64,000 bases of DNA, from contig CAJCIP010000011.1 of the NCBI GenBank assembly GCA_903970445.1, forward strand, positions 1-64,000, given 5' to 3'. The translations under genes and the position numbers were made by a program. A model generated the notes under the pieces. It searched no databases. It was given only the letters and a program-made list of their open reading frames with translations, and was not told where the DNA came from. This document shows, one piece after another, positions 1 through 64,000 of the stretch (positions are counted from its first letter, which is position 1; every line of letters starts with the position of its first letter). The DNA comes from Verrucomicrobia bacterium Tous-C9LFEB. GTDB lineage: Bacteria > Acidobacteriota > Terriglobia > Terriglobales > Acidobacteriaceae.

Positions 1-98
1 CGCAGCCAGGCGTAGTCGTCGGATAGTTCTGTGCCGTGGAGGGATGTTGTATGAGGTTCGCGCTGAGCGACAGGCGGTACGAGATCGTTAGAAGCCAT
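1..98 (-). CDS. S9 family peptidase (oligopeptidase B-like), N-terminal fragment
   Basis: Only the first 32 codons lie in the window; the gene runs off the left edge. Reading the minus strand from the ATG at 98 gives an N-terminus with PPVAQREPHTTSLHG followed by DDYAWLR. This matches the conserved opening of oligopeptidase B and prolyl oligopeptidases (pattern PP.A...P...T.HG...DDY.WLR), cytosolic serine peptidases that cleave small peptides; the segment leads into the beta-propeller. The catalytic domain is outside the window, so the exact subfamily cannot be settled. It is divergent from the TPM-domain gene at 225, with 126 bases of shared upstream DNA. Confidence 0.75.
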   Translation of the reverse strand, partial: MASNDLVPPVAQREPHTTSLHGTELSDDYAWL

Positions 99-224
99 AG
101 GTCGCTTCACAGGATAACGTGCGAGGCTCAAATTGAAGTTAAAGAGCAGCCCTGGGGTCGCTAGGAGACCCGTCCGCTTGCCGCTGATGAAAAGGTCGCC
201 GCGCGTGCGGAGTACGATAGCGCT

Positions 225-1040
225 GTGTCCTCGTGGTTGCGAAACTCGTTGCTTCTGCTCCTGTGTGTCGCGGGCACTGTGGCGTTTGCCGAGAAGGCCT
301 CCGAGCTCCCGCAGCCTACAAGCTATGTGAACGACTTCGCCGGCGTAATCGACGCAGGCTCACAGCAGCAGATCGACGATTTAGCCCGGCAGCTTTACAC
401 AAAGGCTCACGCAACCATCGAGGTCGTCACGATCAAGTCTCTGGAAGGCGAGCCGATTCAGAACTTCGCAACAGAGCTGGAAGACAAGTGGAAAGTTGGA
501 GCAAAAGGCACGGATAAAGGCCTGCTCATGATCTTCTCCATCCAGGACCACAAGCGTTGGATCGAAGTTGGCTACGGGCTTGAAGGCATTCTGAATGATG
601 CCAAGGTTGGGGACATTGGCCGCAGCATGGTGCCTCAACTACAGCAAGGCGAGTATGGACCGGCGATTTTCTCCGGGGAACAGCAGATCGCGAATGTAAT
701 CGCAGCGGATGCTGGCGTGACACTCGATGCAGCCGCCGTTCAGCACACATATCACCGCGAGAACGCTAGCTATGGACGCAGGTTCAATTGGGTAGGCTTA
801 ATCATTCTTGTGTTGTTCCTTTTCACGATCTTCGGCCGTCGCGGCGGCGGCGGACCGGGTGGAGGAAGCTTCATTCCCTGGTTCCTACTTGGATCATTGA
901 TGGGTGGTGGCCGCGCCGGGTTGGGAGGCGGGGGCGGCGGTTTCGATGGCGGCGGGTCAAGTAGCGGGGACGATGGCGGGGACTTCGGCGGCGGATTTGG
1001 CGGTGGTTCCGGTGGTGGCGGCGCTGGTGGTGATTGGTAA
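225..1040 (+). CDS. TPM-domain (YgcG-type) membrane protein
   Basis: A 271-residue protein starting at a GTG. It has a signal peptide (hydrophobic run at residues 8-22), then a TPM domain at about 30-165 that opens with the typical YVNDFAGVIDAGSQQQI and contains the DKGLLMIFS and VGYGLEGIL strands. A membrane helix (about 190-205) follows, then a glycine-rich tail with long G runs and a few D/S. This is the TPM_phosphatase/YgcG architecture. The family is usually called a putative phosphatase or envelope-quality protein, and its biochemical role is not firmly known. It sits 42 bases before lemA, a common pairing, so the two are probably co-transcribed. A -10-like TACGAT lies 6 bases before the GTG, so a leaderless message is possible. 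Confidence 0.88.
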   Translation: MSSWLRNSLLLLLCVAGTVAFAEKASELPQPTSYVNDFAGVIDAGSQQQIDDLARQLYTKAHATIEVVTIKSLEGEPIQNFATELEDKWKVGAKGTDKGLLMIFSIQDHKRWIEVGYGLEGILNDAKVGDIGRSMVPQLQQGEYGPAIFSGEQQIANVIAADAGVTLDAAAVQHTYHRENASYGRRFNWVGLIILVLFLFTIFGRRGGGGPGGGSFIPWFLLGSLMGGGRAGLGGGGGGFDGGGSSSGDDGGDFGGGFGGGSGGGGAGGDW

Positions 1041-1082
1041 GTGGCGTAAGCTGATGTGCGAACGGTAGTGAAAGGAATTTCG

Positions 1083-1679
1083 ATGAAGCGTGGTGGATTG
1101 GTGGCGATCGGTTTAGTAGTGGTCTTGGGACTCGTGGTCCTGCTTGGTTTCGGCAGCTACATCTCGTCGAAGAATCAGATGGTGTCCATGGACGAAGAAG
1201 TGAACCAGGCGTATTCGCAAGTCAACGTGGTGCAGCAACGCCGGCTTGACCTGATTCCAAATCTTGTTGCCAGCGTGAAAGGCTACGTCAAGGAGGAAGA
1301 AACGGTGCTGACGAACATCGCTAATGCGCGCGCCGGGGTCATCGCATCTGCTTCTGACAAGCCAAGCACCGCGAACATACAGGCCAATGAGCACCTCAGT
1401 GCCACCCTGATCCCGCTCTTCCGCCTGCAAGAGGCTTACCCGAATTTGAAGGCGGATGCGCAATTCATGCGGCTGGAGGATGAGCTTGCAGGAACCGAGA
1501 ACCGCATTGCCGTGGAGCGGCAGCGCTATAACAAAACACTCCAGGCTTACAACACCTATGTGCGTCAGTTTCCTAACAGTTTCTGGGCAGGCTTCGCCGG
1601 CTTCCATGCGAAGGAAGATCAGTATTTCCGTGGCAATCCGGAAAACAACACAGCGCCTAAGGTGGACTTCAACAAGTAA
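1083..1679 (+). CDS. lemA: LemA family protein
   Basis: A 198-residue LemA protein. It has an N-terminal membrane anchor (residues about 5-25, hydrophobic, ending SYISSKNQMV), then the all-helical LemA domain with the diagnostic NLVASVKGY, NIANARAGVI, RLQEAYPNLKAD and AVERQRYNKTLQAYN segments. I chose the ATG at 1083 because a purine-rich AAAGGAA lies just upstream; a longer in-frame GTG at 1056 has no such site. LemA proteins are membrane proteins of unknown mechanism that often pair with TPM-domain proteins, as here. A strong terminator follows directly, so the two genes form a closed unit. Confidence 0.92.
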   Translation: MKRGGLVAIGLVVVLGLVVLLGFGSYISSKNQMVSMDEEVNQAYSQVNVVQQRRLDLIPNLVASVKGYVKEEETVLTNIANARAGVIASASDKPSTANIQANEHLSATLIPLFRLQEAYPNLKADAQFMRLEDELAGTENRIAVERQRYNKTLQAYNTYVRQFPNSFWAGFAGFHAKEDQYFRGNPENNTAPKVDFNK

Positions 1680-1700
1680 TCAGCTGTTCCTGTTGAGGGT

Positions 1701-1730
1701 AAGGCCGGCACGCTGTGCCGGCCTTCTTTT
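1701..1730 (+). terminator. Rho-independent terminator after lemA
   Basis: Perfect 11-bp stem (AAGGCCGGCAC / GTGCCGGCCTT) with a GCT loop, followed by CTTTTT, 21 bases after the lemA stop codon. It separates the TPM/LemA unit from the next gene. Confidence 0.92.
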
Positions 1731-1748
1731 TGGTTTAGGGTTGGGGAT

Positions 1749-3011
1749 ATGAGCGAGATACCCCAGCGCGCAACCAGCGCAGCCATGCTGATGGGCATGC
1801 CTGTTATGGACGCTAGCGGTCGCTCCTGTGGGCGTGTGCACGAACTTGCGGTAGATGTCTCGAGTGACGCCAACCACATCGCTGGCTTCGTGGTGCAGAA
1901 GCGAAGCGGAGGGCAGTCGAAATCCAGCTATCTTCCGGTGGACGCTTTGATTGTGCCTGGAGGCAACGATAAGGCATTCCAGGCCGAAGTTCAGCCTGGC
2001 ACACCACCCTCGATGGATGACTTCCTGTTGATCGATCGCGACCTCCTCGATCAACAGATTATCGATGTCGACGGGCGCAAGGTTGTACGGGTGAACGATG
2101 TTGAATTGCTTTGGGAAAGCGGCAGCAATGGGCCTGAGTTGCGCATATCCGATGTAGAAGTTGGTATGCGCGGCGCTGCCCGGCGCATGCTCAAAGGGCT
2201 GCCTGCGGCGCAGGTTTTCAGCATCTCGAATCAATTTACAGCGCGGGCCATTCCGTGGAGCTGTGTCGACCTAATCGACAGAGACCCGGCACGCCGGGTG
2301 AAGTTGAAGATCGAACAGGCGAGACTGTCGAAGCTTCACCCGTCCGACATCGCGGATATTTTGGAGGATTTGGGTCCATCGGAGCGTGAAGCTGTCTTCA
2401 CGAGCCTTGATGAAGAAACAGCGGCGGAGACACTCGAAGAAATTGATCCGAAGCTGCAAAAGGCGCTCTTGCAGGGACTCAATTCCGAGCGCGCTGCGGG
2501 AATCATCGAGGAGATGGACCCGGGCGCCGCCGCCGACCTTCTTGCGGAGCTGTCCGATGAGGAAAGCGAGGCCATCCTCGAAGAGATGGAACCTGAAGAG
2601 CGCCATGACGTCGAGGAGCTCCTTGAGTTTTCCTCCGACACAGCCGCTGGACGCATGACAAAGGACTTCGTCGATGTTGATTTTGGTGCTTCTGTAAGCG
2701 ATGCCGTCGACGCGCTGCGTGTTTTTGAGGGGGATGCTGACACAATCACAGAGGTCTATCTGCTGAACGAACAGCAGCAGTTGAAAGGCATCGTTACGTT
2801 ACCCCGCCTTTTGCTTGCAAAGAGCGATACTGCGCTCGAAAAACTGGCAGAAGGACACATCGTCTTCTGCAAGCTGCAGGAGTCTCAGGATCGCGTCGCG
2901 GAGTTGTTTGATAAGTACAATCTCAGATCGCTGCCGGTGATCGATCCATCCAGCAAACTCATCGGGGTGATTCACGCGGAACAGGTGATCGCCCAGCTCC
3001 GCGAAGGCTAA
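1749..3011 (+). CDS. PRC-barrel / MgtE_N / CBS-domain protein, probable metal-transport regulator
   Basis: A 420-residue soluble protein with no membrane segment. Residues 15-75 look like a PRC barrel (GRVHELAVDVSSDANHIAGF), with a second PRC-like segment at about 105-165 (IIDVDGRKVVRVNDVELLW). Residues 190-290 are the acidic MgtE N-terminal superhelical domain with repeated helices (SKLHPSDIADILEDL, AAGIIEEMDPGAAADLLAEL). Residues 300-415 are a pair of CBS domains. In the MgtE channel these cytosolic domains sense Mg2+ and gate the pore. Here the pore is absent and an NRAMP-like transporter lies 139 bases downstream on the same strand. I infer that the protein senses intracellular Mg2+ or Mn2+ and controls that transporter. 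Confidence 0.9.
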   Translation: MSEIPQRATSAAMLMGMPVMDASGRSCGRVHELAVDVSSDANHIAGFVVQKRSGGQSKSSYLPVDALIVPGGNDKAFQAEVQPGTPPSMDDFLLIDRDLLDQQIIDVDGRKVVRVNDVELLWESGSNGPELRISDVEVGMRGAARRMLKGLPAAQVFSISNQFTARAIPWSCVDLIDRDPARRVKLKIEQARLSKLHPSDIADILEDLGPSEREAVFTSLDEETAAETLEEIDPKLQKALLQGLNSERAAGIIEEMDPGAAADLLAELSDEESEAILEEMEPEERHDVEELLEFSSDTAAGRMTKDFVDVDFGASVSDAVDALRVFEGDADTITEVYLLNEQQQLKGIVTLPRLLLAKSDTALEKLAEGHIVFCKLQESQDRVAELFDKYNLRSLPVIDPSSKLIGVIHAEQVIAQLREG

Positions 3012-3149
3012 GTGGCCTCAAGACGAACGCTGCTGCTGTAACAGACCCGTACCTCTCGCGAGGTAGTGTAGAAACAGGGAAGGGAGTCTCTTGCAAAACG
3101 AAAGAACACAGCCCGTTATGCAGGATTTGCTTTCATCGGCGGTGCACGT

Positions 3150-4409
3150 TTGACGGGGTGGCGCCGTTGGCGCACCAGCATCTTCCTGTTCCTGGCGGTC
3201 CTCGGCCCGGGCTTCATCACCGCAAACGTCGATAACGACGCCGGTGGAATCCTTACCTATTCGCAGGCGGGAGCCAAGTACGGTTACAGCCTGCTTTGGA
3301 CGATGCTGCCGATTACCATCGCGCTGATCGTTGTGCAGGAAATGTGCGCTCGCATGGGCGTGGTAACGGGCAAAGGTCTCAGCGACCTGATTCGTGAAGA
3401 GTTTGGTCTGCGCATGACCTTCTTCATGATGCTCCTGCTGGTTATCGTGAACTTCCTGAACGTCGCGACAGAGTTCGCGGGCATTGCCGGCTCTTTGCAA
3501 CTATTTCACATCAGCAAGTACATCACCGTGCCATTATGCGCAGTCGCGGTATGGGCGCTCGTCGTGCGCGGCGACTACAAGAGCGTTGAGAAGATATTCC
3601 TTGTCGCGAGCGTTTTTTACATCGCTTATGTCATCGCGGGTGTGATGTCGAACCCTGATTGGCACACCGCGCTTGTTGAAACTGTGAAGCTCCCACAGCG
3701 GTCTGTCTGGCGGGATCACGATTATGTATACATGACGATTGGCGTGATCGGCACCACGATTACGCCGTGGATGCAGTTCTATTTGCAGTCATCGATTGTC
3801 GACAAGGGCGTCACAGTGAAGCAATACAAAGCTTCGCGGCTGGATGTCATCGTCGGGTCTATCTTTACGGACATTGTGGCCTGGTTCATCATCGTGGTCT
3901 GTGCAGCCACTCTCTATACACATGGCATGCGCGAGGTGAACGATGCCGCGGACGCTGCCCAGGCAATGAAGCCGCTCGCCGACCGCTACGCTTCGATCCT
4001 TTTCGCTGCTGGTCTCTTCAATGCCTCCTTCTTTGCCGCGTCCATTCTTCCTCTTTCTACCGCATACACGGTCTGCGAAGGCCTTGGCTTTGAAAGCGGC
4101 CTGGATCGCAATTTCAAACAGGCGCCCTTCTTCTACTGGTTCTACACATTCCTCATTGCCGCAGGCGCCGGTGTGGTGCTCATTCCGCAGTTTCCAATGA
4201 TGAAGATGAGCGTGTTTTCACAAGTGCTCAATGGCGTGTTGCTGCCGTTTGTTCTGTACTTTATGTTGAAGCTCATCAACAAGAAGGAACTCATGGGCAA
4301 GTACACGAATTCGCGCTGGTTTAACGCGATCGCCTGGACAACTGCGATCGTTGTCGTTGGGCTTTCGTTGGTGATGGTGTGGCAGGGACTACATCCCGGA
4401 TCCGGCTAG
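3150..4409 (+). CDS. NRAMP-family divalent metal transporter, divergent metal site
   Basis: A 419-residue polytopic membrane protein with about 11 helices. It starts at TTG 3150, the only usable start in the frame after a stop at 3069. Overall it matches NRAMP transporters (GPGFIT in TM1, TGKGLSDLIREEFG after TM3). The metal-coordinating motifs are not canonical. The TM1 DPGN motif is replaced by D28-N-D-A, in NVDNDAGGI. The TM6 MPHN motif is replaced by T205-P-W-M, in TITPWMQFYLQSS. Loss of the TM6 methionine, which confers preference for soft transition metals, suggests a harder ion such as Mg2+ or Mn2+, as known for NRAMP-related Mg transporters. The upstream MgtE_N/CBS gene supports this reading, but the substrate is inferred. 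Confidence 0.88.
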   Translation: MTGWRRWRTSIFLFLAVLGPGFITANVDNDAGGILTYSQAGAKYGYSLLWTMLPITIALIVVQEMCARMGVVTGKGLSDLIREEFGLRMTFFMMLLLVIVNFLNVATEFAGIAGSLQLFHISKYITVPLCAVAVWALVVRGDYKSVEKIFLVASVFYIAYVIAGVMSNPDWHTALVETVKLPQRSVWRDHDYVYMTIGVIGTTITPWMQFYLQSSIVDKGVTVKQYKASRLDVIVGSIFTDIVAWFIIVVCAATLYTHGMREVNDAADAAQAMKPLADRYASILFAAGLFNASFFAASILPLSTAYTVCEGLGFESGLDRNFKQAPFFYWFYTFLIAAGAGVVLIPQFPMMKMSVFSQVLNGVLLPFVLYFMLKLINKKELMGKYTNSRWFNAIAWTTAIVVVGLSLVMVWQGLHPGSG

Positions 4410-4421
4410 TACCCGAATTGC

Positions 4422-4883
4422 CTAGAGAAGCTTGCCGACGGACAGGTCTCGAATGAGCGTGAGATCTGCTGCCAGGAAGTCAAAATCAGGCAGCCGTTCC
4501 AGTGAACTCCACTGCATGTCTTGGAAGATTCGATTCTCCAACTCTCCGCTGAAATCAGTGACGCGGAAAAACTGGATTTCGATCGCTCCACCGTTTCTAT
4601 AGACATGATTCACCGTGGTGATCCGCTGGCCAACGGAAGCCGTAATTCCCAGTTCCTCGTTGAGTTCGCGCGCAAGGGCGGCTTCCGCAGTTTCTCCTGG
4701 TTCGACCTTGCCGCCAGGAAACTCCCATTTCAGGCTCATTGGCTGATCGGGGCGGCGCTGGCACACCAGAACCTCACGGCCTGCCTCGGTCTCTCGCAAG
4801 ATGAGCGCAGCCACGACATGCCGAAGAGGTCTGTTGGACGCTTGAGGCCGTTTTCCATTCAGTTTGCGTATCGGCTCTTTCAC
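4422..4883 (-). CDS. MutT-type Nudix hydrolase ((deoxy)nucleoside triphosphate pyrophosphohydrolase)
   Basis: A 153-residue single-domain Nudix protein. The Nudix box GX5EX7REUXEEXGU is complete: GGKVEPGETAEAALARELNE followed by ELG. It opens with VVAALILRE and contains the MutT-like KWEFPGG. Enzymes of this type clean the nucleotide pool by hydrolysing oxidised dGTP or CTP analogues to monophosphates with Mg2+; the substrate cannot be fixed from sequence. It ends 12 bases from the stop of the converging NRAMP gene. The HAD gene on the same strand lies downstream of a separate start, so this gene is probably monocistronic. Confidence 0.9.
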   Translation of the reverse strand: MKEPIRKLNGKRPQASNRPLRHVVAALILRETEAGREVLVCQRRPDQPMSLKWEFPGGKVEPGETAEAALARELNEELGITASVGQRITTVNHVYRNGGAIEIQFFRVTDFSGELENRIFQDMQWSSLERLPDFDFLAADLTLIRDLSVGKLL

Positions 4884-4924
4884 GTAAGCACAGTGTAGAC
4901 GTTACGTTGAAAGCACCGGAAGCG

Positions 4925-5725
4925 TCAGCATTGCCGCACCGCAGCAGGGTAGAAGACGTGCCAGCCGGCTTCCGCGCTTCGGTGTGCGAGTTCCGGCGAT
5001 GGATTGACGGGAAACGCCGCCTTCGCAATGGAAAGCATGGCCGCGTCATGCACTGAATTCCCAAACACCGCGTCCGGTACCGAGATCCCCGCCCGGTATA
5101 AAGCCCACACTTTGCCCTCATCGGTAGGTACATCGATCAGGCGATTTGTCGCGTGGCCTGCCTGGACTTCGACGCAGGCAGCCAGTACCCGCGACGGAGC
5201 GATCCCGAAGCGCTTCACGCCTTCCTTGATGACCCAGTCGCAGGTGGAACTCACGGCCCATATCTCAACTCCCTTGCTATGCAGAGTTGTCACAAGTTCG
5301 AGCATCTCCGGAAAGATGTTTGGCTCGATATATTCGGCAAAGAATTTTGCGGCGGCATTGCGCATCGCAGTTTCTTCAATCCCCTCGTATACCTGGACCA
5401 TTTCGCCGCAGATGGCCAGCTCGGATATATCTCCGCTCTTGTAACGGGCGTATCGCTCGTTGAGCCAATCGGTAGCTGAGCGTGACAGAAGGCCGGTATC
5501 CATCGTCCACCGCATGAAAGAAGACCCGGCATCGCCCGACCACAGCGTTCCGTCACAGTCGAACACGGCCATTCTTGAGGCGGCGTTGGCCGCGCGAGTC
5601 AGGAACTCTTCTGTTGCGAGGCTTTCAGGAACGGACGATGTTGAGGCTGTTTCGGGGGTGCTCAATGCTTCTCCAAAAAGGCAGGTGCCGAAGATGAGTA
5701 GAGCAGCGAAGCCTCGAAATGCCAA
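4925..5725 (-). CDS. Exported HAD-superfamily phosphatase (phosphoserine-phosphatase-like)
   Basis: The frame is open to about 5851, but a terminator hairpin of the preceding gene sits at 5743-5770, so translation must begin after it. I chose TTG 5725, which gives about 266 residues and a signal-peptide-like start (MAFRGFAALLIFGTCLFGEA). HAD motif I is VFDCDGTLW (nucleophile Asp and general acid Asp). Motif II is WAVSSTCDW, and the C-terminal motif is FGNSVHDAAML. The cap is small and helical, as in PSP/HAD-IB enzymes. An exported enzyme would release phosphate from small phosphorylated compounds in the periplasm. The start site and substrate are uncertain; the catalytic motifs are clear. Confidence 0.78.
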   Translation of the reverse strand: MAFRGFAALLIFGTCLFGEALSTPETASTSSVPESLATEEFLTRAANAASRMAVFDCDGTLWSGDAGSSFMRWTMDTGLLSRSATDWLNERYARYKSGDISELAICGEMVQVYEGIEETAMRNAAAKFFAEYIEPNIFPEMLELVTTLHSKGVEIWAVSSTCDWVIKEGVKRFGIAPSRVLAACVEVQAGHATNRLIDVPTDEGKVWALYRAGISVPDAVFGNSVHDAAMLSIAKAAFPVNPSPELAHRSAEAGWHVFYPAAVRQC

Positions 5726-5742
5726 ACTTCGAAAAAGAAAGA

Positions 5743-5770
5743 GGCCGAGCAAACTTGAGTCTGCTCGGCC
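5743..5770 (-). terminator. Rho-independent terminator after the frameshifted lipoprotein gene
   Basis: On the minus strand GGCCGAGCA and TGCTCGGCC form a 9-bp stem with a 10-base loop, followed by TCTTTCTTTTTC. It lies 38 bases past the lipoprotein stop codon, and it rules out start codons above 5743 for the HAD gene. Confidence 0.87.
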
Positions 5771-5808
5771 CCGATGGCAAAGCCCATAAGGAGCTTCAGC
5801 CGAAAGCC

Positions 5809-6621
5809 TTACTGCTTCGTGAGCGTGCCTGAGCCGGATGCCGAGCCGCATGGACCCGCCACCTGCACGCCGGAGAGTGTTAGCGTCGTCGCGTCGGTCG
5901 AGAACGTGCCCTGAATGTTGATCTGCGCCTGTGATTGTGAGTCTGTGTAGAGCACGGTGAAGGAGCTGCCCGTCACCTGCGCCGATGCACTGGAGTGGGG
6001 CTGACGAAGCAGGGATTGTTGCCGCCGCCGAACGTGCCCGTTCCGCTCATCTGAAAGTTGCCGTTAACGTCCGGGGTGGTGTTTTGTGTCAGCGAGGCGC
6101 TTACCGGGATCACATCGCCATCCGGGTCTGTAAAGCTGCCGGTGTAGGTTCCCGATATATCGGCATAAGCCTGCGATGTTGCGTCGGCAGGTTTCACGAA
6201 AGCACAGGAGCCGCCATTCACTGTGTACGTGGTGTTGCTGATGGACTTGCCATCTGCCGCGAGCACGCCCGTCAGGACCAGTGTGCCTCCGGCAACGCCA
6301 GTCCCCATTAGGGTCACGCGGTTCTGCGCGTCAGCGGAGCCCGTCACAGCAAAAGCCTTGCTGGGAGCAACGCAGGCCGAAGCCGAGTTGGAGTGCAGAA
6401 TTCCACTGAAAACTCGTGTTCGTTCCTGTGAGCTCGCCCGAAAACGAAGGAAGCTGTGCGGCTGCCGCCGATGCGGATGTGAACTGCCAGTTGCCAGTGA
6501 CAGCGACAGCCGCCGCCGTTACTGGAGACGAGAGGAAGCCGTTGCCGCAGCCTGTTAATGAGGCCAAACCAAGAGTGAGGGGAAGCAAGAAAACTGCACT
6601 GCGAGATGAACGAAAAATCAT
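5809..6621 (-). pseudogene. Frameshifted secreted lipoprotein gene
   Basis: Three pieces in three frames add up to one lipoprotein of about 270 residues. Piece 1 starts at ATG 6621 with a lipoprotein signal (lipobox LTGC) and a Thr/Ser/Ala-rich mature start (VTGNWQFTSASAAAAQ). At 6409-6412 a run of four A (T on the coding strand) breaks the frame. Dropping one base restores SFSGILHSNSASACVAPSKA, which continues into VTGSADAQNRVTLMG. A second shift near 5987-5993 leads into ASAQVTGSSFTVLYTDSQ and ends at GSGTLTKQ with TAA 5809. The repeated T/G/S-rich beta-strand pattern is kept across all three pieces, so the break is recent or a sequencing error. The function of the family is unknown. Confidence 0.8.
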
Positions 6622-6803
6622 GTATGCTCCGGGGCCGTTACTACGGTGAGTTACCAGAGGAGTATGAGCGAATCCCAGGACCGGGCGATAGCTCGTTCGT
6701 AGCAGCACCTGCCCGAAAAGCGTCTTCGTCGTAAATCTAGATCGCGCCAGCCGAAACTAAGTCTGAAACTCTGCAACTTCTCGCGTCTGCAAGCATCAAT
6801 CTA

Positions 6804-6824
6804 TTTGACAGTAAGTCACTCACA
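6804..6824 (+). promoter_or_regulatory. HAIR-like operator (HspR site) before dnaK
   Basis: TTTGACA-N7-ACTCACA, an imperfect inverted repeat with the exact half-site spacing of the HspR HAIR element (CTTGAGT-N7-ACTCAAG) and 9 of 14 positions matching. It lies 54 bases before the dnaK ATG, and TTGACA within it could also serve as a -35 element. An hspR gene is in the same window at 12851, which makes repression of dnaK by HspR plausible. The match is degenerate. Confidence 0.5.
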
Positions 6825-6877
6825 TGCGAGAGTGAAGAAGTCACGAGATACGGGCTCAGGCTCATCAGGGGAAGAAC

Positions 6878-8794
6878 ATGGCAAAAATCATTGGTATCGA
6901 TCTTGGAACGACGAACAGCTGCGTCGCGGTGATGGAGGGTGGCGAACCCAAGGTGATCGCGAACGAAGAAGGTGGTCGTACGACTCCATCCATCGTCGCG
7001 TTTACAAAAAATGGTGAGCGCCTGGTCGGGCAGGTGGCGAAACGTCAGGCCATCACCAACCCGGAAAACACAATTTACTCCATCAAACGCTTTATGGGCC
7101 GTCGGTTGAACGAGGTCGGCGACGAGATGAAGATGGTGCCCTACAAGGTGGTTTCCAAAGGTGACAACATCGCTGTTCTGGCCCAGGGCAAGGAATACAC
7201 AGCCCCCGAAGTTTCAGCGATGATCCTGCAGAAGCTGAAGAAAGCTGCGGAAGACTACCTCGGCACTTCGGTTACCGAAGCCGTCATTACAGTTCCGGCG
7301 TACTTCAACGATGCACAGCGCCAGGCCACGAAAGACGCCGGCAAAATTGCCGGTTTGGACGTCAAACGCATCGTGAACGAGCCTACGGCGGCGGCTCTGG
7401 CCTACGGTCTCGACAAGAAGAAGGACGAGACGATCGCTGTATATGATTTTGGCGGCGGTACGTTTGACGTGTCGATCCTCGAGGTCGGCGACGGTGTTAT
7501 TGAAGTGAAGTCGACCAACGGCGATACGCACCTCGGCGGCGACAACCTCGACCAGCGCATTGTGGAATGGCTCATCAAGGAATTCAAAGACGAGTCCGGT
7601 CTGGACCTGACGGCAAAGGGGAACGAAATGGCTCTGCAGCGCCTCAAGGACGCTGCGGAACGCGCCAAGATCGAGCTCTCGACTGCGCAGGAAACCGAAA
7701 TCAACCTGCCGTTTATCACGGCGGATGCCAGCGGACCGAAGCACCTTGTGCGCACGTTGAGCCGCGCCAAGCTGGAGTCATTAGTTGACGACTTGCTCCA
7801 GAAGTCAGTCGGACCATGCAAGCAGGCGATGACCGATGCCGGCGTAGACGCCAGCAAGATCGATGAGGTGGTGCTGGTCGGCGGACAGACGCGCATGCCG
7901 GCGATTCAGAAGCTGGTGAAAGACCTCTTCGGCAAGGAGCCGCACAAGGGTGTAAACCCTGACGAAGTCGTGGCAATCGGCGCGGCGATTCAGGGCGGTG
8001 TGCTCGCGGGCGATGTGAAGGATCTGCTGCTGCTCGACGTAACTCCGCTGACACTGGCAATCGAAACGATGGGCGGCGTGGCAACGGGCATGATTCCGCG
8101 CAACACGACAATTCCGACGAAGAAGACGGAAACATTTTCGACGGCGGCTGATTCGCAAACGGAAGTCGAAGTACACGTGCTCCAGGGCGAGCGTCCGATG
8201 GCGTCACAGAACCGGACACTCGGCAAGTTCAAGCTGAGCGGCATCCCTCCGGCTCCGCGCGGTGTGCCGCAGATCGAGGTCACGTTCGACATCGACGCGA
8301 ACGGCATTCTGAACGTCACGGCGAAGGACAACGCGACTGGTAAGGACCAGAAGATCACCATCACGAGTTCTTCGGGTCTAAGCAAGGAAGAAGTCGAGCG
8401 CATGGCGAAGGAAGCTGAGGCGCACGCCTCCGAAGATAAGGAAGCTAAGGAGAAGATCGAGGCTCGCAACCAGCTCGATTCCATGGTCTACAACGTCGAG
8501 AAGATGCTGAAGGAAGGCGGCGAGAAGGTAGATGCTGCGGATAAGGGCGATGTAGAGTCCGCTCTTGCTGATGCAAAGACCACGCTGACCGGTGACCCAG
8601 GTGCGACGGAACTGGCAGCAGCGCGTGAGCGCCTGACGACCGCGAGCCACAAGCTTGCAGAGGCCCTTTATAAGGCCAACGCAGCAGGCTCGGCGGCTCC
8701 GACAGATGGCGATGCAGCTTCTGCGGGAACCGCTGACGAGGCAAAGAAGGACGAAGGCGTCATCGACGCTGAGTATGTTGACTCCGCGAAGTAA
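6878..8794 (+). CDS. dnaK: Molecular chaperone DnaK (Hsp70)
   Basis: A 638-residue Hsp70 of normal length. The ATPase domain (1-385) opens with [19 protein letters not shown] and has the phosphate-2 loop [18 protein letters not shown]. The interdomain linker [11 protein letters not shown] is followed by the substrate-binding domain ([20 protein letters not shown]) and a helical lid. It ends [21 protein letters not shown] ribosome binding site precedes the ATG. The protein folds and protects cytosolic proteins with DnaJ and GrpE. The downstream order is a small protein, a DNA glycosylase and dnaJ; grpE is not in this block. A hairpin after the stop suggests that dnaK is mostly transcribed alone. 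Expression is probably controlled by HspR through the HAIR-like site upstream. Confidence 0.98.
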
Positions 8795-8837
8795 GCTGCG
8801 AACCGGATCGACATCTCACACGTACCAGGAAACACAA

Positions 8838-8875
8838 GGGGGAGCACTTCAAAGCGAAGTCTCCTCCTTCTTGCA
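8838..8875 (+). terminator. Terminator-like hairpin after dnaK
   Basis: GGGGAG-C-ACTTC pairs with GAAGT-CTCCTC around an AAAGC loop (about 11 bp with one bulge and one G-U pair), followed by CTTCTTG. It is 44 bases past the dnaK stop. Confidence 0.65.
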
Positions 8876-8998
8876 GAACTGAACAGAAGAATTCGCTCAG
8901 TTCAAGTTTGCGTGGATCGTGGTGGTGACATGCAAAGGGCACGAATCAAAGCAAGAGCGGATGCGTTCTAACCGATAGCAGCAGGTGGAGGTAGAGAA

Positions 8999-9247
8999 GT
9001 GACAAACGAGCACGAAAACCAGGACAGAGCCAGACCTGATGCTATCCAGTGGAAGCTGGGTTTCGGGGGCGAGCATAAGAACAGCATCGTCTGGCGCTGT
9101 GACGCGTTGCGCGCCGGCAGGCTCTATAACCGCAGCTTGTTTGGAACACGCGAAGAAGCCGAGCAATTCGCGCAGAATATGCGCCGCGTAGAACCAGACC
9201 AGATGTTCAACGTTGAGGCGATTAAGGCCAGCACAGTCTGGAATTAG
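8999..9247 (+). CDS. Small conserved hypothetical protein
   Basis: An 82-residue soluble protein starting at GTG 8999 and ending STVWN. I do not recognise a named family. It is mixed alpha/beta, with no membrane segment and no cysteine pairs. It contains an aromatic IQWKLGFGGEHKNSIVWRCD strand segment and a helix, FGTREEAEQFAQNMRRVEPD, reminiscent of small proteins with a WR-type beta-hairpin. It sits between dnaK and the DNA glycosylase gene with its own hairpin terminator, and its codon use matches the neighbours, so I take it as a real gene. Membership of the heat-shock group is possible but unproven. Confidence 0.65.
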   Translation: MTNEHENQDRARPDAIQWKLGFGGEHKNSIVWRCDALRAGRLYNRSLFGTREEAEQFAQNMRRVEPDQMFNVEAIKASTVWN

Positions 9248-9264
9248 GCTAAACGAAGATCAGG

Positions 9265-9288
9265 CCGCAGCCGCTTAGGCGGCTGCGG
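9265..9288 (+). terminator. Hairpin terminator after the 82-residue protein gene
   Basis: Perfect 10-bp stem CCGCAGCCGC / GCGGCTGCGG with a TTAG loop, followed by TTCCTG. The T-tract is weak, but the stem is very stable and lies 17 bases after the stop codon. Confidence 0.75.
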
Positions 9289-9327
9289 TTCCTGCGTCTG
9301 ACGACTTGAAAACATCGAGGAAAGAAC

Positions 9328-10323
9328 GTGCCTGAGGGTAATGAGATTCATCGCTGGGCAGACCGGCACAATGCGGCGTTCGCCGGGCGGACGCTGAATG
9401 TTCTGCCGGGGCCGAACCATCGCTTTCACGATGCGCATATGGTGGATGGAAAGAAGCTGCGCCGCGTCATTGCAGTCGGCAAGCACCTCGGATATGAGTT
9501 TGGCGACGATCTAATCCTGCATGTGCACCTGGGCCGATTTGGAGACTGGACAGAAGGGTGCGGCAAGTTGCCCGAGCCAAAGGGCGCGTTGCGGGCCATC
9601 CTGCAGCGCGCTGGTTCCAGCAAAACACACCGCAGTGTCAAAGGGCAGCCGCACAATCTGCGCTGTCAGGCAGATGATGGAACACAACCGTTTCCGGCCG
9701 AGGACGTGCAATGGATCGAGTTGCGCGGGCCGACAGACTGCAGCGTCTATGATCGAGCGAAGTGGGAGAAGCTGTTGGAGCGCCTCGGGCCGGATCCGTT
9801 GGGCGTTGAGCCAAAGGGTCACGACAACCCGCAACACTTCTACGATGCGGTGCTTGGCCGTAAGACGACCATTGCTGAATTGCTGATGGATCAGACTGTT
9901 CTTTCCGGTATTGGGAACATCTACCGTGCGGAACTGCTGTTCCGCCATCGCGTGAATCCGTTTACGCCGGGAAACGAGGTCGACATCAAGATTCTGCGTG
10001 CAATCTGGAAGGACTCGGTTCCTCTGTTGAAAGCAGGCATGGTCGATCGCCGCATCGTCTGTACTCAGCGCGCCGACAGGCCGAGCAGGAAGGAACCAGC
10101 CTTGCGCGGCGAAGAGCACTACGTATATCGAAGGCATGGCAAGCCATGCTTCCTCTGCGGCGAGCGCATCCTGCATCGCGACATCGCCGGACGAACGCTT
10201 TACTGGTGCCCCAAAGATCAGAACACGACTGCAGCAGAAAACAAGCGGGCGTACACGCATGGCATGAGCCTGCGTGCTGCTCGCGCAGCCGAAAAGCAGA
10301 AGCGCGCCGGTATATTCACGTAG
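9328..10323 (+). CDS. Fpg/Nei family DNA glycosylase
   Basis: A 331-residue base-excision-repair glycosylase/AP lyase starting at GTG 9328. Processing of Met exposes the catalytic Pro2-Glu3 (PEGNEIHRWADRHNAAFAG), which is closer to actinobacterial and acidobacterial Nei-like enzymes than to MutM (PELPE). The helix-two-turn-helix segment is DQTVLSGIGNIYRAELLF. A C-terminal zinc finger begins CFLCGERILHRD, but its last ligand differs: YWCPKDQ where CPxCQ is usual, so the site would be Cys3-Asp or non-metal. At 331 residues it is longer than E. coli Nei (263). It removes oxidised bases, probably pyrimidine lesions. Its place between dnaK and dnaJ hints at stress-linked expression. Confidence 0.9.
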   Translation: MPEGNEIHRWADRHNAAFAGRTLNVLPGPNHRFHDAHMVDGKKLRRVIAVGKHLGYEFGDDLILHVHLGRFGDWTEGCGKLPEPKGALRAILQRAGSSKTHRSVKGQPHNLRCQADDGTQPFPAEDVQWIELRGPTDCSVYDRAKWEKLLERLGPDPLGVEPKGHDNPQHFYDAVLGRKTTIAELLMDQTVLSGIGNIYRAELLFRHRVNPFTPGNEVDIKILRAIWKDSVPLLKAGMVDRRIVCTQRADRPSRKEPALRGEEHYVYRRHGKPCFLCGERILHRDIAGRTLYWCPKDQNTTAAENKRAYTHGMSLRAARAAEKQKRAGIFT

Positions 10324-10383
10324 AGTGAAGACTCCGCGCTTCCGCTATGTAGCATCACCTAAAGAATCAGAGACAAACGAACG

Positions 10384-11607
10384 ATGGCACCGACTCAGCA
10401 AAAGGACTACTACGGCACATTAGGCGTCAAGAAGACGGCTACTGCGGATGACATCCGCAAGGCGTTTCGCAAGCTTGCACGCAAGTATCATCCGGACGTG
10501 AATCCCGGCGATAAAAAGGCCGAAGAGAAGTTTAAAGAGATCTCTGAAGCCAATGATGTGCTGAGTGACGACAAGAAGCGCAAAGTGTTCGATCAGCTCG
10601 GTTTCTATTCAGACAACATCGACCCTGCCGCGGCTGGCGCCTACACGCGGGGTGGAGGAGGTTTTGGCGGCGGGCAGGGTCGCGGTGGCCGGGGCTCACC
10701 TGTCGATTTTGGCGGGTTCGACTTTTCTGGTTTCACCCAGGACGGCGGCAGTCGAGCATCCGAAAGCGGCGCGGGGTTCGGCTCAAGCTTCAAAGACATT
10801 TTTGGCAACATGTTCAACGGCGGTGGGAGGCAGGCACGCGGCCCCCAACCTGGCACTGATCTCGAGTATCAAGTGCAGGTCGACTTCTGGACGGCCGTTC
10901 GCGGCGGTGTCACACGGCTTGACATTCAGCGGCAGGAGCAATGCTCAACCTGCAGAGGCACGGGTGCCGTTGGTAAACCGATGGAATGTCCAGAGTGCCA
11001 CGGCGCCGGCAAAGTGACGCAGACAGCGGGCCGCATGAAGTTTGACACACAATGTCCACGCTGTGGAGGCGCGGGCAAAGTGCAAGCCGCATGTCTGACG
11101 TGTGATGGAGAAGGCGTTGTTACGCGCCGCGAGCCGCTGGAGTTCCGCATTAAGGCCGGCACGCGCGACGGACAGCGTATTCGGCTGGCAGGCAAAGGGA
11201 ATGCGGGCACGGAAGGTGCGGCTTCAGGCGACCTCTTCCTCATCATCAAGGTCGGCCCGCATAAGCTTTTTCGTCGCACCGGTGACGACATCCATGTCAC
11301 AGTACCTGTGACCGCCATGGAGGCCGCGCTTGGCGCACGCATCGAGGTCCCTACTATTGATGGCGAAGGCAGTCACGCGGGCCGAGCTCAGCTGAAAATC
11401 CCGCCCGGTACACAAACAGGACAAAAGCTGCGCATGCGCGAGAAAGGCGTGCCAAATGCCGCACATGAAGGTACCCGCGGCGACCAGATTGTCGAAGTGG
11501 TCATTGTCGTGCCGAAAGTGCAGGACGAGCGCTCGAAGGAGATTCTGCGCGAACTTCAAAAGCTGAATCCGGAAGATCCTCGCGAGGGGATGCTGGCGGA
11601 GGCGTGA
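10384..11607 (+). CDS. dnaJ: DnaJ co-chaperone (Hsp40, type I)
   Basis: A 407-residue type I Hsp40. The J domain (6-75) carries the HPD motif (RKYHPDVNPGDKKAEEKF). A Gly/Phe-rich linker (GGGGFGGGQGRGGRG) follows. The zinc domain has all four CXXCXGXG repeats: CSTCRGTG, CPECHGAG, CPRCGGAG, CLTCDGEG. The C-terminal peptide-binding beta domains include GDLFLIIKVGPHKLFRR. It delivers unfolded clients to DnaK and stimulates ATP hydrolysis. It lies 60 bases after the glycosylase gene on the same strand. GrpE, the third partner, is not seen in this window. Confidence 0.96.
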   Translation: MAPTQQKDYYGTLGVKKTATADDIRKAFRKLARKYHPDVNPGDKKAEEKFKEISEANDVLSDDKKRKVFDQLGFYSDNIDPAAAGAYTRGGGGFGGGQGRGGRGSPVDFGGFDFSGFTQDGGSRASESGAGFGSSFKDIFGNMFNGGGRQARGPQPGTDLEYQVQVDFWTAVRGGVTRLDIQRQEQCSTCRGTGAVGKPMECPECHGAGKVTQTAGRMKFDTQCPRCGGAGKVQAACLTCDGEGVVTRREPLEFRIKAGTRDGQRIRLAGKGNAGTEGAASGDLFLIIKVGPHKLFRRTGDDIHVTVPVTAMEAALGARIEVPTIDGEGSHAGRAQLKIPPGTQTGQKLRMREKGVPNAAHEGTRGDQIVEVVIVVPKVQDERSKEILRELQKLNPEDPREGMLAEA

Positions 11608-11820
11608 TCGATGGAGAGGCCTATGCTGATACGAAAGCTGAACACCACTCCTCTGAAGGTAACCGCGGCCCTGATACACAATCGTTCGGAGAATTAAACT
11701 TGATCACTCTCGATGGCGACGTTCACGGTCGCTTTCCAGACCCTGTGGCAGTAACGCGGATCTTGGAAGGATGATTGACTTGGCACAGTAGAGTTTGTGT
11801 TTGCGAAAAACCGGCTAACC

Positions 11821-12789
11821 CTATGCACTCGGCAGCAGGTATTTGTTAGCTGCACCGTTCATCCTCTGGAGCGTCTCAGGGAAGACTCCCGCGAAACGTG
11901 CTCCTAACCACGCTTGCGGCGTGATTGTGATTTCCGCTCGACCTTGAACAACAGCGGTGTAAATTTTCTCAGCTGCGTGTTCCGCGGTTGTCGCTACACC
12001 CGGTGTCTTCGCGGCGAAATCAAACCAGCCGCGCTCTGCTTCTTTGTTGCCCACAAATTTTGCGTGATCTTCACCGCCCGTGCGCATGAGCCCGGGACAT
12101 ACGGTAGTGACCTGGATCCCTTTGCCGTAGAGTTCTGCAAAGAGCCCTTCTGAGAAGCCGACCAGTGCGAACTTTGCCGCCGAGTAGGGTAGCAGATGTG
12201 GCACAGCGAACTTGCCGCCGATCGAAGCGACGTTCACAATCGCCGCTCTCCGCGAGCTATTCAGCGGTGTCTGCACACGCAGGTGTGGAAGCGCCGCCCA
12301 GATCGTGTGAAACGCTGCAAAGAAGTTGATACGCATCGTCTGCTCGAAGATCTCCTCAGATTGCGCCTCGATCGGCCCCACCTCGATGACTCCGGCATTG
12401 TTGACGAGGATATCGACTCGGCCGAACCGTTCCATTGCTTCAGCGACCGCGCGCTTGCACCCATCTGCCGAGGAAAGATCCGCTGTGACGAGATAAAAGT
12501 CCTCCGGGCGGAGATGCGCGTGCCTCTCAAGCAAAGTCGCTTGCGCCCTTTCAAGCTCAGAGCCCGTCCGTGAGACGAGGACCAGCTTCACCTCACCACC
12601 TTGCGCGAAGCGGGAGGCGATAGCGTATCCCAGGCCTCGCGAGCCGCCCGTAACGAACACCACGGAGCCAGGCGCAATTGGAACTGATCGGAACGTTCGA
12701 ACCGCCGCAATCGCTATGCCGATCGTCGCAGCACTGGCACCGGCAACGCAAGCCGCCTTCAAAAGTGGATTACGGGAAGAGGAGAACAA
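11821..12789 (-). CDS. SDR-family oxidoreductase
   Basis: A short-chain dehydrogenase with the TGxxxGxG cofactor motif (VTGGSRGLGYAIASRFAQGG), NNAG (VDILVNNAGVIEVGP), catalytic Ser in IVNVASIGGK and YxxxK in PYSAAKFALVGF. An N-terminal hydrophobic segment (ACVAGASAATIGIAIAAV) suggests membrane anchoring. The frame is open to ATG 12885, but that would overlap the divergent hspR gene, so I prefer TTG 12789; this is uncertain. It reduces or oxidises an unknown alcohol/carbonyl substrate with NAD(P)H. It separates hspR from the dnaJ block. Confidence 0.85.
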   Translation of the reverse strand: MFSSSRNPLLKAACVAGASAATIGIAIAAVRTFRSVPIAPGSVVFVTGGSRGLGYAIASRFAQGGEVKLVLVSRTGSELERAQATLLERHAHLRPEDFYLVTADLSSADGCKRAVAEAMERFGRVDILVNNAGVIEVGPIEAQSEEIFEQTMRINFFAAFHTIWAALPHLRVQTPLNSSRRAAIVNVASIGGKFAVPHLLPYSAAKFALVGFSEGLFAELYGKGIQVTTVCPGLMRTGGEDHAKFVGNKEAERGWFDFAAKTPGVATTAEHAAEKIYTAVVQGRAEITITPQAWLGARFAGVFPETLQRMNGAANKYLLPSA

Positions 12790-12850
12790 TGGAAGGAACC
12801 TCAGGCGGTTTGGATGCGTCGAACGGAGAGAACGGGGTATCCTCTTCTCG

Positions 12851-13237
12851 ATGGCTACGAGACGAAAATCGAAGGGGGCGTACATGATCTCGGCGGTTGC
12901 CGAAATGTATGAAATTCACCCGCAAACTCTGCGTCTCTACGAGCGGGAAGGGCTTTTGCGGCCATCGCGCTCTGAAGGCAACACTCGGCTGTACACGGAT
13001 GAGGATCTGGAGCGTTTGGAGTTTATCCTCAATCTTGCTCGCGATCTCGGGGTGAACATGGCTGGAATCGCCATCGTGCTACAGATGCGCGAGCGCATGG
13101 AAGAGATGAATCGCCAGATGCAGGGCTTTGTTGATTATGTGCGAACGGAAATGCTAACGCGTGTACAACAGCAGGCTCCGCCGAGTGCCGGCCTTGTGCC
13201 GTTTCGCCGCCCGGTGAAACCAACAAAGGAACGTTAG
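12851..13237 (+). CDS. hspR: HspR, MerR-family heat-shock repressor
   Basis: A 128-residue MerR-type regulator. The winged-helix region YMISAVAEMYEIHPQTLRLY followed by EREGLL matches HspR of actinobacteria (Y.IS.AAEL.G.HPQTLR.YDR.GL). The segment LGVNMAGIAIVLQMRERMEE is the HspR-type alpha-helical region. I chose ATG 12851; an internal ATG at 12884 with GGGGG before it is possible but would remove part of the usual N-terminus. HspR, with DnaK as co-repressor, binds HAIR elements and represses dnaK-type genes. A HAIR-like site lies before dnaK at 6804. The repressor is detached from the chaperone genes by the SDR gene. Confidence 0.88.
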   Translation: MATRRKSKGAYMISAVAEMYEIHPQTLRLYEREGLLRPSRSEGNTRLYTDEDLERLEFILNLARDLGVNMAGIAIVLQMRERMEEMNRQMQGFVDYVRTEMLTRVQQQAPPSAGLVPFRRPVKPTKER

Positions 13238-13305
13238 GCCTATCTAAAATTCGCTCGTCTACACTACTAGGTGGCCCATAAGGGCAGGAACTGCTGGCGG
13301 CGGAT

Positions 13306-14490
13306 GTGATTCGGTTGTTGTTCCAAATGCTTTTCTGGGTATCAGTGACCGGGCTTGTCACTTCTTCCATTTACTGCTTCATGGTGATGGCTGCATCTGT
13401 GCGCTTTGGGCTGCGCCGCAAACGCGAGCAGCAATCGGCGACACAGTTCCTTCCGCCTCTCAGCGTTCTCAAGCCGCTGCACGGAATCGAAGAAGGCATG
13501 CAACGCAACCTTGAGACGTTCTTCGAGCAGGACTACCCAGAGTTTGAGCTTCTGTTCTGTGCCCGTCAGGAATCTGACAAAGGTTTGCAGCTTGCGCGAA
13601 GTGTCGGAGAAGTTTACCCACATGTGCGGGCGCGCTATCTGACCTGCGGAGAGCCGATACCCGAGTTCCACAATGCGAAGGTATTCTCGCTCGAGAAGCT
13701 GGATTCGGCCGCGGGTTATGACAACTTCATTACCAGCGATGCAGACGTGCGCGTAGGGCCGCATTATCTCCGGCACATGGCGCAGTACTTGCGTGATCCG
13801 AAGGTGGCCCTAGCCTCATGCGTCTATCTCGGCACGGCGCATGAAGGAGCAGGATTCGCATCGCAACTGGATGCGGTGGGCAAGAGTGTAGAGATGACTT
13901 CGGGCGTCCTTGTTGCGGATATGCTTGAAGGCACAAAGTTCGCACTCGGTGCGACGATGGCTGTGCGCCGGCAGAGTTTCCAGGATGTGGGTGGATTCAG
14001 CGAGCTAGGCCAGTTCTATGCAGATGATTTTGTTTTGGGAAATCGTCTGGCAGCACAAGGCAAGGGTGTACTCCTCGCGACCCACGTCATTCGCCTTATG
14101 GTGCAGAATTCCCCGTTCGCTTTGAGTTTCCGAAATCAACTTCGCTGGATGCAAAGCACACGTCGATCACGCCCATGGGGACATCTCGGCAGCGGCCTTA
14201 CATTTTCCATGCCGTTCGGCCTTATGGGACTGCTTTGGGGCCTGTCCACAGCACATTCGGAACTTGGCTTGATGTTGCTCGGACTCGCTGTTGTCAGCCG
14301 CTGGTTGCAGGCGGGCTCTATCCTGCTGGTTTTGGAAGACCCTGAGTGGCTGTACAGCACACTGATATATCCGCTGCGAGATTTGCTCGGGAGCTTGCTT
14401 TGGATCGCAAGTTATACCGGCGAAAACTTTTACTACCGCGGCAAAGTCTACAGGCTGAAGCAAGGTGGAATGGTCGAGTCCGCCGACTGA
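13306..14490 (+). CDS. GT21-like glycosyltransferase (ceramide glucosyltransferase / HpnI type)
   Basis: A 394-residue membrane glycosyltransferase starting at GTG 13306. An N-terminal helix (about 6-30) is followed by the catalytic domain opening LSVLKPLHGIEEGM. The D-D-D-QxxRW signature of ceramide glucosyltransferases is visible: ITSDADVRVG, FYADDFVLGN and RNQLRWMQSTRRSRPWGH. Hydrophobic helices end the protein. The family transfers a sugar to a lipid such as ceramide or a hopanoid. Hopanoid HpnI is the closest bacterial relative I know, but no other hopanoid gene is nearby. It converges on a GT39 gene with only 4 bases between stop codons. The lipid acceptor cannot be settled here. Confidence 0.82.
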   Translation: MIRLLFQMLFWVSVTGLVTSSIYCFMVMAASVRFGLRRKREQQSATQFLPPLSVLKPLHGIEEGMQRNLETFFEQDYPEFELLFCARQESDKGLQLARSVGEVYPHVRARYLTCGEPIPEFHNAKVFSLEKLDSAAGYDNFITSDADVRVGPHYLRHMAQYLRDPKVALASCVYLGTAHEGAGFASQLDAVGKSVEMTSGVLVADMLEGTKFALGATMAVRRQSFQDVGGFSELGQFYADDFVLGNRLAAQGKGVLLATHVIRLMVQNSPFALSFRNQLRWMQSTRRSRPWGHLGSGLTFSMPFGLMGLLWGLSTAHSELGLMLLGLAVVSRWLQAGSILLVLEDPEWLYSTLIYPLRDLLGSLLWIASYTGENFYYRGKVYRLKQGGMVESAD

Positions 14491-14494
14491 TTGT

Positions 14495-16489
14495 CTATGG
14501 CTTATTCGTGAGGATTGTCTTACCGCCCGAATCACCAAAATCTACGACAGGACCAAACGCGCCGAGGTCCTGTTTCCGCTGTTGCGGATGGTAGGTAAGA
14601 AGGAAGACACGCTTCGATCCTGCCCAAATCCTGTGAAGGTCGGCGTCGTTCAGAAACACCTTTGGTGCGTCTGGCCAGAAGCTGCCAAACCACGGACCAT
14701 TGACATGACCGTTCACGAGAAGCACCTGCTGTCCTGTGTAGAAGAGCAGTGTTGAACCTGCCGTCAGCTCACCGTCAACCACCATGAGATCGCCCGGCTT
14801 GCGGGCACGATCCACCGCTAAGGCAAGTCCCTTGGAACCCAGTATGGGATAGAAGCGGACCAGACCCTCGTGAGCGGCCAGCAAGACGCCCGTCATGCTG
14901 CAAGCTACGAGCAAGTTGGCTGCGTGGGTCTTGCCTCTTCGGCGCAACAGATGCGATAGGGGTCCGAGGCACAGCATGCATATGGAAACGACCGCAAGCG
15001 GCCCGCGAAAGAAGCCCATGGCCTCTCCTTTGAGATCAAACACGTGGCCGAGCGATAGATTGTAAAGATCAGGATTGGTGCTGAGGACCTTATTCAAGTC
15101 AGCGCCGGGCTGAGGCGCCGGCGATGTGACAGCTAGATATCCGCAGATCAAAGCAATGCATGTGCCGAAGGGTACGAGGAAGTACATCGAGCCCCGAAGC
15201 GCTTGTGCGGGTAACAAGCTGGGCCTGCATGCGCTATGAGTCAAACCACTCTGGCGATCTGCTGCGGCCAGCAATCCGCCCACCAGCAGAGCTAAAGCAG
15301 GCAGCGCGGGCAGATGGTAGTACTCCTGGCGCGACGAGAGCGTGAAGAAGCCGAGGATGATTCCAGCCCATAGCAGGAGAGTCAGTGCGGCTTCGCTGCT
15401 GCCAGTCTTAATGCCAGCCGCAGTCTTGGCCGCCAACCACGTGCCGCCGGAACGAAGCTCCTTCACGGCATTCACCAACGCCGCAGGCAGGAATGCGGTC
15501 CAGGGCAGCAGCCAAAGCACAAGCAGTAGCCAGAAAAGCGGTATGGGAACCTGACCGTAATCGTGAGGTATTCGTTTTCCGAGGAATCGGGCAATGTGCT
15601 CGTTGTAGAGGTAGAACCAACTCCATCCTGCATGAGCCGGAAGACCTACTCCGGCCGGCATCGCGATCGGTGGATTTCGCAACGCAGCGAGGAAATGCCA
15701 GGGAGCCGCAACCAGCAGGAAGGCAGTAGTAGCGGCGATTCGCGGGAGCTGCCAGAGCGTTCTCGTGCGGCGCTTGCATACCAGGTACAGAACGACGAAA
15801 GCAAACGGAAACACGACGCCGATGAAGCCCTTCGTGAGCAGGCTTAGCGCAAGCGTGGCGCCGAAAGCAGCGCCAGGCCACTGGGAAGACTTTTGCTGCT
15901 CCACGCGTTCGAGACAAACCAGGAACAAATGCACGGACAGCGTCATCCACAACGCGATAAGGATGTCGGGGATGTAGAAGCGAGTGTAAAGATACGGACC
16001 GATGGATGTTGCAATCGCAATCGCCGCGTAGAGACCTCCACGATCCGGAGCGTGCATCGGCGATGCGCACCGAAACAGTCTTACGCCAAGCGCATATACC
16101 GCTACCAGCAGCGCCAGAACACCGAGTGCGAGAGGTAGTCGTGCGGCCCAATCATGAATGCCAAAGACGCGCATGGAGGCTGCGGCTATCCAATACATCA
16201 ACGGGGGCTTGTCGAAGAATCTGATGCCGTCGACAGTAGGCGTCACAAAGTCGTGACGGCTAAGCATTTCACGCGCTATTTGGATGTAAACCGAATCGAC
16301 ATCATCCAACAGGCCTGGGCTGAAGAGCCCTCCAATGTCCAACACACCCCACAGGCAGAAGAGAATGGACAGGGAAGTCCAACTCCATTCTGGGTTCGCG
16401 ACGACAGCGTCAGTGTTGGAATTGCCTTGCGTCAAAATCTTCGTTCTTCGCCCGCATGTTATCGTCTTCGACTTTGATTGGGTTGTCAC
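14495..16489 (-). CDS. GT39-type membrane glycosyltransferase (ArnT/PMT family), copy 2 of a coupled pair
   Basis: A 664-residue polytopic protein with about 11-13 helices. The first extracytoplasmic loop after TM1 carries the ArnT/PMT signature (LDDVDSVYIQIAREMLSRHD ... FFDKPPLMYW). A soluble C-terminal domain (about 560-664) follows. Such enzymes take a sugar from a polyprenyl-phosphate donor and transfer it to lipid A, protein or another envelope acceptor. The ATG overlaps the TGA of the preceding gene (ATGA), so translation is coupled. It is related to its upstream partner over the whole length, which points to tandem duplication. Neither donor nor acceptor is known. Confidence 0.87.
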   Translation of the reverse strand: MTTQSKSKTITCGRRTKILTQGNSNTDAVVANPEWSWTSLSILFCLWGVLDIGGLFSPGLLDDVDSVYIQIAREMLSRHDFVTPTVDGIRFFDKPPLMYWIAAASMRVFGIHDWAARLPLALGVLALLVAVYALGVRLFRCASPMHAPDRGGLYAAIAIATSIGPYLYTRFYIPDILIALWMTLSVHLFLVCLERVEQQKSSQWPGAAFGATLALSLLTKGFIGVVFPFAFVVLYLVCKRRTRTLWQLPRIAATTAFLLVAAPWHFLAALRNPPIAMPAGVGLPAHAGWSWFYLYNEHIARFLGKRIPHDYGQVPIPLFWLLLVLWLLPWTAFLPAALVNAVKELRSGGTWLAAKTAAGIKTGSSEAALTLLLWAGIILGFFTLSSRQEYYHLPALPALALLVGGLLAAADRQSGLTHSACRPSLLPAQALRGSMYFLVPFGTCIALICGYLAVTSPAPQPGADLNKVLSTNPDLYNLSLGHVFDLKGEAMGFFRGPLAVVSICMLCLGPLSHLLRRRGKTHAANLLVACSMTGVLLAAHEGLVRFYPILGSKGLALAVDRARKPGDLMVVDGELTAGSTLLFYTGQQVLLVNGHVNGPWFGSFWPDAPKVFLNDADLHRIWAGSKRVFLLTYHPQQRKQDLGAFGPVVDFGDSGGKTILTNKP

Positions 16490-18378
16490 TTATCCAGCGG
16501 ACGATCTGTGATCAATTTTTTACCGGATTCTTCCTCTAACAAAACCTGCCTGTCCCCCAGAAGGTGGTTCACGTCTGCGCTACGCTCTTCAGGTACGAAG
16601 AGCAGTTTACGCTCCCCTCTACCCCACTCCTGCAGAAGCTGCGCGGGTGTCCAAAAGATGGGCGCCACGTCGGGGAAAGTGCTTCCAAACCACATGGAGG
16701 AAGTACGGGCGTCGACAAGATTCACTGTGTGGCCAAGGTAAAACGGAATGGACGAACCGAAGGTCTGGTCACCGTACAACAATACGCGGCTGGATCCCGC
16801 AACAAGACCAGCGCGCTCGAGTTGTTGAATGCGAGCGGCGAAGTCTCGCGACGACAGCATCGTGGAGAAGCGTACTAGAGCAATATGCGCAGCGACGAGG
16901 AATAAAGCCGAGGTCACTGCAATTGTCATGATGCTCGCTGTGTTCTTTCTTCGACGGTGAAGAAGCCAGGCCACTGCCGGCCCGACCGTAAAGGCCGCAG
17001 CTGCAAGTGCCGCCGGAAGGCGCAGCGCTGCAAAAGACGCCGTAGTCAGGTCGAAGAAGTGCGACATCGATAGGGAATAATCGCCTACGCCGCGTCGATT
17101 AATCAGATCCCCGATGTCCGGTTCGAACAGCAAATGCCGGGAGGTCCACAGTCCATAGATGAGCGCGACAGCAACCAAGCCTCCGATGACGGTGTACGCC
17201 GTGTAGGCAAACGTCATCGCCCGCTTCATGTGAATGTCCGATCCCGAAGCGACTTCCGCGCGCACGATCGCAACCGCGGTCAGCAGGAGAATTGGCATGT
17301 ATGCGGGAAACGTGTAGTACTCCTGATTTGTTGAAACCGAGAAGAACAGAATGAGCAAGCCGAAAAATAGTGTAAGCAGCAGCACGCTTCGTTCCGCAAA
17401 GCTTTTTGGCTTGGATAGGCGGGACCGTGCTCGCCAGCCTTCGATGAAGGTCACTGGAAGGAAGAGGCTCCACGGAAACAACCACACGATGTGGAGCGAC
17501 CAGTAGAGGTAGCCAGGGAGCTTGTTGTAGTCGCGAGGTATGCGCTTGTTCAGGAAGCGCATGATGTGTTCATTGACAAAGTAGAACCAGAAGAACCCGT
17601 GGCCCTGGTAGCCGCCTGTGTTCCGCACTCCAGCGAGAATGTGCCAAGGTGCGGCGATGGCCAAAAAGAGCAATACGCCAGGTAACGGACGCAGCAGCCG
17701 CCAGCGACGCCATTCACCACTGACTGCTGTGTAAACGAGAACCGCGCCACCAGCAAAAACGATCGCGATCAAACCTTTCGCGAGAATAGCGAGGGCCAAC
17801 GCCGCCCACGCTGTATACGCGTACAAAGCTGGTCGTTCCGTTGTTGAGTCGAGCGCTCGAAGCACACTGAAAAGCACGGTTCCCAGAAGAAACGACAGCA
17901 GCGCCTCTGGAATGAAGATGCGTGTGAAGAGGAATACGCCTGCTGCCGTAAGAACGAAAACACCCGCATAGAAACCGGCTTTTTCACTGAACGCGCGCTT
18001 TCCCCAGCTGAACGCCAGCATTGTCAGGCCAAGAACCGATAGCGCCAGAGGCAAGTGAATCGCGAAAGAATTGGACCCGAAAAAGCGAATGCTTACTGCG
18101 TTGATCCAATAAGGGAGCGGAGGCTTTTCCAGGTACCGTATCCCATTGACCTTCAGCGTGACCCAATCACCTGTGTTGAGCATCGTTTGCGATGCCTGCG
18201 CATGCGTCGAATCGGCGTCGTCCAGCAGCGCCGGAGTCCACAATGCTGAAACGAAAATAACGAGCCACAATGAGAGCAGGCAAAGCGGCCGCGTCGACAG
18301 CCAGGTCATTGCTTTTGGAGAACTCGGTTCCGCCAGAACGGCGTGTTCTGGGTAACCCAGAGTTTTGGTACTCATCAT
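16486..18378 (-). CDS. GT39-type membrane glycosyltransferase (ArnT/PMT family), copy 1 of a coupled pair
   Basis: About 630 residues from ATG 18378 (tandem ATG ATG, preceded by AGGTAGG). Longer frames exist up to 18585, but these would overlap the divergent ppx gene. The first loop has LLDDADSTHAQASQTML and RYLEKPPLPYW, the GT39 donor/catalytic signature. The rest is a series of membrane helices, then a C-terminal soluble domain with FYLGHTVNLVDARTS. It overlaps the next gene by 4 bases. Its N-terminal region ends in common with the divergent ppx start (about 135 bases between starts). It probably modifies envelope glycoconjugates from a polyprenyl-phosphate sugar. Confidence 0.87.
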   Translation of the reverse strand: MMSTKTLGYPEHAVLAEPSSPKAMTWLSTRPLCLLSLWLVIFVSALWTPALLDDADSTHAQASQTMLNTGDWVTLKVNGIRYLEKPPLPYWINAVSIRFFGSNSFAIHLPLALSVLGLTMLAFSWGKRAFSEKAGFYAGVFVLTAAGVFLFTRIFIPEALLSFLLGTVLFSVLRALDSTTERPALYAYTAWAALALAILAKGLIAIVFAGGAVLVYTAVSGEWRRWRLLRPLPGVLLFLAIAAPWHILAGVRNTGGYQGHGFFWFYFVNEHIMRFLNKRIPRDYNKLPGYLYWSLHIVWLFPWSLFLPVTFIEGWRARSRLSKPKSFAERSVLLLTLFFGLLILFFSVSTNQEYYTFPAYMPILLLTAVAIVRAEVASGSDIHMKRAMTFAYTAYTVIGGLVAVALIYGLWTSRHLLFEPDIGDLINRRGVGDYSLSMSHFFDLTTASFAALRLPAALAAAAFTVGPAVAWLLHRRRKNTASIMTIAVTSALFLVAAHIALVRFSTMLSSRDFAARIQQLERAGLVAGSSRVLLYGDQTFGSSIPFYLGHTVNLVDARTSSMWFGSTFPDVAPIFWTPAQLLQEWGRGERKLLFVPEERSADVNHLLGDRQVLLEEESGKKLITDRPLDK

Positions 18379-18513
18379 CGGCCTACCTGAAAAGGGTATC
18401 AACATCCGTGGTGCATGGGAGTGCCGCTCCTGCTGGACATCTTGCAGGCATCTTCTGCATGTATCGTGCTTAGTGTCGGAGTATTTTTCGCGAGCCAAGG
18501 ATGCAGAAATCTC

Positions 18514-20082
18514 ATGCCAACATTCGCAGCCATTGATATTGGCTCCAATTCCTGCCGTTTGGCGATCGCGTCCGTCCAGCAGCATCGATTGAAGACGTTA
18601 CACGAAGATCGAGAGGTCACGCGACTGGGCGAAAGTGTCTTCGAGACCGGCGTCATTTCGCCGGAGGCCATGGCCAACACAATTAAGGCCTTGAAGCGCT
18701 TTCATAAGGCGGTTCAGTCTCACGTTGTGGATTCGGTGCGTGTCGTTGCTACCAGTGCTATGCGGGACGCTCGCAATTCGGACGCATTTCGCGCATGGGT
18801 GAAGTCAGCAACCGGATGGAACGTGGAAGTGATTTCCGGGCTGGAAGAGGGTCGGCTCATACATCTCGGAGTGGTGACGCACGAAACGGGTGCTCGCGGA
18901 AGGTGTCTCTTGATCGACCTCGGGGGTGGCAGCTGCGAGATTACGTTATCGGATGGAGGCCGCATCGAAGGCATGGTCAGCTTGCCACTCGGAGCGGTCC
19001 GCCTGCAGCAGGAGTTTCTGCGCACGGATCCGCCTGCCAAAGAGAACGTTGCAGCTTTACGTAAATACATCGGGCGAGAGCTTGCGAGAGCCGAGCGAAA
19101 GTTCGGCGTACCGAAAGTCGATCTGGTGTTTGCGACCTCCGGCACTGCAGCGGCACTGGCTGAGGCAAGTTCCACGTCCAAGGTGCTCGCAATGAAGGGA
19201 CCGTTGCGTCCCAAAGGAAGCTCTAACGCCGTGGGGTCGAAGGCTCTGCAAGCGACGACCGCGGGTGTTCGCATGCTGGCCGATCGCTTATTGAAGATGA
19301 CGAATGCGCAACGCGCTGCCGTTCCGGGTGTCGGTCCTCGCCGCTCAGAGATCATTATCGGAGGCGCGCAGGTGTACGCGACTTTGATGGAGCGTATGCA
19401 CCTTCGGGGATTCCGCTATTCGCCGTTGGGCCTGCGCGATGGTCTTCTCGCGCAGATGCTGGCCGATGTCGATTCACGCGCGAGCGTGCATCGCACCGTT
19501 GAGAATGAGCGCTGGCAGGGTGTCTTGGATGTGTGCCAGCGTTATGGAATCGATCCGAAACGAGTCGAGCCGGAATGCCATTCTGCGTTACTGCTTTTTG
19601 ATCAACTGCAGCGCGTGCACGAACTGCCGGCAGACTACCGTTTGTGGCTTCAGGCAGCCACAATGATGAACGGTGTGGGCAAGTTCATGAACCATCAAGG
19701 TCACCATCGGCACACCCACTACATCATTGCGAACTCCGACATCTTTGGCTTCTCACCGCAGCAACGCGCCATCGTGGCCGCAATTGCCAGATACATCGGC
19801 AAAAGCCGCCCTGACCTGATGGATAGACCGATGCGCGCAGTTCCAGTGGAAGAGCATCGCAATGTGCAGCGCGCCATCGTACTCTTGAGGCTTGCGCTTG
19901 CGTTGAATCAGGATCGCACGAGCTCTGCGCTGCATGTTAGAACCAGGATTTATCCGAAGCGGGTCGTGATTCAACTGGAAGCAGCGCGAGGAAATGCGGA
20001 ACTCGAGGCCTGGTCGTTGAAGAAAGAGCGTAGCTATTTTCGCGAAGTCTTTCGGCGGGAGCTCTTAGTTGAAGTAGCGTAA
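18514..20082 (+). CDS. ppx: Ppx/GppA phosphatase (exopolyphosphatase)
   Basis: A 522-residue enzyme. The ASKHA N-domain begins FAAIDIGSNSCRLAIASV, and phosphate loop 2 is LLIDLGGGSCEITLSDGG. A C-terminal HD-like helical domain follows (HQGHHRHTHYIIANSDIFGF). The usual HD pair is replaced by Asn-Gly (MMNGVGKFMNHQG), as in many Ppx proteins. It hydrolyses terminal phosphate from polyphosphate, or pppGpp in GppA; the long form with the HD-like end favours Ppx. I chose ATG 18514 because it begins exactly at the conserved strand; a longer frame from 18415 adds non-homologous residues. Its stop overlaps the converging histidine phosphatase gene by 49 bases. Confidence 0.92.
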   Translation: MPTFAAIDIGSNSCRLAIASVQQHRLKTLHEDREVTRLGESVFETGVISPEAMANTIKALKRFHKAVQSHVVDSVRVVATSAMRDARNSDAFRAWVKSATGWNVEVISGLEEGRLIHLGVVTHETGARGRCLLIDLGGGSCEITLSDGGRIEGMVSLPLGAVRLQQEFLRTDPPAKENVAALRKYIGRELARAERKFGVPKVDLVFATSGTAAALAEASSTSKVLAMKGPLRPKGSSNAVGSKALQATTAGVRMLADRLLKMTNAQRAAVPGVGPRRSEIIIGGAQVYATLMERMHLRGFRYSPLGLRDGLLAQMLADVDSRASVHRTVENERWQGVLDVCQRYGIDPKRVEPECHSALLLFDQLQRVHELPADYRLWLQAATMMNGVGKFMNHQGHHRHTHYIIANSDIFGFSPQQRAIVAAIARYIGKSRPDLMDRPMRAVPVEEHRNVQRAIVLLRLALALNQDRTSSALHVRTRIYPKRVVIQLEAARGNAELEAWSLKKERSYFREVFRRELLVEVA

Positions 20083-20582
20083 AGCGACCGCACGATACGC
20101 GGATCCAACATCCATTGCATCGCAGCGTTACCCCGGTCCACAGTGAGACGCGCAAGTGATCCCTTGCGCAAACGGAAACGAGTGGGCGCGGAATCTTCCG
20201 GCTCCCGGTTAGGTGGTGAAAGCAACTGTCCAAGAAAGGCAGTGATATTCGGGTTGTGTCCCACAACCAACAAGTTTTCGTATCGGTCACATTCGCGCAG
20301 CAGCCTGTGAAACTGAACGAAATCCGCTGATGGTGCTAGCGAGTTTGAGATGAGAATCTTTGCTTCATAGCCCATCTCCGTGGCGACGAGTTGGGCCGTT
20401 TGCAAGCTTCGCTTCAAAGGGCTTGAAACAACCAGGTCAAAATTCAGCTTCATCGCGTTCAGCACATAGGCCAGGTGCAGGCAATGACGCTTGCCGTCCT
20501 TATCCAAGGGCCGAAGGGGATCGAGAACTGGATTCGCCCGCCGCGTCCCAGCGCTAGCGTGGCGAAGAATAAAGAGGTTCAT
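20034..20582 (-). CDS. Histidine phosphatase family protein (SixA-like)
   Basis: A 182-residue branch-2-size RHG-type phosphatase. The catalytic start is FILRHASAGTRRANP (RHG replaced by RHA, as in SixA), and the second His is in LLVVGHNPNITAFL. SixA dephosphorylates phosphohistidine in phosphotransfer proteins; other members act on small phosphates. Its 3' end overlaps the 3' end of ppx by 49 bases on the opposite strand, so the two messages can pair. The methyltransferase gene lies just downstream on the same strand, 14 bases from this gene's start, but it is transcribed towards lower coordinates and ends at 20597, so it is upstream of this gene in an operon order. Confidence 0.87.
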   Translation of the reverse strand: MNLFILRHASAGTRRANPVLDPLRPLDKDGKRHCLHLAYVLNAMKLNFDLVVSSPLKRSLQTAQLVATEMGYEAKILISNSLAPSADFVQFHRLLRECDRYENLLVVGHNPNITAFLGQLLSPPNREPEDSAPTRFRLRKGSLARLTVDRGNAAMQWMLDPRIVRSLYATSTKSSRRKTSRK

Positions 20583-20596
20583 GCGTCTTCGGTCAA

Positions 20597-21313
20597 TTAT
20601 CCTTCATTCAATGTGGATGACCCCATGGTAGCGGGAGGTTGCGTGTGGGTGCTCACAGCCTTCGACCTAAGCTCCCAAATTTCTGAATACAGGAGACCGC
20701 CCAGCGACTGGTGATACGCAACTCGTTCAAAGCCCGCGGATGACAGAGGCATGCGCGTTTCGGGAAGTTGTCGAACGCAAAGGCCGGTTGTGACAAAGAA
20801 TGCGAAGTACAACATCCGAATATAAGTCTTTGCGAAGAATCGCCAAGGCGACCGCGGGGGAATCTGAAATTCAGATATGAGCCACCAGGTGCCGGGCCGA
20901 CAGCAGTTCGCGATTTGTGCGACGAGCGAGTCGACTTCTTGTTGCGTGAGGCAGTCGAGAAAGAAGTGACTAACGATGAGGTCCGTGCAGGCGCTTGGCT
21001 GGACGCTTTGTGCGGTCGCTTGCATTGTCACCAGGCGGGAATCCATCTCTGCGCAACGTTTCTTCAGCAATCTCAACATGCGCTTGCTTGTGTCTACGGC
21101 GGTGGCGCTTAGTGACCTATTGCTTCGCAAAAGACTGGCGAGAAATCGCCCATCACCGTCGCCCAAGATGAGGGCGTGTCTGCGCTCATTTAGCGCCGAG
21201 AGGAAGTGCTTTCTGGTGGACTGCAACTGTGAACCTAATGCGAGGTACTCAGCCCATCGATACACACTCGCGACGTAGTCAAAATCGGGCTTTGAGGCTT
21301 GCAATGTGTTCAT
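20597..21313 (-). CDS. Class I SAM-dependent methyltransferase
   Basis: About 238 residues from ATG 21313. Motif I is ALILGDGDGRFLASLL (GxGxGR), followed by the acidic strand end in SATAVDTSKRML and motif IV-like TDLIVSHFFLDCL. The middle of the protein carries an amphipathic aromatic segment (PWRFFAKTYIRMLYFAFFV) that may touch membrane. The start overlaps the stop of the upstream membrane-protein gene by 4 bases (ATGA), so the two act together. A lipid-soluble or quinone-like substrate would fit this pairing, but it is not shown. A longer frame to 21793 is an extension over the neighbouring gene and is not credible. Confidence 0.87.
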   Translation of the reverse strand: MNTLQASKPDFDYVASVYRWAEYLALGSQLQSTRKHFLSALNERRHALILGDGDGRFLASLLRSNRSLSATAVDTSKRMLRLLKKRCAEMDSRLVTMQATAQSVQPSACTDLIVSHFFLDCLTQQEVDSLVAQIANCCRPGTWWLISEFQIPPRSPWRFFAKTYIRMLYFAFFVTTGLCVRQLPETRMPLSSAGFERVAYHQSLGGLLYSEIWELRSKAVSTHTQPPATMGSSTLNEG

Positions 21314-22245
21314 TTGACTACCACTGCAAGGGCAATCACCGGCAGCGGAAGCAGCAGCGCCAGATCCACGGAGGCGCGCAGGTGGATTGCGGATGTGCGC
21401 TGACGAAATACATGCAGTATGAGGAAGCAGAGTAGGCTCAGTCCGCAGGCGAGTGCGGTCAGCGCCGGACCTCGAGAAGCATACGGCCACAAAGCGACCG
21501 TGGCACATGCTGTGAGCGTTACAAAGATCACGGCATTCTTGTGCTGCACGGCAAACTCTGTTGTCCAGTGAGCGCCCGACAGATCGCCCCCGTGTTCCCA
21601 GGAGTAAACGTAGAGACAGTTTAGCGTACAGACAAGTGCGAAGAGGATAGCTCCCGTCAACAGCGAAGCGTACGCGCTTGTAACTCGGGCGACCGTTGGA
21701 ATAAAGATCGCCGCCGAGAAGAAAGCGCCGACAGCGAACTCCTTCGGCAGGCGGTTCGTTTTTGCGCTGAACCCAGCTGATTGGAAGGGCCATACATGAA
21801 TGAGGAAGAAGTAAGCGAAGAGCAACGCACCTAAGGCACTGAACAGCTTGAGTTCAATGTGAGTAAGGCGAAAGAGCAAAGCAGCAAGCATGATCGACAA
21901 CAGGATCAGCGAGCTCAGGAATCGCTTGCGATAGCGGTGGTGAAAATGATGGCGTTCTTCAAGGCCGCTGCCCGGCTGCGGTGTGCGCGCGTCCAGAAGC
22001 CGGTCAGCAGCATAGAGCATCCACACGGCTAAGAACATGCTCAGAATCGAGGTCCAGGGCAAGATGATGCCGTAGGCGAAGGCTACGAACCACGTCCAGG
22101 CTGCGGCAACGGTTGGCGCGTCGAGAGAACAGAGATGCCACAAGCCGAAAAGGGAATATTGTGCAGCCGACCGTGTACTGCGCCGCTGCACAATGTGAAG
22201 GTGGCTCGTGGAATGGTTTGGCGCGCGTCCCTCAGATTGCCTCAC
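21310..22245 (-). CDS. Polytopic membrane protein, UbiA-prenyltransferase-like (tentative)
   Basis: About 311 residues with 8-9 predicted helices; the true start may be 30-40 residues inside the frame, near SLFGLWHLCSLDAP. The segment MLYAADRLLDARTPQPG resembles the Asp-rich first motif of UbiA prenyltransferases (DxxxD), and FRKRFL-type basic loops follow. A second Asp-rich motif is not clear, so the assignment is weak. Stop and start overlap with the methyltransferase gene (ATGA), suggesting a two-step membrane-lipid or quinone modification. Otherwise treat it as a conserved membrane protein of unknown function. Confidence 0.7.
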   Translation of the reverse strand: MRQSEGRAPNHSTSHLHIVQRRSTRSAAQYSLFGLWHLCSLDAPTVAAAWTWFVAFAYGIILPWTSILSMFLAVWMLYAADRLLDARTPQPGSGLEERHHFHHRYRKRFLSSLILLSIMLAALLFRLTHIELKLFSALGALLFAYFFLIHVWPFQSAGFSAKTNRLPKEFAVGAFFSAAIFIPTVARVTSAYASLLTGAILFALVCTLNCLYVYSWEHGGDLSGAHWTTEFAVQHKNAVIFVTLTACATVALWPYASRGPALTALACGLSLLCFLILHVFRQRTSAIHLRASVDLALLLPLPVIALAVVVK

Positions 22246-22312
22246 GGTAGATTCGTTCCTGCCACTCAGATCCTGTCGCTCGAGGCTTTCGAAGCTAGCT
22301 CAACATTCCGAA

Positions 22313-22342
22313 GTATGAGAGACGCTGGAGCGTCCCTCATAC
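22313..22342 (-). terminator. Stem-loop after the BON lipoprotein gene
   Basis: GTATGAG-A-GACGCT pairs with AGCGTC-C-CTCATAC around a GG loop: 13 pairs with one A-C mismatch, only 6 bases past the stop of the BON gene. The T-tail on the minus strand is short (TTCGG), so it may work as an mRNA 3'-end structure more than a classical terminator. Confidence 0.6.
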
Positions 22343-22348
22343 AGGCGA

Positions 22349-23362
22349 CTAACGCTGACGCAGGGCCGGGTCGGATGGCTCGTAATTCGACGGGGTCTCG
22401 GCTGTTCGAACTGAAACGGAACTGGCGAGACGGAACCGTATCACAGTCTCTGACGGAATCGAGACCTGCTGTCCGCGTGTGAAGCCCTGGTACGCTGCGC
22501 CGCCTCCACCACCGGCGAGTCCGCCAATAGCTGCGCCCTTTCCACCGCCGAAGATACCGCCGAGGATTGCTCCAACCGCGGCACCGCCGCCGATCTTCTC
22601 AGCAGAGTTGGTGCCGCGATTCTTGCCTTCCACGGTGTAATCCTCCGTCGAAAGCGCAATGCTGCGCCCGTGACGGTTGACGGCGGTCAACTGAAGCGTG
22701 AGTAGTGAGTGGCCCTTGTAATGCCCAGCCTCGTGTGCGGCGATAACGCGGCCGCTGACGCCGGAACCTGCCGGGATCACGACGGCACCATCCGCCACGA
22801 CTTCCCGCGTGACGACACCGGAAAAACTGGAACCTTCCTGCGTCGACTCGCTGTCCAGCGTCTGTGTGATGCGGACAGGGATCTCCGTGCCGGCAGGAAC
22901 GCTGACGTCACGGAAAGTAGGCGCGGGTGGTGGAGGCGGCACGCTCTCCGGCGCTGGAAGCGGCTGATGGGTGGCTATCGCCTGTCGTTCCGCTGAGGTG
23001 GTTTGGCGAGCTACTTTGGGCGCGGACGGGGTCACGACGGTGGGCGCAACCTGCACGCCCGCGATCTGGAGGTTGTTCACCACCTCTTTCACGCCTTTCA
23101 CCTTCGCAGCGTCTTCGGCGGCGACCGAACTGGCCGTATCGTCCGTCACGTTTCCGGAAAGCGTGACGATTCCACCCTGAACTGCGGTTTGAATCGGTTG
23201 CCGATTGATTGCACTATCCGCCGTAAGAGCAGACTGCACGTTGGTCTGCAATGCGGCATCGCTGATGGGTTTGTTACAGCCGGTCAAGGTGTTGAGCGCC
23301 AAGATGCCGCACCCGACGATCGCGATGGGGGTAGGCAGGTGAACTCTAGTCCAGCAGATCAT
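22349..23362 (-). CDS. BON-domain lipoprotein with glycine-zipper
   Basis: About 337 residues from ATG 23362, chosen because AGGAG lies 8 bases upstream; the longer frame to 23554 has no such site. The N-terminus is a lipoprotein signal ending NTLTGCNKP. A BON domain follows (about 30-100: VQSALTADSAINRQPIQTAV, GIVTLSGNVTD, VKEVVNNLQI). A Pro-rich linker leads to a beta-rich domain (VPAGTEIPVRITQTLDSEST) and a glycine-zipper region (GGGAAVGAILGGIFGGGKGA), then a short C-terminal strand. BON proteins bind membranes and phospholipid and are often induced by envelope or osmotic stress. It is divergent from the YtxH gene with 209 shared bases. Confidence 0.87.
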   Translation of the reverse strand: MICWTRVHLPTPIAIVGCGILALNTLTGCNKPISDAALQTNVQSALTADSAINRQPIQTAVQGGIVTLSGNVTDDTASSVAAEDAAKVKGVKEVVNNLQIAGVQVAPTVVTPSAPKVARQTTSAERQAIATHQPLPAPESVPPPPPAPTFRDVSVPAGTEIPVRITQTLDSESTQEGSSFSGVVTREVVADGAVVIPAGSGVSGRVIAAHEAGHYKGHSLLTLQLTAVNRHGRSIALSTEDYTVEGKNRGTNSAEKIGGGAAVGAILGGIFGGGKGAAIGGLAGGGGGAAYQGFTRGQQVSIPSETVIRFRLASSVSVRTAETPSNYEPSDPALRQR

Positions 23363-23514
23363 CAAATCGCTCCTAAAAGATTTCAGCCGAATCATCTCAG
23401 TATGATGCGTCACACTGACAAGATGACCGGACGAGGTCGCAAAGCTGCTTTTACTCTGTTTCCAGGACCACGCAACCTTGTGATGCATCAGGGCATCCAC
23501 CGAGGAAGACACTA

Positions 23515-23547
23515 GGTTACGGATTTCTGTCGTATCAGTTCGTAACC
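23515..23547. promoter_or_regulatory. Inverted repeat in the leader of the YtxH-domain gene
   Basis: GGTTACG and CGTAACC, 7-bp arms separated by 19 bases, end 15 bases before the GAGGAG ribosome binding site of the YtxH gene. It could be an operator for a dimeric regulator or an RNA hairpin in the leader. The sequence alone cannot decide. Confidence 0.3.
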
Positions 23548-23571
23548 GGAGCAAAGTTCAGAGGAGATGCA

Positions 23572-23997
23572 ATGTCAGACAACGAAAGCGGCGTTGGCGG
23601 TTTTGGATGGTTTTTGGCTGGTTTGGGCATTGGTGCCTTGGTAGGTGTCTTGTACGCACCGAAGTCGGGTAAGGAAACACGTGACGACATCGTGGCCGGG
23701 GCTCTGGATGCTCGCGAAAAGGCCAATGAATACTACAACCAGGGTGTGCAGCAGGCTGGTCAGTATATTGATCAAGGCAAGCAGGCCGTTGGTGATTACT
23801 TGAGCAAGGGTAAGGATGTTGCCGGCCAATATGTCGACAAGGGCAAGGATGCGCTCGAGAAGGGCCGGACGCAGTTTTCGCAATATGTCGATAAGGGTAA
23901 GGAGCTCATTCAGAACCAGGGCGACGCTGTTTCGGCCGCCGTCGACGCGGGCAAAGATGCTTATGTGAAGACAGCAACGCCACCCGAGAACCTGTAA
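23572..23997 (+). CDS. YtxH-domain envelope/stress protein
   Basis: A 141-residue protein with an N-terminal membrane helix (FGWFLAGLGIGALVGVLYAP) ending in the YtxH hallmark APKSGKETRDDI. A long amphipathic helix follows, built of imperfect 11- to 14-residue repeats: QYIDQGKQAVGDY, DYLSKGKDVAGQY, QYVDKGKDALEKG, QYVDKGKELIQNQ. Such LEA-like repeats are known in stress and desiccation proteins. A strong GAGGAG site precedes the ATG, and a strong terminator follows. It is divergent from the BON lipoprotein gene, which suggests a shared stress response. Confidence 0.9.
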   Translation: MSDNESGVGGFGWFLAGLGIGALVGVLYAPKSGKETRDDIVAGALDAREKANEYYNQGVQQAGQYIDQGKQAVGDYLSKGKDVAGQYVDKGKDALEKGRTQFSQYVDKGKELIQNQGDAVSAAVDAGKDAYVKTATPPENL

Positions 23998-24014
23998 ATT
24001 TGTTTGTGCAAAGA

Positions 24015-24045
24015 AAGGGCCGGCAGATTACCCGGCCCTTCTTTT
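24015..24045 (+). terminator. Rho-independent terminator after the YtxH gene
   Basis: Perfect 9-bp stem AAGGGCCGG / CCGGCCCTT with an 8-base loop and a CTTTTA tail, 17 bases after the stop codon. Confidence 0.92.
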
Positions 24046-24140
24046 ATGCTTTCAGTACATGTTGAAACAAGTTTGCTGCTGCCGCGCTTTATAAGTAGCG
24101 CATTTGCCCGGCGAACAGGCAGCCAAAGAGGAGAGTCTGT

Positions 24141-24731
24141 ATGGAAACCGCTTCCAGTCTGATGATGTTTGCCTTTCAATCTTCGAACGATGTAAATGGG
24201 CATGACATCCACTTGATTATGGAATCGGAGTTGGTGATTGCGGCAGTCATGCTTCTGCTCATTTTGGCAGTTCTGATCGCCGGTGTCGTCGCCCTTGTTT
24301 ATGTGAAGAAGCTAATGGCGACAGTGGATGAACTAAAAGACAAGGCGCTTCCGATGATCAGCAAAGGCTCCGACCTGGTTGATGATCTCGCGCCCAAGAT
24401 TCGATCCATCACAACCAACATAGAAGAGATTAGCTTCACTGCGCGCGCCAAAGTAGATGAACTGGGCCAGACTGTCACGCAGATCAATCGCACGGTTGCC
24501 GACATCAATGCCAAAACGCAGGTACAAGCGAATCGGGTCGACGGCATCGTTACGACCGCGCTCGCTACAACAAGAGAGGTTTCCGAGAAGCTTCAGCACG
24601 GAATCCGCGTTCCAATTCGCCAGGCTGCGGGTGTTATCGCGGGGATAAAAGCGGCACTTCAAACCTTGGCGGAGCGTTCTCCTGTGAAGTCAAAGGCGCC
24701 GCCGGGCAGCATCAATCCGTACGACCTTTAG
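24141..24731 (+). CDS. Membrane-anchored coiled-coil protein (DUF948-like)
   Basis: A 196-residue protein. One strong membrane helix at about 35-58 (AAVMLLLILAVLIAGVVALVYV) is followed by a long helical, coiled-coil-like domain (KVDELGQTVTQINRTVADIN, QANRVDGIVTTALATTREV) and a small C-terminal helix (RQAAGVIAGIKAALQTLAER). This is the shape of DUF948 proteins, which resemble methyl-accepting-type coiled coils without a signalling tip. A GAGGAGAG site precedes ATG 24141. It follows the YtxH gene after a terminator. Its function is unknown; a structural role at the membrane is likely from the shape. Confidence 0.72.
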   Translation: METASSLMMFAFQSSNDVNGHDIHLIMESELVIAAVMLLLILAVLIAGVVALVYVKKLMATVDELKDKALPMISKGSDLVDDLAPKIRSITTNIEEISFTARAKVDELGQTVTQINRTVADINAKTQVQANRVDGIVTTALATTREVSEKLQHGIRVPIRQAAGVIAGIKAALQTLAERSPVKSKAPPGSINPYDL

Positions 24732-24769
24732 TCCGCGGCCTGAGAAGTAGCAGCGCCGAAGCGAAAGCT

Positions 24770-25897
24770 TCAGCTTTGGGTGATCCAACCGCCGCCAGCG
24801 ACATCATCGCCCTGATAGAAAACTGCAGATTGCCCGGGAGTAATTGCACGCTGCGGCTCATCGAAGTCAGCCTGTATTCTGCCTGACCCAATCGCGCGCA
24901 AAGTTGCCGGCGAAGGCTCATGCCGGTGCCGAATCTTAATAGAAACCCGAATCGGCGCGCTTGGTTCGGGTATAGAAACCCAGTTGAGACGATCTGCTAT
25001 CAGCGTTCGTGAGAATAGTTGTTCATCTGTACCAACCTGAACGGCACGCGACTCCGGATGTATGTTCAGCACGTATAGCGGTTGCGGTGAACTGAGGCCG
25101 AGGCCTTTCCGCTGACCAACAGTGAAGCCGTGAATGCCATCATGCTGCCCCAGCACTTCGCCCCCCGAACTCACTAACTCCCCTGAACTGTCTGGCAACT
25201 CACGCCCCTGCTCATTGAGGTAGGCACGCAGGAACTGGGAATAGCTGCCACCCGGTATGAAGCATATCTCCTGAGAGTCCGGCTTCTGGGCAAGCTCCAG
25301 ACCGTGCTCGGCAGCCATCGAGCGAACCGCAGGCTTCTGCATTTCGCCTAAGGGAAATAGTGTGCGCGACAGCTGTTCCTGGGTTAGACCAAAGAGGAAA
25401 TAGGTTTGGTCTTTGGACTTGTCAGCAGGTCGTGACAGCACCCAGCGGCCGCGCGCTTTATCGAAGTGATTGCGGGCATAGTGACCAGTTGCGATGCGGT
25501 CGGCGCCAATTTGGCGAGCGGTGACGAGCAGCTGATCGAACTTCAGATGGTTGTTGCAGAGTGTGCAAGGAATCGGTGTGCGACCGGCGAGATACTCGTC
25601 GACAAAGGGACGCACAACTTCTTCTTCAAACCGCTCCTGTGCGTTGACAAGGTAGTAGGGGATGCCAAGTTGCTCCGCCACGCGCCGGGCATCGTACACA
25701 TCGTCGATCGAGCAGCAGCGCCCCTGGACACTTTCCGGCATACCTTCACGGCCTGCGAGCCGCCTCTGATTCCAGAGCTGCAGAGTCAGTCCAACCAGCG
25801 TGTAGCCTTCAGCGTGCAACATGGCGGCCACAGCAGAGGAATCTACCCCGCCCGACATGGCAACAGCGATCGTGTTGTTCTGCTCAGGCTGCATCAC
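24770..25897 (-). CDS. mnmA: tRNA-specific 2-thiouridylase MnmA
   Basis: A 375-residue enzyme. The PP-loop is AVAMSGGVDSSAVAAML. The first catalytic Cys lies in TPIPCTLCNNHLKFDQL, the second in PDSQEICFIPGG, and the conserved HDGIHGFTVGQRKGLG is present. It activates U34 of tRNA-Lys, -Glu and -Gln with ATP and inserts sulfur delivered through the IscS/Tus relay, giving s2U34. Length and motifs are normal. The start is GTG 25897 or the adjacent ATG 25894; GGAAGAGAG precedes them. It is divergent from the MFS gene. Confidence 0.96.
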   Translation of the reverse strand: MMQPEQNNTIAVAMSGGVDSSAVAAMLHAEGYTLVGLTLQLWNQRRLAGREGMPESVQGRCCSIDDVYDARRVAEQLGIPYYLVNAQERFEEEVVRPFVDEYLAGRTPIPCTLCNNHLKFDQLLVTARQIGADRIATGHYARNHFDKARGRWVLSRPADKSKDQTYFLFGLTQEQLSRTLFPLGEMQKPAVRSMAAEHGLELAQKPDSQEICFIPGGSYSQFLRAYLNEQGRELPDSSGELVSSGGEVLGQHDGIHGFTVGQRKGLGLSSPQPLYVLNIHPESRAVQVGTDEQLFSRTLIADRLNWVSIPEPSAPIRVSIKIRHRHEPSPATLRAIGSGRIQADFDEPQRAITPGQSAVFYQGDDVAGGGWITQS

Positions 25898-25988
25898 GTA
25901 CTCTCTTCCATGATAGTCGCCTCGCGCCTTCGCTGCCTCTCAGGCGTTCAGCGAAACGGAAACGCCGGATGAGCATCTGTGTAGAGTG

Positions 25989-27230
25989 ATGGATTCGTCT
26001 TCTGGAGCGATGCAGGGCCGCTGGGTGCTGCCCTTTCTTGGTGTGGCGTGCGCGGTAGGCGTTGCCTCGATCTACTACAACCAACCATTGCTTCTCGTCA
26101 TGGGCGGAAGCCTGCACGAAAGCGCTCGCGAGATGGGCTTTGTGGCGGTGGCGACGCAAGTCGGGTACGCCCTCGGTATCCTGAGCTTCGTTCCGCTGGG
26201 CGACATCACGGATCGCAGAAAGCTGATGATGCGCATGTACGCGTGTGTCTCGGTTGCGTTGTTGATGGCTGCGGCAGCTCACACGCTTGCTTTAGCTATC
26301 GTCGCAAGCGTCCTCATTGGGTTGATGGCGTCCGTGACACACGTTGTCGTTCCGATGGCCCCAGAGCTTGTCCCCAAAGAACGACGTGGCCAGGCCATCG
26401 GCACAGTGATGACTGGCTTACTTCTTGGAATCCTGCTTGCCAGAAGCTTCGCGGGCTGGATTGCTGGCATCGGCGGATGGCGTTCCGTGTATGTTGTGGC
26501 TGCGTTGATGAATGCTGCCTTCGTTCCGCTGCTTTACAAAGTGATGCCACGCACAACTCCGCGGCAATCGCTGTCCTACAAAGAAACGCTGCAATCGCTC
26601 TGGACTATGTTTCGTGGGGAGCCGTTACTGCGAGAGGCAGGTGCGGTGGGCGCGTTGAGCTTCGCGGCATTCAGCGCGTTTTGGACTACGCTGACGTTCG
26701 TGCTGCACAAGAACTACGGCATGGGACCCAGTGTTGCGGGGACGTTTGGCATCGTAGGCGCCGCAGGCGCGTTGGCTGCGCCATTCGCAGGCAGGCTCGC
26801 AGACCGACGCGGAACTCGTTACGTGCTAACCGTCGCGGGAGCCATCATGACCGCGTGCCTGGCGTGGATTTGGCTGAGCGAGATCGTTCATGCTCCTTTG
26901 GCCGTTCACATGTTTCTGCTCGTCGCAGGGGTTGTAGGGCTTGACCTCGGTATGCAAACGCTGCAGGTTGGAAATCAAACCAGGATCTTCGGCCTTGGCG
27001 AATCTGCGCGCAGCCGCTTGAACACGCTTTACATGACGATGTACTTTGTCGGTGGAGCTACTGGCTCGGCTCTGGCGAGCCTGGTCTGGGCTCGGTGGGA
27101 ATGGAATGGTGTCTGCGTCCTGGAGATATCCTTGGTCGTATCGGCGGGCCTTTGCCACGCGTTCGGCTATAGCAAGACCCATGCCGTAGCTTTGATGCCC
27201 GCACGCGTCCGTGAAGAGGAACCAGCCTAA
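25989..27230 (+). CDS. MFS transporter (DHA1-like)
   Basis: A 413-residue major facilitator with 12 helices. N-terminal features are GVASIYYNQPLLLVMGGSL and the loop 2-3 motif PLGDITDRRKLMMRM (variant of GxLaDrxGrr); the second half has FAGRLADRRGTRYVLTV. The closest general types are small-molecule or drug antiporters (AraJ/CynX-like), but no substrate can be read from the sequence. The start is ATG 25989, with an in-frame GTG immediately before it. It converges with the TonB receptor gene, 15 bases apart. Confidence 0.9.
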   Translation: MDSSSGAMQGRWVLPFLGVACAVGVASIYYNQPLLLVMGGSLHESAREMGFVAVATQVGYALGILSFVPLGDITDRRKLMMRMYACVSVALLMAAAAHTLALAIVASVLIGLMASVTHVVVPMAPELVPKERRGQAIGTVMTGLLLGILLARSFAGWIAGIGGWRSVYVVAALMNAAFVPLLYKVMPRTTPRQSLSYKETLQSLWTMFRGEPLLREAGAVGALSFAAFSAFWTTLTFVLHKNYGMGPSVAGTFGIVGAAGALAAPFAGRLADRRGTRYVLTVAGAIMTACLAWIWLSEIVHAPLAVHMFLLVAGVVGLDLGMQTLQVGNQTRIFGLGESARSRLNTLYMTMYFVGGATGSALASLVWARWEWNGVCVLEISLVVSAGLCHAFGYSKTHAVALMPARVREEEPA

Positions 27231-27245
27231 CGTCTCTCAGGCTTG

Positions 27246-30200
27246 CTAAAACTCCACGCGAACAGCTACCTGTCCGGTGCGATTGCCGCCGAAATCCGAG
27301 CCACGAGCCTGGGTGATCACGCCGAAAGCCGGATCGGTAACGTCCAGGACGGGATCGGACAAGTTGGTGTGGTTGAGAATGTTGGTGAAGCTGCCCTCTG
27401 CGCGTAGGTTGACACGTTCCGAAATTGCGAAGCGCTTGCTCAGACCTGCGGAGAGGCTTGCTGTGCCCGGCCCGGTCAAGTCACCTACAGACTCGGTGCC
27501 GTAGCGTCCGATGGGAGCGGTTGCCGCTCCAACGCTGCATGGTGACGAGCCTGCCACAGCAGTGAGTGTGCTTATGCCGCCGGGCGTTCCCGGACACGTG
27601 AAGGCGTTGTTGTTAAACCAGTGAGTGCGGGTATGCGGACCAGCGTTCCCGTTTCCGACTCGATCAGGCCGCTGGCTGCGGAAAAAGAGTGTTCCTGATC
27701 CGGTGCCAGAAGGGTCCATTACGCCGGAAGGCACATAGGCGGTTAGGTAAGGGCCGGATTGCAGTAAGAAAATACTGGAAAGCTGCCATCCGCCGACAGC
27801 GAGGTTGGTCAAGCGCCCCATGCTCCCACCGAATCGCTTACCTCGACCCACAGGCAGTTCGAAGACACCGGAAGAGATCCAGCGCTGATGCCGCGTGCCG
27901 ATCACATTGCCGTAGTCCAGATGCCGGTTGTTGGCGTCTGTTGCGTCATAGCCGCCTTGTTCATCGGCAAAGGAGGCCTGACCGCTCGCGGCACCATAGG
28001 TTCCCTGGTTGTCGGCTAAGTTCTTCGCGAGCGTGTAAGCGCTGGAAAAGGAAAGCCCACGCTCGAAGCGGCGGGTAAGTTCCAGTTGGCCTGAGTTGTA
28101 GCTGGCCTGAGCCTCCGTGCTGCGGTTGTAGATGGCGTAGAAGTTAGGAAAATTGAATGCGGAGCGAGGCTGATTCGTGGCTATGGTCGTCGTGCTTAGC
28201 GGAAGCTGGTTCAGTTCTGGCTGCCAAACAAGATGCCACGTCTTGAGACCAACGTAGGATGCGCGTATGCCGAGGCCATGACCAAGATCCTGGTCAATGG
28301 AGAGATTTGTTTGCAATGAATAAGGATCGTGCCAGTGTGTGTCGATGGCCGAATAGAAGACGCCGGAACCATATGGAGTTGCTGAGAGCGCCGACAGGGT
28401 GGAGACGTTTGGGAAGCTGAAAAGCGGTCCCTGGCCGGGTATAACGGAGTTGTAGAAGCTTTGCAGGTTCGATTGCAGAGTTCCAGTAAGCGCATAGAAC
28501 AAAGCACCCGAGGTTGTGATGTTGTAGAACCCCGCACCTCCGCGGATTGCCGTTCGCTCGTTGTCGAATGGGCGGAAAGCGAATCCCAGACGCGGCTCGA
28601 AGCGTAGCTCGGGCGTCGTGCGCAAAGACGCAGGCAGACCGGCCTGGGTGTTTGTCAGCACAGGTGTACAGGGTGCGCCGTTGATAAGAGCTGCGGTTGG
28701 TCCTGCATAATTGACGCCCGCCGTGACGCAAGCATCGAAGCTCGCGAGTTCCGGCATGGAGAGCAGACTTGCATAGCCGGCTGGATAGAGCAGGCGGCCC
28801 GATTTTGCAACAGATGGATCAAAGTTGCCGATATTTCCGTTCGTCGCGGTGAACCCAGGATGGAGCTCATACCGCAGCCCGAGTGTGACGTTCAGGCGCG
28901 GCGTGGCCTTCCAAGTGTCCTGCGCATAGACCGCGTACGCCGTCGTAGTGCCATTGTTGTCAGAGTTTACGGTGGCTGTCTCTGAAGACAGCGGCACACC
29001 CGCAAGGAAGTCGGCAAACTCGTTGCCAGTAAAAGAACTGCCTTGCGAAAAGAAGAAAGAGCCATAGTTGTCGCCATAGCCGGAAATAGAGAGCGGCGTG
29101 TAAGCATCCAGGTGGCGTATGTCACCACCGACCTTCAACGTGTGGGCTCCCAGTTGGAACGTCACATTGTCTACGTACTGGAACACGCGCGAGCGCTCCA
29201 CGGCATTAAGACGCGAGCCTCCTAGGTTTGTTGAATCGCTGGTGAAGTCTTGGAAGCCAAGATAGGGCAGGCCATTGAAGGGAAATGATTTCGCGATACC
29301 AGTAAAGTTCGCGGCGTTCGTCAGCGTCGATCCATCCAGCGGATTGGAGGTGCCATCCTCTTCCAATGTGAACCCGAAGCGCGCCTCGTTCGCGATGCGC
29401 GGTGTGAGGGCATATGTAGAAGCCGCGGCGAAAATACGATAGTGCGCGTACGCTGTGCCATTGGGGATATTGAGACTTTCTGGCTGTGTCTCATCGATGC
29501 TCTTGTTGGTATAGCGGGCGAAAGCAGAACCTTTGCTCCCGAATGTGCGATCGACACGCGCGTCGAACTGGTCAGAGCTGATGTCGTTGCGTTTGTTGGC
29601 GATGTAATTGTATGGAGTTGCCGACGCGAGCACACTCGCAACCGACTGGCCAACGGCAAGGCTGGGATCGGGGAAAAGCGATAGCAGTGCCGCAGAAGAT
29701 GGATTCGGCGTCAGCGTTTCGCCTGCATAAACGCCGCCGGTAAATGGGTTGTTGAGCGTTGTGACTTCCTGGGAAAAGTCGCCCTGCTTCATTCGCACCG
29801 TCGGCACAAGGTATTGCACGGTTCGCGATTGCGGAAAGCGCAGGCCTTCGTATGTGGCGAAGAAGAACGTGCTGTTATGACCGTTGTACAAATGCGGCAG
29901 GAAGACGGGGCCGCCAATCGTTCCACCGAAATCGTTTGCCACCTTCTTCGGCTTTAGTGATCCAAATGGCGTGGCATCAAACGCTGAGTTCTGGAAGTAC
30001 CAGAAGGCGGAGCCATGCAGCGCGTTCGTCCCTGATTTCGTGACGGTAGTGATTTCGCCAGGCTGACCGTACTCTGCATTGTTGTTGACGCCGTCTACGC
30101 GAATCTCAGCGATGGATTCCGCGGATGGAAAGGCATCGGCCTGAATGTTGTTGGTGGTCTGGTTCTGCGCAGAGATGCCGTCGATGGTCGTTTCCGACTG

Positions 30201-30803
30201 GGATGGCAGCCCGCCCTGAATGGAGAACTTGATAGAAGGGTTTGGCGAAGCGGACGGCTGCGGCGGAAACGCACCGGAGTCCGGCTGTATTCCGGGCAAC
30301 GTCTGAATGACGTTAAGTGGTGAGGTGGATCCCGCACCACGATAGTTCGCCGGAAGATCGAGAACAGCCTCGGGAGATAGTATTGCCGCAATGGAAGCAT
30401 CGATCGTGTTGATTGCTCCCGCCGTTGTTGCATCGACGGTCACCGTGTCGCTTCCAGCCGCGGCAAGTGTCACGTCGAACCGCAGTTGCTGACGCGCGGT
30501 GAGTTCGAGGTTGTCTGCTTCTTGTGGTGCGAAGCCTGCAGACGCTGCACGCAAGCTGTATGTTCCCGGATCGAGGTTGGAAATGCTGTATTCGCCCTGA
30601 GAACCTGTCTTGAGTAGGCGCGTGGAGTTGTCCTGTAGACGTCGAAGCGAGATGGAAGCATTTGGAATCAGAGCACCGGACGCATCTCGGACCGTACCGC
30701 TTAAGCCGGCCAAGGTTGACTGCGCGGAGGCGGCAATTCCAGCTAAAAGACACAGAACGAAAAAGAATTTGGAAAGAAAGGAGAACACGGAAGAACCTCT
30801 CAA
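27246..30803 (-). CDS. Oar-type TonB-dependent receptor with carboxypeptidase-like domain
   Basis: A 1185-residue outer-membrane receptor. The signal peptide is about 1-28. Residues 29-115 form a carboxypeptidase-regulatory-like/CnaB domain (LSGTVRDASGALIPNASISL). A plug domain follows at about 130-260 (LNVIQTLPGIQPDSGAFPPQ; GISAQNQTTNNIQ), then a large 22-strand barrel ending in Phe (VAVRVEF), the BAM signal. This class is strongly expanded in Acidobacteriota and probably imports large oligosaccharides or peptides. The first codon TTG 30803 overlaps the stop of the MATE gene (TTGA). A GTG at 30788 with AGAGG upstream is an alternative that still keeps the signal peptide. Confidence 0.93.
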   Translation of the reverse strand: MRGSSVFSFLSKFFFVLCLLAGIAASAQSTLAGLSGTVRDASGALIPNASISLRRLQDNSTRLLKTGSQGEYSISNLDPGTYSLRAASAGFAPQEADNLELTARQQLRFDVTLAAAGSDTVTVDATTAGAINTIDASIAAILSPEAVLDLPANYRGAGSTSPLNVIQTLPGIQPDSGAFPPQPSASPNPSIKFSIQGGLPSQSETTIDGISAQNQTTNNIQADAFPSAESIAEIRVDGVNNNAEYGQPGEITTVTKSGTNALHGSAFWYFQNSAFDATPFGSLKPKKVANDFGGTIGGPVFLPHLYNGHNSTFFFATYEGLRFPQSRTVQYLVPTVRMKQGDFSQEVTTLNNPFTGGVYAGETLTPNPSSAALLSLFPDPSLAVGQSVASVLASATPYNYIANKRNDISSDQFDARVDRTFGSKGSAFARYTNKSIDETQPESLNIPNGTAYAHYRIFAAASTYALTPRIANEARFGFTLEEDGTSNPLDGSTLTNAANFTGIAKSFPFNGLPYLGFQDFTSDSTNLGGSRLNAVERSRVFQYVDNVTFQLGAHTLKVGGDIRHLDAYTPLSISGYGDNYGSFFFSQGSSFTGNEFADFLAGVPLSSETATVNSDNNGTTTAYAVYAQDTWKATPRLNVTLGLRYELHPGFTATNGNIGNFDPSVAKSGRLLYPAGYASLLSMPELASFDACVTAGVNYAGPTAALINGAPCTPVLTNTQAGLPASLRTTPELRFEPRLGFAFRPFDNERTAIRGGAGFYNITTSGALFYALTGTLQSNLQSFYNSVIPGQGPLFSFPNVSTLSALSATPYGSGVFYSAIDTHWHDPYSLQTNLSIDQDLGHGLGIRASYVGLKTWHLVWQPELNQLPLSTTTIATNQPRSAFNFPNFYAIYNRSTEAQASYNSGQLELTRRFERGLSFSSAYTLAKNLADNQGTYGAASGQASFADEQGGYDATDANNRHLDYGNVIGTRHQRWISSGVFELPVGRGKRFGGSMGRLTNLAVGGWQLSSIFLLQSGPYLTAYVPSGVMDPSGTGSGTLFFRSQRPDRVGNGNAGPHTRTHWFNNNAFTCPGTPGGISTLTAVAGSSPCSVGAATAPIGRYGTESVGDLTGPGTASLSAGLSKRFAISERVNLRAEGSFTNILNHTNLSDPVLDVTDPAFGVITQARGSDFGGNRTGQVAVRVEF

Positions 30804-32287
30804 CTTGGTGTTGAAGCACGCACGTCGTTGACGGCGATCTCGTGCGTTGCCGTGAGTGATCGGATGACATTGAGGGAAGGTTTCCGAGGATCCGCATCAG
30901 CACGACGCAGTCGCCACTGCCAAAACGCGAGCAGAGTCAGACCTGTCCCGACGGACGCCGTTGCTCGTCCAAACCAGAGTCCCTTAAGCGCCATGCCATG
31001 GTGGAAGGCGAGTGCGTAGCCGAGCGGCATGCCGATAGCCCAGTTCCAGATCAGGCTAACGATCATCGGTGTGCGCGTGTCACCCAGACCGGTAAGCGCG
31101 GATGCAAGCATCACGAAGGTGGTGTCACCCAGGAGGAGAAACGCGCAGAGTGTAAAGATCGGCACGGCCGCAGTGACAACATCGGCATTCTTGCTATAGA
31201 GCCCCGCCCAGAATGGTGCGAATACGGCAAAGAGCAGTCCTGCCACAGCAATGAAGCCGACACCGAGCGCGAGGCTGGCATTCGCCGCCCGTTCCACCTG
31301 CGCACGGTTGTTTCTTCCTGCTGCTTGACCCACGCGCGTAACTGTGGCGTAAGAAAGCCCCAACGGCACCTGATACACAAATGCGTTCAGGTTGAGGACA
31401 ACGTCCTGGGCAGCCGCAAGCACCGTGCCAAGCCGCGTGCACAGAATGGACATGTATGTGGAAACGCCGAACTCCGTGAGGTTCTCCAGCCCACTCGGCC
31501 AACCGATGGCAAGCAGCGCGCGCAAGCGTCTGGCGTCGGGAAGCAGCATGGGAATTTGAAAGGAGAGATTTAGACGGCGTGTTGCGACGTATGCGCCCAC
31601 CCCAAGCAGCAGCAGCATGTAGAGCCGCACCACCAGGGTTCCCCATGCCGAACCTGCAATGCCTAGAGGGCTTGCTCCAAAATGCCCGAACAGAAAAACC
31701 CAGTCACCGAGCCAGTTGACAACCGACGCCGTGAGGAGCGACACAGTCACCCACACAACATTGTTCATCGATTGCAAGTACCGGCGGAGAGCCATGTAAG
31801 CCATGAGAAATGGTGTGGAAAGTACAAGCGGGCGCGTGTAGCGAAAGGTCTCCTCCACGATGTTCTTTGGTGTTCCAAGGTGTGGCAGAAGTGCGACGCA
31901 GCCCAGGGTAGCCGCGATCACGCCGGGCGTACACACGATGATGATCCAGCCGGACTGCGCGAGCAGATACAAGCACTCATCTCGCTTGCCTTGACCGTAG
32001 GCTTGCGAGATCAACGTCTCCAGGCCGTTCATCAGATAAATGGCGCTGAATACAATTGCGTAAAAGATCGTGTTTCCCAGAAGCGCAGCAGATTGTGCAA
32101 GAGGGGAATAGCCTGCCGGAAGCCGGCCGATCATCAGCGCATCGACGATGTATGTCGACATCCATCCAAGCTCGCCAAGAGCGAGAGGCGCACCAAGTCG
32201 AAGCGTATAAGCAATTTCGCTCCGCATGTTTCGTGCAATGAGCGCACGCTTCGAACCTCGGCTTGGATCAGCACTCAGCAAAGACAA
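30800..32287 (-). CDS. MATE family efflux transporter
   Basis: A 495-residue, 12-helix MATE protein of the NorM/DinF superfamily. It contains the repeated domain pattern with LPAGYSPLAQSAALLGNTIF and QAYGQGKRDECLYLLAQSGW in half 1 and QVPLGLSYATVTRVGQAAGR in half 2. The family exports cationic or lipophilic compounds by Na+ or H+ antiport. The stop overlaps the start of the Oar-type receptor gene, so the two are translated together; export and import may concern related compounds. The start is TTG 32287, with a second TTG 6 bases further in. Confidence 0.92.
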   Translation of the reverse strand: MSLLSADPSRGSKRALIARNMRSEIAYTLRLGAPLALGELGWMSTYIVDALMIGRLPAGYSPLAQSAALLGNTIFYAIVFSAIYLMNGLETLISQAYGQGKRDECLYLLAQSGWIIIVCTPGVIAATLGCVALLPHLGTPKNIVEETFRYTRPLVLSTPFLMAYMALRRYLQSMNNVVWVTVSLLTASVVNWLGDWVFLFGHFGASPLGIAGSAWGTLVVRLYMLLLLGVGAYVATRRLNLSFQIPMLLPDARRLRALLAIGWPSGLENLTEFGVSTYMSILCTRLGTVLAAAQDVVLNLNAFVYQVPLGLSYATVTRVGQAAGRNNRAQVERAANASLALGVGFIAVAGLLFAVFAPFWAGLYSKNADVVTAAVPIFTLCAFLLLGDTTFVMLASALTGLGDTRTPMIVSLIWNWAIGMPLGYALAFHHGMALKGLWFGRATASVGTGLTLLAFWQWRLRRADADPRKPSLNVIRSLTATHEIAVNDVRASTPS

Positions 32288-32534
32288 CTAGTTTAAGGAA
32301 CAGAGCCACCATCATAGGAGTTGTTGGACAGTTGCGTAGCGGGCGCAATTGCCGCGACGGAAGTGGCTCCTGCCGTTTCTTCACGGGATGGAAACAGGTT
32401 CGAGTGATCTCTGCGCTTGCACTGTGGTGTTCTGTTTCAGCATGCGAAGAAGCGTTGCAGCGTTCTCGCGGAGAATTCCATCAAGGCATCAACCTTTGTC
32501 GCTCTCGACCGTGGGGATCGGGCAACGAGCGTAA

Positions 32535-32566
32535 CTTCGAAGCTGCATCACGACGCAGCTTCGAAG
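32535..32566 (-). terminator. Hairpin overlapping the end of the sugar porter gene
   Basis: A perfect 12-bp inverted repeat (CTTCGAAGCTGC / GCAGCTTCGAAG) with an 8-base loop that includes the stop codon of the sugar porter (32548-32550). There is no T-tract. It could end transcription or protect the 3' end of the message. The 247 bases between it and the MATE gene hold no gene I can support. Confidence 0.55.
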
Positions 32567-34332
32567 CCTTGCTCAACCTCTTCCAGAGTCTTTCCTTTGG
32601 TCTCGGGCAACATGGACGCCACGCTTAGCAGATACACCAAAGCGGTGCCGGCGAACAGCATAAATATGGTTGAATAGCCATACTTGCTGACAACTGGAAG
32701 GAACACCAACGCGACGAGCGTGGACACGAACTGGTTGATGACCAACGCGATGCTCATACCTATGGAGCGAATGCGCGTCGGCATCAACTCAGATAGCGCA
32801 AGCCAGACACACACACCCGGTCCGATCGCGAAGAAGGCTATGAAGGCTAGTAGTGCCAGTTCAAGCTGAATACCAAGCTTATGATCGGGAACGGGGCTAA
32901 GACGTGCTCTTTCAATGACCAGCGGCGCTGTTCTGGCATCCGCGAGTTTTGCGAGCGGGTTTCTGAAGAAGGCCTCAACGCTGTTCGCCGGGAGAGCACT
33001 CGCTCGCGAGATCGTCAGCGTTTGTGCTCCCGCCGCGTCAGAGCGCACGGACGAGGTTGCTCCTGTAAAACCGCCGTACGAGTAGATGACCACCAGCGCT
33101 GCGTGCGGTGCAGCTGTCTGCGAATGCGACGAGCCGGATGCATCGAATAGTCTCTGCGCCTCGCCAGCATCGAAGTGAAGCGTGAGTTGCTGATCAGGCG
33201 TAACTACGGCCTGCACAGCCGAACGTGCATCCACGATTTGTGCCTCGGTTTGCCGGGAAATCCAGGCTGCGGCAAGCATTGACACGATGAGGCCGCTTGT
33301 ACCGATCAGCAGAAGAAATCGACGGCCTCTGCGATCGACCAGCAGCATGCCGACTATCGTCATCAGGAAGTTGACGCTCGTGAAGAGTACGTAACCCCAG
33401 TGCGCGCCTAGGTCCGAGAGGCCACCCTGCACAAGAATCTCGGTGTTGTAGCCGATGATCGAGTTCACACCCGTGGCTGTGTTACAGCAAAGAATGAGAC
33501 AGGCAAGAAGGAACGGCAGCACGTATTTGCGGCGAAGAAGCGAAGATTTGGCGTGGCGTGTTGCATTAGCCTCCGCTGTCACAGTTTCCATCTCGGAGAA
33601 TTCGAGCTCCGCCTTTTCTGTAGTGCGGGAACGTAAGAGCGCTGTCTTCGCCTCGTCGCGGCGCCCTTTGGTGAAGAGCCACCGCGGCGATTCGGAGATG
33701 AATAGGGAACCGACGGTGAAGAGGATTCCAGGAGGCAGAGAAATCCAGAAGATGTGTCTCCATGCGCTATTCTTCACGTTGTAAATTGCCGAGGCATGAT
33801 GGCTGTTGACCACTGCCTCGACACGATAGCTGTAGAAGATCCCAATCACGGCAGCGGAAACAATGCCGAAGGTAAGGAGCCACTGAAAGACCCCTGTGCC
33901 TTTGCCGCGGTTAGAGGATGAAAGACATTCTGCCAGGTACAGAGGAACGACAACACCGATGAAGCCCCCGCTGGCTCCCTGTAGAAGGCGGCCGAGCAGG
34001 AGCGGACCATAGCCGTGCGAGAGCGCGATGACAGGAATGCTGAGCACAAAGGTAAGGCCACTCAGAAGCATCATCGGCTTGCGGCCCAGCCAGTCGGCGA
34101 GCATACCTGCAAAGATCGTCGAGATGACGCTGCCCAGCAAAACTGCAGCGACGATGGTCGCGAGCTGGCCTGCGTCAAGGTGCGATGTCGCTTCGAGGTA
34201 AGGCAGCGCGCCACCGATGATGCCGATGTCGACACCATAGAGCAGACCGCCAAGGCCGGCGACCAGCTGTAGGAGAACGTTATAGCGGTTGCGTGCAGGC
34301 TCCGGCGCGAGTGTAGTCCCTGGATGTTCCAT
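32548..34332 (-). CDS. Sugar porter (MFS) with a large extracytoplasmic insertion
   Basis: A 594-residue MFS sugar porter. Canonical motifs are GVDIGIIGGALPYL, DWLGRKPMM, PLYLAECLSSSNRGKG, DRRGRRFLLLIG and the terminal PETKGKTLEEVEQ. Residues about 355-475 are extra compared with the usual 450-480-residue family. They are hydrophilic, contain TPDQQLTLHFDAGEAQ and GSSHSQTAAPHAALVV, and lie between helices 9 and 10 on the periplasmic side. The insert could be a ligand-binding or partner-docking domain. The substrate is probably a hexose or related sugar, by proton symport. A hairpin overlaps its end. Confidence 0.9.
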   Translation of the reverse strand: MEHPGTTLAPEPARNRYNVLLQLVAGLGGLLYGVDIGIIGGALPYLEATSHLDAGQLATIVAAVLLGSVISTIFAGMLADWLGRKPMMLLSGLTFVLSIPVIALSHGYGPLLLGRLLQGASGGFIGVVVPLYLAECLSSSNRGKGTGVFQWLLTFGIVSAAVIGIFYSYRVEAVVNSHHASAIYNVKNSAWRHIFWISLPPGILFTVGSLFISESPRWLFTKGRRDEAKTALLRSRTTEKAELEFSEMETVTAEANATRHAKSSLLRRKYVLPFLLACLILCCNTATGVNSIIGYNTEILVQGGLSDLGAHWGYVLFTSVNFLMTIVGMLLVDRRGRRFLLLIGTSGLIVSMLAAAWISRQTEAQIVDARSAVQAVVTPDQQLTLHFDAGEAQRLFDASGSSHSQTAAPHAALVVIYSYGGFTGATSSVRSDAAGAQTLTISRASALPANSVEAFFRNPLAKLADARTAPLVIERARLSPVPDHKLGIQLELALLAFIAFFAIGPGVCVWLALSELMPTRIRSIGMSIALVINQFVSTLVALVFLPVVSKYGYSTIFMLFAGTALVYLLSVASMLPETKGKTLEEVEQGFEAAS

Positions 34333-34439
34333 GCGGCTCCGGATTGAGGATGGCTCTTCCTTTTATATCTTCGTACGGCGAAGCTCTCCAAACCTACACA
34401 GAGGCAAGGCAAGTGATCTAGGGGAAGTTCGAGGAATAA

Positions 34440-35828
34440 CTAAGCGCTTACTAATTCAGAGGCGTGCGTGTGAACGATATCAGCATGCGTGAATCGCATC
34501 TTGATGCCGTTTTTCGGTCGCAGGATGACCATGGCGCGCTCTTCGATCTCCTGGCCGGGTGACAGTTCAAAATCATAACGTCGGAGGATCATGCTCAGAA
34601 TCATGAGGATCTGTAGCATCGCATATTGATTGCCGATGCAGACTCGCGGGCCTCCGCCGAATGGCATATACGTAAACGGCGTACGCTGCTTCTCATTTTC
34701 CTTGACGAAGCGTTCAGGGCGAAACTGCTCCGGGTCGCCCCAAGCGTGTCGCGCGTGATGCGCGCCGTAGACATACACGATTACCATCGACCCGGCGGGG
34801 ATCACGACATCGCCCACACGATCTTCTTCTACAGCCATGCGGTCAATCATCCAGAACGGGGGATAGAGCCGCAGCGCTTCCTGAATGATCTGTGTGGTGA
34901 ACGGAAACTTCATAACGTCGGCGTGGCTCAAAGGAGCATCGCCGAGCACAGCATTAAACTCCTCGCGCACCCTGAGCAGATGTTCCGGGCGAGTGCTCAA
35001 GAGGTAGAGAAGCCACGATAGACCGTTCGACGAGGTCTCGTGTCCAGCGACCAGGAGTTGCATGCTTTCGCTAAGCACCATGGCATCGCTCATGCCTTCG
35101 CCGTCGGTGTAGCGGGCGTCCATCAGGCTTTGCAGCAAATCACTGCCGGGTGCCTGATGCCTACGAGCCTTGATGTACTCCAGCAGCACGTTGTCCGCCT
35201 GGGCGCGCATGTCTTCATGCTTCTTCAACTCACCGGACACCGCGAACCACGGGTTCAAATACGGCTGCAGTGTTTGCCGCACGATGAACTCTTGCACCGT
35301 GCAAATGGTGTCGCTCACGAGGTCAATGTCTTCGCGCTTCAGCTTTGCTCCGAAGAGGGAACGCGCGACCATCGCGAAGGTCATCTCCATAAGTTGCGGA
35401 TAAATATCGACGGGGCCTTCCTCAATCCGGCGATCAAACTCGAGCAGCGATTCTGCCAGTGAGTCCTGCATGATCGCGGAGAGAGCATCAAGCTGCTTGC
35501 GGTCGAAACCCTTTTGGATGAGCCGCCGCTGATTGCGCCATGGCTCACCTTCGGTAGTAAGGAGGCCTTTGCCGAGGAAATGGCCCATCCGTTTTACCTG
35601 AATCTCGGATTTGCGGTAGTTCTCGGCGTTCGTCTTCAACACGTGCTGAATCACGGCGGGATCTATTGTGACAATGGCTTCTTTCAGACCACCAAGATAG
35701 AACCGGAAAGTGCTGCCGAGGAGGCCCGAGTAGGCGGACAGAACCTTGATGGGATTCCGTGCCAGAGCGGGCGAATCCGTAAACGAGCGGAACCGCGAGA
35801 CGCCTGGGATGGATGCTGACAACGTCAC
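34440..35828 (-). CDS. Cytochrome P450
   Basis: A 462-residue P450. The oxygen-binding I-helix is LLVAGHETSSNGL, the ExxR motif is EALRLYPP, and the heme loop is FGGGPRVCIGN with the axial thiolate at Cys397. The start is GTG 35828. The general type resembles fatty-acid hydroxylases or desaturating P450s (CYP102 heme domain, CYP4, CYP110), with no fused reductase, so it needs a separate ferredoxin or reductase. It follows the desaturase gene by 101 bases on the same strand, and both face the FAAL-ACP-reductase gene. I infer oxidation of a fatty acyl chain held on the carrier or lipid. Confidence 0.94.
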   Translation of the reverse strand: MTLSASIPGVSRFRSFTDSPALARNPIKVLSAYSGLLGSTFRFYLGGLKEAIVTIDPAVIQHVLKTNAENYRKSEIQVKRMGHFLGKGLLTTEGEPWRNQRRLIQKGFDRKQLDALSAIMQDSLAESLLEFDRRIEEGPVDIYPQLMEMTFAMVARSLFGAKLKREDIDLVSDTICTVQEFIVRQTLQPYLNPWFAVSGELKKHEDMRAQADNVLLEYIKARRHQAPGSDLLQSLMDARYTDGEGMSDAMVLSESMQLLVAGHETSSNGLSWLLYLLSTRPEHLLRVREEFNAVLGDAPLSHADVMKFPFTTQIIQEALRLYPPFWMIDRMAVEEDRVGDVVIPAGSMVIVYVYGAHHARHAWGDPEQFRPERFVKENEKQRTPFTYMPFGGGPRVCIGNQYAMLQILMILSMILRRYDFELSPGQEIEERAMVILRPKNGIKMRFTHADIVHTHASELVSA

Positions 35829-35929
35829 ACCTCGCAGCAGCTTCGTCTACTTCGGCTGCCCGCAACAACACATTTAGTTTTACAGTCGCGCGCGGACACT
35901 GAATAAGGAACTCTCGAACGCCGTCCCAA

Positions 35930-37087
35930 TCATGCCCACGTTCCATTACCTAATTGTTTCAGAAGTACCAGGTGGTGCCAGACAGCGCGCCTCATCGTAG
36001 GGTGCTCTCTGTAGGGCACTCCGAACTCGGATGCAGTATCCCTAACGATCGCGGTCAGCGAGGCGTAATGGGTGTGGCATACGAACGGGCACAGGTGGTG
36101 CACCACATGATGATTGAGGCCACCCGTCAACCAGCCTACCGTGGGTTTCGTCGTGGCGTAGTCCGCGGTCGTTGCGAAAATGTGGTACACCCCGTTTTCG
36201 AACTCGTTGCGGCCCTCTGGAAAGTACGTGCTGTCTACCGTATGTGTCGTTTGAAAAACCAGCGCCACGCTGAGTCCCACGACAAGGTGAACGAGCAAGA
36301 ACGCTCCGGCTACCAACACGATGGGTTTGCCCAGAAGAAGTACCGGAAGCGCGAGCATGTAGGTAAAGTAAAACGCTTTACCAGCAAAAAGAATCACGTA
36401 TTCACGTAAGCGGTGATTCGTTTTCTTCAAGTAATCATGCTTGGGAAAAAAGAAGCATTCAAAGTCTCGGACGAAAACATAATCCAACGAGAAGATTGCG
36501 TACAGGAACAAAGCGTACACGTGCTGAAAGCGCTGCATGGGACGCAGTGGCTCATGTGGCGTAAACCGAAGCAGGCCACGACCCGTCAAAGCATCATCCT
36601 CACCATGAACGTTCACGCAGGAATGGTGGCCGCGATGATGCAGGATTCGCCACATGTACGAGCTGATCCCGCAAAGGTCGAATACATAATTAAGCGCCTT
36701 GTTGATGGAGGCCGTCGAGGAGATCGCGTTGTGATTGCTATCGTGTGCAATGTTCAGCAGAAGAAATGTTTGTGCCAGTCCGCCCACCAGATAAAGAGCA
36801 AGGAACCATTTTGCACTGGGGCGGAAGGCGTAGGTCGCAGCCCAACTGCCGGCGAGAACAGCGATTCCAACCCCAATCTTCACCCACATCGCGAAGTTAG
36901 CTTTTGGAGAGAGCTTCTGTTCACTGAAATACTTATCGAGCCGTCGGCGGAGCACTTTGGGAAAAGAAGGATCACCGGAGGCGCCGGTCGTTTCCGCTGC
37001 ATAGGTGTGAGGGACCAGATCCTCCACAAACCGGTCTGGCGTAACAACTGCGGCATCGAGCGGTGGAGTCATCAACTGGGCGGTCAC
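35930..37087 (-). CDS. Membrane fatty acid desaturase
   Basis: A 385-residue FA_desaturase-family protein with four to six helices and three His boxes: H115-DSN-H119, H150-HRG-HH155 and H326-HVV-HH331, enough for a di-iron centre. An N-terminal soluble segment precedes TM1. Such enzymes introduce a double bond, a second unsaturation or an acetylenic bond, or hydroxylate a lipid- or carrier-bound acyl chain. The start is GTG 37087. Divergent 466 bases away is the FAAL-ACP-reductase gene. The regiochemistry cannot be read from sequence. Confidence 0.92.
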   Translation of the reverse strand: MTAQLMTPPLDAAVVTPDRFVEDLVPHTYAAETTGASGDPSFPKVLRRRLDKYFSEQKLSPKANFAMWVKIGVGIAVLAGSWAATYAFRPSAKWFLALYLVGGLAQTFLLLNIAHDSNHNAISSTASINKALNYVFDLCGISSYMWRILHHRGHHSCVNVHGEDDALTGRGLLRFTPHEPLRPMQRFQHVYALFLYAIFSLDYVFVRDFECFFFPKHDYLKKTNHRLREYVILFAGKAFYFTYMLALPVLLLGKPIVLVAGAFLLVHLVVGLSVALVFQTTHTVDSTYFPEGRNEFENGVYHIFATTADYATTKPTVGWLTGGLNHHVVHHLCPFVCHTHYASLTAIVRDTASEFGVPYREHPTMRRAVWHHLVLLKQLGNGTWA

Positions 37088-37553
37088 GATGGTCTCCGCG
37101 AACTGTTATATGTTGCGCTAAGCCAACCGGAGTCCAAGTCTCCGATGTCTAAGTTGTGCTCAGCACAAGCGCTGCTTCAATGCTGATCGTAGCTTGGAAG
37201 CGCGACTCAAGCAAGGTGTCACGCGATCAACACCTTCTGATTTCCTAAGGCACAGGTAACTCCAACCGTCTCTGCTAGCATATGCGAATACTCACATACG
37301 ATTGCAGCGTCACAATTGCGACCGAAAGCTATAAACCTTCCGGACAACACGACTTGGCTCGTTGGCAGGTGTTAGAGAGCAACATGTCGTACCTTCGGTG
37401 TTCCGCCAAGGAGTCAACTTCGCACGGAGGGAACCACATCCTGATCTATTTTCCTCAGGAAAGAACACGAGAGCGCCGCAAACAATGAGATGCTCCACGA
37501 CCTTCCATCAGGCTTCCCGATCCAAACTTTCAAAGGGGCTTTGCTGAACCTTT
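37088..37553. other. Long intergenic region between the desaturase and FAAL genes
   Basis: 466 bases between divergent start codons. Short open frames occur but have no credible start sites or sequence features. CATATGCGAATACTCACATACG-type repetition near 37280 and a TATAAA at 37330 are possible promoter parts. This is the natural place for control of the whole lipid cluster. I see no RNA gene or clear operator. Confidence 0.4.
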
Positions 37554-40500
37554 ATGGCGTCGATTTTAGAAGAACTTGACCGCCTGGGCGAGGAGCATCC
37601 ACATAAGCTCCTGTTTTCCTATCTGGACCTCAATGGCAACGCCCTGGAAAGCTACACGTACGCGTCTTTCGTGTCGCGAACAAAGGCAATCGCAGGTCAC
37701 CTGCTGGAGGACAGACGCTTTGCTTACGGCGACCGGCTCCTTTTGGCGTACCCGCCCGGGCTGGAGATGATCTGCGCGTTCTACGGATGTGTGCGAGCAG
37801 GCCTCATTCCGGTTCCAGCTTATCCGCCAAGCTCAAGGGGATTCCAAAGCGCGCTGTACAAAATGGTGCACATCGCCAGAGATTGCCAGGCTGCCGGAGT
37901 TCTCACCAGCAGCGAGTATCACGCATCGCTGAAAACCAATCTGGCACGGAGCGGTGTAGCGGCCTCCGGTGTAGATGTGGACTACATTTCTGCTCTTCCA
38001 TGGATCGTTACGGAAACGTTCGAGCATGGAACGCTGCATGAGACGTTCCCCACGCCTGGGGACATTCTCTTCCTTCAGTACACCTCCGGCTCCACGATGG
38101 AGCCTAAGGGTGTGATGGTCACGCACGAGAACATCCTGCGGACAGCGCCTCTCGTGATCGACCACATGTCGCCCGTTGTTGTTTCTTGGTTGCCACAGTA
38201 CCACGACATGGGTCTGATCGGCTGCTATCTCTATCCGGCATTGCGAGGAGGAACGACGTACGGTTTTTCTCCGACAGATTTCATACAGCGTCCGGTGTTG
38301 TGGTTCGACGCGATGAGTACATACAAGGCGACCGCGACAGCCGCGCCGAACTTCGCGTACGAATACTGCTTGCGGGCCGGGCGTATCTCGAAGGAGAACC
38401 TGGTGCAGTGTGACCTGAGTGCGCTGCGGGTGCTGATGGTCGCAGCTGAGCCGGTGAAGGCAGAAACGTACACCCGCTTTCTTGAAGCGTTCCAGCCATA
38501 CGGATTGAAGGCAGAGACCTTCTACGCGGCCTACGGCCTTGCAGAGAACACGTTGGCTGTTTCCATGCGTGGACGCAACATCATTTCGGTACATAAAAAT
38601 GCCTTGGCGATGGGCAGAGTTCGCCTCGCCGCGGAAGCTTCCGAAATTGCGGCCTCCACAAAGTTGGTGAGTTGCGGCAAGGTCCTCCCGGGCATAGACG
38701 TAAGGATCGTCGAGCCTGAGCGCCACAATGTCCTGAACGATGGCAGCATTGGCGAAATATGGATCGCAGGCTCGGGCAAGTGCGTCGGCTATTGGAACAA
38801 TCCCCAGCTGACGCTGAAGCAGTTTCGAGCGAGGCTTGTAGACGACACGCCCTACGACGATGGTTTTCTCCGGACCGGTGACATGGGTTTCTTCCATGGC
38901 GGCGAGTTGTTCGTGTGCGGCCGCATTAAGGACATGATTATCCTGCGTGGCCAGAACTACTATCCTCAGGACATCGAAGGCGTTGTGGAGCGGTCATCAC
39001 CGCTCATTCGAGCGCACTGTGTCGCTGCTTTTCAGATTCATGAAGAGGCCGATCCCGCTTTGGCGATTGTGGCCGAAGTGAAGAATCCCAATCAGCTGCC
39101 TGATGCGCGAAAGATCGCGCAGGCCGTGCGTAACTTCCTCAATGTTGAAGTCGCGCTAATCTCGTTTATCGCTCCGCGCGCCATTCCGCGCACAAGCTCC
39201 GGCAAAATCATGCGCCACAAAGCGAAACAGATGTGGATGGCTGGTGACTTCAAGGTGCTGAATGAGTTCTCGCGAGAGAAAGATGCGGGTGCTTCGGGCG
39301 TGAATTCTGAAAGACTGACTGCCTTTGATGAAGTGAAGGCCCGCTACAACCTCACCGGCAACGAGTCCTACAACCTTGTCGAAGCGGGTCTCGATTCGCT
39401 CGACCTCGTGCTTTTTATGCACGAGCTAAAAGAACTGCTGAAAGACAAGGGCGCCGACGTACTGGCCCGGCAAGTAGACATTGGTGTGATTCAGCGCGTC
39501 AGTGTGGCTCAGCTTTTTCAACTCGCCGAGCAGTTGGAGAGTGCGCCAGAAGAAGCACTAGAGCACCTCCGTCTTGCGCTTCAGGCCTTCCGCGAGGAGC
39601 AGCGCTCGTCCGAGCGAGCAATGATGAGTAACGACCGGACGCTTGTGTTTGATCCTCCGGCGCCGGCTCCTGTCCCAAATCTCCCAGTCCCGCACAACGT
39701 GCTCCTTACGGGCGGTACGGGATTCATCGGACCCTTTTTGATGAAGAGTCTGCTGGAACAGACACGCGCGAAAATCTATGTGCTTGTCCGGGCATCCGAC
39801 GACGAAGGAGGCAAGAAGCGCCTTCGCGGTGCGATGGAGTCCATGGGATCGTGCAGCCAATCTCTGATGCAGATGTTCGAGTCGCGGGTAACGCCAATAT
39901 GTGGCGACCTAGGACAGCCAAGCCTTGGTCTGGCTCCTGACGCGTGGGATTTTTTTGCAAATGAGATCGACACCGTCTTTCACAACGGTGCGACTGTGAA
40001 CTACCTCTTCAACTACGACCGGATGCGCGATGCCAACGTGATGGGAACGAACGAAGTATTGCGGATGGCTTTCGAGGGCCGTCCCAAAGAGTTCAACTAC
40101 GTTTCCACCACGTTTGTCTTCGGTTGGGCGGTGAAGGACGTGCTGTGGGAAACGGACTTCAATGAAAATCTCGATCTACTCGACTTCGGTTACAGCCAGA
40201 CCAAGTGGGTAGCGGAGCAGGTCGTTGCGGATGCTCGCAGCAAAGGTCTCTCTACGCGGATCTTTCGTCCGGCGCTCGTAAGCCCATCCGTAAGCGGCGG
40301 AGGCAACAACTTTGACATTGCCGTGCGGCTCGTCGCGTTCATGGTGAACCACGGCATAGGTGTTGACGCATTGAATCAGGTGAGTTTCGTTCCAGCGGAC
40401 ATTGTTGCAAATAACATCGTGGCGATTTCAACCACGACAGGCACCGCAAACAAGACGTACCACATCGTGCGCGATGACTATGCAAACATGATCGACATCA

Positions 40501-40835
40501 CCAACCTCATCACCCGTTCGACGGGGCGCGAATTCGATGTGTTTCCGGTTCATGATTTCGTGCCGGAGTTGATCCGCCGCTGCCGTAAAGAAGATCTACT
40601 GTTTCCGTTGTTGGATTTCCTCGTAGGCTCGGTCGATAACATTACATCGATGGAGTTCAAGCGTTACGACAACTCCACTTACCAGGCTGCACGCGATGCC
40701 TCTGCGTGGGGACAACCCGATCCGACGCTTGAAGACACAGTGAACGGGATCCTAAAGTTCATGCATCGCAAAGGCATTATCGCGGTTGCGCCCCGAGAGA
40801 TCGACGCCGCCGTTTCGGTGGTTCCAGCGATTTAA
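37554..40835 (+). CDS. FAAL - acyl carrier - thioester reductase megaenzyme (carboxylic-acid-reductase-like)
   Basis: A 1093-residue multidomain protein. Residues 1-560 are an adenylating domain of the fatty acyl-AMP ligase type: P-loop Thr177 in QYTSGSTMEPKGVMVTHEN, RTGDMGF, and C-terminal catalytic Lys551 in RTSSGKIMR. Residues about 585-655 are a phosphopantetheine carrier with Ser615 (VEAGLDSLDLVL). Residues about 715-1050 are a thioester reductase: GGTGFIG from 720 and YSQTK (Tyr880, Lys884). It would activate a fatty acid with ATP, load it on the carrier, and release it with NAD(P)H as aldehyde or alcohol. Unlike most such proteins, there are no condensing domains. Its neighbours (desaturase, P450, MMPL) could modify the bound chain or carry the product out. 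Confidence 0.92.
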   Translation: MASILEELDRLGEEHPHKLLFSYLDLNGNALESYTYASFVSRTKAIAGHLLEDRRFAYGDRLLLAYPPGLEMICAFYGCVRAGLIPVPAYPPSSRGFQSALYKMVHIARDCQAAGVLTSSEYHASLKTNLARSGVAASGVDVDYISALPWIVTETFEHGTLHETFPTPGDILFLQYTSGSTMEPKGVMVTHENILRTAPLVIDHMSPVVVSWLPQYHDMGLIGCYLYPALRGGTTYGFSPTDFIQRPVLWFDAMSTYKATATAAPNFAYEYCLRAGRISKENLVQCDLSALRVLMVAAEPVKAETYTRFLEAFQPYGLKAETFYAAYGLAENTLAVSMRGRNIISVHKNALAMGRVRLAAEASEIAASTKLVSCGKVLPGIDVRIVEPERHNVLNDGSIGEIWIAGSGKCVGYWNNPQLTLKQFRARLVDDTPYDDGFLRTGDMGFFHGGELFVCGRIKDMIILRGQNYYPQDIEGVVERSSPLIRAHCVAAFQIHEEADPALAIVAEVKNPNQLPDARKIAQAVRNFLNVEVALISFIAPRAIPRTSSGKIMRHKAKQMWMAGDFKVLNEFSREKDAGASGVNSERLTAFDEVKARYNLTGNESYNLVEAGLDSLDLVLFMHELKELLKDKGADVLARQVDIGVIQRVSVAQLFQLAEQLESAPEEALEHLRLALQAFREEQRSSERAMMSNDRTLVFDPPAPAPVPNLPVPHNVLLTGGTGFIGPFLMKSLLEQTRAKIYVLVRASDDEGGKKRLRGAMESMGSCSQSLMQMFESRVTPICGDLGQPSLGLAPDAWDFFANEIDTVFHNGATVNYLFNYDRMRDANVMGTNEVLRMAFEGRPKEFNYVSTTFVFGWAVKDVLWETDFNENLDLLDFGYSQTKWVAEQVVADARSKGLSTRIFRPALVSPSVSGGGNNFDIAVRLVAFMVNHGIGVDALNQVSFVPADIVANNIVAISTTTGTANKTYHIVRDDYANMIDITNLITRSTGREFDVFPVHDFVPELIRRCRKEDLLFPLLDFLVGSVDNITSMEFKRYDNSTYQAARDASAWGQPDPTLEDTVNGILKFMHRKGIIAVAPREIDAAVSVVPAI

Positions 40836-40857
40836 CGAGGCATCCTTCGTCCAAGCA

Positions 40858-41655
40858 CTATGGTGCGCGCTGAAAGATAAGCTTCTCATTGAAGTGCTGG
40901 CCCGTTTCCAGTTCTCCAGAGCTGATGAGCGTCATGGTCTTGCCGTCGGGAGCCACGACCCAGCGATCCTTCTGTGTCACTTGCTGGTCGCGCCGGTAGA
41001 CCGCGTCGACTGTGTGACTGTCGACCTGGGTGAGTTGCACGGTATCGTTGCGTGAGTTTTTCAGGTCGTACGCTTTGCCATCGAAGTGGGCTGTGTAACT
41101 GTAATCGCTGCTAAAGCGCACGCCGTCACCTCTCGTAGCTTCGATTGTGAGCAAGTTTCCCTGCTTCATGCGAGTCTTGCTGACGTCCTGTGTCCAGTCG
41201 CCTGCAAAGGGATCGGGCCCGGCTTTCGCGGACGCGTTTCGAGTCCATACGGTGACCTGGTCAGGATGCCCGGGACGCGATGTGGTAAGTGTAAGTTCGC
41301 TGCCGTCTTTTGACAGGGCGTTATGAATTGTGGCGACGATGGCCCCATTCTTCTTCTCGATGACCTCAACTTGCTTCTTGCTGATCCTGTGCAGCTGAAT
41401 CTGATCGAACACGGGATTTGCTACGACAGGCAGTTGTTTACCGTCTGTCTTTGCCATGAAGTCGAGATGCGCCTCGCCCGTCATAAGCACATGCACCGTG
41501 CCGTTGGCAGAAACGATGCTGAGCTTGTCGGCAGGCTCAAGGGAAGACTGAGCGGAAACCAGCGTCCACGATCCAGCGCGCGGATCTGCCGCCAACGCGG
41601 AGATGGTCATGAATCCGAACAGGGCAGCAAGTGTAAATCGGGTAATCACAAGCAT
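40858..41655 (-). CDS. Exported protein of unknown function beside the FAAL gene
   Basis: About 265 residues from ATG 41655, with AGGAG 9 bases upstream; a longer frame to 42129 runs over another gene's start and lacks such a site. The signal peptide is MLVITRFTLAALFGFMTISA, cut near ALAADP. The mature protein is mostly beta with two similar halves (ADPRAGSWTLVSAQSSLEPA ... PDPFAGDWTQDVSKTRMKQG), each near 120 residues; this looks like a lipocalin- or calycin-like tandem. It converges with the FAAL gene 22 bases away and is divergent from the MMPL exporter. A periplasmic role in carrying or sensing a lipid is possible. No family is recognised. Confidence 0.8.
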   Translation of the reverse strand: MLVITRFTLAALFGFMTISALAADPRAGSWTLVSAQSSLEPADKLSIVSANGTVHVLMTGEAHLDFMAKTDGKQLPVVANPVFDQIQLHRISKKQVEVIEKKNGAIVATIHNALSKDGSELTLTTSRPGHPDQVTVWTRNASAKAGPDPFAGDWTQDVSKTRMKQGNLLTIEATRGDGVRFSSDYSYTAHFDGKAYDLKNSRNDTVQLTQVDSHTVDAVYRRDQQVTQKDRWVVAPDGKTMTLISSGELETGQHFNEKLIFQRAP

Positions 41656-41808
41656 AGTAAGTGGCTCCTGAGCCGAACACGGCGTCCACTGCTGTAGATG
41701 CATATTGGAACAAGTGAGAGCAGGCCTCAGGTACCCTAAAGACGTGATGACTGGCGGAGAAAATCTTGGAGCCATCGTGACAGGGCTGAGTGGGCCGCGT
41801 CTTTGCCG

Positions 41809-44064
41809 ATGATCAAAAGCTTTATACAATCCCCGCGCTTCTGGGCTGCTGCCGTTGTTCTCGCCGGTGTCCTTGCACTGCTTCCTTTTTCCTTCCACTC
41901 CGAACGCCACTTGGAGACTGCAACGCGGGTAGAGGGAAGCAACGCGCAGGCGGTTGTGCAGGAATTGAAGACGCGCTTTCATTCCCCCTTTGTAGATCAG
42001 GTCGTCTTGGTCATCGGAGGCCTGCCGTCGGCTGAAACAGACGAAGGTGCGGCCGCGCTCACCGCCATCGTGAACGGAATGAAGGATCAACCCGGCGTCT
42101 CCGGCGTGGTGTCCTATCTGGATTTGCATGACTCGATCTTTCTGGGCAAGGGCGGCGGAACCTACGTGGTCCTAGGGCTTTCTTCGCCCAATGGATCTGT
42201 TGAATCGCTGGTACCCGGCCTTTCTTCCCGAGCAAAGGCGCTCGCACAGGATCTTCGAGTTCGCTACCCGAAGGTGAATGTCGAATTGACTGGCGAGATC
42301 CCACTCAACTTTGATATTCGCAAAGCCAGTGCCGACGAGGTACAGCACAGTGAAAGCCTCGTCATTCCAGCGACACTTGTGCTTCTGTTACTCGCGTTCG
42401 GTAGCTTTGTCGCGGCGCTTATTCCCCTGGCGGTGGGCCAACTCGCAATTGCAACGACGCTCGCGATTGCCTCCCTGATCGCTACGCGTTTTCACCTGTC
42501 CATTCTGGTGCAAAACCTCGCGACGATGTTGGGGCTAGGCCTAGGCATTGACTACACGCTGCTAATGGTCAGCCGCTTTCGAGAGGCCATCGCCACAGGC
42601 CACGATGGCCCTTCAGCGTCGCTGATCGCGTCGAAGCGCGCCGGACGGACGCTGCTCATTTCAGCGTCCACCTTGGCCATTGGATTTGTTGCGCTGATCA
42701 CCGTGCCGATCAGCGAGATCCGGTCCATCGGGGTTGCAGGATGCCTGGTTGCAGCGACGAGTGTTTTGATGGCCAACTCGCTGGTGCCTGCGGTGCTAGG
42801 GATATTAGGCCGGCACATCGATGCAGGTCGAATGCCATTCTTGCCGCAGATGAATGTGCATCGTTCGGAACGCACCGGAACGCGGTGGCGTCACTGGGGG
42901 CAGAGAATCGTTGCCCATCCCTGGCTGGCCTTGGTGCTCGCAGGCGTTCCGCTGCTGGCGCTTGCGTGGCAGGCAACGCATCTGGATACAAGCTTGCCGA
43001 AAGGCGATTGGCTGCCGAAAGCTGCCGAGTCTGTTCACGCACTACACACGCTGGAGCAGATGGATCGAGCCGGGATCGTGCAATCGATGCGCGTGATCAT
43101 TGAGCTTCCAAACGATTCTATTTCGCAGAGTGACGCCGGCTGGGCCGCGATTGATCACGCGAGCAAAACGCTGGCGAGCGATCCTCGCTGTGAGCGTGTT
43201 ATCTCCATGACGACTCTCGCGAGCGGTGACCGATCGTTCCTTACCGACGTTTCCCGTGATACGCGGCGCACCTTCCTAAGTGGCGATGGACATGCTGCGC
43301 TGCTGGAGGTTCTTCCCAAGACGTCTATCTCTCTCCGTGAGCAGGTGGACTGGGTACGGGAGCTGCGCAAGGTAGGCGCACCTGCGCTGACCGGGAGTCC
43401 GCGATCTACAATGCTCGTCGGCGGCATTCCAGCGCTAAACGGTGATTACGAGCTGATCATTGAGAAAAGGTTTTTGCCAGTGACCGGGCTTGTAGTGCTG
43501 GGCACGCTGCTTGCATTGCTGGCGGGGTTCCGCTCAGCCGTTGTCGCGATCAAGGCGATTGTGTTGAACCTCGTTTCCGTGGCGGCAGCGTTCGGTGCTC
43601 TGGTGCTGGTTTTTCAGAAAGGGTATGGCAGCGGCCTGATTGGCATCCCTGTCGGAACAGGAAGTGTTTTTCCGCTTGTGCCAATCGTCACGTTTGCTAT
43701 CGTCTTCGGACTGAGCATGGACTATGAGGTTTTCCTCGTGGCTCGCGTGTTGGAGGCGAGAAAAAGTGGATTGAGTGAAGGTGATGCGATCGCTGAAGCA
43801 CTCGCACGAACAGCTGGTCTGATCACTAGCGCCGCCGCGATCATGATCGTCGTATTCGCCGCTTTCACCTTTGGGAACTTCCTCGTCGTGAAGATGATTG
43901 GCTTTACGTTAGCGGTCGCCGTGCTCATCGATGCGACACTTGTACGTATGGTTATCGGTCCCGCGCTCTTGTGTCTGGCCGGCGACTGGAACTGGTGGCC
44001 GGCAGGTCTAGGCGAGGCTACTCCGCAAGAGGCTGTGTGTGAGGTTTCGTCAAAGCCGCGCTAG
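41809..44064 (+). CDS. MMPL/RND-family lipid exporter
   Basis: A 751-residue MMPL protein from ATG 41809 (an in-frame TTG at 41803 precedes it). It shows two repeats of one helix, a periplasmic domain, and five helices. The proton-relay motifs are LGLGIDYTLLMVSRFREA in the first half and FGLSMDYEVFLVARVLEA in the second. MMPL transporters export lipids or lipid-like natural products, and their genes commonly accompany FAAL genes. Here one lies beside the FAAL-ACP-reductase, which supports export of the same product. The substrate is not known. Confidence 0.92.
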   Translation: MIKSFIQSPRFWAAAVVLAGVLALLPFSFHSERHLETATRVEGSNAQAVVQELKTRFHSPFVDQVVLVIGGLPSAETDEGAAALTAIVNGMKDQPGVSGVVSYLDLHDSIFLGKGGGTYVVLGLSSPNGSVESLVPGLSSRAKALAQDLRVRYPKVNVELTGEIPLNFDIRKASADEVQHSESLVIPATLVLLLLAFGSFVAALIPLAVGQLAIATTLAIASLIATRFHLSILVQNLATMLGLGLGIDYTLLMVSRFREAIATGHDGPSASLIASKRAGRTLLISASTLAIGFVALITVPISEIRSIGVAGCLVAATSVLMANSLVPAVLGILGRHIDAGRMPFLPQMNVHRSERTGTRWRHWGQRIVAHPWLALVLAGVPLLALAWQATHLDTSLPKGDWLPKAAESVHALHTLEQMDRAGIVQSMRVIIELPNDSISQSDAGWAAIDHASKTLASDPRCERVISMTTLASGDRSFLTDVSRDTRRTFLSGDGHAALLEVLPKTSISLREQVDWVRELRKVGAPALTGSPRSTMLVGGIPALNGDYELIIEKRFLPVTGLVVLGTLLALLAGFRSAVVAIKAIVLNLVSVAAAFGALVLVFQKGYGSGLIGIPVGTGSVFPLVPIVTFAIVFGLSMDYEVFLVARVLEARKSGLSEGDAIAEALARTAGLITSAAAIMIVVFAAFTFGNFLVVKMIGFTLAVAVLIDATLVRMVIGPALLCLAGDWNWWPAGLGEATPQEAVCEVSSKPR

Positions 44065-44186
44065 TCTCAGTTCGCTTCCATGGACTGCTTCGCTTTCTGA
44101 CGCCGGAACAATAAGAAGATCGACTGGCGTAGGTCCAGCACATTTGGTCAGCAGCTTGGCGAAGAGAGGCGACACGCTTAGCTAAA

Positions 44187-44217
44187 AGGAGAGGCTCCTA
44201 TGCGGAGCCTTTCCTTG
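44187..44217 (-). terminator. Rho-independent terminator after tRNA-Asp
   Basis: AAGGA-G-AGGCTCC pairs with GGAGCCT-T-TCCTT (13 pairs, one G-U) around TATGC. On the minus strand it is followed by CTCCTTTTAGC and lies about 80 bases after the tRNA-Asp 3' end. It may also stop read-through from the MMPL gene. Confidence 0.75.
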
Positions 44218-44299
44218 ATGCGGGCATTCCAACTTACTCTTGTGAGAACTCTCTTAGCTCGCTAAATTCTTGTCACAAACGCCACTAAGTCTTTGTTAG

Positions 44300-44377
<78 letters not shown>

Positions 44378-44494
44378 ACAACCTCGTTGAGTGTATCAGA
44401 TTGGCATGGCTCGGTGGCGGCTTGGCGGCCAACGAAATGGCTGATTTGAAAGGCCGCGCGGAGTATCCTACACTGACATAGCTCACATACAAGT

Positions 44495-44558
<64 letters not shown>

Positions 44559-44571
<13 letters not shown>

Positions 44572-46532
44572 CTTGTTCCTGCGTTGCTCAGCAGCTTGTT
44601 AGCTGGCGAGGGACTCGCGAGACGCCGTGATGGCAGTGCGTCCGCGGAGGGAAGCAATCGTGGGAGTGCCGTCCGGCCAAATTCAAGCACTCGCCGCCCC
44701 TCGAAGAAATCCAACATGCGGATGGTAGCTTTGCCGTCACCGTACGGATTGGTGATGGAGCCGTGGCGCACAGAAAGCTTGCGCGCGAGGGTCCGAATGC
44801 CTGCCTCTATGCTTCTTGCGTCCGTTCCCGTAAGCGTTGTGATTCCGGCGCGAAGGGCTTCTGGCCGTTCGGTAGCTTGCTTCATCAGAAGCACGGGCTT
44901 TCCAAGTGATGGGGCTTCCTCCTGAACATCCTCGAGGTCGGTAAGTACCAGATCGCATTCACTCAGATTGCGGAGAAACTGTTCGTACTTCACGGGACCG
45001 CAGAGGAGCACGCCTGGAACCCTGTCCAGCAAATCGTTGACCAGCTTCAACCCTCGTGCGTCCGCATGTACCGGCCAAACGAATTGGTAAAGACCGGGGA
45101 CCGAAGTTGCGAGATGACGGATGGCGCGGCACAAATCCGCCAAGTGATCTGCCAAGGTTTCGGGCATTTCGGCGACGACAAATACGTGCACGACGCCGGA
45201 GGACCGAACCGGAGCAGAACCAAGCGGCAAGGCCAGGAGCGCGCACGTCTCGTGCATCGCGTCGACACTCGTGTTGCCGGTAACAACAATGCTTTCTTCA
45301 GGGACACCTTCCCGCACAAGGCCTTCCTTACTCAACGACGTTTCCGCGAAATGCACTGAAGCGAAAAGGCTGGCAATGAGTCGATGGAGTGTCTCCGGAT
45401 GCGATTCGTCTCTTGTATGTACGTCTCGAAAAGGCGTCCCACCATCGACGCGCGCCACAGGAATCTGCGCGTAGTATGCGGCTATCGATGCCATGGCGGC
45501 CGTCGCGCTATCGCCTTGTACAACGACCCACTCAGGCTTCACTTCCGCTAAGATCTTTCCGAAGCCTTTGATCATGCGTGTTCTGGTTTCTTCGAGACTT
45601 TCCTGACGGCCGGCAACGTTCAATTCCATGTCGACCGTAACCCCAAGAATCTGTAAAGCCTCTCTTGCCCAGTCCGGCCGTTCTCCAGCAACGCAGACCT
45701 GAACCCCTGCGCCGACAGCACCGGGCTGAGCACGCAGGGTGCGAACCAGTGGCGCCAGGCTACGACTTTCCGATGTGGAGCCAACCACGATCAGGTATTT
45801 GCAGCGTGCAGCGGTATTGTGCCACTGCTGGACGACCGTATGAAGCATCGCGAATCGCCCGTTGGTGCGCGGATGTGCAGTCTGAACTTCTTCGTAGCCC
45901 TGCCTCGTGGCCACGTATGCTGCGCCCGAGTCCTCCGCAGGTATCTCGGTTGCAGGTTCCTGGAAGGTGCTTCGGGTCGCAGGCCATGGCTGTTGCTCCT
46001 GATCCTCAGCGATGGAGTTTGCAGCAACAGGCTCGGGCTTCTCAGGCAACTCGAGGGCCGGCGGGACTGCGTGGGTGTGGAGAACCCCATCAGACGATTC
46101 ACTTTGTGGCGTTGGAAGTTCGTCAGCCTGAACCGGAGCATGCGCATCATTTGGATCGTCCTTAGAGGCCGATGGCCCGTCTGCACGCATCCGGTCCGTA
46201 CGTATCTTGTGCGTGTATATAAGCTGCCTGTTGCGTGCGGCCGCCCAGTGCGCAGATGAGTCTCTTCGATCCGCTCCGTCAATCTTGGGGCTTTCGCCTG
46301 CGGCCGTACGCGCTTCGGAGGAGGCCTGTGACTCTAAAGCGAGTTCCTTCCGCTTGGATGGTTCAGCCTCGAAGAGGCGTGCCTTTGCAGGGACATCAAC
46401 AGCTAATTTGTCGCCTTTAGGCACTCTCTCCGAAAGTGAATCTTGCGTTGCCGGTCGCGGATTTACTTTCGCTGCTGTCAGTGAAGCGGAGCGACGCGTT
46501 CCAGAAAGCAGTTTGAAGATGCGTGACCACAT
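44559..46532 (-). CDS. Degenerate UDP-GlcNAc 2-epimerase (WecB)-like protein with long N-terminal extension
   Basis: A 657-residue protein. Residues 1 to about 240 are low-complexity and charged, without known domain. From KYLIVVGSTSESRSLAPLV to the end it follows the Epimerase_2/WecB fold: EWVVVQGDSATAAMASIAAY, IVVTGNTSVDAMHE, VQEEAPSLGKPVLLMKQATE, RPEAL and NPYGDGKA. Key WecB positions are altered: GTRPE is GSTSE, VEAG is VDGG, the catalytic HR(R)E region is replaced by AEMPE, and DSGG is DLED. It is therefore probably not an ordinary epimerase; it might be a regulatory pseudoenzyme or act on another nucleotide sugar. It lies upstream of tRNA-Val and follows the dTDP-rhamnose operon on the same strand, 50 bases after rfbD. 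Confidence 0.8.
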
Positions 46533-46582
46533 GGAGGCTCTAGCGTGCTTGCTTATCGTGTAAGCGTCTCACTTCCATCAGT

Positions 46583-47554
46583 TTAGCTGCTTCGTCTTCT
46601 GCCCTTGGCGAGCAGTTGTGCCATTACAAGGGATGTCGATTGCTGCCATGCTGGCAAAGCATACCCGAAGACCTCGGAGAGTCGGCTGCAATCAAGTCTC
46701 GAGTTCTGAGGTCTTCTGGCGGCCGTGGGGTACTCAGAGGTAGAGATGGGCAGCAGGGTGGCGAGCCGTCGACCTGGTTCAGCAATCGTGGTTAAGCGAA
46801 GAAACTCACGCGCAAAGCCGAACCAGCTCGTTTCGCCTGAGGAGGCAGCGTTGTAGATGCCCTTCTTTTCTCCGATGACCTGCGATCTTGCAGTGCCCGT
46901 TGAATCGGCAAGATTCTCCATTTGTGAGATCAGAGAAACCACGAGGTTCGCCAAATCAAACGACCATGTCGGCGCTCCAAATTGGTCGGCAACCACCTTT
47001 AGTTCTGCCCGCTCTTCTGCCAGACGCAAGAGCGTGAGCAAAAAATTCTTTCCACGGGCTCCATAAACCCAACTTGTGCGCAGGATGAGGTGCGCCGCAC
47101 CCGTCGACGCCAAGGCTTGCTCGCCCAAAAGCTTGGTCTTCCCGTAGACGCCAAGCGGGCCGGTAGGATCGCTTTCTATCCATGGCTGGTCGCCCGTACC
47201 GTCATAAACATAGTCCGTTGAAAAATGGATGACGGGTGCATCGAGCCTTGCAGCCTCCTCGCCTAAGATTCGCGGTGCGGAGGCATTGATCGCTTCCGCC
47301 AGAGCAGGCTGGCTTTCAGCCTTGTCGACCGCAGTATAGGCTGCTGGGTTTATGATCCAGTGCGGCCTAGCGTCACGAACGAAAGCGCGAATAGCTTCTA
47401 TGTTGGTCAGGTCGAGCTCAGCCCTTGTTGGCGCAATCACCTGCGCAAAAGATTGCAGCAGCGGAAGCAGGTCGCCACCCACTTGCCCTGTAACCCCCGT
47501 TAGCAGTATCCGAAGGTTCTCTCGTTTGCGGGGTACAGGCCGACGCTGTGTCAC
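46583..47554 (-). CDS. rfbD: dTDP-4-dehydrorhamnose reductase
   Basis: A 323-residue NADP-dependent reductase; an N-terminal extension of about 12 residues precedes the fold. It has LLTGVTGQVGGDLL (GxxGxxG), the RmlD-type THR/YxxxK GVYGKTKLLGEQAL and FSTDYVYDG. It catalyses the last step of dTDP-L-rhamnose synthesis. Its ATG overlaps the stop of rfbC (ATGA). It is the last rfb gene before the WecB-like gene. Confidence 0.95.
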   Translation of the reverse strand: MTQRRPVPRKRENLRILLTGVTGQVGGDLLPLLQSFAQVIAPTRAELDLTNIEAIRAFVRDARPHWIINPAAYTAVDKAESQPALAEAINASAPRILGEEAARLDAPVIHFSTDYVYDGTGDQPWIESDPTGPLGVYGKTKLLGEQALASTGAAHLILRTSWVYGARGKNFLLTLLRLAEERAELKVVADQFGAPTWSFDLANLVVSLISQMENLADSTGTARSQVIGEKKGIYNAASSGETSWFGFAREFLRLTTIAEPGRRLATLLPISTSEYPTAARRPQNSRLDCSRLSEVFGYALPAWQQSTSLVMAQLLAKGRRRSS

Positions 47555-48123
47555 TCGTTTGCTTGTCCGGTGTACGGCGGTGGCAGTTCTGCTTCGAAGA
47601 ACGAAGTACCGCGCGCATCCTTGGCGGACACCATCGGATCGCCAATATTATCCAACGGCCACTCGATGCGTAGCGAAGGATCGTTCCAACAAATGCAGCG
47701 CTCGCCTTCTGGAAAATAGAAGCCTGTGGTTTTGTAGAGGACGCTTGCAGTTTCGGAGAGAACAACGAAGCCGTGTCCGAATCCTTCCGGAATCCACAGC
47801 AGCTGCAACTCTTCTGCGCGGAGGTGAAATCCGGCCCACTTACCAAAGTCCGGCGATCCATGCCGGAGATCGACGGCGACATCCCAGATATATCCATCAA
47901 GAACCCTGACGAGTTTTCCCTGGGGCTGACCGAGTTGATAGTGCAAGCCACGCAGTACACCGCGCCGGGAAAAGGATTGGTTCTCTTGGACGAATTCTGC
48001 CGGAAGCCGCCCTGTCGCGAAGTCGCGAGCCTGAAAAGTCTCGGCAAACCAACCTCGCTCGTCACCATGGCGTGCCGGTTGGATGAGCTTTACGTCGTTT
48101 AGCGGAGTGTCGATGATTTCCAT
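47551..48123 (-). CDS. rfbC: dTDP-4-dehydrorhamnose 3,5-epimerase
   Basis: A 190-residue cupin epimerase. Signatures are RHGDERGWFAETFQARDF, FVQENQSFSRRGVLRGLHYQ (catalytic His in LRGLHYQ) and LWIPEGFGHGFVVLSE. The usual catalytic Tyr follows in VLYKTTGFY. It inverts C3 and C5 of dTDP-4-keto-6-deoxyglucose. It is coupled to rfbD by a 4-base overlap and lies 34 bases after rfbA. Confidence 0.95.
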   Translation of the reverse strand: MEIIDTPLNDVKLIQPARHGDERGWFAETFQARDFATGRLPAEFVQENQSFSRRGVLRGLHYQLGQPQGKLVRVLDGYIWDVAVDLRHGSPDFGKWAGFHLRAEELQLLWIPEGFGHGFVVLSETASVLYKTTGFYFPEGERCICWNDPSLRIEWPLDNIGDPMVSAKDARGTSFFEAELPPPYTGQANE

Positions 48124-48157
48124 AGTGACTCAGGTCGGCGCACCGACTCAGCGGAGT

Positions 48158-49042
48158 TTACAACCCAGCGGGAACGACCTCGTCGAGAATTCGGATCAGG
48201 TACTTTCCGTAGGAGCTTTTCGAAACTTTCGCTGCGAGCGCGGACAGTCGCGCCCGATCAATGTATCCGAGACGATAAGCGATCTCTTCAGGACATGCGA
48301 CTTTAAGGCCTTGCCTATGCTCAATGGTGGAAATAAACTGGGCGGCCTCCAGCAGCGAATCATGCGTGCCTGTATCCAGCCATGCCATGCCGCGGCCCAT
48401 CAACTGGCAGCGAAGCTGCCCTCGCTCCAAGTACCAGCGGTTTACATCAGTAATTTCAAGTTCGCCTCTCTCTGATGGCTGGAGGCCCTTGGCGATGTCT
48501 ACGACTTGGTTGTCATAGAAGTAAATCCCGGTCACTGCATAGCGAGAGCGCGGATTGAGCGGTTTTTCTTCCAACGACACCGCCCGCATGCTTGCATCAA
48601 ATTCAACCACGCCATAACGCTCCGGGTCCTGCACAGCGTAGGCAAACACGGTTGCCCCATCCTTTTCAGCCGCAGCAGAACCGACCAGCTTTGCAAAGTC
48701 ATGACCATAGAAGATGTTGTCCCCCAGGACGAGACAGCAACCTTCTCCCGCGAGGAAATCCTTACCAATAAGGAACGCCTGGGCAAGGCCATCAGGAGAA
48801 GGCTGAACAGCATACTGCAGCCGAATGCCCCAATCGCCTCCAGTGCCGAGAAGCTGCTCGAAACGCGGCGTGTCTTCCGGTGTAGAGATCAGCAGGATGT
48901 CCCTCACGCCTGCTAACAGCAATGCGGATAGAGGGTAGTAGATCATCGGCTTGTCATACACGGGAAGGAGTTGCTTGGAGATCGCCTGCGTAGTCGGATA
49001 AAGACGGGTGCCCGAGCCGCCGGCCAGGATGATGCCTTTCAT
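48158..49042 (-). CDS. rfbA: Glucose-1-phosphate thymidylyltransferase
   Basis: A 294-residue nucleotidyltransferase. The N-terminal motif is [20 protein letters not shown]; the active site is [28 protein letters not shown] is present. It makes dTDP-glucose from dTTP and glucose-1-phosphate, the entry to dTDP-L-rhamnose. Its ATG overlaps the rfbB stop (ATGA), so the two are translated together. Confidence 0.97.
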
Positions 49043-50172
49043 TTCGCACTCGCAGTAACTGTTGACCGTTCTGAAATAGCGCGGTCACCATAATTTGCAG
49101 ATACCCACTTCTGGTAAGAACCGGATGTAACTTCTTCCATCCATACCTGATTATCGAGATACCATTGCACCGTTTTGCGAAGACCTGAGGAGAAGGTTTC
49201 CTCGGCCTTCCATCCAAGCTCGCGTTCGAGCTTGCCGGCGTCAATGGCATACCGACGATCATGCCCAGGACGATCGTCAACAAAGCGGATGAGCTGTTGG
49301 TGTGGCCGGTACCGCGAGCCAGGAACCAACTCATCGAGCAGATCGCACAGGGTCAGCACGACGGTCAGATTAGTTTGCTGATTGCTTCCGCCCACGTTGT
49401 AGGTCTCGCCAGTGCGACCTGCTTTCAACACTGCTTCGATGGCGCGGCAATGATCAATTACATACAACCAGTCCCTCACTTGTTGACCGTCACCATAAAC
49501 GGGAAGCGGTTTTCCCGCGAGGGCGTTCACGATCATTAGAGGAAGCAGCTTTTCAGGAAATTGAAAGGGACCGTAGTTGTTGGAACAGTTTGTGATGATG
49601 GCGGGCATGCCATACGTATGCACCCAGGCCCGCACGAGGTGATCGCTCGCTGCCTTCGATGCGGCATAGGGTGAATTCGGTGCGAATGGCGTCTTCTCAT
49701 GAAAAGGCGGTTCGTCAGGAGCCAGCGTGCCGTAAACCTCGTCTGTGGAGACATGGAGGAAACGGAAGTGGCGCGCCTCGTGCGGGGGTAGGCTGCGAAA
49801 GTGTTCAAGAGACGCTTGCAGCATCGAGAATGTGCCTTCGATGTTCGTTTTAAGGAACGCTTCCGGACCCCGGATAGAACGGTCAACGTGGCTTTCAGCT
49901 GCGAAGTGCACCACAGCCCAAGGACGGTGTTCAAGCAGGAGCTCGCCGACCAACCCACGATCACAGATGTCGCCGTGTACGAGTATGTGATCGGGGTTTT
50001 CAAGTAGTGGCCCAAGATTTCCCAGATTGCCTGCGTACGTCAGAAGGTCGAGGTTTACGACCCGCCCTTTGCCGGACGCGATCCAGTTCAGCACGAAGTT
50101 GGAGCCGATGAAGCCGGCGCCTCCCGTGACCAAAATGCATGGACTGTTGCTGCTAATAGGGCTCTCCAACAC
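49039..50172 (-). CDS. rfbB: dTDP-glucose 4,6-dehydratase
   Basis: A 377-residue extended SDR starting at GTG 50172. It has [16 protein letters not shown], the [10 protein letters not shown] segment, the catalytic HVSTDEVYG (Thr-Asp-Glu) and [16 protein letters not shown] (YxxxK). It removes water from dTDP-glucose to give dTDP-4-keto-6-deoxyglucose. It is the first gene of the rfbB-A-C-D operon. A -10-like TATCCT is 7 bases before the start codon, so transcription may begin at the GTG. Confidence 0.96.
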
Positions 50173-50179
50173 AATTTTC

Positions 50180-50185
50180 AGGATA
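50180..50185 (-). promoter_or_regulatory. Possible -10 element of the rfb operon (leaderless start)
   Basis: TATCCT on the minus strand, 7 bases before the rfbB GTG, is the spacing expected if transcription begins at the start codon. No convincing -35 was found. Confidence 0.35.
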
Positions 50186-50237
50186 TCGCAGAGCGTCGCA
50201 GGTTGCCTGGCTATCCTCCACGAACGCGGAGCTTAGG

Positions 50238-50666
50238 TCACTTTGCGAATAGCTGCGATAGATGCGCAAATGCCTTGAACTCGAGAGCATTTCCAGCCGC
50301 ATCGAGAAAGAACATCGTCGACTGCTCGCCGACCTCTCCCTTGAAGCGGGTGTAGGGTTCGATGATGAAGCTCACACCGGCTTCGCGCACCCTCTCGGCA
50401 AGTTCTTCCCAATCTGATTGATCAAGCACAACGCCGAAGTGTGGAACTGGCACCGCGTGACCGTCCACTGGATTGCTATGCGCGTTTGTCCTGTCTCCGT
50501 CGCTCGGCTGGAGATGCGCCACAATCTGGTGACCATATAAGTCGAAGTCTATCCACTGCTCCGAACTTCGTCCTTCGGGACACCCCAGCACTCCTCCATA
50601 GAACTCGCGAGCTGCAGTGAGGTCGTTTACGGGAAATGCAATGTGGAAAGGGCGCAAGGAGGCCAT
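50238..50666 (-). CDS. VOC-superfamily (glyoxalase-like) protein
   Basis: A 142-residue vicinal-oxygen-chelate protein with two beta-alpha-beta-beta-beta modules: [20 protein letters not shown] and [20 protein letters not shown]. Candidate metal ligands are His8, the His in VPHFGV and the Glu in [11 protein letters not shown]. Family members are lyases, isomerases, dioxygenases or drug-binding proteins; the substrate here is unknown. It starts at ATG 50666, divergent from the LuxR-type regulator gene with 252 bases between them that show no further gene. Confidence 0.88.
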
Positions 50667-50918
50667 GTTTCAGTTCTCGGATCTGCGAAAGGATTCGCTG
50701 TGGTGACAATCCATTCGTCCAAAATGAAGGCGTTGCCGAAGGTTACACGACAACCATGGCGCATCGCAACGGAGTGATCCCTAGAGGCAGAGCAAGAATA
50801 GGAATTTGTTCATACAAAATCTCCGCTATAGGAGGCAACATCGTGGTGACGACGGATGCGCGTATGTGCCGGTTTACGAACTTTCGTGGGATGGTAGCTC
50901 CTGCTTGCATCGATTGAG

Positions 50919-51629
50919 ATGAAAAGCGTGATGGACCATACTGACTCGAACCTGCGGACATGGAGACAGCAGTCTCGCCACGGCGTGATTCTTGCTGACA
51001 ATCAGGCGATCTTCCGTACAGGCGCTGCCAGGGTGCTCGCAGGCGAACTTGACCTTGAAGTCGTTGTGCAGTGTCCTGATCTTCCTTGCCTGAAGGAAGC
51101 CATTGCCACGTTCCCCGCTTCCATCGTTCTGTTTCCAACGAGCATGGGTACCGACCTGAACCAGCTCTTTGACACCGTAGAGAGGGCTCAATCGAAGCCG
51201 GTGATCATTGTCGACCATGGCCAGGAACTCGACGAAGATATAGCGCTGCGCTCGGCTGGTATTATTCATCGCTCAATCTCCGGAAGGCAGCTGGCCGATT
51301 GTCTCAGGAGTGTGGCTGCAGGGGAACGGAGCGTACATCGCGCCGTCGTCCGCTCGATGCCATCGCCCGATCGCACCGGCGACCGCGTACTCCAGCGGCT
51401 GACACCAAAGGAGATGCAGATCGTCGCTCTCGTTGGCGAAGGCTGCAAAAATAAGGAGATTGCTTCTCGCTTGGGAACGAAAGAGCAGGTCATCAAGAAC
51501 TACCTGCGCACAATTTACGACAAGACGGGCGTCTCCGATCGCCTGGAACTAGCACTCTTTACATTGCATCATCGAGCTCTCGCGGAAGCCGCCGAGCAGG
51601 TGCGGGCGCAGTTCGCACGAACCGCCTAA
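50919..51629 (+). CDS. LuxR/NarL-type response regulator lacking the phosphoacceptor Asp
   Basis: A 236-residue protein. Residues 20-140 follow the receiver-domain pattern (GVILADNQAIFRTGAARVLA), but the strand-3 Asp is replaced by Pro73 (SIVLFPTSMG instead of D(L/I).MP). Residues about 155-215 are a GerE/LuxR helix-turn-helix (LTPKEMQIVALVGEGCKNKE, VIKNYLRTIYDKTGVSDR). It should bind DNA as a NarL-type factor, with activity set by something other than aspartate phosphorylation. No sensor kinase gene adjoins it. The start is ATG 50919; the upstream Shine-Dalgarno is weak. A perfect palindromic terminator follows. Confidence 0.9.
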   Translation: MKSVMDHTDSNLRTWRQQSRHGVILADNQAIFRTGAARVLAGELDLEVVVQCPDLPCLKEAIATFPASIVLFPTSMGTDLNQLFDTVERAQSKPVIIVDHGQELDEDIALRSAGIIHRSISGRQLADCLRSVAAGERSVHRAVVRSMPSPDRTGDRVLQRLTPKEMQIVALVGEGCKNKEIASRLGTKEQVIKNYLRTIYDKTGVSDRLELALFTLHHRALAEAAEQVRAQFARTA

Positions 51630-51649
51630 GGGTTTACGAAGTACATGCG

Positions 51650-51673
51650 ACGGCCGCCCGATCGGGCGGCCGT
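51650..51673. terminator. 24-bp perfect palindrome, probable bidirectional terminator
   Basis: ACGGCCGCCCGA/TCGGGCGGCCGT, with no mismatch, between the converging regulator gene (stop 51629) and P5C dehydrogenase gene (stop 51697). On the plus strand it is followed by CCTGTTT. A cruciform or hairpin of 10-12 pairs could stop both transcripts. Confidence 0.7.
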
Positions 51674-51696
51674 CCTGTTTCTGCTGACTTGTGCTC

Positions 51697-53316
51697 CTAG
51701 AAGCCGCCCATCTGTTCTTCTTCTCGCTCGTCATGCTCGCTCACAACGCCGATCTTCTCAGCTACTGACTTCGCCTGCGTGAAGAGCGTGAGGTAATCAG
51801 GTCCGCCGGCCTTCGAGTCGGTGCCGCTCATGTTGAAGCCTCCAAAAGGATGAGCTCCCACCATCGCACCTGTGCACTTTCGGTTAAGGTACAGGTTGCC
51901 CACGTGGAACTCGTCGCGTGCACGGTTCAGCTTCTCGCGGGAGGTCGAGTAGATCGCCCCAGTCAGACCGTATTCCGTTCCGTTCGCGATATCGAGAGCG
52001 TTGTCGAAGCTGCTCGATCGAATGACAGCAAGAACGGGGCCAAAAATCTCCTCTTGCGCGACGCGTGCCTGGGGAGCCACATCGGCGAACACCGTGGCTT
52101 CGATGTAATACCCACCATCCTCGTTTTCAATCGGCTTGCCGCCGGCGATCAACTGTCCTTCGCTCTTTCCGACTTCGATGTAGTCCAGCACGCGCTGATA
52201 GGCGACTTTGTTGATGACTGGACCTGTGGCTCGGTTATCCGCAGGCTCCCCGCTGGTTAGCTTCGCTACTCGCTCGCGCACCTGTTCACAAAACAGTTCG
52301 TAGATCGAGTCCGAGACAATGGCTCGAGAGCACGCGGAACACTTCTGCCCATTGAAACCGAACGCAGCCGCAACGACTCCGTCAGCGGCAGCATGAATAT
52401 CAGCGTCTTCTTCCACGATGATGGCATCTTTGCCGCCCATCTCCAGGATCGTCCGCTTGATAAATTGCTGATCCGGCTGCGTCCGTGCGGCCCGCTCATG
52501 GATTTCTAGACCCACCTTCTTTGACCCAGTAAACGCGATGAAGTGTACTTTTGGGTGCTCGACGATCGTGCGTCCGACTTCCGGGCCGCCGTGGAGCAGG
52601 TTCACAACACCAAGCGGCAAGCCGGCTTCCTCAAGCAACTCGACGAACTTCGCCGCAATCGTCGGTGCATCGGGAGACGGCTTTAGAACGACAGTATTGC
52701 CGCAAACGACAGCCGCCGCAGTCATGCCGGCCATGATCGCAAGTGGAAAATTCCATGGCGGAATCACTGCGCCCACGCCCAGCGGTACATGACGCAGGAG
52801 ATTACGTTCACCAGGAAGCTGTATCGGTGTCTTCGATGCATCCAGACGCAACGCTTCTCTCGCGTAGAACTCGAGAAAATCGATGCATTCGCCAACATCG
52901 GCGTCTGCCTCAGCCCAGTTCTTTCCAACTTCAAACGTCAGCCAGGCGCAAAAGATGAAGTGTCGCTCCCGCACCAACTGTGCTGCTCGAAGAAGCAATG
53001 ATGCCCGTTCGGCGGCGGCTGTGTGCTTCCAGGCCGCGAATGCCTGTGTCGCGGCTTCAACAGCTTGACTCGCTTGGCTGACAGTTGCTTCAAAGTGCTT
53101 GCCGATCACTTCGCTTGGGCGGGCTGGATTGGTAGAGTCGAATAGCTTCGCGGACTGAGTTCGGTGGCCGCCGACAAGCAGGTCATATGGCTTACCGAGT
53201 TCCGAGCGAACCTGTGCCAAAGCGTCCATCATGGCGCGATGCTGCTCGGGCGATGAAAAATCCGTGAAGGGTTCGTTGGTGAAGGGAGGCAGGGACTTCA
53301 AATCAAACGTGGGCAT
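51697..53316 (-). CDS. pruA: L-glutamate gamma-semialdehyde (1-pyrroline-5-carboxylate) dehydrogenase
   Basis: A 539-residue aldehyde dehydrogenase of the RocA/PruA type. It has IPPWNFPLAIMAG, EEAGLPLGVVNLLHG, the catalytic Glu in LEMGGKDAIIVEEDADIH and the nucleophile Cys in FGFNGQKCSACSRAI. It oxidises glutamate semialdehyde to glutamate with NAD+, the second step of proline breakdown. No proline dehydrogenase domain is fused. A GAGGTGAAGT site precedes ATG 53316, and the upstream glycosyltransferase-fusion gene ends 14 bases away on the same strand, so co-transcription is likely though the functions are unrelated. Confidence 0.94.
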   Translation of the reverse strand: MPTFDLKSLPPFTNEPFTDFSSPEQHRAMMDALAQVRSELGKPYDLLVGGHRTQSAKLFDSTNPARPSEVIGKHFEATVSQASQAVEAATQAFAAWKHTAAAERASLLLRAAQLVRERHFIFCAWLTFEVGKNWAEADADVGECIDFLEFYAREALRLDASKTPIQLPGERNLLRHVPLGVGAVIPPWNFPLAIMAGMTAAAVVCGNTVVLKPSPDAPTIAAKFVELLEEAGLPLGVVNLLHGGPEVGRTIVEHPKVHFIAFTGSKKVGLEIHERAARTQPDQQFIKRTILEMGGKDAIIVEEDADIHAAADGVVAAAFGFNGQKCSACSRAIVSDSIYELFCEQVRERVAKLTSGEPADNRATGPVINKVAYQRVLDYIEVGKSEGQLIAGGKPIENEDGGYYIEATVFADVAPQARVAQEEIFGPVLAVIRSSSFDNALDIANGTEYGLTGAIYSTSREKLNRARDEFHVGNLYLNRKCTGAMVGAHPFGGFNMSGTDSKAGGPDYLTLFTQAKSVAEKIGVVSEHDEREEEQMGGF

Positions 53317-53330
53317 ACTTCACCTCTTCA

Positions 53331-56300
53331 TTACTGCGTCATCTGTTCTGTTGATTTGGACATCTGCGCGGTCCGATCGAGCTTGTCCCATGAGAATGAT
53401 TTTCCATCGATTGCCCGCTTGATGGTCTTGAAGAGCACCCACGAAAATAGCTGTCGATAAGTGAACCGCTGCACCCAAATGTGGACCAACAGCCATGCGT
53501 CTCCGCGGCTGGCCGGATGCTTTCGCTCCAGCAGGAACGCGAGGGCCGAAGCGGCGAAGTCGATGAGTAGAAACGCCGTGAAGAACGTGAGTAGTTTGTA
53601 CAGGTCTGCGGGGTTTGTGGTCTCCGGATGGAAGTGCTTATCGATGAAGTAGTGGATGATGCCCGTGACAAAGATAAGATCGATCAGCGGCGAGACGAGT
53701 GGAAGAAGAATCTGGAAGATAAGAATGTTCGGCAATGCGAAGAGGCCCATCGCCCGGCGGCGTGCGATCGCGCCCTTATGTTTGAAAATCGCCTGCAGAA
53801 TTCCGAATGACCAGCGGAATCGCTGCCGAGCCAGCCCGTTCGCATTGATCGGAGCTTCCGTAAACGCGAGCGCCTGGTCGTCATAGATCACCGCATAACC
53901 CTGCTCGAGCAGGTTCATCGTCAGGTCGGCGTCTTCAGCCACAGTGTCGGGATGGTAACCGCCTCCGGCTCTCACCGCGGCTGTTCGCCAGGCTCCGATC
54001 GCCCCGGGTACAACCATCACCACATCAAACAGGTCCAGGGCTCTGCGCTCAAAATTCTGACTCGTGATGTACTCCAGTGCCTGCCAGCGCGTCCATAAGT
54101 TTACGCGATTGCCGACTTTTGCATTACCCGCCACGGCGCCGATCTCGGGATTTGCGAAATGGCAAATCATGCGCCCAATTGCATCATGTGCGATGACTCC
54201 ATCAGCATCAATGCCAACATAGATCTCTTCATCTGTGTATTCGAGCGCATAGTTGAGGGCTTCCGCCTTTCCGCCGTTGGCCTTGGTCAGAACAGTCACG
54301 CGCCCATCTGCAATTTCTTTCGCATAGGTCTCCGTCGCGACCTTGTACGTTGCATCCTTCGAGCCGTCGTCGATGACGATGATGCGGATGTTCTTGTAGT
54401 TCGACATCAGCACGGAGCGAATAGTGCGTGCGATAACCTTCTCTTCGTTGTAGGCCGGAATCAACACCGCGACACGTGGCTGATAGTCAGGGCCCGCAAA
54501 ACTCTTGCGCTTCCGAAAGCGATCGACGAGGGCGCACACGCCGATGATAATGAGGCGCCCACTCATCAAAACATCGCCAAGGAAGAAAACCGCTATAGCA
54601 AAGTTATTGAAGAAGCCGATGAGTGAAAATGCAATCGAGTCTAGTTCAGCTAGATACCGCTGCTTTCTCGTAAGGGGAACCATCACCTGATCGCGCGTTT
54701 GTCCTATAAGTTGCGAGACCGGAACGATCTCGTAACCACGCGCACGCAGTGCTTCAATTAACTTCGGCAAGGCCGCGATAGTGGGCGCGCGATTGCCGCC
54801 TCCATCGTGCATCAGGATGATAGAGCCACGCATCCAGGTCTTGGTCTGCGCCGCATCTATCTGGGCAAAGACGCTGTCGATGATTTCCTGTGGCGTCTTG
54901 CGAGGATGCTCGTCCCAGTCATTTGTGTCAATTTTGTTGCCGACGATGATGTAGCCGAATCGCTGCTGGATGCGCGCTACCGGTGCGGCCTGGTCATTTG
55001 TATCTGGCTCCTGGTCAATGGAATACGGCGGCCTGAAGTAAACCGGTTGCACGCCAAGTTTGGCTGCAAATAGCCTTGCTGTTGCGTTCAGTTGCAGATC
55101 AATCTGCCGGTCAGAGATTTCGCTGATGTCGGGATGCGTGAAGGTGTGATTCCCGATCTCATGGCCTTCGGCGTAAACGCGCCGCATCACGCCGACGTTA
55201 TCTTCGGCAACCTCCCCAATCATGAAGAATGTGCCCTTGACGTTGTACTTCTTCAAGATGTCCAGGATTCTTGGCGTCCATGTGGGGTCCGGACCGTCGT
55301 CAAAGCTGATCGCAACTTGCTTCGGGCGGTATCCATACTGGGACACGGTGTAGGGAAGCGCATAGGAATCCATCGACTCGGACACTGCGCTTAGATACTG
55401 CCCTGGAATAGTTTTGTCATCATCCATCTCCAGAGTCCGGTGGCCGTTCTGCGGAAATCCAGTGACGCGAAGGATGTCGCCGTCGCCTTCGGTATCGACA
55501 TCTTGTCCGGGCGAAACGGAGGCCAAGTCAGCGATGGGATTGCTTCGAAGCGGGTTATCCCAGATCTTCCAGAGCGAATCATCTTCGGAACCAAGCCGCC
55601 AAAGAGCGAAGGTCTGCAGGCCGAGCGCACGCGCGACACGCATTTGGTTGAGCACGGTTACGGCATCGAGAAACCAGACCTGATGTCGAACGCCGCCGTC
55701 CACGTCGTCATAGGCGAAGTGCGGATTCAGCGACGTGTCGTCTAACTCAATCTTCGCTCCTGAGTCAGAAGCCGCCTGCCAGGCTTCCTGCGTTGACAGG
55801 TTCACCGTGTTGACGATCTGCGAGTCCGCAGCGGGTGGAACGGCCTTGCGCTCTCGCTTGCCTTTCAACGTGAATTGAGCAGGCGGAGGGAGCTTCGTCG
55901 TCCAGTCATACCCATAGTTGCCGATGGCGCAGATGATTTTTTCGCGTGGCACTTGCTTCAGGTAGGCGCGCAGATTGTTCGCGAACCAATCCTGCCCAGC
56001 GACAGGGCCGGGTGCGGTGCCGTCCTGGTGCTGATCGTAATCCAGCAGAACTAGCCCGTCAGAATGCGCCGCCAGGAACTTTGTATCGAAGTCGGAGCTG
56101 ATGACCGGAACGCTAATGTACAAACGAAGATTACGAGCATGGAAATCCTCATACAGAGCTTGTACCAGCTGATTGAAGCCGTCTTGCGCGGAAGTCGGAA
56201 TAGCCTGAAATCCAAGGTTCAGGCCACGGTACCGGGTATTTGCCGCAAGGAATGCATCTACCTGCCTCAGAAAGCGTGCCCTGGCAGCTGTATCCTGGAG

Positions 56301-56894
56301 AAACTGCCCAGTGCTTTCGTCGAAGGTTCCTTGCAAAGGGTTGAAGTTGTTCACCAACGGAAAGATCTCCGTATCTTCCTTGGCGTCGGTGATGACACGA
56401 ACTACTTTGTTCTCCCGGTCGACTCCATGGACTCCAGCGCTGTCAACGACAGGAAACGGTGTGTTGTCCGAACTGTATGCGGTGAGCGAGCCATCCGGAG
56501 AAACGACATGCAGCCACTCAGGGAAAAGAAGATCGATCTGTTTGACATGCTGCTTGAAAGAAGCAATGCTCGCGGGGTCAGAATCAGTATAGAAAGCTGC
56601 TCGGAGACCTTCACCCGCGTTTAGCACCACGTCAGAAGGCTTCAAGTCAGTCTTGCGATGGGCTGACCGATTCAGCTTTTCACGAGTCTTCAGTTCATTC
56701 GCCGGAGGCTCAGACAGCGCGCGATAACGCCTCGTTGTGGATTGCAGATCGAGGCTGCGCATCGGCTGCATACGAAGCAAGCCGATGACAAACCCGACTA
56801 ATACAACTCCGCCGATCAGAGCGAGCGAGTCGAAGATGCGTCGCAGGCGCTTCCAGCGTTTGCGCTGCGGGTCGTAGAAGACTTGTTTACTCAT
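53331..56894 (-). CDS. Fused pseudo-GH18 / polysaccharide deacetylase / GT2 synthase
   Basis: A 1187-residue membrane protein. A signal anchor at about 22-42 is followed by a GH18/YaaH-like domain (about 90-510). Its catalytic DxxDxDxE region reads YRGLNLGFQAIP: the Asp is Gly228 and the acid Glu is Gln230. A NodB deacetylase spans about 520-760, with D532-D533 in SFDDGPDPTWT, H583 and H587 in NHTFTHPD, and YFRPPYS. A helix leads to the GT2 domain (about 830-1060): D842-D843, VGIDADG, EDADLTM and Q1024-RFR-W1028, with C-terminal helices. This would make a beta-linked amino sugar polymer, deacetylate it outside, and carry a hydrolase-like binding domain. It resembles PgaB plus PgaC in one chain. 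Confidence 0.92.
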   Translation of the reverse strand: MSKQVFYDPQRKRWKRLRRIFDSLALIGGVVLVGFVIGLLRMQPMRSLDLQSTTRRYRALSEPPANELKTREKLNRSAHRKTDLKPSDVVLNAGEGLRAAFYTDSDPASIASFKQHVKQIDLLFPEWLHVVSPDGSLTAYSSDNTPFPVVDSAGVHGVDRENKVVRVITDAKEDTEIFPLVNNFNPLQGTFDESTGQFLQDTAARARFLRQVDAFLAANTRYRGLNLGFQAIPTSAQDGFNQLVQALYEDFHARNLRLYISVPVISSDFDTKFLAAHSDGLVLLDYDQHQDGTAPGPVAGQDWFANNLRAYLKQVPREKIICAIGNYGYDWTTKLPPPAQFTLKGKRERKAVPPAADSQIVNTVNLSTQEAWQAASDSGAKIELDDTSLNPHFAYDDVDGGVRHQVWFLDAVTVLNQMRVARALGLQTFALWRLGSEDDSLWKIWDNPLRSNPIADLASVSPGQDVDTEGDGDILRVTGFPQNGHRTLEMDDDKTIPGQYLSAVSESMDSYALPYTVSQYGYRPKQVAISFDDGPDPTWTPRILDILKKYNVKGTFFMIGEVAEDNVGVMRRVYAEGHEIGNHTFTHPDISEISDRQIDLQLNATARLFAAKLGVQPVYFRPPYSIDQEPDTNDQAAPVARIQQRFGYIIVGNKIDTNDWDEHPRKTPQEIIDSVFAQIDAAQTKTWMRGSIILMHDGGGNRAPTIAALPKLIEALRARGYEIVPVSQLIGQTRDQVMVPLTRKQRYLAELDSIAFSLIGFFNNFAIAVFFLGDVLMSGRLIIIGVCALVDRFRKRKSFAGPDYQPRVAVLIPAYNEEKVIARTIRSVLMSNYKNIRIIVIDDGSKDATYKVATETYAKEIADGRVTVLTKANGGKAEALNYALEYTDEEIYVGIDADGVIAHDAIGRMICHFANPEIGAVAGNAKVGNRVNLWTRWQALEYITSQNFERRALDLFDVVMVVPGAIGAWRTAAVRAGGGYHPDTVAEDADLTMNLLEQGYAVIYDDQALAFTEAPINANGLARQRFRWSFGILQAIFKHKGAIARRRAMGLFALPNILIFQILLPLVSPLIDLIFVTGIIHYFIDKHFHPETTNPADLYKLLTFFTAFLLIDFAASALAFLLERKHPASRGDAWLLVHIWVQRFTYRQLFSWVLFKTIKRAIDGKSFSWDKLDRTAQMSKSTEQMTQ

Positions 56895-56984
56895 GAATAG
56901 CCGAGACTCACTCGCTCACAGGATATCGCGGCACAAGACATCCACGCATCGGGCTTACTCACGCGTCAGCCGCTCGTGGGCCTT

Positions 56985-58409
56985 ATGATGCTTGGAATGT
57001 ATCGGCGAACATCATATGGGCAGGTTGTAGCGGGGCTGCTGTTAGCGGGTTTTGCTCTCACTCTGGTAATGCTGCATTTTCGCCCGCCTATCAGCGGTGA
57101 CGCGCTCGTGTATGGCGACATTGCAACAAATTTGTTACAGCACAAAACCTACGCCCTCACAGACAATGGCGTCATCAGGCCGACGCTGATCCGGCTGCCT
57201 GGGTACCCGCTGTTCCTGTCTGTTTGCTTTCTACTGTTCGGTCGTGGGAACTTTCTTTCGGCCATCTGGATACAGATATTTCTTAGCCTCTGCGAGTGCT
57301 GCCTGATTGCATTGTTGGCAACTCGACTTATGGGCAAGCGAATTGGGCTGTGTGCTCTTGCGCTTAGTGCGCTATGTCCATTTACATCCAATTATGCTGT
57401 GGTGCCTTTGACAGAAAGTCTCAGCATGCTGTGTGTGGCCGCGGGCTTCTTTTCGTTCGAACGCTGGAATGTGCAGGCGCGGCAAAGAAAGCGCTGGAAT
57501 GTTTGGCTGCCAGTCTTGGCAATGGCTGTCACCTTTGCGACGTTGCTGCGCCCCGACCGGGCAATCCTCTGCGCGGTTTTGGTCTCAGGAATAGTAGCCG
57601 TGCTTTGGCGCGTTCCAATGCCGTCAAGGACGAGGCAAATGGCTCCCGTGGTTGCAGTTCTTGCGATCTTCATGCTTCCGCTGCTGGTTTGGGGAGTTCG
57701 CAACTGGCGCGTCTTCCACGTTGTGCAACCACTCTCACCCAAATACGCAAATGATCCGGGCGATGAAGTGGCATTAGGATTCATGCGCTGGTACCGCACC
57801 TGGGGCATCGACTACAAGAACACCGTGCAGGTCTACTGGCCATACGACGGTTCTACTATTGCGTTCGGCGACATTCCTGCGCGAGCCTTTGACAATGAAG
57901 CACAGCGGGACCGCACACAGGAACTTATCGCCGAGTACAACCAGGAGACCTCGTCCACGCCGCCCGTCGACACCGGGTTCGCTGTACTTGCGCGGGAGCG
58001 TATCGCTGCGCGCCCGGTCCGCTATTACATGATTCTTCCACTAGGCAGGCTGGCGGACATGTGGTTGCAACCGCGAACGGAACTGCTGAAGATGCCACTG
58101 GACTGGTGGAATTGGCGGTCACACCCAGCGAAAACTTCTTTCAGCTTCGCCTATGCGCTGCTCAACGCTGCCTATCTTGTGCTCGCGGTAATCGGAGCGA
58201 GGAATTGGCGGCGTAGCGGCTACAGCGGTCAGGCTACGCTGGCCTGGACTATGTTCAGCTTCATCCTCTTGCGGTCAGGGCTTCTTGCAACGCTCGATAA
58301 CGCAGAACAACGGTACACTATCGACTGCTTCCCGCTCGTTCTGCTGCTCGCCAGCTTTGCCTTTGCGAAGAAGAAGGCTAGTGCGGAATCCGGTTTGCCT
58401 TCTTGCTGA
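56985..58409 (+). CDS. GT39/ArnT-like membrane protein
   Basis: A 474-residue polytopic protein from ATG 56985; GTG 56976 and ATG 56988 are alternatives. The first loop has FRPPISGDALVYGDIATNLL and RLPGYPLFLSVC, the positions of the GT39 catalytic Asp. The family usually has 11-13 helices and a donor of polyprenyl-phosphate sugar; here about 10 helices and a short C-terminus are seen. It is divergent from the synthase/deacetylase fusion, so they might share the envelope-polymer task. Its 3' end overlaps the converging LolA-like gene by 32 bases. Acceptor and donor are unknown. Confidence 0.82.
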   Translation: MMLGMYRRTSYGQVVAGLLLAGFALTLVMLHFRPPISGDALVYGDIATNLLQHKTYALTDNGVIRPTLIRLPGYPLFLSVCFLLFGRGNFLSAIWIQIFLSLCECCLIALLATRLMGKRIGLCALALSALCPFTSNYAVVPLTESLSMLCVAAGFFSFERWNVQARQRKRWNVWLPVLAMAVTFATLLRPDRAILCAVLVSGIVAVLWRVPMPSRTRQMAPVVAVLAIFMLPLLVWGVRNWRVFHVVQPLSPKYANDPGDEVALGFMRWYRTWGIDYKNTVQVYWPYDGSTIAFGDIPARAFDNEAQRDRTQELIAEYNQETSSTPPVDTGFAVLARERIAARPVRYYMILPLGRLADMWLQPRTELLKMPLDWWNWRSHPAKTSFSFAYALLNAAYLVLAVIGARNWRRSGYSGQATLAWTMFSFILLRSGLLATLDNAEQRYTIDCFPLVLLLASFAFAKKKASAESGLPSC

Positions 58410-59079
58410 TGGCATACGGCTTCGTATCCACTGTAGCGTTGAGCTTGATGTTCGTGTACTCAGCCGTGCGCGTATCCCCATCCGGAGCAAAAAACTTCTG
58501 CTTCAGAGATATTCCACGCACCGGATCCACCCAGATGGTGACGTGCTTGAACGTGCTCTGAACGCTGGGGTCTTTGCTCACCAGGTCGAGCTTTTCAGTG
58601 CTTACCTGTTGCGTTCCATCGCTGAGCATTTCCGTGCCCTGATCGTTGATGTCCCATGCCTGCTTCAGCGCCTTCCCGCTCCCGCCGAAGCCAAGGGTGA
58701 GGAAGCTCTCATACTTGGCTTGGTTATCGCCGGCTTTGAACACGTCCACTTGATTTGTACCGGGCGTGTAGAGCTGCAGCATGCCGCTGTCGTAGTTGAT
58801 CACGCGCGCAGGAGCTTTCGCGCCTTGATCGAAGAACACTGCTCCCATGCGATTTGTGGATCCACTTCGCTCGACGTACATCGTTCCGGTTTGAATCTCG
58901 TCGGCGCGAACGACTCGCGTGTAGTTGTCATATCTGACAGTTGCTTGAGCGCTCTTGAAATGCGCACTCGCTGCGTCAAGTTGATCCAAAACTGACTGCA
59001 GTTTCGGTGTCTGCGCCGTGAGCGCGGTTGCAGAGAAGATCGCGAGCATCATTGCGTTTAGACGATGATTCGTTTGCAT
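58378..59079 (-). CDS. LolA-like outer-membrane lipoprotein-sorting protein
   Basis: About 233 residues from ATG 59079, with AGGAG 9 bases upstream; a TTG at 59085 is possible. The signal peptide ends near ATALTAQTPK. The mature part has the LolA-type opening (LQSVLDQLDAASAHFKSAQA) and beta strands with an unclosed barrel pattern (GTMYVERSGSTNRM; LKQKFFAPDGDTRTAEYTNI). LolA shuttles lipoproteins across the periplasm; this one is longer and divergent, like many acidobacterial LolA-domain proteins. Its 3' end overlaps the ArnT-like gene by 32 bases. Confidence 0.82.
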   Translation of the reverse strand: MQTNHRLNAMMLAIFSATALTAQTPKLQSVLDQLDAASAHFKSAQATVRYDNYTRVVRADEIQTGTMYVERSGSTNRMGAVFFDQGAKAPARVINYDSGMLQLYTPGTNQVDVFKAGDNQAKYESFLTLGFGGSGKALKQAWDINDQGTEMLSDGTQQVSTEKLDLVSKDPSVQSTFKHVTIWVDPVRGISLKQKFFAPDGDTRTAEYTNIKLNATVDTKPYAISKKANRIPH

Positions 59080-59154
59080 GAACAATCAACTCCTGGCGGC
59101 TTCCGCAAATCGCGCCGCTTCTTTTTAGATGACGATCTGAGCAATGTGTTGGTG

Positions 59155-59535
59155 TCACCGCAGTACAGTCGCTTCGTATCCAACGATTTTGCCTTTGGCA
59201 TCGGCGAGGGCTTTATATTCCTGAAGAGACACATTACCGGCAATTGGCTGAATGACGCGAAGGATCGCAGAACGGATTTCAGCGTCTGACTGGGCGCCCT
59301 TCAGGTCGTCCACACGGATTTCGTAAACGAATCTTGCCTCGTACCCTGTGCTGCCGGCTTCTCGCACTAAGACTTCGCTCGATCTCAGTGGTATCGCTGT
59401 AACCGGCTTATCTTTGAAGTCGATGAAACGCGGCCCGATAAAGAGGAACGCGAGGATCAGGGTGACCATGACGTCGAAGTGAAAGCTGCCGCGCTCGTAG
59501 TTCCAAAAGATGTAGTTGCGAACGAGACGAATCAA
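59155..59535 (-). CDS. Small membrane-anchored conserved protein coupled to serS
   Basis: A 126-residue protein. An N-terminal charged segment ([20 protein letters not shown]) precedes one membrane helix ([16 protein letters not shown]). The soluble domain has [20 protein letters not shown] and a C-terminal [13 protein letters not shown] do not recognise a named family. Its start codon TTG overlaps the serS stop (TTGA), so it is translated with serS. A direct role with the synthetase is not implied. Confidence 0.78.
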
Positions 59536-60863
59536 AGCGCACGCCCCAGTTGCTGCTTCGTGATAACGGTTTCCCCATTCATATATGACTGCAGCGCGTC
59601 GGGTATACGCACCGAGCCGTCGGCTTGTTGGTAGTTCTCCAAAATCGCAAGGTATGTTCGCCCAACAGCAAGTCCGCTGCCGTTTAAAGTATGGACAAAT
59701 TCTGTCTTGTTCGATCCCACAGACTTATAGCGAATGTTCGCGCGACGTGCCTGAAAAGACTCGAAGTTGGAGCAGGAAGAAATTTCGCGGTAGGTTCGCT
59801 GTCCTGGCACCCACACCTCCAGGTCATAGGTCTTGGCCGAGCTAAAACCCATATCTCCTGTGCAAAGCAGCATCCGTCGGTACGGCAAACCCAAACGTTC
59901 CAACACGGTTTCTGCGTCACGTGTCAGACGCTCATGCTCCGCGAGGGAATCCTCCGGCCGGGAGAACTTCACCAATTCAACCTTTTGAAACTGATGCTGC
60001 CGAATCATGCCGCGAACGTCTTTTCCGTACGATCCCGCCTCAGACCGAAAGCATGGCGTATATGCCGCAAAAGACAAGGTCCCCGCTTCAAGATCGATCA
60101 CTTCATCGCGGAACAGGTTCGTGACAGGGACTTCGGCGGTTGGAATCAGCCAGTGATCGCTTTCCTGTAGCTGTCCTGGAAAGTACGCGCCCTTGTCGTC
60201 ACAGTGAAATAGGTCATCGGCAAATTTTGGCAGCTGCCCTGTTCCAAACAGGGAGCGCGAGTTCACCATGTACGGCGGCAGAACCTCAGCATAACCGTGC
60301 TCTCGCGTGTGCAGGTCGAGCATAAAGTTTGCCAGTGCGCGCTCCAGACGCGCTCCGGCACCAAAATGCACGACAAAGCGTGACCCTGAAATCTTCGCGG
60401 CTCGTTCAAAGTCGAGGATCCCGAGTGCCTCACCTAGTTCCCAGTGTGGTTTCGCCGGAAAGTCCAGGATGGGCGCCTCCCCCCAGGTTTTCTCACAAAC
60501 ATTTTCGTCGGCTGCTTTCCCAACTGGAACATCGGCACTCGGCACATTCGGGAGAGCGTGCAGAACTTCACGCAACCGTTCGTCGGCTACGTTCGCCGCA
60601 GCCTCCAGTCCGGAAATCTCGTCCTTCAGGTTTCGGGTACGCTGGCTGATCGCAGCGACATCGCCGCCACTTCGTTTTGCGCGTGCAAACTCTTCCGAGA
60701 TCGCATTACGTTGGGCCTTCAGCGTTTCTAGCTGGGTTATGGCCGTGCGGCGTTCTGCATCAAGGCTTGCGAAGTCAGCCAGAACCGACACATCAGTGCC
60801 GCGTGCGCGCAGCTTTTCCTCAACGAACGGCAGATTCGCCCGTACAAATGCGAAATCAAGCAT
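59532..60863 (-). CDS. serS: Seryl-tRNA synthetase
   Basis: A 443-residue class II synthetase. The N-terminal coiled-coil arm is about 30-100 ([20 protein letters not shown]). Motif 2 is [20 protein letters not shown] and motif 3 contains [20 protein letters not shown]. It charges tRNA-Ser with serine. The start is ATG 60863. A TAGAAT element lies 8 bases before the ATG, as in a leaderless message. It is divergent from the phosphatase-superfamily gene at 60924. Confidence 0.97.
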
Positions 60864-60871
60864 ACGGAGTC

Positions 60872-60877
60872 ATTCTA
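60872..60877 (-). promoter_or_regulatory. Possible -10 element of serS (leaderless start)
   Basis: TAGAAT on the minus strand, 8 bases before the serS ATG. No good -35 is seen at 17 bases. Confidence 0.35.
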
Positions 60878-60911
60878 GCGTGGCGTTCACAATGGCGGCT
60901 CTGCCTTCTCC

Positions 60912-60917
60912 TATACT
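60912..60917 (+). promoter_or_regulatory. Possible -10 element of the phosphatase-superfamily gene (leaderless start)
   Basis: TATACT, 6 bases before ATG 60924, with a TTCACA -35-like hexamer at 60886-60891 (spacer 20, longer than usual). Transcription would begin at or next to the ATG; no ribosome binding site lies between. Confidence 0.4.
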
Positions 60918-60923
60918 CGCGAG

Positions 60924-62579
60924 ATGAGATTTGCCATTCGGGCACTTGCAACGCTAAGCGTCATTCTTGGGGGCGCCTGGCATTCCGCGCAAGCGACCGC
61001 GTATGACGCCAAGCCGAAGCTGGTAGTGATCCTCGTCATCGATCAGTTTCGCGGAGACTATCTCGACCGCTATAGCGCCGATTTCAAGACACCCAATGGC
61101 TTCAACCTCTTCCTCAAGAAAGGAGCCTACTTCCCGGACTGTTACTTCGATTACGCCAACACGATGACCGCGCCGGGCCACGCGACGATCGGTACAGGCG
61201 CTTACACGGACGGTCACAACATTGCCCTGAACGACTGGTGGGACCTCCAGCGCTCCGCTGGACACATGATTTCCTCGGTTGAAGACGAGCGCTACACCAC
61301 TGTGGGGCTGCCTGATTCTTCACCAACGGGAGCGTCGCCACGCAATGAACTGGCTTCCACGCTTGGCGACGAAGTTGTGCTTTCGACAGGCGGCAAAGCA
61401 AAGCTGTTCGGGGTTTCGCTGAAAGACCGCGCCGCGATCCTCACCTCCGGGCACGCATCACGCGGCGCGTTCTGGATCGATCATGCGACGGGAAGGTTTA
61501 TCTCCTCGACGTTCTGGTACAAGGAACTGCCGGCATGGGCTGCAGAGTTCAACAGCAATGGTGAAGTTGCCAGAATTCGCCGTGAAACAGGCATCACGAA
61601 AGGTGATTTCTACAACGAGGTAGGTAAAACGCCTGCATCTGTTGACTACCAGCTCGACTTCGCAAAGGCGCTCATTGCTGGTGAGAACCTGGGCCGCAAT
61701 GACGCCACAGACGTGCTGACGATTAGCATTTCCTCCACGGACATTCTTGGACATGATGTCGGTCCCGACGCTCCACAGCAACGCGCTTTGCTCGCCGCGA
61801 TCGACGTCAGCTTGAATGGCTTTTTCAACTGGCTGGACCATCACGTGGACGGGGGGCTTCCCAATGTCTGGGTAGCTCTTACGGGCGATCACGGCGTGGC
61901 GCCCTCGCCCAGTATTGCGGCGAAAGAAGGAATGCCGGCTGGAAGCTTTTCCTATACGAAGCTCGTTGCGGAGTTGAACAGCGAGTTGAACAGCAGGTTC
62001 ACTCCAGGTGACTCGCAGAACTACATTCTCGGTGGCGAATTACCTTATCTGCAGCTGAACGAACGAGCCTTCGAGTTGACAAAGCTCAAAGAGAGCGAAG
62101 CCGAAGATCTCGTCGCGCAAATGCTTTCGACAGCCTTGGACAAGACTCAGGTCGAGATTCTGCAGCGTGAAGTTGTACGCGGCGCGCAGACGCCTGCTTC
62201 TGTGAGGCATGTGTACACCAAAATGCAGATTGAAGCCGGTCACGTCCCGGACACGCAGCAGGGACAGTTGATTCTGCATAGTTTCACGACCAACGGCGGA
62301 TGGTGGGTGATGATGACTCCGGGGATGTACCAGATGACCGGGCATGAGGAGGAAGGAACAACGCACTTCACGCCCTATTCTTATGATCGCCATGTACCGC
62401 TGGCCTTCTTTGGGAGCGCCTTCGTCCCCGGAACATACCTCGAGCGCACGGCGCCTGTAGACATTGCTGCTACGTTTGCAGCACTGTTGCGTGTGAATCA
62501 GCCATCCGCATCGGTCGGCAGAGTGGTTGTTGAGGCATTGAGACCAGGAGCAAACGCGAACAGCCCTGAACGAAAGTAA
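60924..62579 (+). CDS. Exported alkaline-phosphatase-superfamily enzyme (nucleotide pyrophosphatase/phosphodiesterase-like)
   Basis: A 551-residue protein with a signal peptide (cut near HSAQATAY). The metal site begins VVILVIDQFRGDYLDRY, and the nucleophile Thr/Ser lies in ANTMTAPGHATIGTG. Further metal ligands are in SISSTDILGHDVGPD and LTGDHGVAPSPS, and HF.PYSYDRHVPLAFFG ends the fold. The type resembles PafA/NPP enzymes: a periplasmic, zinc-dependent phosphomonoesterase or phosphodiesterase. It would recover phosphate or process nucleotides. No pho box could be recognised upstream. It is followed by purH 42 bases away on the same strand. Confidence 0.92.
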   Translation: MRFAIRALATLSVILGGAWHSAQATAYDAKPKLVVILVIDQFRGDYLDRYSADFKTPNGFNLFLKKGAYFPDCYFDYANTMTAPGHATIGTGAYTDGHNIALNDWWDLQRSAGHMISSVEDERYTTVGLPDSSPTGASPRNELASTLGDEVVLSTGGKAKLFGVSLKDRAAILTSGHASRGAFWIDHATGRFISSTFWYKELPAWAAEFNSNGEVARIRRETGITKGDFYNEVGKTPASVDYQLDFAKALIAGENLGRNDATDVLTISISSTDILGHDVGPDAPQQRALLAAIDVSLNGFFNWLDHHVDGGLPNVWVALTGDHGVAPSPSIAAKEGMPAGSFSYTKLVAELNSELNSRFTPGDSQNYILGGELPYLQLNERAFELTKLKESEAEDLVAQMLSTALDKTQVEILQREVVRGAQTPASVRHVYTKMQIEAGHVPDTQQGQLILHSFTTNGGWWVMMTPGMYQMTGHEEEGTTHFTPYSYDRHVPLAFFGSAFVPGTYLERTAPVDIAATFAALLRVNQPSASVGRVVVEALRPGANANSPERK

Positions 62580-62607
62580 ATTGGGCAAAGTATCGCGTCT
62601 CTCCGGC

Positions 62608-62613
62608 TAGACT
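62608..62613 (+). promoter_or_regulatory. Possible -10 element of purH (leaderless start)
   Basis: TAGACT, 8 bases before ATG 62622, with no ribosome binding site in between. A TTGGGC at 62581 is too far to be a good -35. Confidence 0.35.
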
Positions 62614-62621
62614 TGACTTGT

Positions 62622-64000
62622 ATGAGTGAGAACAAGGCGGTTCGCCGCGCGCTGCTGTCGGTTACAGAAAAATCTGGTCTTGTAGAGTTCGCCCGGGTGC
62701 TGGCGCATTTTGGCGTGGAACTGGTTTCTACCGGAGGAACAGCAAAAGCGCTGCGTGACGCCGGTCTTGCTGTTCGCGACATTGCGGACTTGACCGGCTT
62801 TCCAGAAATGCTGGATGGGCGCGTGAAAACGCTCCACCCTGTGGTGCACGGCGGCCTTCTATATCGCAGGAACGATCCGACCCATGTGGAAGCGGTTCAG
62901 AAGCACGGCATTGGCGCCATCGACATGGTCGTCGTCAATTTGTATGCCTTTGAGAAGACAGCGGCGAGGCCTGATGTTGCGTTCGGAGATCTGATCGAGA
63001 ACATCGATATTGGCGGTCCTTCCATGTTGCGTTCTGCTGCGAAGAACTTCGAAGACGTCGCCGTTGTGACGGACGCGGACGACTATTACGCCATCGCAGA
63101 TGAGTTGGCAGCGAATGCGGGACAGCTCAGCCGCGAGACGCGTTGGAAGCTTGCAAAGAAGGCATTCGCTTTGACGGCAGCTTACGACGGCGCGATCGCC
63201 TCTGCGTTGGAAAGCATAGAAGAGCCCGGTGGCGATTTGAACGCGGCGGACCTGCCGAAAACGTTGCGTGTCTCCGCCACACAAAGTGCGAGTCTCCGGT
63301 ACGGTGAAAATCCACATCAGCGCGCCGCGGTTTATAGCGACCAATCCGGCCTCGGAATCGCCAATGCAGAACAGCTGCAGGGCAAGGAACTCAGCTTCAA
63401 CAACCTCGTTGACCTGGACGCTTGTTGGGCGTTAGTTAGCGAGTTCGACGATTGTGCCGTTGCCATCATCAAGCACACCAATCCCTGCGGTGTTGGCCAA
63501 GGAGCTACAGTTCTCGAGGCTTACGAGCGCGCGCTCGCCGCTGATACCGTTTCCGCTTTCGGAGGCGTTCTCGGCATTAATCGACCGGTCGATCGGGAAG
63601 CTGCTGCTGCGATCGCGCGGCTCTTCGTGGAAGGCATTGTGGCGCCTGACTACACTCCCGAAGCACTTACCATTCTCGGCGCTAAGAAGAATCTTCGCCT
63701 ACTACGGATACGACCGGCAGAGCCGAAAACAGTGTTGAAGCAGATTTCTGGCGGCTACCTCTTGCAGGACGAGGACTTGTTGAAGATCAACGCGGACGAT
63801 TTGAAAATCGTCACAGCCCGTCGTCCGAGCGATGACGAAGTACGGACATTGCTGTTCGCCTGGCGCGTGTGCAAGTACGTAAAGTCGAACGCTATCGTAT
63901 ATGCGCGCTCCGATAGCGGCTTCGGGCAGACAGTCGGCGTGGGTGCGGGACAAATGAGCCGCGTAGACGCAGCGAAATTCGGTGCGATGAAGGCAGCACT
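62622..64000 (+). CDS. purH: Bifunctional AICAR formyltransferase/IMP cyclohydrolase PurH (5' part)
   Basis: 459 codons are present with an uninterrupted frame and the gene leaves the window; the family has about 520-530 residues. The IMP cyclohydrolase domain (1-200) opens RRALLSVTEKSGLVEFARVL and has ELVSTGGTAKAL, FPEMLDGRVKTLHP and GIGAIDMVVVNLYAFEKT. The AICAR transformylase domain has LRYGENPHQRAAVY and IIKHTNPCGV. It performs the last two steps of IMP synthesis. Its -10-like TAGACT sits 8 bases before the ATG, so it may be leaderless although it follows the phosphatase gene closely. Confidence 0.97.
   Translation, partial: MSENKAVRRALLSVTEKSGLVEFARVLAHFGVELVSTGGTAKALRDAGLAVRDIADLTGFPEMLDGRVKTLHPVVHGGLLYRRNDPTHVEAVQKHGIGAIDMVVVNLYAFEKTAARPDVAFGDLIENIDIGGPSMLRSAAKNFEDVAVVTDADDYYAIADELAANAGQLSRETRWKLAKKAFALTAAYDGAIASALESIEEPGGDLNAADLPKTLRVSATQSASLRYGENPHQRAAVYSDQSGLGIANAEQLQGKELSFNNLVDLDACWALVSEFDDCAVAIIKHTNPCGVGQGATVLEAYERALAADTVSAFGGVLGINRPVDREAAAAIARLFVEGIVAPDYTPEALTILGAKKNLRLLRIRPAEPKTVLKQISGGYLLQDEDLLKINADDLKIVTARRPSDDEVRTLLFAWRVCKYVKSNAIVYARSDSGFGQTVGVGAGQMSRVDAAKFGAMKAA

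Follow-up and report, generated by a model that had tools for sequence, protein, structure and literature searches.

A conserved P450, desaturase and FAAL-carrier-reductase gene cluster in Terriglobales with a putative role in the production and export of oxidised fatty aldehydes or alcohols

Do five neighbouring genes at positions 34440-44064 of the window, i.e. the whole 64,000-nucleotide stretch of DNA analysed here, act together, and if so, what do they make? They encode a cytochrome P450, a di-iron desaturase-type enzyme, a FAAL-carrier-thioester reductase protein, a beta-rich protein that is exported and an MMPL transporter, and the catalytic motifs of the locus are intact. An earlier note on this DNA had named the same five genes, all of which were found in their places, and its claim that they form one cluster is strongly supported by co-occurrence and by a fixed order and strand pattern. 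Gene order and strands are identical in 32/32 genome-contig loci in which all five genes were found, implying that the arrangement is more than chance. The P450, the desaturase and the FAAL-carrier-reductase would constitute the biosynthetic core, and the MMPL and exported proteins the transport pair.

The co-conservation in related genomes that the earlier note had suggested checking was borne out by a survey of orthologues in 298 genomes of the order Terriglobales. The FAAL orthologue (73-86% identity) is present in 40 of the 298 genomes, eight of these being draft genomes in which the frame is partial or split, and the desaturase orthologue occurs in the same 40 genomes and in no other at E 1e-60. 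The P450 orthologue is found in all 40 and additionally in G295. Both G043 and G295 join the 40 genomes for the MMPL orthologue (66% or more), as they do for the exported protein (50% or more), which is present in 39 of the 40 (not in G113). The cluster is patchy: it occurs in 7 of the 70 genera of the order, and within the genus to which the window belongs in 10 of 21 genomes, which speaks against a universal membrane lipid as the product. None of these results bears directly on the membrane-spanning lipids of acidobacteria.

G043 and G170 are colinear, at 77-78% nucleotide identity, to either side of 8.65 kb in G170 containing the P450, desaturase and FAAL genes and one extra radical-SAM gene. 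In place of this stretch G043 has 346 bp; its exporter pair is intact and the P450-desaturase-FAAL block is absent. The idea that exactly three genes were lost in G043 is weakened, since the comparison stretch also carries the radical-SAM gene. At another locus, L092, only about 130 bp separate the P450 gene from the gene that flanks this stretch, and the radical-SAM gene is missing there. More distant relatives of the exported protein (23-31%) are present in a further 27 genomes that lack the cluster, and together with the core-less pair of G043 they imply that the MMPL and exported proteins may carry something else. A general pairing of the two proteins was rejected: of 14 MMPL paralogues (54-59%), eight were examined and none adjoins an exported-protein gene.

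The flanks of the five-gene loci are not conserved. No widespread sixth family recurs among 46 Terriglobales-type loci, where many contigs are short and flanks incomplete; the next flank family is seen in 10 of them. A larger cluster was rejected, as neither the upstream MATE, sugar-porter and TonB genes nor the downstream epimerase and dTDP-rhamnose genes are among the recurring flank families of these loci. A plasmid-borne cassette was likewise rejected, because only one plasmid record gives a hit at E 1e-100, and the match spans 52% of the query, the FAAL domain alone. A search of titles and abstract starts in the open-access PMC literature, with most subscription journals and all preprints outside its scope, returned no paper on this layout, which is weak evidence, and the visible parts of the antiSMASH table in PMC7074687 name no such cluster.

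The central protein (37554..40835, + strand, 1093 aa) comprises a FAAL (fatty acyl-AMP ligase) domain (about residues 1-572), an acyl carrier (Ser615) and an NAD(P)H thioester reductase (about 713-1045), as assigned from Pfam, NCBIfam, solved-structure matches and conserved residues. Pfam detects AMP-binding (3.3e-61) and NAD_binding_4 (3.5e-58) and no condensing domain, neither ketosynthase nor condensation, which confirms the previous description of a FAAL/carrier/reductase protein without condensing domains. The thioester reductase model TIGR01746 is passed with 232.4 bits (cut-off 213.35). Pfam recognises the carrier domain only weakly (PP-binding 15.0 bits, below the cut-off of 20.8); its serine S615 lies in a DSL-type motif, the phosphopantetheine site. 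K551, S615 and the SDR-type catalytic residues T853, Y880 and K884 are kept in 75 of 75 homologues. Judged from the domain class and these invariant catalytic residues, the predicted FAAL loading and reductive release, also proposed in the earlier note, are supported. A FAAL-P450 gene fusion in L128 was dismissed, since in the 1585-aa ORF a shadow frame runs over the FAAL, with the real P450 coming after it.

Among solved structures, the best chains for the FAAL domain score 319-362 bits and carry the names polyketide synthase or saframycin synthetase; the highest, at 361.7 bits, is 7r7e, a polyketide synthase by name. We take these chains to be FAALs. Chains named FAAL or FadD32/FadD23 match at full length with 227-238 bits (3pbk Fatty Acyl-Adenylate Ligase 238.4, FadD32 237.3, FadD23 229.8), and the best 4-coumarate-CoA ligase reaches 85.9 bits. 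The domain is thus FAAL-type rather than a CoA ligase, since FAAL chains score far above the latter. Counting against this assignment, PRK07768, named long-chain-fatty-acid--CoA ligase, scores 292 bits, near the NCBIfam FAAL models (311-349 bits), none of which reaches its cut-off. The 46 residues from YGLAE (327) to SCGKVLPG (373), a candidate for the FAAL-specific insertion with presumed boundaries, align to 7r7e without a large gap.

The adenylation domain matches the FAALs of lipopeptide and polyketide pathways best, but here one carrier and a reductase follow directly, with no ketosynthase or condensation domain. Carboxylic acid reductases, which convert acids to aldehydes with ATP and NADPH, share the three-part order (A-carrier-R) and the expected chemistry, whereas the adenylation domain here is FAAL-type. 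A comparison with these enzymes, which the earlier note had recommended, did not support membership: the model NF041592 gives 129.8 bits against a cut-off of 1300, with residues 635-973 as the best stretch, and carboxylic acid reductase structures match best at about 695-941, i.e. the reductase. The reductase domain resembles the terminal thioester reductase of MxaA (183.5 bits), and T853, Y880 and K884 are invariant here; unlike in MxaA, it is part of a stand-alone FAAL-carrier protein. As in the JamABC alkyne cassette, a FAAL, a carrier and a membrane desaturase are encoded together, with the carrier fused to the FAAL in our case. Polyyne clusters add two further desaturases, a thioesterase and a rubredoxin, according to PMC8406139. 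None of these is found among the five genes, and none recurs in the 46 Terriglobales-type loci. Moreover, the present cluster differs from both systems in its putative reductive release and in its MMPL and lipid-carrier-like proteins. By the sequence features tested, it is neither a carboxylic acid reductase nor a polyyne cluster.

The P450 (34440..35828, - strand, 462 aa, GTG start; Pfam p450 2.4e-83, above cut-off) carries the family features, namely the heme loop with Cys397, ExxR at 317-320 and the I-helix motif AGHETS at 261-266. The Cys397 heme loop had been read correctly before; the residue is C in 54 of 55 homologues and X in one. The solved structures nearest to it form a mixed group (carotene hydroxylases, CYP4B1, CYP3A and BM3), so that its substrate is not readable from them.

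The membrane di-iron fatty-acid desaturase/hydroxylase-type enzyme (35930..37087, - strand, 385 aa; Pfam FA_desaturase 1.2e-26, above cut-off) has the three conserved His boxes HDxxH (115-119), HxxxHH (150-155) and HxxHH (327-331). Sequence searches of solved structures gave no relative at E up to 1. Its predicted model (pLDDT 89.1) adopts a membrane di-iron fold closer to that of the hydroxylase AlkB (Z 14.2) than to SCD1 (Z 8.3), in a comparison limited to Foldseek's own candidates, which leaves room for other folds. On the basis of this model, the enzyme may hydroxylate rather than desaturate. Two distinct desaturase clades, HxxHH and QxxHH, are in use among the loci, suggesting that the products may differ.

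The exported protein (40858..41655, - strand) probably starts at ATG 41655, giving 265 aa with the signal-peptide-like start MLVITRFTLAALFGFMTISALAADP; the ORF-list start at 42129 is disfavoured because it would overlap the MMPL gene. It matches no Pfam family, and profile searches found no lipocalin or fatty-acid-binding-protein (FABP) model at E up to 10, so that it is not recognisable by sequence profile. It consists of two repeats, an internal duplication in which one half aligns to the other with E 1e-7, and both repeats keep GxW in 34 of 34 rows. The fold of its predicted model (pLDDT 90.5) resembles that of FABPs (calycin-like). Matches to FABP, myelin P2 and NanoLuc give Z 12.9-13.8 over 109-123 residues at 2.2-3.6 A, although the Foldseek E-values are weak and the comparisons, limited to Foldseek's own candidates, allow other folds. 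The alignment uses residues 22 to 265, which fits one barrel or two.

The transporter gene (41803..44064, + strand, 753 aa; Pfam MMPL 5.4e-68, above cut-off) encodes an MMPL-family RND-type lipid transporter and may start at ATG 41809 instead of TTG 41803. Its Asp-Tyr pairs, D250/Y251 and D640/Y641, are kept in 35 of 35 rows, window included, and presumably correspond to the pairs known from MmpL3. MmpL3 is also the best solved relative (194.7 bits). The protein shares the family and these pairs with MmpL3 and other mycobacterial lipid exporters, but it scores far below the MmpL3 model NF052608 (246.9 bits against a cut-off of 1400), and its gene partner here is FABP-like. As for the previously proposed export by this protein, the gene association, the conserved MMPL motifs and the predicted FABP-like fold of the partner support it, while export itself is a prediction.

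We propose, with a probability of roughly 60%, that these genes produce an aldehyde or alcohol derived from a fatty acid and bearing extra oxidation, and that they also export it. The FAAL would adenylate a free fatty acid with ATP and load it onto the fused carrier, whose holo form would be made by AcpS; one ACPS-family gene is all that the draft genome yielded from the PPTase superfamily. The membrane di-iron enzyme would add a double bond or a hydroxyl to the chain, carrier-bound or already released, and the P450 would hydroxylate it on the carrier or after release. The terminal reductase, with NAD(P)H, would free the chain as an aldehyde, or as a primary alcohol after a second reduction. 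The MMPL pump would then carry the product over the inner membrane, with the exported FABP-like protein ferrying it through the periplasm. The enzyme classes fit the unsaturated and/or hydroxylated fatty aldehyde or alcohol of the earlier note, but the target of oxidation, the choice between aldehyde and alcohol, and the substrate are what we infer.

It is also conceivable, though rather unlikely, that the modified fatty alcohol or aldehyde, instead of being secreted as a small molecule, is an envelope building block for a wax ester, ether lipid or outer-membrane lipid, with the MMPL protein and the carrier delivering the finished lipid. MmpL3, which delivers trehalose monomycolate outward, is the nearest solved relative of the transporter, the exported partner has a lipid-carrier-type predicted fold, and outer-membrane channels are not among the families recurring next to the cluster in the 46 Terriglobales-type loci. 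However, no acyltransferase, glycosyltransferase or ether-forming gene recurs there either, and the patchy distribution given above argues in the same direction.

An alkyne or polyyne pathway, in which the desaturase would act as an acetylenase on the carrier-bound chain as in JamABC, seems highly improbable. The carrier is fused and not free, the reductase does the release, and the five-gene cluster has a single desaturase and neither thioesterase nor rubredoxin, although Flavobacteriales-type loci do have two desaturases. In its favour, PMC8406139 uses the triad of FAAL, desaturase and carrier to screen for alkyne potential and describes ten actinobacterial genomes in which a P450 replaces thioesterase and rubredoxin. 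Little weight can be given to a hydrocarbon pathway, in which the P450 would strip the carbonyl carbon from a reductase-derived fatty aldehyde to yield an alkane or alkene. Insect CYP4G catalyses such a removal, and an aldehyde-forming reductase type does adjoin a P450 whose closest solved relatives include CYP4B1. Nevertheless, this relative is CYP4B1 and not CYP4G, carotene hydroxylases score equally, and the sulfotransferase that accompanies these enzymes at 10 of the 34 loci from other phyla would need a hydroxyl, not a hydrocarbon.

Homologues of the FAAL-carrier-reductase (43-55%) are found in seven phyla, and a P450 and/or desaturase adjoins the FAAL in 28 of the 34 other-phyla loci. 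A P450 is present in 20 and a desaturase, of two main kinds, in 20; the 12 loci with both are all from Bacteroidota, and the six with neither include some at contig ends. The partner P450 is seen in five phyla, the desaturase only in Terriglobales and Bacteroidota, and the MMPL and exported proteins beside the core, in our data, only in Terriglobales. Additions at some of these loci are a PPTase, a second desaturase or the sulfotransferase, the last of which suggests that the product may carry a hydroxyl. We regard it as an evenly balanced proposition that these loci represent an unnamed lipid pathway family, in which a stand-alone FAAL-carrier-reductase with a P450 (five phyla) and a membrane desaturase (Terriglobales, Bacteroidota) would yield oxidised fatty aldehydes or alcohols. 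Each lineage would finish the product in its own way: Terriglobales with a dedicated MMPL pump and the exported FABP-like carrier; Flavobacteriales, Verrucomicrobiota and Planctomycetota by sulfation; Gemmatimonadota and some other Acidobacteriota with an SDR and a flavin monooxygenase.

Acidobacteria belong to the most common bacteria in soil, and to our knowledge few of their lipid products have been described. If the related core in other phyla yields one lipid class, an undescribed metabolite would link soil and aquatic bacteria. A bacterial FABP-like carrier working with an MMPL exporter, if true, would provide a route for lipids through the periplasm, and we know of no description of such a pairing. 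Because the cassette is sharply bounded and repeatedly kept, a core-less lineage exists, and cultured carriers are at hand (Granulicella, Edaphobacter lichenicola, Bryocella elongata and Terracidiphilus), the product should be findable.

The divergent intergenic region between the desaturase and FAAL genes (37088..37553) contains a conserved promoter-like element near 37270-37283, located by k-mer count. The k-mer CTCTGCTA occurs in 19 of 43 such intergenic regions, window included, which are kin and so not independent observations; the highest 8-mer count across 20 mononucleotide shuffles of these regions was 8.

The earlier note had claimed five adjacent genes at 34440-44064, and ORFs and Pfam confirm them on this contig (C11 of the 3.68 Mb draft genome): a P450 (34440-35828, minus strand), a desaturase (35930-37087, minus), a FAAL-carrier-reductase (37554-40835, plus), an exported protein (40858-41655, minus) and an MMPL protein (41803-44064, plus). 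The exported protein probably starts at the ATG at 41655; its longer version in the ORF list runs into the MMPL gene.

The five families are co-conserved in the order Terriglobales, as the proposed check of co-location had asked. FAAL orthologues, at 73-86% identity, are present in 40 of the 298 genomes of the order, which share kinship, so that co-occurrences are not independent events. Desaturase orthologues are found in the identical 40 genomes and, at E 1e-60, are absent from the remaining 258. The further counts are P450 orthologues in the 40 and in genome G295, MMPL proteins (at least 66%) in the 40 and in genomes G043 and G295, and the exported protein (at least 50%) in 39 of the 40, G113 being without it, and again in G043 and G295. 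G295 is a draft, 84% complete, with its P450 and exporter pair on different contigs. The distribution is patchy, reaching 10 of the 21 genomes in the window's genus and 7 of the 70 genera in the order; the nearest named carriers, both Acidobacteriaceae, are an Edaphobacter MAG and Bryocella elongata. Gene order and strands are identical in all 32 genome_contigs loci where all five genes were found. Clustering of ORFs from 46 Terriglobales-type loci recovered FAAL in 46, P450 in 40, desaturase in 39, MMPL in 38 and the exported protein in 35; many of these contigs stop close to the cluster, and by inspection the missing genes fall beyond contig ends, save the exported protein in one locus (L068). 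No sixth widely recurring family appeared in these 46 loci, the next being TonB-receptor-like (10).

One lineage carries the exporter pair without the biosynthetic core. G043 (210 contigs, estimated 100% complete) has both genes of this pair, exported protein and MMPL, intact on a contig of 30 kb (C61, locus L144, 665-4320), and no FAAL, desaturase or P450 orthologue was found in it. It is colinear with genome G170, at 77-78% nucleotide identity, on both flanks of an 8.65 kb G170 stretch with genes for P450, desaturase and FAAL plus a single radical-SAM gene, and the G043 counterpart measures 346 bp. At another locus (L092), about 130 bp separate the P450 from the same flanking gene, and no radical-SAM gene is present. 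The simplest reading is that G043 lost the core as a single block; alternatively, the core may never have been inserted there. The radical-SAM gene of G170 (L064, 5058-6155; PF04055, 4.1e-7) adjoins the P450, and a 49% relative lies directly past the MMPL gene in G113 (L039, about 14540-15517); searches of the other Terriglobales loci found no such gene next to the cluster.

Compared with solved structures, the adenylation domain aligns over full length, at 227-238 bits, with chains that bear the names Fatty Acyl-Adenylate Ligase, FadD32 and FadD23, and the highest 4-coumarate-CoA ligase scores 85.9 bits. The top matches, 7r7e (361.7 bits) and 3kxw (319.1 bits), are named polyketide synthase and saframycin synthetase, and we take both to be FAALs despite these names. 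The NCBIfam models for FAAL give 311-349 bits, each below its full-length cut-off, and PRK07768, a model named CoA ligase, scores 292 bits. The following carrier segment gives a PP-binding match under the cut-off (15.0 bits), and the thioester reductase domain after it exceeds the curated cut-off (232.4 bits), resembling MxaA, its closest solved structure (183.5 bits). K551 (A10 lysine), S615 (carrier serine) and the reductase residues T853, Y880 and K884 are invariant in all 75 homologues, 42 of them Terriglobales-type and 33 others. A scan of the draft genome for the PPTase superfamily found a single gene, of AcpS size (C15, 8939-9232; 138-residue frame), and none beyond it; this gene would therefore have to serve the FAAL carrier domain.

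Of 55 P450 homologues, 54 have Cys at the position of C397 and one has X. In the desaturase, H115, H155, H330 and H331 are conserved in 60 of 60 homologues, and H119, H150 and H154 in 59. Structural comparison of its predicted model (pLDDT 89.1) ranks two chains of FtsHi motor complexes highest (Z 21.6 and 20.6), with AlkB at Z 14.2 and SCD1 at Z 8.3. Judged from this model, the protein is a membrane di-iron enzyme, either a desaturase or a hydroxylase.

Both Asp-Tyr pairs of the MMPL protein are conserved in all 35 rows, the window included. The exported protein matched no family in the Pfam search; one half can be aligned to the other (22% over 103 residues, E 1e-7), and each opens with a GxW invariant in 34 of 34 rows. 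Its model (pLDDT 90.5) consists almost wholly of strands, and VIA-align relates it at Z about 13-14 to fatty-acid-binding proteins, myelin P2 and NanoLuc over 109-123 residues, which are spread over 22-265 and compatible with one barrel or two. Foldseek E-values are weak, the best (5e-4) being a DUF3598 protein. The predicted fold and the gene company suggest that the exported protein may be a lipid carrier.

Full-length relatives of the FAAL-carrier-reductase at 43-55%, among the best 80 of 159 matches, come from Bacteroidota, Gemmatimonadota, Planctomycetota, Verrucomicrobiota, Calditrichota, Pseudomonadota (one Caulobacter) and other Acidobacteriota. Within these best 80, 34 loci hold such relatives: a P450 adjoins the FAAL in 20 (five phyla), a desaturase of two main kinds in 20 (22 including a second desaturase), both P450 and main desaturase in 12, all Bacteroidota, and none of these neighbours in six. 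A PPTase occurs in 10 of the 34 and a sulfotransferase in 10, plus L098 by Pfam; neither MMPL nor the exported protein had a match in any of the 34. Still among the best 80 of 159, the window's kind of desaturase (40-46% identity) occupies nine loci of Saprospiraceae and relatives, and a different clade with a QxxHH third box occupies 11 Flavobacteriales-type loci; in loci of this type a second desaturase also occurs, as does an unnamed membrane protein. Two loci (L107, L117) have an SDR and a flavin monooxygenase upstream of FAAL. FAAL, P450 and an own PPTase occur together in L111, L113, L114, L118, L120, L123-L126 and L129 (nine Bacteroidota, one Verrucomicrobiota), several of which add a sulfotransferase, a second desaturase and a membrane protein, unnamed, of 250 aa. 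In trees of the three core proteins, built by a quick method and with some long branches, Terriglobales rows form one group each with top SH-aLRT support.

A phylum-wide draw gave FAAL at E 1e-150 in 14 of 297 genomes, of which five lie outside the order. Next to the seven FAAL copies of these five, a P450 match was found once and a desaturase match never. Two out-of-order Acidobacteriota carry two FAAL-carrier-reductase copies each (G429, L138/L140; G526, L139/L141), at 44-46% to the window's, with SDR genes near two of the four and no P450 or desaturase match near any.

The earlier note proposed that a fatty acid is loaded, oxidised, released and exported. Domain assignments and co-conservation bear this scheme out in part, and its remaining steps are putative. 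The FAAL would activate and load the fatty acid, the desaturase and P450 would oxidise it, and the reductase would release an aldehyde or alcohol, whose export in Terriglobales would fall to the MMPL pump together with the FABP-like protein. The sulfotransferases at loci of other phyla suggest that the product is hydroxylated. Searches of PMC, judged by titles and the openings of abstracts, found no description of such a cluster.

Past the MMPL gene, the window encodes a WecB-type UDP-GlcNAc 2-epimerase (44559-46532) with a long N-terminal extension, the model match beginning at residue 245 of 657. Four neighbouring genes (46583-50172) follow, whose Pfam matches fit dTDP-rhamnose synthesis: RmlD, dTDP-sugar isomerase (RmlC), nucleotidyl transferase (RmlA) and a dTDP-glucose-dehydratase-like SDR (RmlB). 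The divergent desaturase-FAAL intergenic region contains a conserved element, CTCTGCTA..AT (37270-37283), whose k-mer recurs in 19 of 43 related intergenic regions; in 20 shuffles no 8-mer exceeded a count of 8. The element may represent a -10 box or operator common to these regions.
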